Positions 1 to 36,567 of a stretch of 36,567 bases of DNA are shown here, piece after piece. Position 1 is the stretch's first letter. Every line of letters begins with the position of its first letter. A program made the translations under genes and the position numbers. The stretch comes from Phytohabitans maris (lineage in GTDB: Bacteria > Actinomycetota > Actinomycetes > Mycobacteriales > Micromonosporaceae): positions 1-36,567 of the forward strand of contig NZ_JAVHUY010000073.1 of NCBI RefSeq assembly GCF_031085175.1. The letters run 5' to 3'. The notes under the pieces are model-generated. The model saw only the letters and a program-made list of their open reading frames with translations. It made no database searches and was not told where the DNA came from.

Positions 1-867
1 GAGGCCGAGAGCATCTTCATCATGCGTGAGGTGGTCGCTGAGTTGGAGCGGCCGGTGTTGTTGTTTTCGGGTGGTAAAGACTCGATCGTGATGCTGCGGT
101 TGGCGGAGAAGGCGTTCGCGCCGGCGCGGGTTCCGTTTCCGGTGATGCATGTGGATACCGGTCACAATTTTCCGGAGGTGATCGCGTTCCGGGATGCGCG
201 GGTGGCTGGGTTGGGCTTGCAGTTGGTGGTGGCCAGCGTCCCGGAGGCCCTGGAGGCGGGGTTGGTGCGGGAGTCGGGGGATGGTTCGCGTAACCGGATC
301 CAGACGCCGGTGTTGCTGGCGGCGGTGGAAAAGTACCGGTTTGATGCGTTGTTTGGTGGGGCGCGGCGGGACGAGGAGAAGGCTCGGGCCAAGGAGCGGG
401 TGTTCTCGTTCCGGGATGATTTCGGGCAGTGGGATCCGAAGAACCAGCGGCCGGAGTTGTGGTCGTTGTACAACGGTCGGCACCATCCGGGTGAGTCGAT
501 CCGGGTGTTCCCGTTGTCGAACTGGACCGAGTTGGACGTGTGGCACTACATCGCCGCCGAGGGGTTGGCGTTGCCGGAGATCTACTACGCGCATGAGCGT
601 GAGGTGGTGGATCGGGCCGGGATGTTGTACGCGGTCAACGAGTTCTTGGCGGCCCGCCCCGGCGAGATCGTGTTCACCGAGACGGTCCGGTACCGCACGG
701 TCGGTGACGCCTCCTGCACGGCGGCGGTCCGTTCGCGGGCGGACACGGTGGCCGCGGTGATCGAGGAGGTCGCCGCCACGCGGATCACCGAACGCGGCGC
801 GACCCGCGGCGACGACCGGGTCAGCGAGGCGGCGATGGAAGACCGTAAGCGGGAAGGCTACTTCTGA
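1..867 (+). CDS. cysD: Sulfate adenylyltransferase subunit 2 (CysD), 5' end outside the window
   Basis: CysD is the catalytic ATP-sulfurylase subunit; with the GTPase CysN it makes adenosine 5'-phosphosulfate from ATP and sulfate in the cytoplasm. The reading frame is open from the first base and reads EAESIFIMREVVAELERPVL, so the ATG at 22 is internal and roughly the first 10-20 residues are missing. The PP-loop of the adenylyl-transferring family, SGGKDS, is at about residues 23-28 of the visible part. The family signatures GARRDEEKARAKERVFSFRD and, near the end, MEDRKREGYF are present. The stop overlaps the cysN start by one base (TGATG), which indicates translational coupling. Nothing looks damaged. 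Identification rests on these signatures and on the cysN neighbour. Confidence 0.96.
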   Translation, partial: EAESIFIMREVVAELERPVLLFSGGKDSIVMLRLAEKAFAPARVPFPVMHVDTGHNFPEVIAFRDARVAGLGLQLVVASVPEALEAGLVRESGDGSRNRIQTPVLLAAVEKYRFDALFGGARRDEEKARAKERVFSFRDDFGQWDPKNQRPELWSLYNGRHHPGESIRVFPLSNWTELDVWHYIAAEGLALPEIYYAHEREVVDRAGMLYAVNEFLAARPGEIVFTETVRYRTVGDASCTAAVRSRADTVAAVIEEVAATRITERGATRGDDRVSEAAMEDRKREGYF

Positions 868-2150
868 TGAGCGTGCCCGTGCTGGAGACCCGCACGATGG
901 ACCTGCTGCGGTTCGCGACCGCCGGTAGCGTCGATGACGGCAAGTCGACGTTGATCGGTCGGCTGCTGTACGACACCAAGTCGCTGTTCACCGACCAGTT
1001 GGAGGCGGTCGAGGCGGTCAGCGCCGCCCGCGGGGACGAGTACACCAACCTGGCCCTGCTCACCGACGGGCTCCGCGCCGAACGCGAACAGGGCATCACC
1101 ATCGACGTGGCCTACCGCTACTTCGCCACCCCGCGGCGCAAGTTCATCATCGCCGACACCCCCGGCCACATCCAGTACACCCGCAACATGGTCACCGGCG
1201 CCTCCACCGCCGACCTGGCCCTGATCCTGGTCGACGCCCGTAAAGGCCTGGTCGAACAATCCCGCCGGCACGCGTTCCTGTGCTCGCTGCTACGCGTGCC
1301 CCACCTCGTGCTGTGCGTCAACAAAATGGACCTGGTCGACTGGTCCCAACAGGTCTACGAACGCATCGCCGACGAGTTCACCTCCTTCGCCGCCAAACTC
1401 GAAGCCCCCGACCTGACCGTCATCCCCATCTCCGCCCTACACGGCGACAACATCGTCACCCGCTCCGAGCACAGCCCCTGGTACGAAGGCCCCTCCCTGC
1501 TACACCACCTCGAACACGTCCACATCGCCTCCGACCGCAACCTGGTCGACGTCCGCTTCCCCGTCCAATACGTCATCCGCCCCCAATCCACCACCATCAC
1601 CGACTACCGCGGCTACGCCGGCCAGGTCGCCTCCGGCGTCCTCAAACCCGGCGACGAGATCATGGTCCTACCCTCCGGCTTCACCAGCCGCATCACCAGC
1701 ATCGACACCGCCGACGGCCCCGTCACCGAGGCCTACCCACCCATGTCCGTCACCATCCGCCTCCAAGACGAAATCGACATCTCCCGCGGCGACCTCATCT
1801 GCCGCCCCCACAACGCCCCCACCACCACCCAAGACATCGACGCCATGATCTGCTGGATGGACGAAACCCGCCCCCTCACCGTCGGCGGCAAATACACCGT
1901 CAAACACACCACCCGCACCGCCCGCGCCATCATCCGCAGCCTCCAGTACCGCCTCGACGTCAACACCCTCCACCGCGACGAAACCGCCACCCAACTCGGC
2001 CTCAACGAAATCGGCCGCATCCGCCTACGCACCACCATCCCCCTACTCGCCGACCCATACCGCCGCAACCGCACCACCGGCGGCCTCATCCTCATCGACG
2101 AAACCACCAACCGCACCGCCGCCGCCGCCATGATCACCGAAACCACCTAA
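867..2150 (+). CDS. cysN: Sulfate adenylyltransferase subunit 1, GTPase (CysN)
   Basis: CysN couples GTP hydrolysis to sulfate adenylylation by CysD. The 427-residue protein carries the translation-factor-type GTPase motifs in order: G1 GSVDDGKST at residues 20-28, G3 DTPGH at about 97-101 and G4 NKMD at about 152-155. A beta-barrel region like elongation factor domain II follows (around VIRPQSTTITDYRGYAGQVASG split over two strands). There is no C-terminal APS-kinase (CysC) extension, so this is the stand-alone form. The ATG shares its A with the cysD stop. Codon use becomes strongly C-ending in the second half, but motifs and length are normal. No gene follows on this strand, so the operon probably ends here. 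Confidence 0.96.
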   Translation: MSVPVLETRTMDLLRFATAGSVDDGKSTLIGRLLYDTKSLFTDQLEAVEAVSAARGDEYTNLALLTDGLRAEREQGITIDVAYRYFATPRRKFIIADTPGHIQYTRNMVTGASTADLALILVDARKGLVEQSRRHAFLCSLLRVPHLVLCVNKMDLVDWSQQVYERIADEFTSFAAKLEAPDLTVIPISALHGDNIVTRSEHSPWYEGPSLLHHLEHVHIASDRNLVDVRFPVQYVIRPQSTTITDYRGYAGQVASGVLKPGDEIMVLPSGFTSRITSIDTADGPVTEAYPPMSVTIRLQDEIDISRGDLICRPHNAPTTTQDIDAMICWMDETRPLTVGGKYTVKHTTRTARAIIRSLQYRLDVNTLHRDETATQLGLNEIGRIRLRTTIPLLADPYRRNRTTGGLILIDETTNRTAAAAMITETT

Positions 2151-2270
2151 CCCCCACACCACAACCCCGCAGCCGCACCCCATCCGACAGCCCTACCAGC
2201 GGCGATCAGCCGAACGGCCCCCTCCGACAGCGACCGCCGGTCGTCAATCCAGAAAGCTCTCAACCTGCAC

Positions 2271-2318
2271 GCACAAACAGGGCAACTCCAGAGCCGCTTC
2301 AGACAACCACCCGGCCGG
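2271..2318. repeat. 48-bp direct repeat, copy 1
   Basis: The stretch starts GCACAAACAGGGCAACTCC and ends ACCACCCGGCCGG. It matches 2388-2435 at 46 of 48 positions with a spacing of 117 bases. The copies lie in the convergent gap, so they may be a dispersed intergenic element or act in transcript termination; neither role is shown by the sequence. Confidence 0.8.
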
Positions 2319-2387
2319 CCCGGCGACCCGTCACTCGGGCCGGCGACAGCGAGCCGGAACCAGCGGCCCCGAAGGCCTCCTGTGGGC

Positions 2388-2435
2388 GCACAAACGGGGC
2401 AGCTCCAGAGCCGCTTCAGACAACCACCCGGCCGG
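2388..2435. repeat. 48-bp direct repeat, copy 2
   Basis: Second copy of the element at 2271-2318, differing by A to G changes at the ninth and fifteenth positions. The flanks of the two copies are not similar beyond the GC-rich end. Confidence 0.8.
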
Positions 2436-2640
2436 GCCGCGCTCGAAGACCGGCCACGGTCGTGTCGGGCCGCCGCGGGGAGGGTGGCGGCGGCGAGCGT
2501 GGGCTCGGCGGGTGGCGTCCGCGGTGGGTGGTGTGGAGGGGTTGGCTTGTGAAACGCGGAGGGTGAGGCCGCGGGAGCAACGGTCTGGACCACGGCGGGC
2601 GTCGCGGTAGCTCGGATCTTTGTCTTGGAAATGGGGTCGG

Positions 2641-3447
2641 CTAGGGTGCGTCGGCGTAGAAGGTGCTGGCCATGCCGCCGTCGACGGCGATGGTCTGGCC
2701 GGTGACGTAGGAGGCGGCGTCGCTGGCGAGAAAGACCACGGCGCCGGCGACCTCCTCGGGGCGGCCCCAGCGGCCCAGGGCGGTGCGGCGCCGGAGCCAC
2801 GCCGTCCACTGTGGATCGTCGGCGAGCACGGCGTTGGTCTCGGTGGCGAACGTGCCGGGCGCGACCGTGTTTACGGTGATCGCGTGCCGGCCCAGCTCGA
2901 CGGCGAGTGCCCTCGACATGCCGTCGAGGCCGGCCTTGGCCGTGCTGTACGCGGCGTCGCCGGAGCGGCCGAGCTGGCCGAGCACCGAGGAGACGTTGAC
3001 GATCCGCCCGCCGGCCCGGCGGGCGATCAGGTCGCGCGCGACGAGGCGGCTGAGGCGGAATGCCGCGACCACGTCGACCTGCAGCAACCGGGTCAGGTCG
3101 TCGGGTGTCAGCTCGTCGAGGCCGCGGCGGTCGCGCTGGCCCACGTTGTTGACCAGGACGTCGATCCCCGAGCCCGCGCCGCTCACCGAGGCCAGTGCCT
3201 GCCCGGCGGCCTCCGCCTCGGTCACGTCGAAGACGAGCGGGGCGGCCGACCAGCCCTGGCCGCGCAGGTCGGCCACGGCGGCCGCCGACGCGGCCGCGCC
3301 GCGGCCGTTGACCAGGACGTGGGCTCCGGCCTGGGCCAGGCCGCGCGCGATCTCCAGCCCGAGCCCGCGCGCCGCACCGGTGACAAGGGCGGTCCGGCCG
3401 GTCAGCGAGAACGACCCGCTCGCGGCGACCGTGGGCATGCTCGGCAT
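2641..3447 (-). CDS. SDR family oxidoreductase
   Basis: A 268-residue classical short-chain dehydrogenase/reductase. The Rossmann nucleotide-binding motif TGAARGLG is at residues 23-30, the NNVG structural motif at 100-103, and the catalytic Ser-Tyr-Lys set at Ser153/154, Tyr167 and Lys171 (YSTAK). The C terminus carries the usual YVTGQTIAVDGG substrate-loop and end motif. The TGAARGLG form and overall sequence resemble gluconate 5-dehydrogenase/3-oxoacyl-ACP reductase-like members, but the substrate cannot be read from sequence. It is divergent from a TetR-family gene 38 bases away with a palindrome between them, so it is probably the target of that repressor. The ATG at 3447 is the first start; a second Met three codons in is also possible. 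Confidence 0.9.
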   Translation of the reverse strand: MPSMPTVAASGSFSLTGRTALVTGAARGLGLEIARGLAQAGAHVLVNGRGAAASAAAVADLRGQGWSAAPLVFDVTEAEAAGQALASVSGAGSGIDVLVNNVGQRDRRGLDELTPDDLTRLLQVDVVAAFRLSRLVARDLIARRAGGRIVNVSSVLGQLGRSGDAAYSTAKAGLDGMSRALAVELGRHAITVNTVAPGTFATETNAVLADDPQWTAWLRRRTALGRWGRPEEVAGAVVFLASDAASYVTGQTIAVDGGMASTFYADAP

Positions 3448-3464
3448 CGGACTTCCCGCCTCGC

Positions 3465-3486
3465 TACTGAACCGACTGTTTCAGTA
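3465..3486. promoter_or_regulatory. Palindromic candidate TetR operator
   Basis: Outer arms TACTGAA (3465-3471) and TTCAGTA (3480-3486) are a perfect inverted repeat around an 8-base centre; 8 of 11 position pairs across the 22-bp site match. It lies between the divergent SDR and TetR genes and its last base is the A of the TetR ATG, so a bound repressor would cover both start regions. Confidence 0.65.
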
Positions 3487-4100
3487 TGCTGAGCGCCGTG
3501 CCATCCCGCAACACCCCACCGCCGGCCGCCCCCACCGACGCGGGCTCGCCCCGGCGGGCCGAGCTGCTGGCGTCGGCGTACGCGTACGCCATCGAGCACG
3601 GGCTGGCCGACCTTTCGCTACGGCCGCTGGCCGCCGCCACCGGGACGAGCCCGCGGGTGCTGCTGTACCTGTTCGGGTCCAAGGACGGCCTCGTGCGCGA
3701 GATCCTCGCCCGCGGCCGCCAAGAGCAGCTCGCCTTCGTCCACCGGCTCGCCGCCGAACCCGTCGAGCCGAGCGCGGACCGGTACCCGCACGTGGTGGAC
3801 CGGCTCTGGCAATGGGCGAGCGCACCGCGGCGGCGGGGGCTGATCCGGCTCTTCTTCGAGGCGTACACCCGCTCGGTCGCACCCGAGCCGGGCCCCTGGC
3901 GGGGCTACGCCGAACAGTCCATTCAGGACATCGTCGACGTCCTCGTCGCCGCGCAGCCGGACGTGCCGCCGGAACGGGCCGTCGCGCGGGCCACCCAGAC
4001 CCTCGCCCTGCTGCGCGGCCTCCTGCTCCACCTCCTCGCCCGGGGTGACCGGCAGCAGCTCGGCCGGCTCCTACGCGACGCCGTCCGCGCCGGGCTCTGA
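3486..4100 (+). CDS. TetR/AcrR family transcriptional regulator
   Basis: A 204-residue regulator with an N-terminal TetR DNA-binding domain. The helix-turn-helix lies at about residues 42-63 (LSLRPLAAATGTSPRVLLYLF), followed by the typical GSKDGLVREIL segment, and then an all-helical ligand-binding part of about 130 residues. The ligand is unknown. It is divergent from the SDR gene and the palindrome at 3465-3486 is the likely shared operator, giving autoregulation plus SDR repression. The ATG at 3486 overlaps that palindrome and has no clear Shine-Dalgarno, so the message may be leaderless there; GTG at 3498 is an alternative start. Its last 30 bases overlap the convergent NACHT gene. Confidence 0.9.
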   Translation: MLSAVPSRNTPPPAAPTDAGSPRRAELLASAYAYAIEHGLADLSLRPLAAATGTSPRVLLYLFGSKDGLVREILARGRQEQLAFVHRLAAEPVEPSADRYPHVVDRLWQWASAPRRRGLIRLFFEAYTRSVAPEPGPWRGYAEQSIQDIVDVLVAAQPDVPPERAVARATQTLALLRGLLLHLLARGDRQQLGRLLRDAVRAGL

Positions 4101-6482
4101 CCGCGGCGGCCCGGTCTTCGGCGCCCTCGCCGAACGGTGGGTCCGGGCGAGGTGGTCCTGCAGCCGGGCGTGGCGGAACTGGTAGACGGAGCCGACGACG
4201 CGCAGCACGTTGCGCTGGTGGGCGTCCTCGAGGAAGTGCATGCCGCGGGCCGGTCCGTCGCCGCGGGCACGGAGCTGGAGGAAGAGCAGCGTGCCGCGCC
4301 ACGTGCTGGAGACGGTGAGCGCCGCGGCGACCGTGGTGGCGATACCGACCGCGACGCCAGTGACGACGCCGACGGGGATCGCGACGCGCGGCGGGTCGTG
4401 CCGGGCCATCGCCATCGCGTCGGTGACGCCGGCCGCGACGCCCACCGCGAGGCCGAAGACCAGGCCGGCGGTGACGCTGCGCCGCCGGTCCTGGCGCCAG
4501 GCGGAGATCGGGTCGAGCGGCGCGGCCACGTCCAGGGAGGCGGCGGAGAAGCCGTCGACGAGGCCGAACGCGAGCAGGAACGTCACGCCGATGACCAGGC
4601 CGATGACGAGCCCGGCCGGCGCGCCGTAGCCGAGCCCGACCGGCACGCCGGTGGCCAGCCCGATCGGGATACCGGTGGCGAGGCCGGCGGGCAGCCCCTG
4701 GGTGAAGCCGGCGCGCAGGGTGCCGGCCGCCCCGGCCTGCGGGGGCAGGGCCGAGCCGCTGCGCTGCAGGCCGGTCTGCGAGGCGAGCCCGGTGGCGGTG
4801 CCGGCGGCCGCCGCGGCGGCGAGCGCGATGACCAGGCCCGGCGCGCCGACCGTGGGACCGAGGGTCAGCGACGCGGCGAGCCAGACCGCGATGCCGGAGA
4901 CCAGCGCCATCGCCGGGTTGAACCGGGCGCCGGCCGGGCCGGTGAGGCCGCCGACCGGCGACTCCCGGCGCTCCACCGCCAGCCCGATCGCGAACCCGAT
5001 CACCAGGCCCACGATCGCGGCCGGCCCGGCGTCGATGGTGTCGCGGTCGCCGAAGTCCTCGGTGAGCCCGCCGATCACGGCCGCCGTCGCCGCGGCGGTG
5101 AGCGCGCCGAGCAGGGTGGTGGCGGCGACCCGTACGGCGGCGGACGCCCAGCGGTGCATCCGCCACCAGGCCAGCTCCCGCGTGCCCTCCCGGTCCATCG
5201 CGGTGGCCAGGAAACCCAGCCAGCGGCGGGCGTGCGCCAGGTCGTACCGGCCGGGTGGCTGGCCGGGGCGCTCCCGGTACGCGGCGGGCAGCACCCGGTC
5301 GAGCAGGTGGTCCTCGACCTCGGCCGGGCTCGCGAACCGGTCGGGGGCGAGCAGCTCGTCGAGCTCGTCCGGGTCCGGGAACGTGTCCCGGGCCAGGCTC
5401 ACCGTCAGCGGCGAGGCGAGCGCCTGGGCCAGCGGGCTGCCCGGCGCCGCGCGCAGCCGGTCGACGAGCCGCCGCCACTGCGGTGAGGGCTCGGCGACGT
5501 GCAGCCGGGCGAGGTAGTCGGCGGCGACCCGCGGCGGTACCGGGCGAAGTGCGAGCGCCGCCGCGCCGCGCAGGCTGGCGCGGCGGACCGCCTCCGCGTA
5601 CTCCTCGGTGCGGCTGAACAGCACCACCCGGGAGGTGGCCCGCTCGCTGAGCACCTCCAGCGCGACCGGCCGGAACGCCGCCGCCAGCTCGTCGAAGCCG
5701 TCGAGGAACAGCGCCACCCGCCGCTCCCGGACCAGCCGCCGGGCCACGTCCGGGCCGTACTTGGGGGCGCGCAGGAACCGGAAGTCGCTGGCCAGCCGCT
5801 CGGCGACCCAGTCTTCCAGGCTCTGCCGCCGCGGGTCCCAGGTCTGCGCGGTCAGCAGTACCGGCACGGGCACCTGGGCGCGCTCGCCAGCGGCCACGCC
5901 ACGGCGATGCTCCAGCGCCTCCAGCACGGTCAGGATCGCCGCCCCGGACTTGCCGGCACCCGGCCCGCCGAGGACCACCATCCGGCCGGAGCTGAGCCCC
6001 GCGTACACCGCGAACAGCTCGGGCAGGCCGCCGGAGCGCACGGTGGCGGCGGTCGCCGCCGCGGTCCCGGGCAGCGGCGGGAACCGTCCGTGCGCCAGCC
6101 CGCCGGCCTGACCGACCGCGTCGTCGACCCGCCCGCTCAGCGGCCGCGACCACGCCCACCGGACCGGGATCGGGCCGCGCAGCCGCCGGTCGGCCAGGGC
6201 CGGCTCCCACTGCCGCGACACCGCCTCGGCCAGGTCGTCGGCGGCCTCCGCCAGCGCCGCGGACGGGTCCAGCCCGCGCCAGTGCCGGCGCCGCCACAGC
6301 GACGTCGCGGCCGCGGTGACCAGCCCGGTCAACAACGTGGACGCCACCGAGACGACGGCGGCGACCACCTGCGGGTCGCCGCCGGCCACCATCACCACGA
6401 CAACGGCGGCGGCGCCCAGGACGAGCGCCAGGAATGCGAGCCCGGCCAGCGGCCACGGTCGCAGGCGTTCCGAGCCCGGCAT
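4071..6482 (-). CDS. Membrane-anchored NACHT-type STAND NTPase
   Basis: An 803-residue protein. Two hydrophobic segments at about residues 12-33 and 38-62 anchor the N terminus. The NTPase core has Walker A GGPGAGKS at 172-179 and Walker B VALFLDGFDEL at 257-267, the latter with the DGFDE form typical of NACHT proteins, then a sensor-like SRTEEY. From about residue 430 to 720 there is a long run of Gly/Ala/Val-rich hydrophobic helices (at least seven). The end reads RNVLRVVGSVYQFRHARLQD, a pattern known from actinobacterial NACHT proteins. Some bacterial NACHT proteins act in phage defence; this one has no effector domain I can name, so its role is open. Tail-to-tail overlap with the TetR gene is 30 bases. 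The ATG at 6482 is the first plausible start and precedes the membrane segment. Confidence 0.85.
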   Translation of the reverse strand: MPGSERLRPWPLAGLAFLALVLGAAAVVVVMVAGGDPQVVAAVVSVASTLLTGLVTAAATSLWRRRHWRGLDPSAALAEAADDLAEAVSRQWEPALADRRLRGPIPVRWAWSRPLSGRVDDAVGQAGGLAHGRFPPLPGTAAATAATVRSGGLPELFAVYAGLSSGRMVVLGGPGAGKSGAAILTVLEALEHRRGVAAGERAQVPVPVLLTAQTWDPRRQSLEDWVAERLASDFRFLRAPKYGPDVARRLVRERRVALFLDGFDELAAAFRPVALEVLSERATSRVVLFSRTEEYAEAVRRASLRGAAALALRPVPPRVAADYLARLHVAEPSPQWRRLVDRLRAAPGSPLAQALASPLTVSLARDTFPDPDELDELLAPDRFASPAEVEDHLLDRVLPAAYRERPGQPPGRYDLAHARRWLGFLATAMDREGTRELAWWRMHRWASAAVRVAATTLLGALTAAATAAVIGGLTEDFGDRDTIDAGPAAIVGLVIGFAIGLAVERRESPVGGLTGPAGARFNPAMALVSGIAVWLAASLTLGPTVGAPGLVIALAAAAAAGTATGLASQTGLQRSGSALPPQAGAAGTLRAGFTQGLPAGLATGIPIGLATGVPVGLGYGAPAGLVIGLVIGVTFLLAFGLVDGFSAASLDVAAPLDPISAWRQDRRRSVTAGLVFGLAVGVAAGVTDAMAMARHDPPRVAIPVGVVTGVAVGIATTVAAALTVSSTWRGTLLFLQLRARGDGPARGMHFLEDAHQRNVLRVVGSVYQFRHARLQDHLARTHRSARAPKTGPPRSEPGADGVA

Positions 6483-6653
6483 GGCACGAAGTCTCGCAGC
6501 CCACCGCCTCGGTGCACCAGTCCACGATGGAGCGCGGGTCCGGGCTTCGACTCGCCGCGACCGTCAGCGACCCACGGGTGCTGCCGTCGCCGGCGAGGCG
6601 CATCGCGCGGTGCGGCTACCCTGACCCAAGCCGCTGGAGGGCGACCACGAGAC

Positions 6654-6660
6654 GGAGGAG
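6654..6660 (+). promoter_or_regulatory. Ribosome binding site of the Ddn-like gene
   Basis: GGAGGAG lies six bases before the ATG at 6667. It fixes the start of a short gene whose upstream region (6483-6666) is otherwise without a gene and must hold divergent promoters for this gene and the NACHT gene. Confidence 0.75.
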
Positions 6661-6666
6661 CCGCCG

Positions 6667-7044
6667 ATGCCGCTGCCGCGTTGGCTTGCCCAGATCAACA
6701 AGCGCGTCTTCAACCCGAGAGAGATCCGCCGAGGGGTTCGGCCCGTGTTGATCCACGTGGGGAGATCATCGGGCAGGATCTACCGGACGCCGTTGGACGC
6801 CCATCCTCTCCCCGATGGCTATCTGTTCATCCCGATGTACGGGCCGCGCGCTGACTGGGTCCGCAACGTGCTCCGCGCGGGGACGGCACGGCTGTCGATC
6901 GGCGGCGAGGAGATGCGGCTGGTATCCCCGCGGATGGTGCGCAAGAAGGACGTCTGGTCGCTGCTGCCCGAGGGCACCAGCGGCCCGAAGGGGGTCGCGG
7001 AAGAGGCCGAACTGCTGCGCATGGACCTACGTCCAGAGGGCTGA
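6667..7044 (+). CDS. Ddn-like (nitroreductase/deazaflavin-dependent oxidoreductase family) protein
   Basis: A 125-residue small beta-barrel protein of the family that includes the mycobacterial F420H2-dependent reductase Ddn. Visible family traits are an N-terminal amphipathic stretch (LAQINKRVFNPREIRR), the GRSSGRIYRTPLDAH block that contacts the cofactor phosphate in relatives, YLFIPMYGPRADWVRNV, and the GTARLSIGG strand. It is a little shorter than many members but looks complete. Family members use F420 or sometimes flavin or haem, so the cofactor is an inference. The start is supported by a strong ribosome binding site. Its 3' end overlaps the stop side of a broken regulator gene on the other strand. 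Confidence 0.82.
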   Translation: MPLPRWLAQINKRVFNPREIRRGVRPVLIHVGRSSGRIYRTPLDAHPLPDGYLFIPMYGPRADWVRNVLRAGTARLSIGGEEMRLVSPRMVRKKDVWSLLPEGTSGPKGVAEEAELLRMDLRPEG

Positions 7045-7242
7045 CCCCACCGAGCAGCCGGCGATGACCCGCGCGGTGAGCGCAGCACCACGGAACGGAA
7101 GGCCCGGGGCGGCGTGGCCGGCCAGCCGGTACAGCAGGTCACGCTCCGCGTCGGCCAGGCGCAGCGCCCGGGCCAGCGACTCGACCACCTGCGCCGAGGG
7201 CGCGGTCGCCCGCCCCTGCTCGAGCCGGGTCAGGTAGTCGGC
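7027..7242 (-). pseudogene. Remnant of an XRE-family regulator (helix-turn-helix/MmyB type)
   Basis: Read on the minus strand the segment gives DYLTRLEQGRATAPSAQ followed by VVESLARALRLADAERDLLYRLAGHAAP. This is the second half of the helix-turn-helix domain of actinobacterial XRE regulators that normally carry a C-terminal MmyB-like ligand domain. About 45 N-terminal residues (including the first recognition helices) and the whole ligand domain (about 180 residues) are missing. The frame stays open on both sides by chance into unrelated sequence, which makes it look like a 110-residue gene. The break at the N-terminal side coincides with the start of an SDR fragment on the other strand. Confidence 0.75.
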
Positions 7243-7399
7243 GGAGGTCTTCGACGCCAACGCCGTCTCGGTCGTCCGGGTCACGGAGGCGGCGCTGCCG
7301 CTGCTGAAGAAGTCCGCCAACCCGGTCGTCGTCAACGTCTCCAGCGCACTCTGCCCCACGGGTACCTTCCAGGAGGACGGCGGCGAGCTGGGCTGGTAG
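7238..7399 (+). pseudogene. Internal fragment of an SDR oxidoreductase
   Basis: The plus strand reads AEVFDANAVSVVRVTEAALP then LLKKSANPVVVNVSSAL, the central helix and the strand leading to the catalytic Ser of a classical SDR. A TAG lies directly before it (7235-7237). After NVSSAL the sequence no longer resembles an SDR and stops at 7397-7399. The first roughly 100 residues, the Tyr-Lys active site and the C terminus are all absent. XRE regulators are often encoded divergently from SDR genes in actinomycetes, so the two fragments are probably what is left of such a pair after a deletion removed the shared promoter and both 5' ends. Confidence 0.72.
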
Positions 7400-7443
7400 C
7401 GAGCGGGCTACGCCCGGCTGGTCATCCTCCGGCCGCTGACGGC

Positions 7444-7740
7444 TCAGACGTGCTGGACCACCTCGAACTCCAGCAGCGTGGCACCGGACGCGACCGGCTT
7501 GCCCCGGGCACCCCCGTGCGCCTCCCGGGCCGGGCCGCTGGACCACGCCTGGAACGCCTCTTCGCTCTCCCACTTGGTGTAGACGAAGTACCGGCTCTCG
7601 CCCGCGACCGGACGCAGCAGCTCGAACCCGAGGAACCCGGGCTGATGCTCCACCGCGTGCAGCCGGGCGGCGAACCGCCGTTCCAGCTCCGGGCCAGCGC
7701 CCTCGGGGACCTCGATCGCGTTGATCTTCACAACCGCCAT
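7444..7740 (-). CDS. mhuD: MhuD/IsdG-type haem-degrading monooxygenase
   Basis: A 98-residue antibiotic-biosynthesis-monooxygenase-fold protein that opens haem to release iron. From the chosen start the sequence begins MAVVKINAIEVPEGAGPELE, very close to my recollection of Mycobacterium tuberculosis MhuD. The key residues fall at the same numbers as in that enzyme: Asn7, Trp66 and the haem-ligating His75. The frame extends upstream to 7809, but family length, the N-terminal match and a GAGG motif before the ATG at 7740 favour the short start. No haem-uptake genes are visible nearby, so it looks like a stand-alone gene; the next gene upstream, 46 bases away on the same strand, is a YciO homologue and may be co-transcribed. 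Confidence 0.9.
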   Translation of the reverse strand: MAVVKINAIEVPEGAGPELERRFAARLHAVEHQPGFLGFELLRPVAGESRYFVYTKWESEEAFQAWSSGPAREAHGGARGKPVASGATLLEFEVVQHV

Positions 7741-7786
7741 GCACCTCACCGTAGCCGCACCCGGTCCGGCCCCCGCCGGCAAGTCG

Positions 7787-8407
7787 CTACTCGAACGGGG
7801 CCGGGTCACCGGCTCCCCGGCGCAGGATCACCGGCTCCGGCTGGGACAGGTCGACCACGGTCGTCGGTTCGGTACCGCACTCGCCCGCGTCCACGATCGC
7901 GTCGAGGTCGTGGTCGAGCCGCTGCCGGATGTCGCCCGCCCGGGTCATCGGCTCCTCCTGCCCAGGCAGGAGCAGCGTGCTGGACATGAGCGGCTCGCCA
8001 AGCTCAGCCACCAGCGCCTGGGCGGCGACGTGCCCCGGAATGCGGACGCCGACGGTCCGCTTCTTCGGGTGCATCAGCCGCCGCGGCACCTCCGACGTGG
8101 CCGGCAGGATGAACGTGTAGCTGCCCGGCGTGCACGCCTTGACCAGGCGAAACACCGAGTTGCTGATCCGCACGAACTGGCCGAGCTGAGCGAAGTCGTG
8201 GCAGACCAGCGTGAAGTGGTGCCGCTCGTCCAGGTGGCGGATCCGCCGGATGCGATCCAGCCCGTCGCGGTTGCCGATCTGGCATCCGAGCGCGAAGCAC
8301 GAGTCCGTGGGGTACGCGATCAGCCCGCCGCCCCGCACGAGGTCGACGATCTGCCGGATCGTCCGGGTCTGCGGGTTGTCCGGATGCACCTCGAAGTACC
8401 GCGCCAC
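7787..8407 (-). CDS. Sua5/YciO/YrdC family protein (YciO-like)
   Basis: A 206-residue single-domain protein of the YrdC fold. The nucleotide and threonine pocket is recognisable: a lysine/arginine-containing LVRGGGLIAYPTDSCFALGC near residues 25-44, RIRRIRHLDERHHFTLVCHD, GSYTFILPATSEVPRRL and the KRTVGVRIPGH motif. Family members with this pattern are annotated as L-threonylcarbamoyladenylate synthases involved in tRNA t6A, but YciO-type proteins such as this lack the Sua5 domain and their real job is less certain. The start is a GTG at 8405-8407 with only a weak purine stretch before it. Confidence 0.86.
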   Translation of the reverse strand: MARYFEVHPDNPQTRTIRQIVDLVRGGGLIAYPTDSCFALGCQIGNRDGLDRIRRIRHLDERHHFTLVCHDFAQLGQFVRISNSVFRLVKACTPGSYTFILPATSEVPRRLMHPKKRTVGVRIPGHVAAQALVAELGEPLMSSTLLLPGQEEPMTRAGDIRQRLDHDLDAIVDAGECGTEPTTVVDLSQPEPVILRRGAGDPAPFE

Positions 8408-8698
8408 GCCCCCAGCCTAGAGACACCGGTTCTATCGGGCTCACCCTCTCGCGCGCCCACAAGAAGACCTTGGAGAGTCAGGGTTCGTATGGGGGCCCGC
8501 AAGACATCCTCACATTCGCTGGTCCCCGCGACGCTGGTCATCGAGGGTGCCGTTGACTTGCCCAAACCAGCGTACGGGGGCACGCCACGGTGACCGGCGA
8601 TGACCGGTGCCCCCTTGCGCGGGTGCACGGCATCGCGGCGGCCGGCGTCCGTTGCTGAAGGGCTTATCGGGTCTTCGCAGTACACCGCCTTCTAGGAG

Positions 8699-8724
8699 GC
8701 GGCGGCGCCATCACGCGCCGCCGC
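8699..8724. terminator. Perfect 10-bp GC stem-loop
   Basis: Arms GCGGCGGCGC (8699-8708) and GCGCCGCCGC (8715-8724) pair perfectly around a 6-base loop CATCAC. There is no T tract, as is common for actinobacterial terminators. It may end leftward transcription from the PH-domain gene as a second barrier. Confidence 0.4.
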
Positions 8725-8802
8725 TACCCGGCATTACAGTGCACTCGATCTTGCCGATGCCGTTGTCGTGATCAGTGGTGAGCCGATTGGTGCTGTTGAG
8801 CA

Positions 8803-8830
8803 CCGATGCCACGAGGCGTCGAGGCATCGG
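8803..8830. terminator. Stem-loop downstream of the PH-domain gene
   Basis: CCGATGCC (8803-8810) pairs with GGCATCGG (8823-8830); inside it CGA pairs with TCG around GGCG, with one A-A mismatch between the two stems. It is about 120 bases beyond the stop of the minus-strand PH-domain gene, without a T run. Confidence 0.4.
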
Positions 8831-8951
8831 AGTCGTCAGAGGCCAAGTGGACGTCGTCGGCCTCAGCGGGCCTGCTCCAAGCGGTGGTGGGAGGTAGTGA
8901 TCGAGTGGTCCAACCGGGCGGCCGGTTGACTGGATCAGTTGGGCTTGAGGC

Positions 8952-10718
8952 CTACTCAGCGATGCTGGTCGTCGTTTCGGATCCGGTCGGCTGCGTAGGT
9001 GTCGTGCCAGTAATCTCGACCTTGCTGGCCGCCGCGATGGCGGCGTGGCTCCGCTGTTGAAGCTCTTCGCGTTCGGCGTCTGGGATAGTCATCGACTCGG
9101 CGAGCACGGCGGCAAGCGTGTCCACCTGGGTGTTGTCGATGTCGACCTGGAAGTGCCATCGGATGTTCTCGTCGCGGGTGATGAGGTCGATCGCCGTGCG
9201 TGAGCTTTTGTCCTGGCTGGTCGCTGCTCGGACGTATCGCACCTGGTCGATCGGGATTTCCTGCCGGATCTCGCCCTGCTCGAGGAATGTGTTGGTCTTG
9301 GCAGTGATGACGCGGCGATCGGTGACGGCGACAAGTGTCTTCGCGGGTGCCTTGTCCCTCGCTGCTGCCAGCTTCCCCATCGCTCCGTTCAGGATCGAGG
9401 AGAGGGGATCGGAAGCATCGGGCTGATCGGGAAAGCCGAGGACGCGGAGGGTCTCGCCGTCATCGAGGAACCACCGCAGAATACGCAGGTACGGGTTGAG
9501 ATCCAGCGTTTCGGGTGCGCAGACGGCGTCCGGCACCTCCAGCGGAGGGGCCGGCGGGCGGAGGGCATCGGCGAGCGGCTGGATCGCCTCCAGCAGACCG
9601 GCGGAGGTTTGGCGGACCGCGGCCGAGTCCTTTCGCTTGCCCGACAGCGGCAGTGTGCCGCGTCCGGGGAGCTCAACGATGATGCGTAGTTCCCGGGTCA
9701 GCGCCTCGACGAGGCCGGTCGCCTCGGGGAGAGCGGAGTCGAGCGCCGCGCGGGTGTCGCGCGCGATGACCTCGACGAGGCGTGCCTCGTCGGCGTCTTC
9801 GGCTCCAGCGGCTCTAGCCCGCGCGGCGTGCAGCGCCTGATATCCGGTCCATGCCTTAAGTGACGACAGCAGGGCGTGTGCGTCGAAGAGGATCGCCTCG
9901 GCGTTCGTCTCGAGATAGGCACGGCGGCCCTGTGTGTTGTGACGGATCTGTCGGATGTGATCGCTGACATTCAGCCGGTACAGGTCACACTGCTTACGCA
10001 GAGCCGGTTCCGTGCCCGCGACGCTGTTCCACAAGGAGGTGGGAACCGATTCGATCTCTCGCGCCTGGCCGACCGCGCGATCGATGCTGGCGACGAGCGC
10101 CGTCAGTTCGGCCCACTGCTCGTGGCGGATGGTCGTGAGTACCTGGTTTGTCAGGGCGATGTTGGTACGGGCGAGGCTGGCAACCTCACTGAGCTGCATC
10201 TGCAGGGCGATCATGGCTAGTGCTGGCCCGAGCGTGGCCGCGAGCTGCGCCGCGCCCACCGCAGTCACCGGGATGAGCCGTGCCTGACCGACGATCCTGC
10301 CGTTGGCGAAAATCGCGCCGAGGTTCGCGCCGTCCTTGACCGCGAGCGTTCCGCCGGCCTTCAGTAGGGCCTGTGTCGTGCTGCTGAGCCGGTAGAGTCC
10401 CTGTGCGCTGGCGAATGCGTTCCCGAGGTTACCGGCCACGGTCGCGGTGTTGCCGATTGAGGCGAGAAATGTGGAGATCTGCGTGCGGTCGGTGGCCGGC
10501 ACGAGCCCGAAATCAATCAAATCGAGCTTGAGTACCGCGGGGACCTCGCCGAAGACGACAGCAACTCCCGGGAGCACCTCCGCCAGGACCGTCGATGCCG
10601 TCGTCGAATCGACGTCCGAGTCGGGTGCCGGTTTGTCCACAACGGGCGACTCGACGGTTTTGCGCTGACCGTTCTCCTCAGGCACCGCGCTCTCCATCGA
10701 GTCCGAAGGGTCTTGCAT
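8952..10718 (-). CDS. Unrecognised protein with C-terminal PH-like domain
   Basis: A 588-residue protein I cannot assign to a named family. The N-terminal 45 residues are acidic and disordered-looking (MQDPSDSMESAVPEENG). Residues about 45-180 are rich in Ala, Gly and Leu, with a hydrophobic stretch GAAQLAATLGPALAMIALQM at about 155-174 that could be a membrane helix or an amphipathic hairpin. A long helical middle part follows. Residues about 462-540 look like a bacterial PH domain (LVAVTDRRVITAKTN, IPIDQVRYVRA). The start at 10718 is chosen because a strong ribosome binding site sits just before it; the frame is open further upstream to 10982 but that part does not look coding. It is monocistronic and divergent from the defence cassette. 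A membrane- or stress-associated role is a guess only. Confidence 0.75.
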   Translation of the reverse strand: MQDPSDSMESAVPEENGQRKTVESPVVDKPAPDSDVDSTTASTVLAEVLPGVAVVFGEVPAVLKLDLIDFGLVPATDRTQISTFLASIGNTATVAGNLGNAFASAQGLYRLSSTTQALLKAGGTLAVKDGANLGAIFANGRIVGQARLIPVTAVGAAQLAATLGPALAMIALQMQLSEVASLARTNIALTNQVLTTIRHEQWAELTALVASIDRAVGQAREIESVPTSLWNSVAGTEPALRKQCDLYRLNVSDHIRQIRHNTQGRRAYLETNAEAILFDAHALLSSLKAWTGYQALHAARARAAGAEDADEARLVEVIARDTRAALDSALPEATGLVEALTRELRIIVELPGRGTLPLSGKRKDSAAVRQTSAGLLEAIQPLADALRPPAPPLEVPDAVCAPETLDLNPYLRILRWFLDDGETLRVLGFPDQPDASDPLSSILNGAMGKLAAARDKAPAKTLVAVTDRRVITAKTNTFLEQGEIRQEIPIDQVRYVRAATSQDKSSRTAIDLITRDENIRWHFQVDIDNTQVDTLAAVLAESMTIPDAEREELQQRSHAAIAAASKVEITGTTPTQPTGSETTTSIAE

Positions 10719-10722
10719 GCGA

Positions 10723-10731
10723 TCTCCTCCC
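10723..10731 (-). promoter_or_regulatory. Ribosome binding site that fixes the PH-domain gene start
   Basis: On the minus strand GGGAGGAGA lies a few bases before the ATG at 10718. It rules out the longer open frame that begins at 10982. Confidence 0.75.
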
Positions 10732-11321
10732 TGCGGGCGCGCAACGGCCGGACGTCGTTGGCGCTCGATGCCGGAGAGTGTACGGCTCGACGCCCTAAGT
10801 TCAGACGCCGCCGAGAGTAGAACACGTTCTCGCGAAGAATCGTGCCACGCACTTGCCCTCACCCCCGTACCACATGAGGTGTGCGCATCCGCCGTGAAGC
10901 GCTTCCTCGGTAGCAACAGGAGTCGTGCAGCAGGCCGTCTCGACGTGCACGAAGCAGGGTCTCGTCCGGCCGACGGCCGCACCTATTTGCGCCATCTGTT
11001 CGCCAACCAAATGTGACCAATTGTGCTGCTCGTCGTTACCCGGCCCGCCTTGATTCAGCGGCGTGGTTCGCATGGGGGAAGGGTTGGACCGGGTGCGCAG
11101 GCACCGGCGTTGAACCATGGGACGGCTACGAACCGGGCGGAAGGATGCCGCGGGCGGGAGGTTGCCGGCGTGGCTAGCGGTTGCCACCAGTGAGGCGTTG
11201 ACGCAAACGTCAGCGGCGTGTCGGACGCAGTCGACCCCACGCATTTGTCTAGCCGCAGTCGATGGACTAAGCAACGCACGACGCCGGCGGTCCCGGACCA
11301 TCGACGGCTGCCCGTTCCGGC

Positions 11322-11554
11322 TCATCGCGGTCCCAGACGCGAGTAGGACGACGACTCTCCGGCAAAGGCCTTCGCCGGCACTGGCCAACGCGCCTCGATA
11401 CGGGCTAGCTCCGCGAGGAGCTGCGGCTTCGTGGGAGCCTCCCATACCGGGAGCTGCCGGAAGCTCGCCGCGTCCAGGTTGCCCCCTCCCGCGCCGAGGC
11501 CCCTCGCGCGTCGGCCAGCTCAATCACGCGGGCGAGGTGCGGACGTAACTCTGG
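11322..11554 (-). pseudogene. Frameshifted C-terminal gene remnant, family unknown
   Basis: On the minus strand two consecutive frames join into one plausible protein tail. The first reads PELRPHLARVIELADARGAS then ARE. The second reads NLDAASFRQLPVWEAPTKPQ, LLAELARIEARWPVPAKAFA and GESSSYSRLGPR, then a stop at 11324-11322. The frames meet at a run of five G (11482-11486 on the plus strand); one more G would restore a continuous frame. A TAG lies just before PELR. I do not recognise the family. It could be a real frameshift or a base-call error in the G run, but the lack of any upstream part supports decay. It contains the CRISPR-repeat-like 36-mer. Confidence 0.45.
11392..11427 (-). repeat. 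Isolated CRISPR-repeat-like sequence
   Basis: On the minus strand this 36-mer matches the array repeat at 29 of 36 positions without gaps. The first eleven bases (GCCGCAGCTCC, apart from none) and the last eight (ATCGAGGC) are identical, as is GCGGAGCT in the middle. The hairpin is partly kept: AGCTCC, loop TCGC, GGAGCT. There is no second repeat one period (about 73 bases) away on either side, so it is a singleton. It sits about 210 bases before the nuclease/HerA cassette and is directed away from it. Confidence 0.55.
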
Positions 11555-11635
11555 CTACCTGATTTGGGCGTGTTCCGCGTCGACCGAGCGTACGCGGAAT
11601 GACACCGATGATCGGACAGCAAGTGGTGCCGGACC

Positions 11636-12802
11636 GTGATGGCCCGCCCTCCGGCCGGGCGATTGTCACTCCCATCGGTGGCTCGTCAGAATGGGCGCGG
11701 TCTTCTCATGTTAGGCGAGCCGTTGGCCTTTTCTCTCTCGGAGATTCCGACTGATCGAGTGGTGTGGATTGAATGCTTCCAGCCGAACGACTTGGACCTC
11801 GCGGTAGCGGAGGCGCCGCTCGACGCTCCGGCGGTCATTGTCCAACGAACGGCACGGTCCCGGAGTCAGAGCGCGATGGTCGGCTCCATCCTGGACGAAA
11901 TGGAGGCGGTCGCCGGGCAACTCTTTCCTGCTTGGCTTCCTGAAGCTGAAGGCATCGCGGGCTCGGCTGGTGCCGCCTTGACCGCCGTCCGTGCGCTCGC
12001 TTTCGCCCATGCCGCGCGCACCGCTCAGTACGGTCCCTTTCTCGCCGACTTGGCGGCAGGTGCCTTGGCAGGACGGGGGCCACGTACGCGGCGGCATCAA
12101 CCCGAGGTTCGCGCGCTTGGGCTGGCGCGGGTGCTCGCAGCCAGCTTCGGGCGGCCGGCCTGCGCGTTGCTTTTGCAACCGCCCGGCGGTCTCGATGAGC
12201 ACGAAGTGCTGTGTCTGGTACGGGCAGCGCAGTGGTTGGTCGATCATGGCCGGTTGGCGGTGTGGATCTGCGGTGGGGCGCTGCCGGACCTCGATGGGTT
12301 GTCGGAAGTCGCGGTGGCGTCACAAGTGCGGCAGGCCTCGGTTGCAGTACCTGGTTCGGAAGGCCCAGGCGTCCGACCCACGGAGCCGACCGGAGGGCGC
12401 CCGCGTGAGGGTAGTTCAGCTGGCAAGCGACGGGGTCTCGGTGTCGTCGGCAAGCCTCATCCGACGAGCCGCGCCGAAGTGGTGCTTGAGGCCGTGCTTG
12501 CTGATCGGCCCTGGGCGACCGGTCGGGCCTGGAACCACACCGTCCGGCCGGGGCCGCTGGTCAATCCTGTCCGAGTCGACCTGCTGTGGAAACGGGAGCG
12601 GTGCATTGTGGAAATCGACGGAGATGACCATCGCGCAGCAGGAAAGTACGCCGATGATCGCCGCCGCGACGTGATGCTCCAACTCAACGGGTACGCCGTA
12701 CTTCGCTTCACTAACACGCAGGTCCTCGATGACATCGAGAACGTACTCGCACTTCTTCAACAGTTTCTCGCCAATCGCAGGCGGGCCGGGAAAGGAAACT
12801 AA
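11636..12802 (+). CDS. PD-(D/E)XK/DUF559-like nuclease protein of a three-gene cassette
   Basis: Up to 388 residues. The last third (about residues 275-380) resembles the Vsr/DUF559 branch of PD-(D/E)XK nucleases: SRAEVVLEAVL, then VRVDLLWKRERCIVEIDGDD with the metal-binding Asp and Glu-x-Asp, a His, and the helix-strand RRRDVMLQLNGYAVLRFTNT. The N-terminal 250 residues (FSLSEIPTDRVVWIECF, then AVRALAFAHAARTAQYGPFL) are not recognised. Starts are uncertain: GTG/ATG at 11636/11639, or ATG at 11708 giving 364 residues; none has a good ribosome binding site. The stop is one base before the GTG of the next gene, so the three genes form an operon. It is likely the DNA-cutting part of the cassette; metal dependence and substrate are inference. 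Confidence 0.72.
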   Translation: MMARPPAGRLSLPSVARQNGRGLLMLGEPLAFSLSEIPTDRVVWIECFQPNDLDLAVAEAPLDAPAVIVQRTARSRSQSAMVGSILDEMEAVAGQLFPAWLPEAEGIAGSAGAALTAVRALAFAHAARTAQYGPFLADLAAGALAGRGPRTRRHQPEVRALGLARVLAASFGRPACALLLQPPGGLDEHEVLCLVRAAQWLVDHGRLAVWICGGALPDLDGLSEVAVASQVRQASVAVPGSEGPGVRPTEPTGGRPREGSSAGKRRGLGVVGKPHPTSRAEVVLEAVLADRPWATGRAWNHTVRPGPLVNPVRVDLLWKRERCIVEIDGDDHRAAGKYADDRRRDVMLQLNGYAVLRFTNTQVLDDIENVLALLQQFLANRRRAGKGN

Positions 12803-12803
12803 C

Positions 12804-13469
12804 GTGCCGGACGAAGACTTGACGAGGGTCGAGACGGCTGCGCTCTTCATCCTCATGGCCGAGGCAGGGCCGGTTCCCAATGCGAGGTTGACCAACCACC
12901 ACCGCTGCGGGTTGAAGAAGCCGTCTCGGGAGAAGCTGGAGCGGTTGAAGCTGATCGAGGTCGAGCGCCCCTCCGGTCGGCTCATGCTGATGCTGGGTGA
13001 CGAGGGCTGGGTGCGCTGCCGCAGCCAGCTTGAAGGTGGCTCGCCGCCGCCCGGTGCGGGTGCTGTTGGCGGGGCGCTCTACGCGGTACTCCAGCTGTGG
13101 GGTCGTTTCCTGGCGGCGCAGCGGTCCAGTCTCCAGGAGTTCGTTTCCGCTTCGAACGCCCCCGCCCCGACCGTCGCGCCAGCCCGGAAACCGGCGGCGG
13201 TCGAACAGGACGTCGAGGAGCGTGTGCGCGCGGCGTACCGGACGATCGCCCATCGCGCCGGCGACCTGGTGAGCCTCGCCGACCTGCGTGATCTGGTCAG
13301 CGACCTCGCCCCGGCCGAGGTCGACGCGGCGTTGCGCCGGCTCAACCGCCGGCGGGGCGTAGCCCTCGTGCCCGAAGCCAACCAGAAGACGCTCGACGCG
13401 CGTACACGGGCCGCTGCGGTGGTGATCGGCGACCAGCCCAAGCACTCGATCTCGGTGGAGGCGTCGTGA
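12804..13469 (+). CDS. Small protein with predicted winged-helix parts, cassette middle gene
   Basis: A 221-residue protein with no family I recognise. The N-terminal part (TAALFILMAEAGPVPNARL, REKLERLKLIEVERPSGRLM, LMLGDEGWVRC) reads like a helix-turn-helix plus beta wing. A Pro/Ala linker (about residues 115-140) leads to a second small domain: VRAAYRTIAHRAGDLVSLAD then LRDLVSDLAPAEVDAALRRL, followed by the short strand VALVPEANQ, again like a winged helix. The GTG at 12804 is preferred because it follows GGAAAGGAAAC and starts right after the nuclease stop; the frame is open further upstream but inside the nuclease gene. Its end overlaps the ATPase start by four bases (GTGA). A DNA-binding or adaptor role between nuclease and ATPase is inference. 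Confidence 0.7.
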   Translation: MPDEDLTRVETAALFILMAEAGPVPNARLTNHHRCGLKKPSREKLERLKLIEVERPSGRLMLMLGDEGWVRCRSQLEGGSPPPGAGAVGGALYAVLQLWGRFLAAQRSSLQEFVSASNAPAPTVAPARKPAAVEQDVEERVRAAYRTIAHRAGDLVSLADLRDLVSDLAPAEVDAALRRLNRRRGVALVPEANQKTLDARTRAAAVVIGDQPKHSISVEAS

Positions 13470-16400
13470 CCGAGGCGATGCTGAAGGCACTCGCGCACCT
13501 CCAGTTCAACTACACGCCGACCAGGAACGACGTCTGGCACTCCCCGCGATTCCACGTCGACGGCCTCCACACGGACGTGCTCGCGACCGTCCTCGACGGC
13601 TTGGCTACGGCCGAGCGGAGCCCGGATGCCAGCCCCATCGGCGTCGCGGTGCGGGGTCAACGCGGTGCGGGTAAGACCCATCTGCTCAGCCGGGTGCGGG
13701 AGCTGACCCAGCTGAGGGGAGGCTACTTCTTCCTGGTCAATCTGCTCGACGCCAACACGTTCTGGCGCAGCGTCACGGCGTCTATCGTGGATGGCTTGCA
13801 CCAGCCGGTCGATGGCGAGGGTACGACGCAGCTGCACGCGTTTTTGGAACGCCTAACCAACGCGCTCGACCTTCCGGTTGTGACCAGGATGGCGGTCACG
13901 GGTCGGGCACCGATGACACCGGATCGGGCGGATGCGTTCGTGGCCGCTCTGGGCGGCATGAGTCGCCAGATCGGGATCGGGTGTCGGGACGCCGCCCGCG
14001 CATTGGCCCTACTCGCCAGCCCTGACCAGCGCGTGCAGGACATCGGGATGTCATATCTGCTCGCGGCGGACGAGGCGGAAACCGGTGAACGGGCCGCGTG
14101 GGGTATCCGGCCGACGCGGCGGCTGCCCCAGGAGCTCGTCTCCGACGTGTCCCGGCTCCTCGCGTTCACTGGCCCTTCGATTATCGCAGTGGATCAGGTC
14201 GACGGCCTCATCGCACAAGTGGCGAACCGGAGTCACGTCTCCGCAACGCCCACCGAGAACGACACGGACAGCTGGCACGCGGCGGTCCTGCTCGACCAGG
14301 TGGCGGGCGGTCTGATGGAGCTGCGCGAGCTGACCTGGCGTACGGTGACCGTTCTCGCGTTGTTGCCGGTGTCCTGGTCGTTGATCAAGACCAACGCGGT
14401 CGACACCGTACAGGACAGGTTCCGCGAGACAGCCACGCTTGAGTCGATCCCGGACGCCAGCGTCGGCAGGGCCCTGATCGAACGCCGACTCGCCGCGCAC
14501 TACGAGGAGGTGGGGTTCGCGCCGCCGTACCCGACCTGGCCGGTGCGACCCGAAGCGTTCGCCGACGCCCCCGACTTCACGCCGCGACAGCTGCTCATCA
14601 ACGTCGAACGGCACATCCGCTCGTGCGTGCTCAGCGGTGAGGTCACCGAGATGACCACGCTCACAGCCGCCGCCGAGACATTGGTGCCAGCGCCAATGTC
14701 GGCCGACCGGTCGTCGCTACGACCGCTTGACGAGCGGTACGCGGCGCTGCGGGAACAGGCGCAGATAGACGGGTTGCTCGACCCGGCGAGCGAAGACACG
14801 GAGATACCGTCCCTGCTGGCCGCCGCGCTGGACGCGTGGATCAGGGAGGGCGCCGACACCGACTTCGATCAAGACACGATTCCGGTCCGCAAGCCGGTGC
14901 TGCACGCACGCCTGCGGCGGACGCTGGACGAGCGGACCGGGGATGAGGCCCACTGGGCGTTCCGAGCCATCGCGGCACAGCATTACAACGCCGAGCTTGC
15001 CCGACTTCGCAACGCATGCGACGCCGCCGGCCTGGCGCACGGTGTCGCCCAGCGGCGGCTCTTCATCCTGCGGAATGAGGAATGGTCGGAGAGTCCCGGG
15101 CGGCGCAAAGCGGTAGAGGCGTTCGTCGCGGCTGGCGGGCGTACGCTGCCGCTCGGCGAGGACGACCTGCGCAGCCTGGTCGCGCTGCGGACGTTGCTTG
15201 CCGAGGAGCCGGACGGCCTACAGGCCTGGCTGGTCGAGCGACGCCCAGCTTCGAGCACTGCCTTGCTGGCGACCGCGCTCGCCGACGCTGGACGCGAGAT
15301 ACCCGCCGGGGGCGTGCCGCACGGAATGGGAGAGTCATCAGTGCCGCCTGCCGCCGGCGACGCTGATGCCTTCGCCGCCGAGGTGGTTCCGGCAGAGGCA
15401 AGTCCGGCGGACGCGAAGGCGCCTGTCACCCAGATCAAGGAGTTCGGTGAGCCGTCGGGCGCCCCTGCGGAGCCTGTGGCCGCGGCTACGCCCGCCGGGG
15501 TGTATCTCCGGTTGGGCGACGACTTTGACCAGGGCGACCCCATCCACGTGGAGCTGTCCGCACTGCGCAAGCACACCGCCATCTTCGCTGGCTCGGGATC
15601 GGGCAAGACCGTCCTGATCCGGCGGCTGGTCGAGGAATGCGCGTTGCTGGGCGTGTCCGCTATCGTGCTCGACCCCAACAATGACCTCGCCCGCCTCGGC
15701 GACGCCTGGCCGGACGAGCCGCACACGTGGGGCGACGCCGACGAGCAGGCGGCAGCCGACTACCTCGAGTCGACGGACGTCGTGGTCTGGACTCCGGGGC
15801 GGGAGGGCGGACGGCCGCTGACCTTCCAGCCCCTTCCCGACTTCAGCGGCGTATGCGACGACCCCGACGAGTTCACGCAGGCCGTCGACAGTGCGGTCGA
15901 CGCGCTGGCGCCGCGCGCACAGGTGTCCGCCAATACGGCCAAGGCGCTGCGCGGCCAGGCGGTGCTCCGTCAGGCATTGCGGCACTACGGCCGTCAGGGT
16001 GGGCCGGCTACCCTCAGCGGCCTGATCGATCTGCTGCGGGACCTCCCGGACGGGGTGAGCGAGCTGACCGGCGCGGTGGCGATCGCTGCTGACCTGGCGG
16101 AGAATCTGGAGGCCGCCCGGATCAACGACCCTCTCTTCGGCGGCACCGGCGAGTCGGCGGACCCCGGCACGCTGCTGACACCGGCTCCGGGCAAGCGCGC
16201 CCGGGTGTCGGTCATCAGCTTCGTCGGGCTTCCGGGCGACGAGAAGCGGCAGGGTTTCGTCAACCAGCTCCAGATGGCCCTCTTCTCCTGGATCAAGCGC
16301 AACCCGGCGCGCGATCGGCCACTGGGCGGACTGCTTGTTATGGACGAGGCGCAGACGCTCGCACCGTCCGGCCCGGTCACAGCGTGCACCCGCAGCACGC

Positions 16401-16762
16401 TGATGCTGGCCTCCCAGGCTCGCAAGTACGGCCTCGGCCTCATTTTCGCCACCCAGGCACCCAAGGGATTGCACAGTCAGATACCTGGCAACGCGGCGAC
16501 GCAGTTCTTCGGGCTCCTCAACGCGCCAGTGCACATCGAGGCAGCCCGCGAGATGGCCCGTTTCAAGGGCGGCGACCTGCCAGAAATCTCGCGCCTGAGC
16601 AGTGGGCAGTTCTACGTCGCTGTCGAGGGGCAACCGTTCCGCAAGGCGCGGACGCCACTGTGCCTCAGCCACCACCCCGCAAGTCCGCTGTCTCCAGAGG
16701 ACGTCATCGCTCGCGCCCGGCGGCTAGCGTCCCCTTCGGACGATGCGGCGACACCTGTATGA
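13466..16762 (+). CDS. Dual ATPase: N-terminal AAA module and C-terminal HerA/FtsK-like module
   Basis: A 1098-residue protein. The N-terminal module has Walker A GQRGAGKT at residues 64-71 and Walker B-like IIAVDQVDGL at about 235. A helical middle part and an Ala/Pro-rich linker (about 620-680) follow. The C-terminal module is HerA/FtsK-like (DUF87 type): LGDDFDQGDPIHVELSALRK, Walker A GSGSGKT at about 710-716, IVLDPNNDL, Walker B LLVMDEAQTL at about 956-965, then LASQARKYGLGLIFATQAPK and the oligomer-contact region. HerA proteins are hexameric DNA translocases and act with nucleases in several defence systems. The GTG start overlaps the upstream stop. Its own stop is 62 bases before csb1, so read-through into the cas operon is possible. 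Two full NTPase modules in one chain is unusual for HerA partners. Confidence 0.82.
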   Translation: MTEAMLKALAHLQFNYTPTRNDVWHSPRFHVDGLHTDVLATVLDGLATAERSPDASPIGVAVRGQRGAGKTHLLSRVRELTQLRGGYFFLVNLLDANTFWRSVTASIVDGLHQPVDGEGTTQLHAFLERLTNALDLPVVTRMAVTGRAPMTPDRADAFVAALGGMSRQIGIGCRDAARALALLASPDQRVQDIGMSYLLAADEAETGERAAWGIRPTRRLPQELVSDVSRLLAFTGPSIIAVDQVDGLIAQVANRSHVSATPTENDTDSWHAAVLLDQVAGGLMELRELTWRTVTVLALLPVSWSLIKTNAVDTVQDRFRETATLESIPDASVGRALIERRLAAHYEEVGFAPPYPTWPVRPEAFADAPDFTPRQLLINVERHIRSCVLSGEVTEMTTLTAAAETLVPAPMSADRSSLRPLDERYAALREQAQIDGLLDPASEDTEIPSLLAAALDAWIREGADTDFDQDTIPVRKPVLHARLRRTLDERTGDEAHWAFRAIAAQHYNAELARLRNACDAAGLAHGVAQRRLFILRNEEWSESPGRRKAVEAFVAAGGRTLPLGEDDLRSLVALRTLLAEEPDGLQAWLVERRPASSTALLATALADAGREIPAGGVPHGMGESSVPPAAGDADAFAAEVVPAEASPADAKAPVTQIKEFGEPSGAPAEPVAAATPAGVYLRLGDDFDQGDPIHVELSALRKHTAIFAGSGSGKTVLIRRLVEECALLGVSAIVLDPNNDLARLGDAWPDEPHTWGDADEQAAADYLESTDVVVWTPGREGGRPLTFQPLPDFSGVCDDPDEFTQAVDSAVDALAPRAQVSANTAKALRGQAVLRQALRHYGRQGGPATLSGLIDLLRDLPDGVSELTGAVAIAADLAENLEAARINDPLFGGTGESADPGTLLTPAPGKRARVSVISFVGLPGDEKRQGFVNQLQMALFSWIKRNPARDRPLGGLLVMDEAQTLAPSGPVTACTRSTLMLASQARKYGLGLIFATQAPKGLHSQIPGNAATQFFGLLNAPVHIEAAREMARFKGGDLPEISRLSSGQFYVAVEGQPFRKARTPLCLSHHPASPLSPEDVIARARRLASPSDDAATPV

Positions 16763-16776
16763 CGGCGGGTGGGAAG

Positions 16777-16788
16777 AGACACATGTCT
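16777..16788. promoter_or_regulatory. Short palindrome between the ATPase gene and csb1
   Basis: AGACA and TGTCT flank CA in the 62-base gap before the cas operon. It may be an operator or chance; no clear -35/-10 pair is visible, so csb1 may be transcribed from further upstream. Confidence 0.25.
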
Positions 16789-16810
16789 AAGCACATTGTT
16801 GGTTGTTTCC

Positions 16811-16819
16811 AGAAGGGAG
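16811..16819 (+). promoter_or_regulatory. Ribosome binding site of csb1
   Basis: AGAAGGGAG ends five bases before the ATG at 16825 and is the only clear ribosome binding site of the cas operon. All later cas genes start by overlap with the previous stop. Confidence 0.7.
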
Positions 16820-16824
16820 CCTGA

Positions 16825-18057
16825 ATGCGTTCGTTGGATCTTGCCACCTTGCTCGCCGCCGGGGCGCCGGGTGGGTCGAGTTGTCTCACGTCGACGACGT
16901 CGCTGGAGCCGGCTGGTGGGCGGCACGCTTCGGTCGCGCCGGCCAAGTTTGCCGAGCGCGGTAAGAAGGGCGGCTCGTACGCGTACGAGCAGCGTTACCT
17001 CGGTGAGGAGAGTCGCTACGCGGTCGTGATCGACTCGAAGCAGTCGCAGCTCAACCGTGCCGAGCAGGCGCTGGCGCAGGCCATCGAGGACGGACACCCG
17101 CTGCTGTCGCGTGTGCCGCATGTGCGGGTCAGCTACGAGCGGGACGGTGCACTTGAGCACTACTACGATCTCACGCTGCCGCACCGGGTGTTCGACGGGC
17201 ACATCCGCGCTGGCACGATCGACGGGCAACCGACCACGCAGACCGAGACGTACCGCTCTGTCCGGGACGCGACTCCGGCCAACGCCCGGGCATTGCTTGA
17301 GACGAGCCCGGTGACGCTTGTCTTCGGTGGGTGGGATTCGAGCCGGCGCAGCCGGCAGGGGCGCTGGCGGAGCGCGTTGGTTGGGGAGATCGTGGGCTTC
17401 GTCGCGGCCAGTCGCGACGAGCATGGTGTGCTGACCAAGCCCGAGCCTGGCGTGCGTGGTGGGGCACGAGTCGACCCGGTCGGCATGCAGATCAACCTGG
17501 GCAAGAAGGTGATGACCGAGACGGCAGAACGGCAGCGGGAGGAACTCAGTCCGGCCACCTATGACGGCATCGTCAAGACGGCTGCCGGAATCAAACCCGG
17601 TGACGCGAAGTCGGCGTCCGTGCTCGGCCTCGGCGGGATCCCGCCGACGTTGGACCAGTTGGCGGGCGTCGCCTGCGACACCATCATCCGTACGCACGTG
17701 CTCTCCTTCGCCACGCTCCGGCAGATGCGGTTCGGGGCCGGTGTGGAGGGTGACGCGGCGTGCCGGGCGTTGTTGGCCGCATTGGCGCTCGATGCGCTTG
17801 CCCGGTCCGATGCTGAGCTCTACCTGCGGGCCAACTGCGATCTCGTCGAGGCGGAGGCGCCGAAGGTTCGGCTCGACCAGCGGGGCGGCGCGTTCCTGGA
17901 GGTCGAGCCGCTCAGCATCGACGCGGCTGACCTGCTGCTGAGCGAGGCGCTTGCGCATGCCGAGAAGGTTGCCGACGTCAAGTGGTCCGGGCTGGCGATG
18001 CGGGTCACCGGCAACCCGGACATCGTCTCCGGTGCGGTAGACGCGGACGAGAACTGA
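16825..18057 (+). CDS. csb1: Type I-G (I-U) CRISPR-associated protein Csb1 (Cas7 backbone)
   Basis: A 410-residue RAMP-type Cas7 protein that forms the crRNA-binding backbone of the type I-G Cascade. Family traits are the early Ala/Gly-rich block SLEPAGGRHASVAPAKF, EQRYLGEESRYAVVIDSKQS (the DSxQSQxNR motif continues directly), HRVFDGHIRAG, VTLVFGGWDS and the Arg-rich turn RRSRQGRWRSALVGEIVGF. The C-terminal third contains the LRQMRFGAG/AALALDALARSDAELYLRA region. The length is usual for Csb1. It is the first gene of the cas operon, and its stop overlaps the csb2 start by one base (TGATG). No damage is seen. Confidence 0.93.
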   Translation: MRSLDLATLLAAGAPGGSSCLTSTTSLEPAGGRHASVAPAKFAERGKKGGSYAYEQRYLGEESRYAVVIDSKQSQLNRAEQALAQAIEDGHPLLSRVPHVRVSYERDGALEHYYDLTLPHRVFDGHIRAGTIDGQPTTQTETYRSVRDATPANARALLETSPVTLVFGGWDSSRRSRQGRWRSALVGEIVGFVAASRDEHGVLTKPEPGVRGGARVDPVGMQINLGKKVMTETAERQREELSPATYDGIVKTAAGIKPGDAKSASVLGLGGIPPTLDQLAGVACDTIIRTHVLSFATLRQMRFGAGVEGDAACRALLAALALDALARSDAELYLRANCDLVEAEAPKVRLDQRGGAFLEVEPLSIDAADLLLSEALAHAEKVADVKWSGLAMRVTGNPDIVSGAVDADEN

Positions 18058-19574
18058 TGGGGTTCGCCATTGTCGCCGAGCCACTGCTTGGCGTCTACAA
18101 GGGACATGTGGGCAGCGGGCAACTCGACCCGCTGCCGTCGCCGGCCAGGCTGCACGCCGCCTTGCTCTGCGCGGCGGCGCAGGGTGTCCGGGCGGTCGCC
18201 GACGGAGACGGGCTACAGCCCTGCGACGCCGACCGTGAAGCGTTGCGCTGGCTGGAGGCGAACCCACCGGACGGCATCGCCACGCCGGAGACCCTGCGCA
18301 ACGGGGGCGCCGCGACGGCATACCGGAAAGAGGGCTTGGTCGTCAAGGAAGGCCGCAGCCCGTTGTCGGAGAAGCTGATCGGCAAGCCGGCGGTGAGCGG
18401 CGTCGCGGTGGCCGGGCGGTTCGCGTGGACGTGGGACCAGGCTCCGCCCGAGCCGGTCGCCGCCGCGCTGGCCGAGCTCTGCCCTGAGGTGCCATATCTG
18501 GGGACCAGTGAGTCGCCGGTGCGGCTCGTGGTGGCCGAGGCCGAGCCGACCCACCGGCTCGACCGCGAGGCCGACCTGTTCACCGGGAAAGGCCTGGATC
18601 TCGCGGTGGCCACCACCGGTCGGGCGGACGCCCTTGTGGCAGCGCATCGAGAGGCGTTGGTGGCGCCGCCGTTGAAGGCCGACGCGCACAGGTCAAGCGA
18701 GAAGACCGTACCGCCACCGCTGGTGACAGCCGGTCTCGACCTCGGCCGGTACGCACGTCCGGAGCCGCCGCCCCCGCCGACGCCGTGGGCATCGGTGCTG
18801 CTCCTGCGGGTCGACCAGCCCATCCCGCCGGAGCGGCGGGTGCGGTGTGCGGTTGCCGTGCACCGCACGCTTATCGCGCTCGTTGGCGACGGCGCACCCG
18901 CGATCCTGACCGGCGTCTACGAACCCGGGGTGCCACGCCCGGCCAACCGGTGCGCGATCCAGTTCCTCGGCCCCGACGCGCCACACATCGGTGGCACCGC
19001 GCTCGCGTTGCTGCTGCCGCGGGAGGCGAGCGATGTCGACCTCACTCTGATCAGAATGGCGGTGCAGCGGCTGCGGCGCGTCCGAGTCGCCGCCGGTCCG
19101 TTCAACGTCGAGCAGCCGGTGGAGATCCCGGCCGACAGGTTCTGGCCGGAGCCGTCCGCCGGCACCGAACGGTGGTGGGACACGGTGCCGGTCGCCGTGC
19201 CCGACAGCAGGCCGCCGCGTGGTGGTCGCTGGTCCCTCGCCGACGCTGCGGCGCTGTCGGTGGCGCTGGTCTGGCGGCACGAGTTCACCGCATCCGGTCG
19301 CGGCGACGCGCGCTACCGGGCGCTGGCCGAGGCGGCCGCCGGGCGTGGCGTCCGGGTCGAGTCGGCGGTACGGGTGATGGACGGCGATGCCGGCCGCTAC
19401 GTGCACAAGGTGCACCCGGACACGGTGATCCAGCCGTACCGGGCGGTGCTGGGCCTCGGTGACCTGGCCGGGCCCCGCACGATCGCCGCCATCGGGCAGA
19501 GCCGGCACCTCGGTGGAGGGCTGCTCGTGCCGAGAGACCTGCCGTCCGAGATCGCGCGAAGGCTGGCCCGATGA
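18057..19574 (+). CDS. csb2: Type I-G (I-U) CRISPR-associated protein Csb2 (Cas5/Cas6-like)
   Basis: A 505-residue RAMP protein. In type I-G the Csb2 family combines the Cas5 role (holding the crRNA 5' end) with a Cas6-like part that cuts the precursor crRNA; no separate cas6 exists here, which agrees. The N terminus MGFAIVAEPLLGVYKGH starts with the RAMP beta strand, followed by PSPARLHAALLCAAAQG typical of Cas5-like proteins. The C terminus has the glycine-rich element SRHLGGGLLVPRDLP. A frame open upstream to 17982 lies inside csb1; the ATG at 18057 overlapping the csb1 stop is the sensible start. Which histidines cut RNA cannot be read safely from sequence alone. Confidence 0.92.
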   Translation: MGFAIVAEPLLGVYKGHVGSGQLDPLPSPARLHAALLCAAAQGVRAVADGDGLQPCDADREALRWLEANPPDGIATPETLRNGGAATAYRKEGLVVKEGRSPLSEKLIGKPAVSGVAVAGRFAWTWDQAPPEPVAAALAELCPEVPYLGTSESPVRLVVAEAEPTHRLDREADLFTGKGLDLAVATTGRADALVAAHREALVAPPLKADAHRSSEKTVPPPLVTAGLDLGRYARPEPPPPPTPWASVLLLRVDQPIPPERRVRCAVAVHRTLIALVGDGAPAILTGVYEPGVPRPANRCAIQFLGPDAPHIGGTALALLLPREASDVDLTLIRMAVQRLRRVRVAAGPFNVEQPVEIPADRFWPEPSAGTERWWDTVPVAVPDSRPPRGGRWSLADAAALSVALVWRHEFTASGRGDARYRALAEAAAGRGVRVESAVRVMDGDAGRYVHKVHPDTVIQPYRAVLGLGDLAGPRTIAAIGQSRHLGGGLLVPRDLPSEIARRLAR

Positions 19575-22315
19575 GCCTCGACCGCGCCGACTTCGACGCC
19601 TTCTTCACCGCTGTCTATGGTGGACATCGGCCGTTCCGATGGCAGGATAGACTGCTCGACCACATCCTCCACACCGGACACTGGCCCGACCAGCTCGTCG
19701 CCCCTACCGGAGCCGGCAAGACGAGCGTCATCGACGTGCACGTGTTCGCGGTGGCCCTGATGGCCGCCGGCCACCCGGTCCGGGTGCCGCGCCGGCTGGC
19801 GCTCGTCGTCGACCGCCGTGCTCTCGTCGATGACCAGTACGAGCACGCGAGGTTCGTCGCGAACCAGCTGGCGGATGGCCGCGGAGGCGCGACCGTCCTC
19901 GCCCGGATGGCCGATGCACTGGACTCGCTGCGTGTACGGCGGAAAGGGCCGGCCGACCCCCCACTGTGGACGGCACTGCTGCGCGGTGGCGCGCAACCGT
20001 CCCGGGAATGGCTGGACGACCCGGTCAGCTGCGCCGTGCTCTGTGCCACGCCCGACATGTGGGGCTCACGGCTGCTGTTGTCGGGATACGGATCGCGGCG
20101 GCAGGCGTGGCCCCGCGAGGCCGGTCTGCTCGCGTACGACACCGTCGCCGTCGTCGACGAGGCGCACCTGTCGCAGCAGCTGGTGACCACCGCCCGCCGG
20201 GTCGCTGAGCTGGCCGACGTCGTGGAGGAGCCGCTCGGCGCGCCGGTCCTGCAGGTCGTGGAGACCACCGCCACGCCCCGCACCGACGCTGGTGTGGCAG
20301 TGGGCGTCGAACCGGGCGACGTGGAGGTGGACGAGCCGCTGCGGCAACGGCTGACCGCGCCCAAGCCGGTCACGCTGCTGCCACTCGCGTCCTGGCCGAT
20401 CCCACCCAGCGGATCGGCCCGGAAGGCGGGCGTCACGGCGCTGGCGGACGAGGCGGTGCGGCTGCGCCAGGAGTACGGCTCGACGGTCGGGTGTTTCGTT
20501 AATACCGTCGCGGTCGCGGCCGCCGTGGACGAGGAGCTGCGAACGCGGGGCATGGCGACCGCGCTGGTCTGCGGGCGGCTGCGGCCCTACGACGTTGCCC
20601 GCCTGCGGCCGCCGAAGTCGACGCTGCTCAGCATCGGCGGCGACCCGGCGGTCGACGTCCTCGTCAGTACCCAGACATTGGAAGTCGGGGTTGATCTCGA
20701 CCTGGCGGCCGCGGTGACAGAGCTGGCGCCCGGTGGGGCCATCGCCCAGCGGGCCGGCCGGGTCAACCGGCTCGGACTGCGCACGACGACGGCCATCTCC
20801 GTCGTGGTGCCGGCTGCCGAGCTGCCCGCCAACGAGCGGCTCGGGCAGCCGTACCGGCGTGATGACCTGGTGGCGGCCCACACCTGGCTGGCGCAGCGGC
20901 AGTCCGATCCGGCTGGCCTCGCGCCGTGGGCACTGCGCGACCCCCGGCCGCCGGTGCCGGCGTTGCGCCGGGACCTGCTCCAGCGCCTGGAACTGGCCCA
21001 GGCGTGGCACCTCGCCCGGACCAGCGACGACCTTGCCGCGCCCCAGGACGACCTCGACCTGTGGCTCTCCGATGACCTCGACGAGCCCGACCACGAGTTC
21101 GGCATCGTCGTCCGGCGCGACCTACCAGACGACGAGGCCGACGCGGTGAGCCTGATCGAGGCACTTCCGCCACGGGAGTACGAGGTGTTTCCGGTCTCGA
21201 TCAGGAAGGCGGCGACGATCCGGGCCCGTCTGAAACCGGGCTCGGTGCTGGTCCGCCCCGGCGACGACCAGCCGCGCCCGCTCACCGACGACGACCGGCT
21301 CCGGCCCGGCGACCAGATCGTCATTGACAGCACCACCGAGCTGTTCACCTCCAGGGTCGTCGACCCGGACGGCAAGGAACGGGTCGACGACGTGCTCGAT
21401 GCGCTCGACGAACCGAAGCCGGGCGAGGTCGTGCTCCGGATCGAGCGAGGCATCGCCGCTCACCGCCGTCTCCTCGATGCCGTGGCCGCCGCTGCCGACC
21501 ACCCGGATGAGCTCGACCCGCGGGAGGTCGCCCGGCTGCTTCGCGTACACCGTGAGGAGCTGGCGCCGCGCCCGATGGTGGTGGTGGCGGCCGACCTGCT
21601 CGACCGATCTGAGGACGAGCCGGCCGGTGCCGAGATGAGGTTGTACTGGCAGGAGCGCGACGACGGCGAGCCAGAGCTCGGTCGGCTGATCGTGGTCGAC
21701 CTCCGTAAGGCGACCGCCGACGCGGAGCTGCGGGAGACGTGGACGCCGCGCCGCAGGCCGGTCCCTCTTCGCCGGCATTCCGAAGCGGTGGCGGAACGGG
21801 CCGAGGCCGTCGCCACCCGGCTCGGCCTCGACACCGGACTGGTGGAGACACTGCGCCTCGCGGGGCTTCACCATGACGACGGGAAGGCGGACGACCGATT
21901 CCAGCGTTCGCTGCGCCACGGCCCTGTCCTCGAGGAACCGTTGGCCAAGAGCGGCCTGCGGGACCTGCGGACGATCCGGCGGCTGCGCACGGCCTCCGGC
22001 CTACCGACCGGTTGGCGGCACGAACAGCTCTCGGTGGTCCGCGCCTGGCCAGAACTGTCCACACTGGATGACAAACGCCGAGACCTGGTGGCTCGGCTGA
22101 TCGGTACCAGCCACGGCCATGGCCGGCATGACTTCCCGCACACGAGTGAGCAATTGGTCGGCGGCGCCGACGAAGTCGCCGTCACGCTGTTCGACGAGGG
22201 TTCGTGGGACGAGCTGATCGAACGTACACACAACTGTTGGGGCGTGTGGGGCTGTGCCTACCTGGAGGCGCTGCTCCGCGCGGCCGACGGGCAGGTCTCC
22301 GCGGAGGGGTCATGA
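19571..22315 (+). CDS. cas3: CRISPR-associated helicase/nuclease Cas3 with C-terminal HD domain
   Basis: A 914-residue Cas3 that unwinds and degrades target DNA after Cascade binding. The SF2 helicase comes first: Walker A APTGAGKT at 44-51, DEAH-type VVDEAHLSQQ at about 193-202, TTATPRTDAG, a second RecA lobe with TLEVGVDLD and QRAGRVNRLG (motif VI). The HD nuclease is at the C terminus: RRHSEAVAERA, LAGLHHDDGKADDRF at about residues 765-779, GTSHGHGRHDFPH and the ending WGVWGCAYLEALLRAADG. This helicase-then-HD order is the hallmark of type I-G/I-U; most type I Cas3 have HD first. Start and stop are both four-base ATGA overlaps with neighbours. Confidence 0.95.
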   Translation: MSLDRADFDAFFTAVYGGHRPFRWQDRLLDHILHTGHWPDQLVAPTGAGKTSVIDVHVFAVALMAAGHPVRVPRRLALVVDRRALVDDQYEHARFVANQLADGRGGATVLARMADALDSLRVRRKGPADPPLWTALLRGGAQPSREWLDDPVSCAVLCATPDMWGSRLLLSGYGSRRQAWPREAGLLAYDTVAVVDEAHLSQQLVTTARRVAELADVVEEPLGAPVLQVVETTATPRTDAGVAVGVEPGDVEVDEPLRQRLTAPKPVTLLPLASWPIPPSGSARKAGVTALADEAVRLRQEYGSTVGCFVNTVAVAAAVDEELRTRGMATALVCGRLRPYDVARLRPPKSTLLSIGGDPAVDVLVSTQTLEVGVDLDLAAAVTELAPGGAIAQRAGRVNRLGLRTTTAISVVVPAAELPANERLGQPYRRDDLVAAHTWLAQRQSDPAGLAPWALRDPRPPVPALRRDLLQRLELAQAWHLARTSDDLAAPQDDLDLWLSDDLDEPDHEFGIVVRRDLPDDEADAVSLIEALPPREYEVFPVSIRKAATIRARLKPGSVLVRPGDDQPRPLTDDDRLRPGDQIVIDSTTELFTSRVVDPDGKERVDDVLDALDEPKPGEVVLRIERGIAAHRRLLDAVAAAADHPDELDPREVARLLRVHREELAPRPMVVVAADLLDRSEDEPAGAEMRLYWQERDDGEPELGRLIVVDLRKATADAELRETWTPRRRPVPLRRHSEAVAERAEAVATRLGLDTGLVETLRLAGLHHDDGKADDRFQRSLRHGPVLEEPLAKSGLRDLRTIRRLRTASGLPTGWRHEQLSVVRAWPELSTLDDKRRDLVARLIGTSHGHGRHDFPHTSEQLVGGADEVAVTLFDEGSWDELIERTHNCWGVWGCAYLEALLRAADGQVSAEGS

Positions 22316-23358
22316 CCGACTTTGTCCTGGCGGCCGCCGAACCGACGACGATGCTGTCGCACATGGCGCTGTACGGGCTCGCGGCGATCGTCGAGGACGG
22401 CGGCATGGAAGGCGTCCAGCTGGCGTGGACCGGTGGCATGGCGCCCCGACCGGTGCTCAGCGCACCTCAGGCCACACCCGAGACGATCGGCGAAGCCGTA
22501 CGCAGGCACGCGGCCCGGCACGACAGCCCGGAAAGCTGGCCGAGCCGGCAGGTCAGCGATGATGAGCAGCGGGCGCTGATGAGCCCGCGAATCAGCACCA
22601 TCACCAGTCGCGAGAGCTGGCGTTCGCTTCAGGAACGCCGGCACCAGGTGCTCCACCAGCTCACGCGGGAACGGGCGCTGCTCGACCTCCGGCTTGTCGC
22701 CGCGCTGGGAGAGCCGAGCTACTGGCGTTTCAACCGGCAGGGCCAGCGGCTCCAGGACGACGGTGCCAGCCGGCTGGAGATGCAGCCCCGAAACCAGGGG
22801 GCCGAGTTCGTGGGCAACCGGATCCGCCCACTCGCTGCGGCGGTCGCCGCCCGGACCGCCGCGGCGGTCAGCGACGGACTGCTCGGCCGGGGTGTGCGCG
22901 ACGAGATCGGCAAGGACGCGCAAGCCAGCCGTACGCCCACGGGCTTCGCCGCGCCGGGGCCGACCGACAACGCACTGGCCTGGTGCGCGCTGTGGGGCAT
23001 CTCGCAGTTCCCCGTCGCGCAACGCACACAGAGCTTCGCCTCCACCACAGGCCACATTGGACGAGGAACCGCCGGCTACTTCTACGTCCCGGTCTGGGAC
23101 GGAGCCTGGCGGACAGCTCGTCTGCGTACCATCCTCGCGAGTGGACAGCTCCGCCGGTTCGCCGAGACCGGCCTCTCCCCGGACGACATCCGGCGCGCTC
23201 CGGACGACGACGGGCGAGGCGGAGAGCCAGCCGGTCAATGGCTGGCCAGCCGCGGGGTCACCGCGGTCGTACGCTTCCCGGTGAAGCGGTTCGGCAGCGA
23301 CAGCGCACCCGAACGCCGTGCCATGCTCGGCGAGTTCGCCAAGACCGGCCGCCGCTGA
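22312..23358 (+). CDS. Small Cas8-like subunit (Csb3/Cas8u-type) of the I-G Cascade
   Basis: A 348-residue protein in the position of the Cascade large subunit. It begins MTDFVLAAAEPTTMLSHMAL then YGLAAIVEDGG, the form seen in Cas8-like I-U proteins, where a short N-terminal strand leads to a conserved helix. Further blocks are MEMQPRNQGAEFVGNRIRPL-like sequence in the middle (positions about 150-180), NALAWCALWGISQFPV and VTAVVRFPVKRFGSDSAPER at the end. Csx17-type Cas8 proteins of other I-G systems are, from memory, roughly twice this size, so this is a small version. The ATG at 22312 overlaps the cas3 stop; an upstream extension to 22204 lies inside cas3. Exact family name (Csb3 or another Cas8u) is uncertain; the role as PAM-reading/large subunit is inference from position. 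Confidence 0.72.
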   Translation: MTDFVLAAAEPTTMLSHMALYGLAAIVEDGGMEGVQLAWTGGMAPRPVLSAPQATPETIGEAVRRHAARHDSPESWPSRQVSDDEQRALMSPRISTITSRESWRSLQERRHQVLHQLTRERALLDLRLVAALGEPSYWRFNRQGQRLQDDGASRLEMQPRNQGAEFVGNRIRPLAAAVAARTAAAVSDGLLGRGVRDEIGKDAQASRTPTGFAAPGPTDNALAWCALWGISQFPVAQRTQSFASTTGHIGRGTAGYFYVPVWDGAWRTARLRTILASGQLRRFAETGLSPDDIRRAPDDDGRGGEPAGQWLASRGVTAVVRFPVKRFGSDSAPERRAMLGEFAKTGRR

Positions 23359-24974
23359 TGCACGACACCGCCGGCGAAGGGCAGCGCGACCTAGTTCCCA
23401 TCAGCCTGGTGGCGCACCACGCGTTCTGCCCTCGCCGGGCCTGGCTGGAAGCAGTGGGGGAAAGCACCGACACACACCAGATGGCGGTCGGTACTGAGGC
23501 CCATACGCCGGCCGACGACCCCACCGGGTCGCGGTCCGGGCGCTACCGCGCGGTCGACGTGATCAGCCACGACCTCGGCGTCGTCGGCCGCTGCGACACC
23601 GTCGAACTCGATGAGAACGCCGCCATGACGGTCATCGAGCACAAGGCCACACCGGTCCGTCGCCGGCCGGAAGTCACCGAACCGATGCGTGTGCAAGTAG
23701 CGCTGCTGGCCGGCGCACTGGCCGACATGGGCTACCCGGTGAACGGGCAGGCGATCTACTTCACCAACCATCACACCCGGGTCGACGTAGATCTCTCCGC
23801 CGAAGACATGGCGCTCGCACGGGAAACGGTCGCCGCCACCGTGCGTACTCTCGCCGCTGAGGCGGCACCGCCTCCGCTCGAAGACGATCGGCGCTGCTCC
23901 CGCTGCTCGCACATCACCGTGTGCCTTCCCGACGAACGCCCGCTGGCGCCGGTGACCCGCCGGATTGTCGTAGCCGACCCGGACACGCAGGTGCTGCACC
24001 TGACCACTCCGGGCTCGCGGGCGTACGTCACCCGCGGGCGGATCGAAGTCAGCAAGAGTGGCGAGAAGCTGGGCACGTTCCCCATCGAACGCGTGCAGGG
24101 CGTCGTGGTGCACGGCAACGTCGACCTCTCCAGCGGCCTCATCCGCGAGCTGCTGTGGCGCAGCCTGTCCGTCGTCTGGTGCACCAGCTCGGGTCGGGTC
24201 ACCGGATGGGCCAGAGCGGCACAGGGACCCAACGGTGGCCCGCGGCTGCTCCAACACGTCGCATCCCACAAAGGGCGCATCGATCTGGCTCGACAATTCG
24301 TGTCCGCGAAGATCGCTAACCAGGCGACGCTGCTGCGCCGGCACGGTGACGCCCCGACCACGGTGGCCCGGCTACGCGAGCTACAGCGGGAAGCGCTTGA
24401 AGCACCGTCACTGACCCACCTCTTCGGTATCGAAGGCGATGCCGCGGCGCGCTACTTCGAGTGCTTCCTCACCATGTTCCGGACGAAAGTCGTAGCCGCG
24501 GAAGAGCTGAGCTTCTCCGTGCGGACACGACGGCCCGCCCGGGACCCCCTCAACGCGGCCTTGAACCTCTGCTACGGCCTGCTGACCGCTGACGCCCTGC
24601 GCGCCGTCGTTGCCTGCGGCCTCGACCCGCACGCCGGCTTCCTGCACAGCAGCGGACGCAACAAGCCGGCACTTGCGCTCGACCTCGTCGAGGAGTTCCG
24701 CGCCCCGGTGGCCGACTCGGTCGTCATCAACGCATTCAACAACGGCGAGATACGCGCCCGAGACTTCTCAACCGTGCTCGGGACCACCCGAATCGGAGAG
24801 CGCGGACGCAAGGCGCTGATAGCCGGCTACGAGCGCCGAGTCACCGGCACCTTCCGTCACCCCATCTTCGGGTACGACGTAACGTGGCGACGCGCAATGG
24901 AAATCCAGGCGCGACTCGTCTTGGGAGTGGTCGACGGGACACAGCCCCGATACCAGGGCATCAAAATCCGATGA
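23358..24974 (+). CDS. cas4-cas1: Cas4-Cas1 fusion protein, CRISPR adaptation
   Basis: A 538-residue fusion of two adaptation proteins. Residues 1-195 are Cas4: the first cluster cysteine in HHAFCPRRAWLEA, the RecB-like nuclease residues in VVGRCDTVEL and VIEHKAT, QVALLAGALADMGYPV, and the three other cysteines in CSRCSHITVC. Residues about 205-538 are Cas1: VLHLTTPGSRAYVTRGRIEV, GVVVHGNVDLSSGLIREL, catalytic Glu in LFGIEGDAAARYF, His in GLDPHAGFLHSSGRNKPALA and acidic residues in LDLVEEFR. Cas4 trims and selects PAM-bearing prespacers, Cas1 with Cas2 integrates them; fusion is typical of I-G. In the Geobacter sulfurreducens fusion the PAM is TTN. Starts and stops overlap neighbours. All catalytic residues I can check are present, so adaptation should work. 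Confidence 0.95.
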   Translation: MHDTAGEGQRDLVPISLVAHHAFCPRRAWLEAVGESTDTHQMAVGTEAHTPADDPTGSRSGRYRAVDVISHDLGVVGRCDTVELDENAAMTVIEHKATPVRRRPEVTEPMRVQVALLAGALADMGYPVNGQAIYFTNHHTRVDVDLSAEDMALARETVAATVRTLAAEAAPPPLEDDRRCSRCSHITVCLPDERPLAPVTRRIVVADPDTQVLHLTTPGSRAYVTRGRIEVSKSGEKLGTFPIERVQGVVVHGNVDLSSGLIRELLWRSLSVVWCTSSGRVTGWARAAQGPNGGPRLLQHVASHKGRIDLARQFVSAKIANQATLLRRHGDAPTTVARLRELQREALEAPSLTHLFGIEGDAAARYFECFLTMFRTKVVAAEELSFSVRTRRPARDPLNAALNLCYGLLTADALRAVVACGLDPHAGFLHSSGRNKPALALDLVEEFRAPVADSVVINAFNNGEIRARDFSTVLGTTRIGERGRKALIAGYERRVTGTFRHPIFGYDVTWRRAMEIQARLVLGVVDGTQPRYQGIKIR

Positions 24975-25273
24975 GCCGAGACGACGTACGCCGCTACCTC
25001 ATCGCGTACGACATCTCCGACGACGTCCGGAGAACAAACGTCGCCAAGAAGCTCGAATCCTACGGCGACCGCGTACAGTACAGCGTGTTCATCGTGGACA
25101 CTCGGCCCGCCAAGCTCCTGCGGCTCCGGACCCAGCTCATCCACCTGATAGACCAGAGCACGGATTCCATCCTGTTCTGCAACCTCGGTACTCTGCGCGA
25201 CAATCAACGCCAATCACTCGATGTGATCGGCCGCAGCCGTACCATCACCGACCACGGGCCAGCGATCCTCTAG
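24971..25273 (+). CDS. cas2: CRISPR-associated endoribonuclease-fold protein Cas2
   Basis: A 100-residue Cas2 of the usual length. It begins MSRDDVRRYLIAYDISDDVR, with the family Asp in the first strand (AYDI), then KKLESYGDRVQYSVFIVD, the dimer-forming segment. It bridges two Cas1 dimers in the spacer-integration complex. The ATG overlaps the cas4-cas1 stop by four bases. The stop is 187 bases before the first repeat, so the gene is directly followed by the leader. Confidence 0.95.
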   Translation: MSRDDVRRYLIAYDISDDVRRTNVAKKLESYGDRVQYSVFIVDTRPAKLLRLRTQLIHLIDQSTDSILFCNLGTLRDNQRQSLDVIGRSRTITDHGPAIL

Positions 25274-25460
25274 ACCATCGGCGAAGCCTCCGTCATCACG
25301 TACGCCAGCGTGCACCCTTCGCGTGGACGTTTGCCCAGCCAGCCAGCCTTACAGAACACCGCGATCGCAGCCCTGGCAACGCCCGCTGATTGCCGCCGGA
25401 ATAGACCCTTCGCAGCCGAACGGCTTCCACCCTGCTCAAGGCGGCTAGGATTTTGACCCT
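25274..25460 (+). promoter_or_regulatory. CRISPR leader region
   Basis: The 187 bases between cas2 and the first repeat are the probable leader. The intact first repeat lies here, and the degenerate repeat is at the far end of the array, which is the normal leader-distal sign. It should contain the array promoter and the integration signal. The part just before the first repeat is the least GC-rich (GGCTAGGATTTTGACCCT); I cannot name a definite -10. A minus-strand open frame crosses it but has no recognisable product. Confidence 0.65.
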
Positions 25461-28400
25461 GCCGCAGCTCCCAGCGGAGCTGCCCTTCATCGAGGCGCCC
25501 TGCCGACATCGCTACGGACCTGGAACATCCGGCCGCAGCTCCCAGCGGAGCTGCCCTTCATCGAGGCCGGGGTGCCAGCGGCGAGACCGAGCAGGTGGGC
25601 CGCCGCAGCTCCCAGCGGAGCTGCCCTTCATCGAGGCCTGACCGTGCAGTTGCGGACGACGCCGGCCGGGTGCGGCGGGCCGCAGCTCCCAGCGGAGCTG
25701 CCCTTCATCGAGGCAAGGGCCGCCAGAACTCGCCCGCCCCGAAGCTGCCGGCGCGCGCCGCAGCTCCCAGCGGAGCTGCCCTTCATCGAGGCCACCCGGA
25801 ACGGCCCACCCGGACAGCCCTGGGTGGGCGCCGCAGCTCCCAGCGGAGCTGCCCTTCATCGAGGCCCGGGCGCTTCGCCCTGCTCGTCAGCCATGCCGCC
25901 GAGCCGCAGCTCCCAGCGGAGCTGCCCTTCATCGAGGCGCCAACCTCACCGAAGCCTGGCGGGTCGAGGTCGAACGCCGGCCGCAGCTCCCAGCGGAGCT
26001 GCCCTTCATCGAGGCTGCCTCTCCGTGTAGGCGGGCAGCGACACCATCTCGCCGCAGCTCCCAGCGGAGCTGCCCTTCATCGAGGCCCGAGGTGCCCGCT
26101 CCCCCACCGCCGCCGGCCGCGGCCGCAGCTCCCAGCGGAGCTGCCCTTCATCGAGGCAGCGCCTCCAGCAGTGGCCGGGGGTCCGGCCCGTGCGCTCGCC
26201 GCAGCTCCCAGCGGAGCTGCCCTTCATCGAGGCAGGTACGCCACCCGCGTTCCGCCGACACCGCGCCAAAGCCGCAGCTCCCAGCGGAGCTGCCCTTCAT
26301 CGAGGCTCAAGCGCGTTGTGCAGGATCGCGCGCTTCCGGGCGATGGCCGCAGCTCCCAGCGGAGCTGCCCTTCATCGAGGCTTCGCCGCGATCCACCGCG
26401 ACGCCACGCACCGCGCCCACGCCGCAGCTCCCAGCGGAGCTGCCCTTCATCGAGGCGGGTGCCGGCCGGGGGTCACGGTGAGCAGGCGCATAGGCCGCAG
26501 CTCCCAGCGGAGCTGCCCTTCATCGAGGCTCAATGAACAACCCAAGAAACCGAAAAGGCCAAAGGCCGCAGCTCCCAGCGGAGCTGCCCTTCATCGAGGC
26601 GCGTCCCGGATGATCCGCAGGGTCCGGCCGAGCACCGGGCCGCAGCTCCCAGCGGAGCTGCCCTTCATCGAGGCGACTTCGACCCGCTCTTCGACGGCGT
26701 CCGCGATACCGGCCGCAGCTCCCAGCGGAGCTGCCCTTCATCGAGGCGGCGGCGGCGGCTCTGGCGCGACGAACGGGGCCAGCCAGCCGCAGCTCCCAGC
26801 GGAGCTGCCCTTCATCGAGGCTCGATCTGCCGGTTGGCCATCCGGCTGTACGGGTTGACGGCCGCAGCTCCCAGCGGAGCTGCCCTTCATCGAGGCACGA
26901 TTCCGAGCGAGGTGGCAGGCACGGTCATCGCCGCCGCAGCTCCCAGCGGAGCTGCCCTTCATCGAGGCCTGGGGTCGGGGGATTGCCAACCCTCGGCCAG
27001 GTGATGCGGCCGCAGCTCCCAGCGGAGCTGCCCTTCATCGAGGCCGCGAGGGCCTGTTGTGGGGCTCAGCGGTCAGCCAGCACGCCGCAGCTCCCAGCGG
27101 AGCTGCCCTTCATCGAGGCATGATCGGCCTCAAGGCAGACCGGCTCCGCGGCGAGTTCATGCCGCAGCTCCCAGCGGAGCTGCCCTTCATCGAGGCAGGA
27201 GTGAAGAAGTCCTGTGGTCTCGGATCATCCGCGCCGCAGCTCCCAGCGGAGCTGCCCTTCATCGAGGCCGGTGCCACTTGACTTCCTCGAAGGTGGGACT
27301 GTCGGGCCGCAGCTCCCAGCGGAGCTGCCCTTCATCGAGGCATGACCTCGCGGACACCGGTCACGTCGGTGTTCGCGGGCCGCAGCTCCCAGCGGAGCTG
27401 CCCTTCATCGAGGCGCGCTGCACCCGGTCGACGAGGCCACCGCGCGGCGGGCCGCAGCTCCCAGCGGAGCTGCCCTTCATCGAGGCAGGCGCTTGCCGTG
27501 CGCCGCGCAGACACCGACGTGGAAGCAAGCCGCAGCTCCCAGCGGAGCTGCCCTTCATCGAGGCAGCGGAACCCGCGGCGCCGGCGACGGTTCGGGGAGG
27601 CCGCAGCTCCCAGCGGAGCTGCCCTTCATCGAGGCTGGTCACCCGCCACCTTCAACTCGTACAACGACGAGCCGCAGCTCCCAGCGGAGCTGCCCTTCAT
27701 CGAGGCCGGGAGTGTTCCAAGAGCGGTTGGATGGTATCCACAGCCGCAGCTCCCAGCGGAGCTGCCCTTCATCGAGGCGGGTTCGCCACGGCCGCCGGAT
27801 CGTTGCTCACCGCGCCGCAGCTCCCAGCGGAGCTGCCCTTCATCGAGGCCGGCTCCGCGCCTCCGCGCGCTCCGCTTGCCTGCGCTAGCCGCAGCTCCCA
27901 GCGGAGCTGCCCTTCATCGAGGCCCCGGCGGCCGCGAGGTCGCCGTCCGCCGCCCCAAGCCGCAGCTCCCAGCGGAGCTGCCCTTCATCGAGGCGGGGTG
28001 GGCGGGTTGTGCCGGTCGTCGCCGGCGTACCCCGCCGCAGCTCCCAGCGGAGCTGCCCTTCATCGAGGCCTCAGCGCGGGTACGCGGCATCGGCTCGCGG
28101 TGGTATAGGCCGCAGCTCCCAGCGGAGCTGCCCTTCATCGAGGCGGTCCCGGCCGATCGGGACAAGCGGCACGCGCTCCAGGGCCGCAGCTCCCAGCGGA
28201 GCTGCCCTTCATCGAGGCTGGGCGAGGTCCGGGGTCTGCACCCACTGCGACTGGCCGCAGCTCCCAGCGGAGCTGCCCTTCATCGAGGCGTGGACTCGGA
28301 GTACCGCTACCAGCGGGTCGACAAGCCGCAGCTCCCAGCGGAGCTGCCCTTCATCGAGGCTGGACGATGCGGCCGAGGGTCGGCTTCATGCGGGCTCTCC

Positions 28401-31400
28401 GGCCGCAGCTCCCAGCGGAGCTGCCCTTCATCGAGGCAAGAGCACACCCTCCCCCGGGTGCGTGAACCATGCCGCAGCTCCCAGCGGAGCTGCCCTTCAT
28501 CGAGGCCGAACCGCCGCGAGCAGGACCGATGGGAGCGCGTCGCCGCAGCTCCCAGCGGAGCTGCCCTTCATCGAGGCCGGGCCGTCCGGCTCGGTAGCTC
28601 GTGTGTGGTCACCGGGCCGCAGCTCCCAGCGGAGCTGCCCTTCATCGAGGCGAAGTGCCGAGCACCGGCTTCCTCAACGACATCTACGCCGCAGCTCCCA
28701 GCGGAGCTGCCCTTCATCGAGGCCCGGGCGGACCGGGCCCTGGCCGAAGCCGTCACCGAGCCGCAGCTCCCAGCGGAGCTGCCCTTCATCGAGGCGCGAT
28801 GTACGACTCGAACGACATCGGTGATCAGGCCGCCGCAGCTCCCAGCGGAGCTGCCCTTCATCGAGGCCGTGCTGGCCGTCCCGCGCCACGTCGAGGACGC
28901 AGCCGCAGCTCCCAGCGGAGCTGCCCTTCATCGAGGCCCGGTCAGGCAGATCGACAGCACTCGCAACGCCCACGGCCGCAGCTCCCAGCGGAGCTGCCCT
29001 TCATCGAGGCGTCCGCGACGACGAGGGCCTGGAGCGCTACCTGACCGGCCGCAGCTCCCAGCGGAGCTGCCCTTCATCGAGGCTAGATGCCCGGCCGTGG
29101 TGCGACGAACGGGCTGGGCCGCAGCTCCCAGCGGAGCTGCCCTTCATCGAGGCACGCTGGCGTCATCCATCGCCATGACAGGCTCTCCGCCGCAGCTCCC
29201 AGCGGAGCTGCCCTTCATCGAGGCAGCTGGTCGCGCATTGCCTCAGCCCACGGCCGCAGCAGCGGCCGCAGCTCCCAGCGGAGCTGCCCTTCATCGAGGC
29301 GCGTTGGACACGTACACCCGGGATGCAGCGTGAGCAAGCCGCAGCTCCCAGCGGAGCTGCCCTTCATCGAGGCGGGTCACCAGCTCGCAGTGTCACGACG
29401 GTCGTCAGGCCGCAGCTCCCAGCGGAGCTGCCCTTCATCGAGGCGCATGAGCGCCGAGGAGCTGAAGGCCGCGCGGCAGGTGCCGCAGCTCCCAGCGGAG
29501 CTGCCCTTCATCGAGGCCTGGTGCTGTGCTTCTTCGCCAGCGGCGAGATGGGCTGCCGCAGCTCCCAGCGGAGCTGCCCTTCATCGAGGCCCCGACGAGA
29601 CTGTGGTCCGGGTGGCCGGCACCGGCTCCGGCCGCAGCTCCCAGCGGAGCTGCCCTTCATCGAGGCATGAGGAACGCCCCGGCGTCCACCTCGGCGCCGC
29701 CACCCTGGCCGCAGCTCCCAGCGGAGCTGCCCTTCATCGAGGCCGTCTCACCCCATATGGGGAAGAGGCGCTGTGCGCCAGCCGCAGCTCCCAGCGGAGC
29801 TGCCCTTCATCGAGGCAACCCAGAACTTGTAGACCTCGGCAACTGGTATGCGCACGGCCGCAGCTCCCAGCGGAGCTGCCCTTCATCGAGGCCTTGTTGC
29901 AGATAGCCGCTCGCCCGGCGTGACGTGCCGCAGCTCCCAGCGGAGCTGCCCTTCATCGAGGCTGTTAGTGCCGTTCCTAGTGCTGCGCTGGGATCGGCCG
30001 CAGCTCCCAGCGGAGCTGCCCTTCATCGAGGCGAGATCCACCTGTTCGACATGGACATGGAGCTCGGCCGCAGCTCCCAGCGGAGCTGCCCTTCATCGAG
30101 GCAGCTCGGCGAGCGCGGGCTGCAATGGCTGAAGGTGGCGGCCGCAGCTCCCAGCGGAGCTGCCCTTCATCGAGGCATGCGCTCGCTCAACGGGAAGGCG
30201 CTCATGCCCATGCCGCAGCTCCCAGCGGAGCTGCCCTTCATCGAGGCAGGCCCGGCAGGCGAGAGGGCTACGCACCGACGCTCACCAGCCGCAGCTCCCA
30301 GCGGAGCTGCCCTTCATCGAGGCTACCTCGCCACCGCCTCCAGCGCGTCATCGATCGGAAGCCGCAGCTCCCAGCGGAGCTGCCCTTCATCGAGGCCTGA
30401 TCACCGCCAAGGGCAAGGTTCGGCACCACGGAGCCGCAGCTCCCAGCGGAGCTGCCCTTCATCGAGGCCTCAACGACGGCCCGCTGGTCGAAGCGGCCTA
30501 CGTCGGCCGCAGCTCCCAGCGGAGCTGCCCTTCATCGAGGCTGCGCGGTCAGCAGCCGCGGCGAACACGGCCGGATCACCGGCCGCAGCTCCCAGCGGAG
30601 CTGCCCTTCATCGAGGCCATCACGTGGCCTCCCGGTGCTGGCGTCAATGAGGGCCGCAGCTCCCAGCGGAGCTGCCCTTCATCGAGGCACCAAGGAGCAC
30701 GGCCAGGAGAAGCTGCTCAAGGTCACGGCCGCAGCTCCCAGCGGAGCTGCCCTTCATCGAGGCGGCACCGGCGAGCGCTGCCGGTGGCTCAGGTAGTCAC
30801 GCGCCGCAGCTCCCAGCGGAGCTGCCCTTCATCGAGGCATCGCGGCGAAGGCGGCAGCGAACACGCCCGGGCCGCAGCTCCCAGCGGAGCTGCCCTTCAT
30901 CGAGGCACGCTCGTCGGGCCGCCGAACACCAACCCGCCGCCCGGCAAGCCGCAGCTCCCAGCGGAGCTGCCCTTCATCGAGGCGGGCCGCTGACGAACGA
31001 ACAGTACAAGCGTCTCACCGACGCCGCAGCTCCCAGCGGAGCTGCCCTTCATCGAGGCCCGTGCTCGGCCAGCTCGGCGGCGCGGCAGGCCGGCAGCCGC
31101 AGCTCCCAGCGGAGCTGCCCTTCATCGAGGCGTGATGAACCCGGCCGACTGGGAAACGATCGACCTGCTCGCCGCAGCTCCCAGCGGAGCTGCCCTTCAT
31201 CGAGGCGTCCATCATGCGTGCGGACACCGACCTGCACGTACTTGCCGCAGCTCCCAGCGGAGCTGCCCTTCATCGAGGCTGAATCCGAACCAGGCGCTTG
31301 CGGGCCAGCGCAACAAGAGCCGCAGCTCCCAGCGGAGCTGCCCTTCATCGAGGCAACGGCGGACCGGCTTGGCACATCGAGTTCGCGGATGTGGCCGCAG

Positions 31401-33687
31401 CTCCCAGCGGAGCTGCCCTTCATCGAGGCTGGGGTGAGCCGCTGTACCCATCGGTCATCGAAAGCCGCAGCTCCCAGCGGAGCTGCCCTTCATCGAGGCG
31501 GCTACTGGGTGCGGCACCCCGAAGCCGGTGCCATCGTCAGCCGCAGCTCCCAGCGGAGCTGCCCTTCATCGAGGCAAGAACCACGTCAGCAAGGCACATC
31601 ACGGTGAAGAGCAGGCCGCAGCTCCCAGCGGAGCTGCCCTTCATCGAGGCGGGATCGAGTTCACAGTCGGGCTCGGTGCCATCGATCCGCGCCGCAGCTC
31701 CCAGCGGAGCTGCCCTTCATCGAGGCTTGGGATCAACTCATTAGCATCTATCAGGAGGGGTCAGAGCCGCAGCTCCCAGCGGAGCTGCCCTTCATCGAGG
31801 CGTAGTGCAGCTGTCCGTCGCTGCCTGGTAGCCGATGCCGCAGCTCCCAGCGGAGCTGCCCTTCATCGAGGCATGCTGCAAAGTGTCAAGCCCTATCCCC
31901 AGGCTGGGCCGCAGCTCCCAGCGGAGCTGCCCTTCATCGAGGCGGGACGGCGAGGCTGCGCCCGTTGCTCTGTTGTCGCCGCAGCTCCCAGCGGAGCTGC
32001 CCTTCATCGAGGCTTCCCGGGCCCGAAGCTCGGCGACCCGTACGCGGACGGCCGCAGCTCCCAGCGGAGCTGCCCTTCATCGAGGCACGACCTCGGCGGA
32101 CCGGACGGCGCGGAACCCGACGCCGCCGCAGCTCCCAACGGAGCTGCCCTTCATCGAGGCCGGATCGACTCGACCACCTGTGCGGTGACCTCACCCCGAG
32201 CCGCAGCTCCCAGCGGAGCTGCCCTTCATCGAGGCCTCGAACAGGCTGTCGAGGGTCGGCTCAATTCCGACCTCGCCGCAGCTCCCAGCGGAGCTGCCCT
32301 TCATCGAGGCAGCGACACCTGGGTCGGGAAGCCGCCCTTGGGATCGCGGCCGCAGCTCCCAGCGGAGCTGCCCTTCATCGAGGCTGGGGCGACCCCGGCG
32401 ACGCCGTGATCGAGCTGCCCGAGGCCGCAGCTCCCAGCGGAGCTGCCCTTCATCGAGGCGGCGTCACGCCCACCAACGACGGGACGCTGACCATCAGCCG
32501 CAGCTCCCAGCGGAGCTGCCCTTCATCGAGGCCGGATCGTGACGCCGGCGGGTGCGGAGCGTCGCGCTGGAGCCGCAGCTCCCAGCGGAGCTGCCCTTCA
32601 TCGAGGCCAGCGGTTCATCGACCAGGGCGTTGCGTCGTTCAGCCGCAGCTCCCAGCGGAGCTGCCCTTCATCGAGGCTACTTGTCGGGTGGGCGCCGCCC
32701 GGAAGCGGCGAGGCCGCAGCTCCCAGCGGAGCTGCCCTTCATCGAGGCTCCGTCTCGTCGGTGGCGTCCAGGACCTCGGGGAGCCGCAGCTCCCAGCGGA
32801 GCTGCCCTTCATCGAGGCGAGGTCGAGAACGGCGCTGAGAAGATCTGCGTGGAGGCCGCAGCTCCCAGCGGAGCTGCCCTTCATCGAGGCAGCGCTGCCC
32901 GCGCCCTGTCTACCTTGGCCTGGCCGCAGCTCCCAGCGGAGCTGCCCTTCATCGAGGCCTAAGAAGAGCCCGCCGCCGAGGTGCGCAAGGGGCCGCAGCT
33001 CCCAGCGGAGCTGCCCTTCATCGAGGCAGCCCGACAGCGTCGGTGTACATCTGCACCGTCCGACTGGCCGCAGCTCCCAGCGGAGCTGCCCTTCATCGAG
33101 GCGCGTACGAGAGGTGGCCGACCTTCACCCCGGCGACGTCGCCGCAGCTCCCAGCGGAGCTGCCCTTCATCGAGGCTACATGTGGTAAGAGCATGGCATC
33201 GCGATCCATAAAAGGCCGCAGCTCCCAGCGGAGCTGCCCTTCATCGAGGCTGGACCGCCCACTCCACCCGCAGCTGGCCGCCGACCAGGCCGCAGCTCCC
33301 AGCGGAGCTGCCCTTCATCGAGGCGGCAAGGCTGTCTCCGAGTGTGACAAGTGGACGCGCCGCAGCTCCCAGCGGAGCTGCCCTTCATCGAGGCGTGGTG
33401 CCTCCCGTTCCGGCCGCCGGCTGGTTTCCCGTGGCCGCAGCTCCCAGCGGAGCTGCCCTTCATCGAGGCACCCGCTGGAAAGCGTGCGCGCTGGTCGAGC
33501 AGGGCGACGCCGCAGCTCCCAGCGGAGCTGCCCTTCATCGAGGCGAGGTGCCGTCGACGGGCTTCCTGAACGACATCTACGCCGCAGCTCCCAGCGGAGC
33601 TGCCCTTCATCGAGGCCGGCCCGACGGTCGCGGCCCCGAACCGGCCCGCGGCGCCGCAGCCCCAGCGGAGCCACCCATCATCGAGGC
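25461..33687 (+). CRISPR. Type I-G CRISPR array, 113 repeats and 112 spacers
   Basis: I located 113 repeat starts by eye, the first at 25461, the last at 33653. The 36-nt repeat is GCC, then stem GCAGCTCC, loop CAGC, stem GGAGCTGC, then tail CCTTCATCGAGGC. The 8-bp stem is perfect. Spacers are 32-42 nt (average period 73). 111 repeats are identical as far as I can see; repeat 92 (32125-32160) has CAAC in the loop, and repeat 113 is degenerate. Orientation with the leader next to cas2 follows from the decayed last repeat and agrees with the cas strand. The repeat has no stop codon in the three plus frames, so long open frames cross the array with repeated PQLPAELPFIEA, AAAPSGAALHRG and RSSQRSCPSSR; these are not genes. 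Confidence 0.98.
33653..33687 (+). repeat. Degenerate leader-distal terminal repeat
   Basis: This 35-nt copy lacks one T of the first stem (GCCGCAGCCCCAGCGG) and has CCACCCATCATCGAGGC at the 3' end in place of the usual sequence. Hairpin pairing is broken. Such decay marks the oldest end of an array. From here to 33836 (about 150 bases) I see no gene. Confidence 0.9.
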
Positions 33688-33836
33688 GGAGGCGTCCTGT
33701 CGGAAGACTGTTTGGAACGGCCAGCGCGAATATCTGTTGCATGCATAACCCCGAATTTCCGACGGGAGTACGAGCCCGAGGGTTATGTCGCTGACGGTCC
33801 GCCATACGTGCCCGACGTCAAGCGCGAGGCGCCTGC

Positions 33837-35117
33837 CTAGTTGTGCGGCCAGTGGATGGTGAGGACGCCGTGTGTTTTGTCCAGGGTTGGGGTGCCGGCG
33901 GGGATTTGGGTGTGGTTGCTGTCGGTGGGCCAGTAGCTGAGGGTGGGTGTGGTGTGTCGGCCGTGGTGGTCCCATGCTTGGACCTGTTCGATCATCGCTT
34001 GGGCGGCGAGGTAGCTGTCGGTGCCGTAGGCGCGGGCGCCAAGCTCGAGTCCGGCTCCGTCGGACGTGGTGTGGACCACGAGGTGGGTGAACGCTGATCC
34101 GCATACGGCGGCGTGGGGGTACCAGGTGCCGTGTTCGGCGGCCAGTTCGGTTCCGGTGTCGGCGGATAGCTGGCAGTAGCCGGGCAGGTGCCAGGCGAAC
34201 CATAGTTGTAGGTCGGCGAGCAGGTTCGGGTCTGGCACCGTTACGCCGGCCCAGAGCTGGGAGCGGGCTGTGGCGAGGACGCCATCGAGCAGGCCGATGT
34301 CGCCTGGTGGGGCGCAGTCAAACCGGAGAGTGATGTTGTTGCCGTTCGGGTCGGGCAGGAAGAGCAGCTGTTCGATGTGCTGTCCGGCGCCTCGCATCGG
34401 CAGGAGGTGGCTGGCTGGTTCGGTGGTGGTGCTGGTGAGGTGGTCGCCGGTTCGGCGGAATCCGATGGTGCGGGTGAGGCCGTTCATGACCAGTGGGAGC
34501 ACGAGCACACCGTCTGGTGTGAGTTGGTTCAGCCAGGTGGGGGCGATGTCTGGTGTGCTGGCGGTGACGATGGTCGCGTCGAACGGCCCCTGGCCGGGCA
34601 CACCGTGCCATGCGTCGGCCTGTTGGACGGTGACCCGGTCGGTGTAGCCGGTCACCCGTAGCAGGGCTTCGGCTAGTTCGGTGACCTCGGGGTCGATGTC
34701 CACGCTGACCACCCGGCCGTGGGGGCCGATGATTTCGGCGATGAGTGCCGCGTTCAGGCCGCCCGAGCCGATTTCCAGGACGGTCATGCCGGGCTGTAGT
34801 TGGGCCTGTTCCAGCATCCGTGCCTGGGTGCGGGCCGCGGACACGGACGAGATCGGCACGCCGCGTTGGTCGTGTTTGGTTTCCACGGTGTGGTCCGCCG
34901 CGTAGGCGGTCTCCAGCGGCACCTCGACGGGGAGAAGGTCCTCGCGGGCCACCACCCGGAACGCCGCCTCGACGGCCGGGCTGGTAATCGTCCCGTCGGC
35001 GCGCAGCCGGTCTGCGAGGGCAGCGCGCAGCTGCTTCGCGCGGTCGGTATCCGAGGCGCTGGCGGAAGTGGTGGGTCGGCTGGTGGTCGATTCGTTCGGC
35101 AAGACTGTTACCGCCAA
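33837..35117 (-). CDS. FxLD-system methyltransferase, PIMT-like
   Basis: A 426-residue SAM-dependent methyltransferase of the protein-L-isoaspartate O-methyltransferase superfamily, like those annotated 'methyltransferase, FxLD system'. The N-terminal half has the PIMT pattern: AFRVVAREDLLPVEVPLETA, SSVSAARTQARMLEQAQLQP, SAM motif I VLEIGSGGLNAALIAEI, GRVVSVDIDPEVTELA, and FDATIVTASTPDIAPTWLNQL. The C-terminal 180 residues (FAWHLPGYCQLS, GSAFTHLVVHTTSDGAGLEL) are specific to this subgroup. Relatives act on ribosomal peptides such as FxLD lanthipeptides, but no dehydratase, cyclase or ATP-grasp gene is visible in the window. The start is a TTG at 35117 or 35102; neither has a good ribosome binding site and no ATG or GTG fits. 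It follows a 75-residue gene and a hairpin on the same strand. Confidence 0.8.
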   Translation of the reverse strand: MAVTVLPNESTTSRPTTSASASDTDRAKQLRAALADRLRADGTITSPAVEAAFRVVAREDLLPVEVPLETAYAADHTVETKHDQRGVPISSVSAARTQARMLEQAQLQPGMTVLEIGSGGLNAALIAEIIGPHGRVVSVDIDPEVTELAEALLRVTGYTDRVTVQQADAWHGVPGQGPFDATIVTASTPDIAPTWLNQLTPDGVLVLPLVMNGLTRTIGFRRTGDHLTSTTTEPASHLLPMRGAGQHIEQLLFLPDPNGNNITLRFDCAPPGDIGLLDGVLATARSQLWAGVTVPDPNLLADLQLWFAWHLPGYCQLSADTGTELAAEHGTWYPHAAVCGSAFTHLVVHTTSDGAGLELGARAYGTDSYLAAQAMIEQVQAWDHHGRHTTPTLSYWPTDSNHTQIPAGTPTLDKTHGVLTIHWPHN

Positions 35118-35157
35118 TCGTGACTTGTCGGAGCGTGATTCAGGTCAAGGTGGGGGT

Positions 35158-35206
35158 GCCTGCCGCCCGCCCGCAGGGCTGACAGGTCGCTGGGTGGGCG
35201 GCAGGC
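35158..35206 (-). terminator. Strong hairpin between the 75-residue gene and the methyltransferase
   Basis: Arms 35158-35172 and 35192-35206 pair at 14 of 15 positions (core GCCTGCCGCCC with GGGCGGCAGGC) with a 19-base loop. The hairpin begins eight bases after the stop of the small gene and has no T run. It can act as a terminator, an attenuator or an mRNA end stabiliser, letting the small gene be made in excess over the methyltransferase. Confidence 0.6.
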
Positions 35207-35213
35207 TGGGTGG

Positions 35214-35441
35214 TTATCGGTTGTGGCTGTCCGTGTCGCGGCTGGCGCTGTGGTGGGTTCCGGTGGCGTGGGTGAGGCCGGCCAGGAAGGCGCGGTAGTC
35301 GCCGAACAGTAGTTCGGCGAGGTCTTCGCACTGGCTGGGGTCGATGGTGATGGCGTGTTTGTCGGCGTAGGCGGCGATCCGCTGCGCCCCGACCGTGATA
35401 GCGGTGCGGGACGCCTCAGGGTCGAACGGAATGATCTGCAT
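35214..35441 (-). CDS. 75-residue hypothetical protein, candidate modified-peptide precursor
   Basis: I do not recognise this protein. It reads MQIIPFDPEASRTAITVGAQ, RIAAYADKHAITIDPSQCED, LAELLFGDYRAFLAGL, then THATGTHHSASRDTDSHNR. The first 55 residues look like a compact helical domain; the last 20 are polar, rich in Thr, Ser, His and Asp. The ATG at 35441 is chosen because GGAG lies six bases before it; a TTG at 35453 is possible. The small size, the hairpin at once after the stop and the PIMT-like methyltransferase downstream resemble RiPP precursor settings, but there is no FxLD motif and no other maturation enzyme in view. It could equally be a small partner of the XRE regulator upstream, in the place where DUF397 genes often sit. 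Confidence 0.6.
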   Translation of the reverse strand: MQIIPFDPEASRTAITVGAQRIAAYADKHAITIDPSQCEDLAELLFGDYRAFLAGLTHATGTHHSASRDTDSHNR

Positions 35442-35447
35442 CAAGGG

Positions 35448-35451
35448 CTCC
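35448..35451 (-). promoter_or_regulatory. Ribosome binding site of the 75-residue gene
   Basis: GGAG on the minus strand, six bases before the ATG at 35441, decides for this start over the in-frame TTG at 35453. Confidence 0.55.
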
Positions 35452-35498
35452 AATTTCTCGGGTGTTTGTTCACACGGTGGGGCTGCTGGCGTGCGGGT

Positions 35499-36389
35499 TT
35501 ATGTTTCTTCGGCGGTGGTGGCGATCAGGGCGGCTGACTCGGCTGGGCTTAGCGAGACTTCGCGGAGTTTGTCGAACGCGTTTTTGTAGCGTTGGGCGGC
35601 GTCGGCTTCGATCATCAGATGGCCGTCGAGGTGGTGGACCAGGGCGACGGGTGGGTAGGGGCGTTGCATGGTGCAGAGGGTGAACGCGCCGTGCAGGCCG
35701 GGGTGCCAGCCGATCCGGGTGGGCAGTATCCGTACGTTGATGTGGGGTCGTTCGAGTAGCCGGGCCAAATGTTGCAGCTGGGCTTGTAGGACCAGTCGGC
35801 CACCGACGGGGCGGTGTAGGACGGGTTCTTCGAGCAGGATTTCCAGTCGGGTCTCCGGTTTGCGGTCTACTTCCAGGGCCTGTTGCCGTTCGACCAGTTG
35901 GCGGACGAGTTTGTCGACCAGTGGCTGCTGTGGCACGGTGTGGGCGATGATCGCGGTGGCGTAGTCGCGGGCCTGGACCACTTGGGGGATGGTGAGGTTG
36001 GCGTAGATGCACAGTTCTTCGGCCCGCTGCTGCACCCACCAGTCATCAACCACCGTCCCACCACCACCCCCGCCGGCGTCGCGGGCGTTGTCGGGCTGGG
36101 TGGCGGCTGGTACCCATTGGTTGATCCGCCACGCCTGGTGTGCCATGTCCACGAGCGCGGTCCGCGTGGCGTCGTCGTAGACGCCGTAGACGTCCAGTAG
36201 GGCGATGACGTGGTCGCGGCGAAACGGCCACTCGGCCCGCTCGTAGCGGGCGAGGGTGGAGAACTCCACTCCCAGGTAGGCGGCGATGTACTTCAAGGTC
36301 AGCCCGCGCTCTTCGCGCAGCTGCCGCATCCGGCTGCCCAGATACTGGGCCCGAACCGTTTGCAGGAACTGTTTGCGATCGGTCGGCAT
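35499..36389 (-). CDS. XRE-family regulator with DUF5753 domain
   Basis: A 296-residue regulator of the type very abundant in actinomycetes. The N-terminal helix-turn-helix is at about residues 17-62: YLGSRMRQLREERGLTLKYI then AAYLGVEFSTLARYERAEWP. The rest is the DUF5753 ligand-type domain: VDDWWVQQRAEELCIYANLT, QVVQARDYATAIIAH, RPVGGRLVLQAQLQHLARLL, INVRILPTRIGWHPGLHGAF and the final RYKNAFDKLREVSLSPAESA. Related proteins include the BldD-independent developmental and antibiotic regulators of streptomycetes, but the target here is unknown. The 75-residue gene follows after 57 bases on the same strand and may be in one transcript. The ATG at 36389 precedes the domain directly. Confidence 0.9.
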   Translation of the reverse strand: MPTDRKQFLQTVRAQYLGSRMRQLREERGLTLKYIAAYLGVEFSTLARYERAEWPFRRDHVIALLDVYGVYDDATRTALVDMAHQAWRINQWVPAATQPDNARDAGGGGGGTVVDDWWVQQRAEELCIYANLTIPQVVQARDYATAIIAHTVPQQPLVDKLVRQLVERQQALEVDRKPETRLEILLEEPVLHRPVGGRLVLQAQLQHLARLLERPHINVRILPTRIGWHPGLHGAFTLCTMQRPYPPVALVHHLDGHLMIEADAAQRYKNAFDKLREVSLSPAESAALIATTAEET

Positions 36390-36441
36390 CCTGCGACCCC
36401 TTCCCTTTTCTGCTCATCGAAACGCTCATATATCCGTGACT

Positions 36442-36567
36442 TCAGATATCCGCGGCCAGGTCGGTGATCAGCTGGGCCGAGTCGGCGGCCGGTAACGCCG
36501 CCTCCTGTAGCCGGTTGAATGCGTCGGCATACCAGTGGCCGGCTTGGCCCTCGTGCACGGCCACACC
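36442..36567 (-). CDS. C-terminal end of a second DUF5753-like protein, cut by the window edge
   Basis: On the minus strand the frame reads GVAVHEGQAGHWYADAFNRL then QEAALPAADSAQLITDLAAD and Ile before TGA (36444-36442). This matches the closing segment of DUF5753 proteins, compare YKNAFDKLREVSLSPAESAA in the neighbour. The 41 residues are too few for more, and the helix-turn-helix lies outside. The gap to the next gene is 52 bases, so the two regulators may form a tandem on one transcript. Confidence 0.7.
   Translation of the reverse strand, partial: GVAVHEGQAGHWYADAFNRLQEAALPAADSAQLITDLAADI

Follow-up and report, generated by a model that had tools for sequence, protein, structure and literature searches.

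An AAA-HerA ATPase and winged-helix gene pair with alternative partners, candidate core of a mobile-DNA interference system, next to type I-G cas genes in Phytohabitans maris

In the actinomycete Phytohabitans maris, a type I-G CRISPR-Cas locus is preceded by three genes (A, B and C) encoding a nuclease, a small winged-helix protein, and an ATPase that joins an AAA+ module to a HerA motor. B and C form a near-fixed, mostly overlapping gene pair that occurs mainly in Actinomycetota and rarely in three other phyla among the matches listed, while A is one of several alternative partners. On balance we favor reading A-B-C as a mobile-DNA interference system in which a constant two-gene core serves an exchangeable effector.

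Gene organization

All three genes lie on the forward strand of the window, meaning the whole 36,567-nucleotide stretch of DNA that was analyzed. Gene A, the effector nuclease (11636..12802), is an open reading frame of 388 aa with an N-terminal domain followed by a DUF559 (PD-(D/E)XK-type) domain. Gene B (12804..13469; 221 aa, GTG start) encodes the small protein, with an N-terminal winged helix and a second unit, and gene C (13466..16762; 1098 aa, GTG start) the AAA+/alpha+beta/HerA fusion ATPase. An earlier note, made from the sequence, had described genes that nearly touch or overlap and end 62 bases before csb1 on the same strand, and the coordinates bear this out: the stop of A ends at 12802 and the GTG of B begins at 12804, leaving a 1-base gap, a GTGA at 13466-13469 is common to B and C, and csb1 begins at 16825, 62 bases past the end of the C stop. 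Because the alignment of relatives of A starts near residue 25-40 of the 388 aa frame, the in-frame ATG at 11708 (364 aa) is a likelier start for A than the GTG at 11636.

A, B and C are real genes under purifying selection, with dN/dS values against each of the four relatives compared (4/4) of 0.16-0.22 for A, 0.27-0.41 for B and 0.14-0.18 for C. Because the simple composition-based caller used for the relatives overlooks some genes, including A of the window, partner counts were taken from translated profile searches. Between the metabolic genes of the window and the trio lie two coding-like frames on the reverse strand, one of 803 aa (4071-6482; no Pfam match) and one of 581 aa (8952-10697; no Pfam, PADLOC or NCBIfam match).

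Predicted functions of the three proteins

The suspicion that A is a PD-(D/E)XK-like nuclease was confirmed by profile searches, which match it to Pfam DUF559 (E 1.5e-12, residues 314-378) and, among PDB profiles, to the endonuclease-like 3hrl (E 1.8e-13). Pfam and conservation place its nuclease domain at about residues 278-360 (12467..12715, forward strand). D315, E326, D328, H332, D341, R344 and D345 are invariant (35/35), and by its site residues D315, E326 and D328 the protein is predicted to be an active REase.

B is the fastest evolving of the three and has no Pfam match. Its structure model (pLDDT 91) opens with a winged helix at residues 1-78, in agreement with the winged helices proposed for the small protein, and a second unit, tri-helical with a wing, follows at about residues 131-218. 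A single winged-helix row was found among PDB sequences (4rs8, E 0.0036); calmodulin rows (E 0.0006 and weaker) were taken as compositional noise, and a Foldseek search with the model gave nothing below E 0.001. The VIA comparisons effectively covered residues 2-78 of B and 676-1082 of C. In three of the genomes compared (G007:C574, G056:C3 and G069:C21) B adjoins a partial second copy that covers its N-terminal part, which may point to a duplicated winged-helix part.

The proposed fusion of HerA to an N-terminal AAA module is real, since Pfam AAA_22 (E 1.1e-8, residues 61-134, above the family cut-off) and DUF87/HerA (E 1.3e-8, residues 692-757) match the same chain. The AAA+ module occupies residues 1-390 (13466..14635, forward strand), assigned from AAA_22 and from conservation over 53 rows, in which Walker A is kept, Walker B reads DQxD with Gln 244 invariant where the catalytic Glu is expected, and Arg 318 and Arg 374 are invariant. 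Against PDB profiles it matches generic AAA+ proteins alone, at E 0.0009 and weaker. In the HerA/FtsK ATPase (residues 676-1090; 15491..16735, forward strand) the catalytic motifs SGSGKT and DEA, together with R986 and Q997, are invariant over the 53 rows, and the fold agrees; the roles of R986 as arginine finger and Q997 as sensor Gln are taken from the description given in PMC10853773.

Between these modules, structure prediction places an alpha+beta domain (residues 412-606; 14699..15283, forward strand) whose predicted order, helix-b-b-b-helix-b-helix-b-helix, is compatible with an REase core. No D-ExK motif is evident in it, a profile search gave no significant nuclease match (MspJI, E 0.22), comparison with the nuclease domain of A gave no match, and no typical winged helix follows it. 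The best profile row, an adenylate cyclase toxin (E 0.019), was taken as noise.

Distribution of the B-C pair

In a survey of 151 genomes, that of P. maris included, C has matches at the tool threshold in 68, of which 62 are strong and 6 are weak, HerA-type only. Among strong matches, long A adjoins B in 40 of 44 cases, B adjoins C in 77 of 80, and C adjoins B in 77 of 81. The four C exceptions do have an adjoining B (three weaker B rows had been left out, and in G004 C is in two pieces), while the three B exceptions are the same G004, with its C in two pieces, G055 and G074. Of the four A exceptions, one (G007) sits at a contig end and three belong to the fragmented genome G032, where two of the three lone A genes lie beside a fragment of B or C. 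At G055:C19 and G074:C1, a B near an A fragment and without C looks like a decayed locus.

For closer comparison 141 loci were assembled: 60 from the survey genomes, the best 80 of 93 from a species-wide scan, and the window. Those best 80 of 93 comprise 72 from Actinomycetota, 6 from Pseudomonadota and 1 each from Acidobacteriota and Cyanobacteriota. B is present in the scanned span at 139 of the 141 C loci, the two misses (L153, L169) being on contigs of about 4 kb, and in 132 pairs measured B and C overlap by 4 bases in 75 and by 1 base in 33. The trio thus recurs in other genomes, as the earlier note had asked of it, but it is not a fixed unit, A being one of several alternative partners.

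P. maris itself carries B-C three times, in different company: with A and CRISPR in the window, with A and a family termed F12, and with PDC-M02 genes. In this same genome, the PDC-M02 type (L037) and the A + F12 type (L036) lie about 45 kb apart on contig C12. On the opposite strand, 6 kb downstream of the PDC-M02 copy, there is a weak match to AIPR.

Exchange of the effector

Partners were sought over a span reaching about 7 kb upstream and 9.5 kb downstream of the start of C, as far as each contig reached, so that partners can be missed at loci that end at contig ends. Restricting the set to C longer than 900 aa and below 95% identity left 127 non-redundant loci, with 9 shorter-C loci taken out and 5 duplicates merged. 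Each effector family was identified by scanning a single representative with Pfam and PADLOC.

A is present in 62 of the 127 loci, 7 of these with csb1/csb2 and 5 with F12. Elsewhere the partners are a WD40 protein (12 loci, 9 of them with a Trypco1 gene), PDC-M02 proteins (11), AIPR/AbiU (10, one shared with PDC-M02), TIR pairs (9), PDC-M55/Abi_2 (4) or F12 alone (3). A (62 loci) and the other effectors (45 loci) co-occur in none of the 127; random pairing would give this exclusivity with a probability of 5e-19, an overstated figure because related loci are not independent. On a FastTree tree of C, the WD40 (12 rows), TIR (9) and PDC-M55 (4) loci form one clade each, and there are at least 10 partner changes among loci with a known partner; partners follow the clades of C, with repeated switches.

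The slot of A, just upstream of B, is occupied elsewhere by TIR and PDC-M02 pairs. AIPR genes lie mostly downstream of C, and WD40/Trypco1 and PDC-M55 genes upstream in divergent orientation; because they are divergent or, for most AIPR genes, downstream rather than in the slot of A, some of these three groups may be mere neighbors. The WD40 partner has WD40 repeats and a Trypco1 neighbor (E 2e-17), and is probably a protease-STAND protein with a trypsin-like N-terminus and a STAND ATPase between, a reading drawn from weak matches and the Trypco-trypsin pairing published in PMC7159879. PDC-M02A matches DUF4365 at 23.5 bits, just under the Pfam cut-off of 24.3, and PADLOC PDC-M02A at 1e-40. F12 (about 590-730 aa, with weak TPR and nSTAND matches; loci L036, L066, L073, L075, L087, L092, L114 and L117) stands before A, or in its place directly upstream of B, and is possibly a further regulator or effector. 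Three families found upstream of B, namely F26 (pyridine nucleotide oxidoreductase), F16 (DUF72) and F172 (GFO/IDH/MocA oxidoreductase), were set aside as ordinary genes and left out of the effector count.

No effector was recognized in 17 of the 127 loci, which may include remote members of the same families, since the partner profiles derive from these same loci. Ten of the 17 fall in one mycobacterial/rhodococcal clade, where 10 of 19 rows (for example L111, L115, L119, L121, L135 and L145) are B-C with an unrecognized effector; this clade may have a different or remote effector family. A docking domain common to the effectors was sought by comparing profiles of the N-terminal part of A, the middle domain of C, B, and the nuclease domain of A with one another and with 11 partner families, and nothing was found (probabilities of 1.2% or less).

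Relationship to the CRISPR-Cas locus

Downstream of the trio, and outside the module, the type I-G (I-U) cas genes csb1, csb2, cas3 and cas4-cas1 (16825..25273, forward strand) were recognized with Pfam and PADLOC. The run includes, on the same strand, a frame at 22312-23358 after cas3 and before cas4-cas1, and another at 24971-25273 in the cas2 position, named by position only. A CRISPR array follows (25461..33688, forward strand); it is very long, with 112 copies of a 36-bp repeat at up to 6 mismatches.

Such an arrangement could mean that the trio is an accessory of the adjoining CRISPR-Cas system, for instance in processing or degrading target DNA after Cas3. Relatives of csb2 occur in 12 of the 151 genomes, 10 of them at 74% identity or more, and in 9 of these 10 the trio or a remnant of C is nearby. 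The trio lies directly upstream of csb1 in the window and in G003, G005, G020, G038, G063 and G067, and in G028 csb1 is about 9.3 kb downstream of it. One clade of C (8 rows, local support 100) holds the link: seven rows adjoin csb1 on the same strand, and the eighth is G028. Against an accessory role, csb1 and csb2 are both in the scanned span at only 7 of the 62 A loci, G028 being among the other 55, and csb1 begins anywhere between 62 and about 570 bases after the trio, the broken G063 left out. Moreover, cas genes remain where the trio is damaged: A and C are both broken in G063 (L069), A is split between two frames in G005, and G083 retains only a C fragment upstream of csb1 (L179). G025 has type I-G cas genes with no trio nearby, and its B-C loci are elsewhere in the genome. 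We therefore hold an accessory role to be unlikely.

The trio and the cas genes are co-inherited in one clade and are obligatory in neither direction, since G063 and G083 keep cas genes without an intact trio, G025 has them without a trio nearby, and most A loci are without csb1/csb2 in the scanned span. The shared direction with cas genes that had been offered in support of a defense role holds at the window but reflects one clade of C and is not general. At L069 and L179 the cas genes that persist without an intact trio give long matches, and in G025 (L180) the place upstream of csb1 is taken by an F12-like protein (31% identity, E 1e-26) and not by the trio.

Genomic context and mobile elements

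Placement in a defense island had been a further argument of the earlier note. After removal of A, B, C and csb1/csb2/cas3 proteins, 102 neighbors from 18 of 20 loci (L040 and L053 contributed no proteins) were compared by PADLOC at E 1e-10 with 102 controls, taken from 140 random proteins of the same genomes at a distance of roughly 90-210 kb. The neighbors match 28 PADLOC models, among those listed LmuB/LmuC, AbiEii, AbiU, PDC-M55A/B, Cmr4 and HEAT-ARM; the controls match 52, those listed being mostly PD-T4-6 and broad enzyme models (mad6, GlgB, subtilase), with mad3, MkoA and PDC-M50A also among them. The two sets are not clearly separated, on counts made per model and not per protein with any match. 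What stands of the contextual argument is the defense-type character of the partners (TIR, AIPR/AbiU, PDC-M02, PDC-M55, WD40/Trypco1); the island itself lends it little, with neighbors not clearly above controls.

Alternatively, the trio might serve a mobile element in DNA transfer or partition, with C as an ATPase of the coupling-protein or VirB4 kind and B as a winged-helix protein of plasmid type. This is improbable, and a transfer role for A-B-C unlikely: C occurs in 3 of 72,556 plasmid records (E 1e-20), one of the three 11.85 Mb long, and in 0 of 50,697 phage records (E 1e-5); a Pfam scan of the 28 window ORFs found no gene for a relaxase, T4SS or partition; and the way TIR, AIPR and nuclease partners replace one another does not resemble a transfer module.

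HerA and a nuclease also make up an archaeal repair pair, and A belongs to a DNA nuclease family, so a HerA-NurA-like module for DNA end resection or repair may be imagined. We judge it very improbable in view of the patchy distribution, the presence of up to several different copies per genome, the replacement of the nuclease by TIR and WD40/Trypco1 proteins in other clades, and the lack of a recognized NurA.

Relation to known systems

Neither Pfam, PADLOC, NCBIfam nor PHROGs names A-B-C as a system, and no description of the operon was recognized in searches of the main text of open-licence PMC papers. The earlier statement that no named system matches therefore holds for the databases, but the trio does resemble a class already predicted in PMC10853773. 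In the text compared, Rakesh et al. (2024) predict Orc/CDC6-HerA/FtsK capture systems with an anti-invader role. Their operons encode HerA/FtsK, an active REase, winged-helix proteins and an Orc/CDC6 ATPase, with an inactive REase domain set between the AAA+ core and a C-terminal winged helix. Like the operons described there, A-B-C combines an AAA+ protein, a HerA/FtsK, an REase and a winged-helix protein that evolves fast; here the HerA/FtsK carries R986 and Q997, the REase is recognized by sequence, and the winged helix is seen in the B model. Unlike the capture systems as described there, A-B-C has AAA+ and HerA fused in a single conserved chain and a DUF559-type nuclease, and its effector is swapped at other loci for TIR, PDC-M02, AIPR or WD40/Trypco1. 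A-B-C is best read as a variant of the predicted HerA/FtsK capture systems, set apart from them on a comparison with the paper's text, and overlap is possible. Counting it as a member is tentative, since the middle domain of C has an element order that would suit the inactive REase but lacks a significant REase match.

BREX-related capture (BRC) systems likewise have HerA/FtsK, an ORC/Cdc6-type ATPase and winged-helix proteins, as far as the text of PMC12839542 describes them, but their PglZ, DUF6079, DUF4007, GNAT and TGT are absent from the 28 window ORFs by Pfam. Relative to the compared text of these two papers (PMC10853773, PMC12839542), the fused AAA-HerA chain, the Walker B Gln and the effector exchange are new.

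Other systems are more distant. DUF4297-HerA and SIR2-HerA also pair a HerA motor with an effector (nuclease or SIR2), and for the former both enzymes are reported to become active once the complex assembles, with defense against phage as the outcome (PMC11291478). They consist, however, of a plain HerA and one effector, whereas here AAA+ is fused to HerA and a winged-helix subunit is added; no DUF4297, SIR2 or NurA partner was found with Pfam and PADLOC, by which A is DUF559 and B is without a match. The HerA part of C alone has mad8 of MADS as its best PADLOC match (E 7.7e-19), and of the 8 window proteins scanned with PADLOC only C matches a mad model. As for DndFGH, the helicase (SWI2/SNF2-like), methylase-like and REase parts of DndH are absent from C in a Pfam scan at E 0.1.

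Proposed mechanism and implications

For A-B-C we infer an anti-phage or anti-plasmid role. By analogy with DUF4297-HerA (PMC11291478) and the capture hypothesis as worded in the text of PMC10853773, C would assemble as a hexameric ring and translocate double-stranded DNA, with B perhaps docking the ring on DNA or sensing an invader-specific feature. With Gln at the position of the catalytic Glu, the AAA+ module may bind ATP and hydrolyze it poorly, and could act as a switch for assembly or activation. The engaged ring would then activate the effector, leading at the window to DNA cleavage by A and at other loci probably to NAD+ loss (TIR) or to other toxicity. Weighing against an interference system are the 17 of 127 loci without a recognized effector, the divergent or downstream partners that are perhaps mere neighbors, wider surroundings not clearly richer in PADLOC families than controls, and the lack of a docking domain common to the effectors by profile comparison.

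A few effectors, SIR2 and DUF4297, are known as partners of HerA motors. A bolder and more tentative proposal, to which we give rather less than even weight, is that B-C serves as a general chassis for immunity, in which a DNA-translocating sensor ring can license unrelated effectors, with a catalytically locked AAA+ (the invariant Gln) as activation switch. Its effectors would be DUF559 or DUF4365-type nucleases, TIR, AIPR, and WD40/Trypco1-linked, probably protease-STAND, proteins, and B-C would be a widespread, unnamed, effector-swapping defense family of Actinomycetota with outliers in three other phyla. If a motor core with swapped effector chemistry is indeed at work, these loci would offer natural cases for comparing how one DNA sensor triggers unrelated killers.
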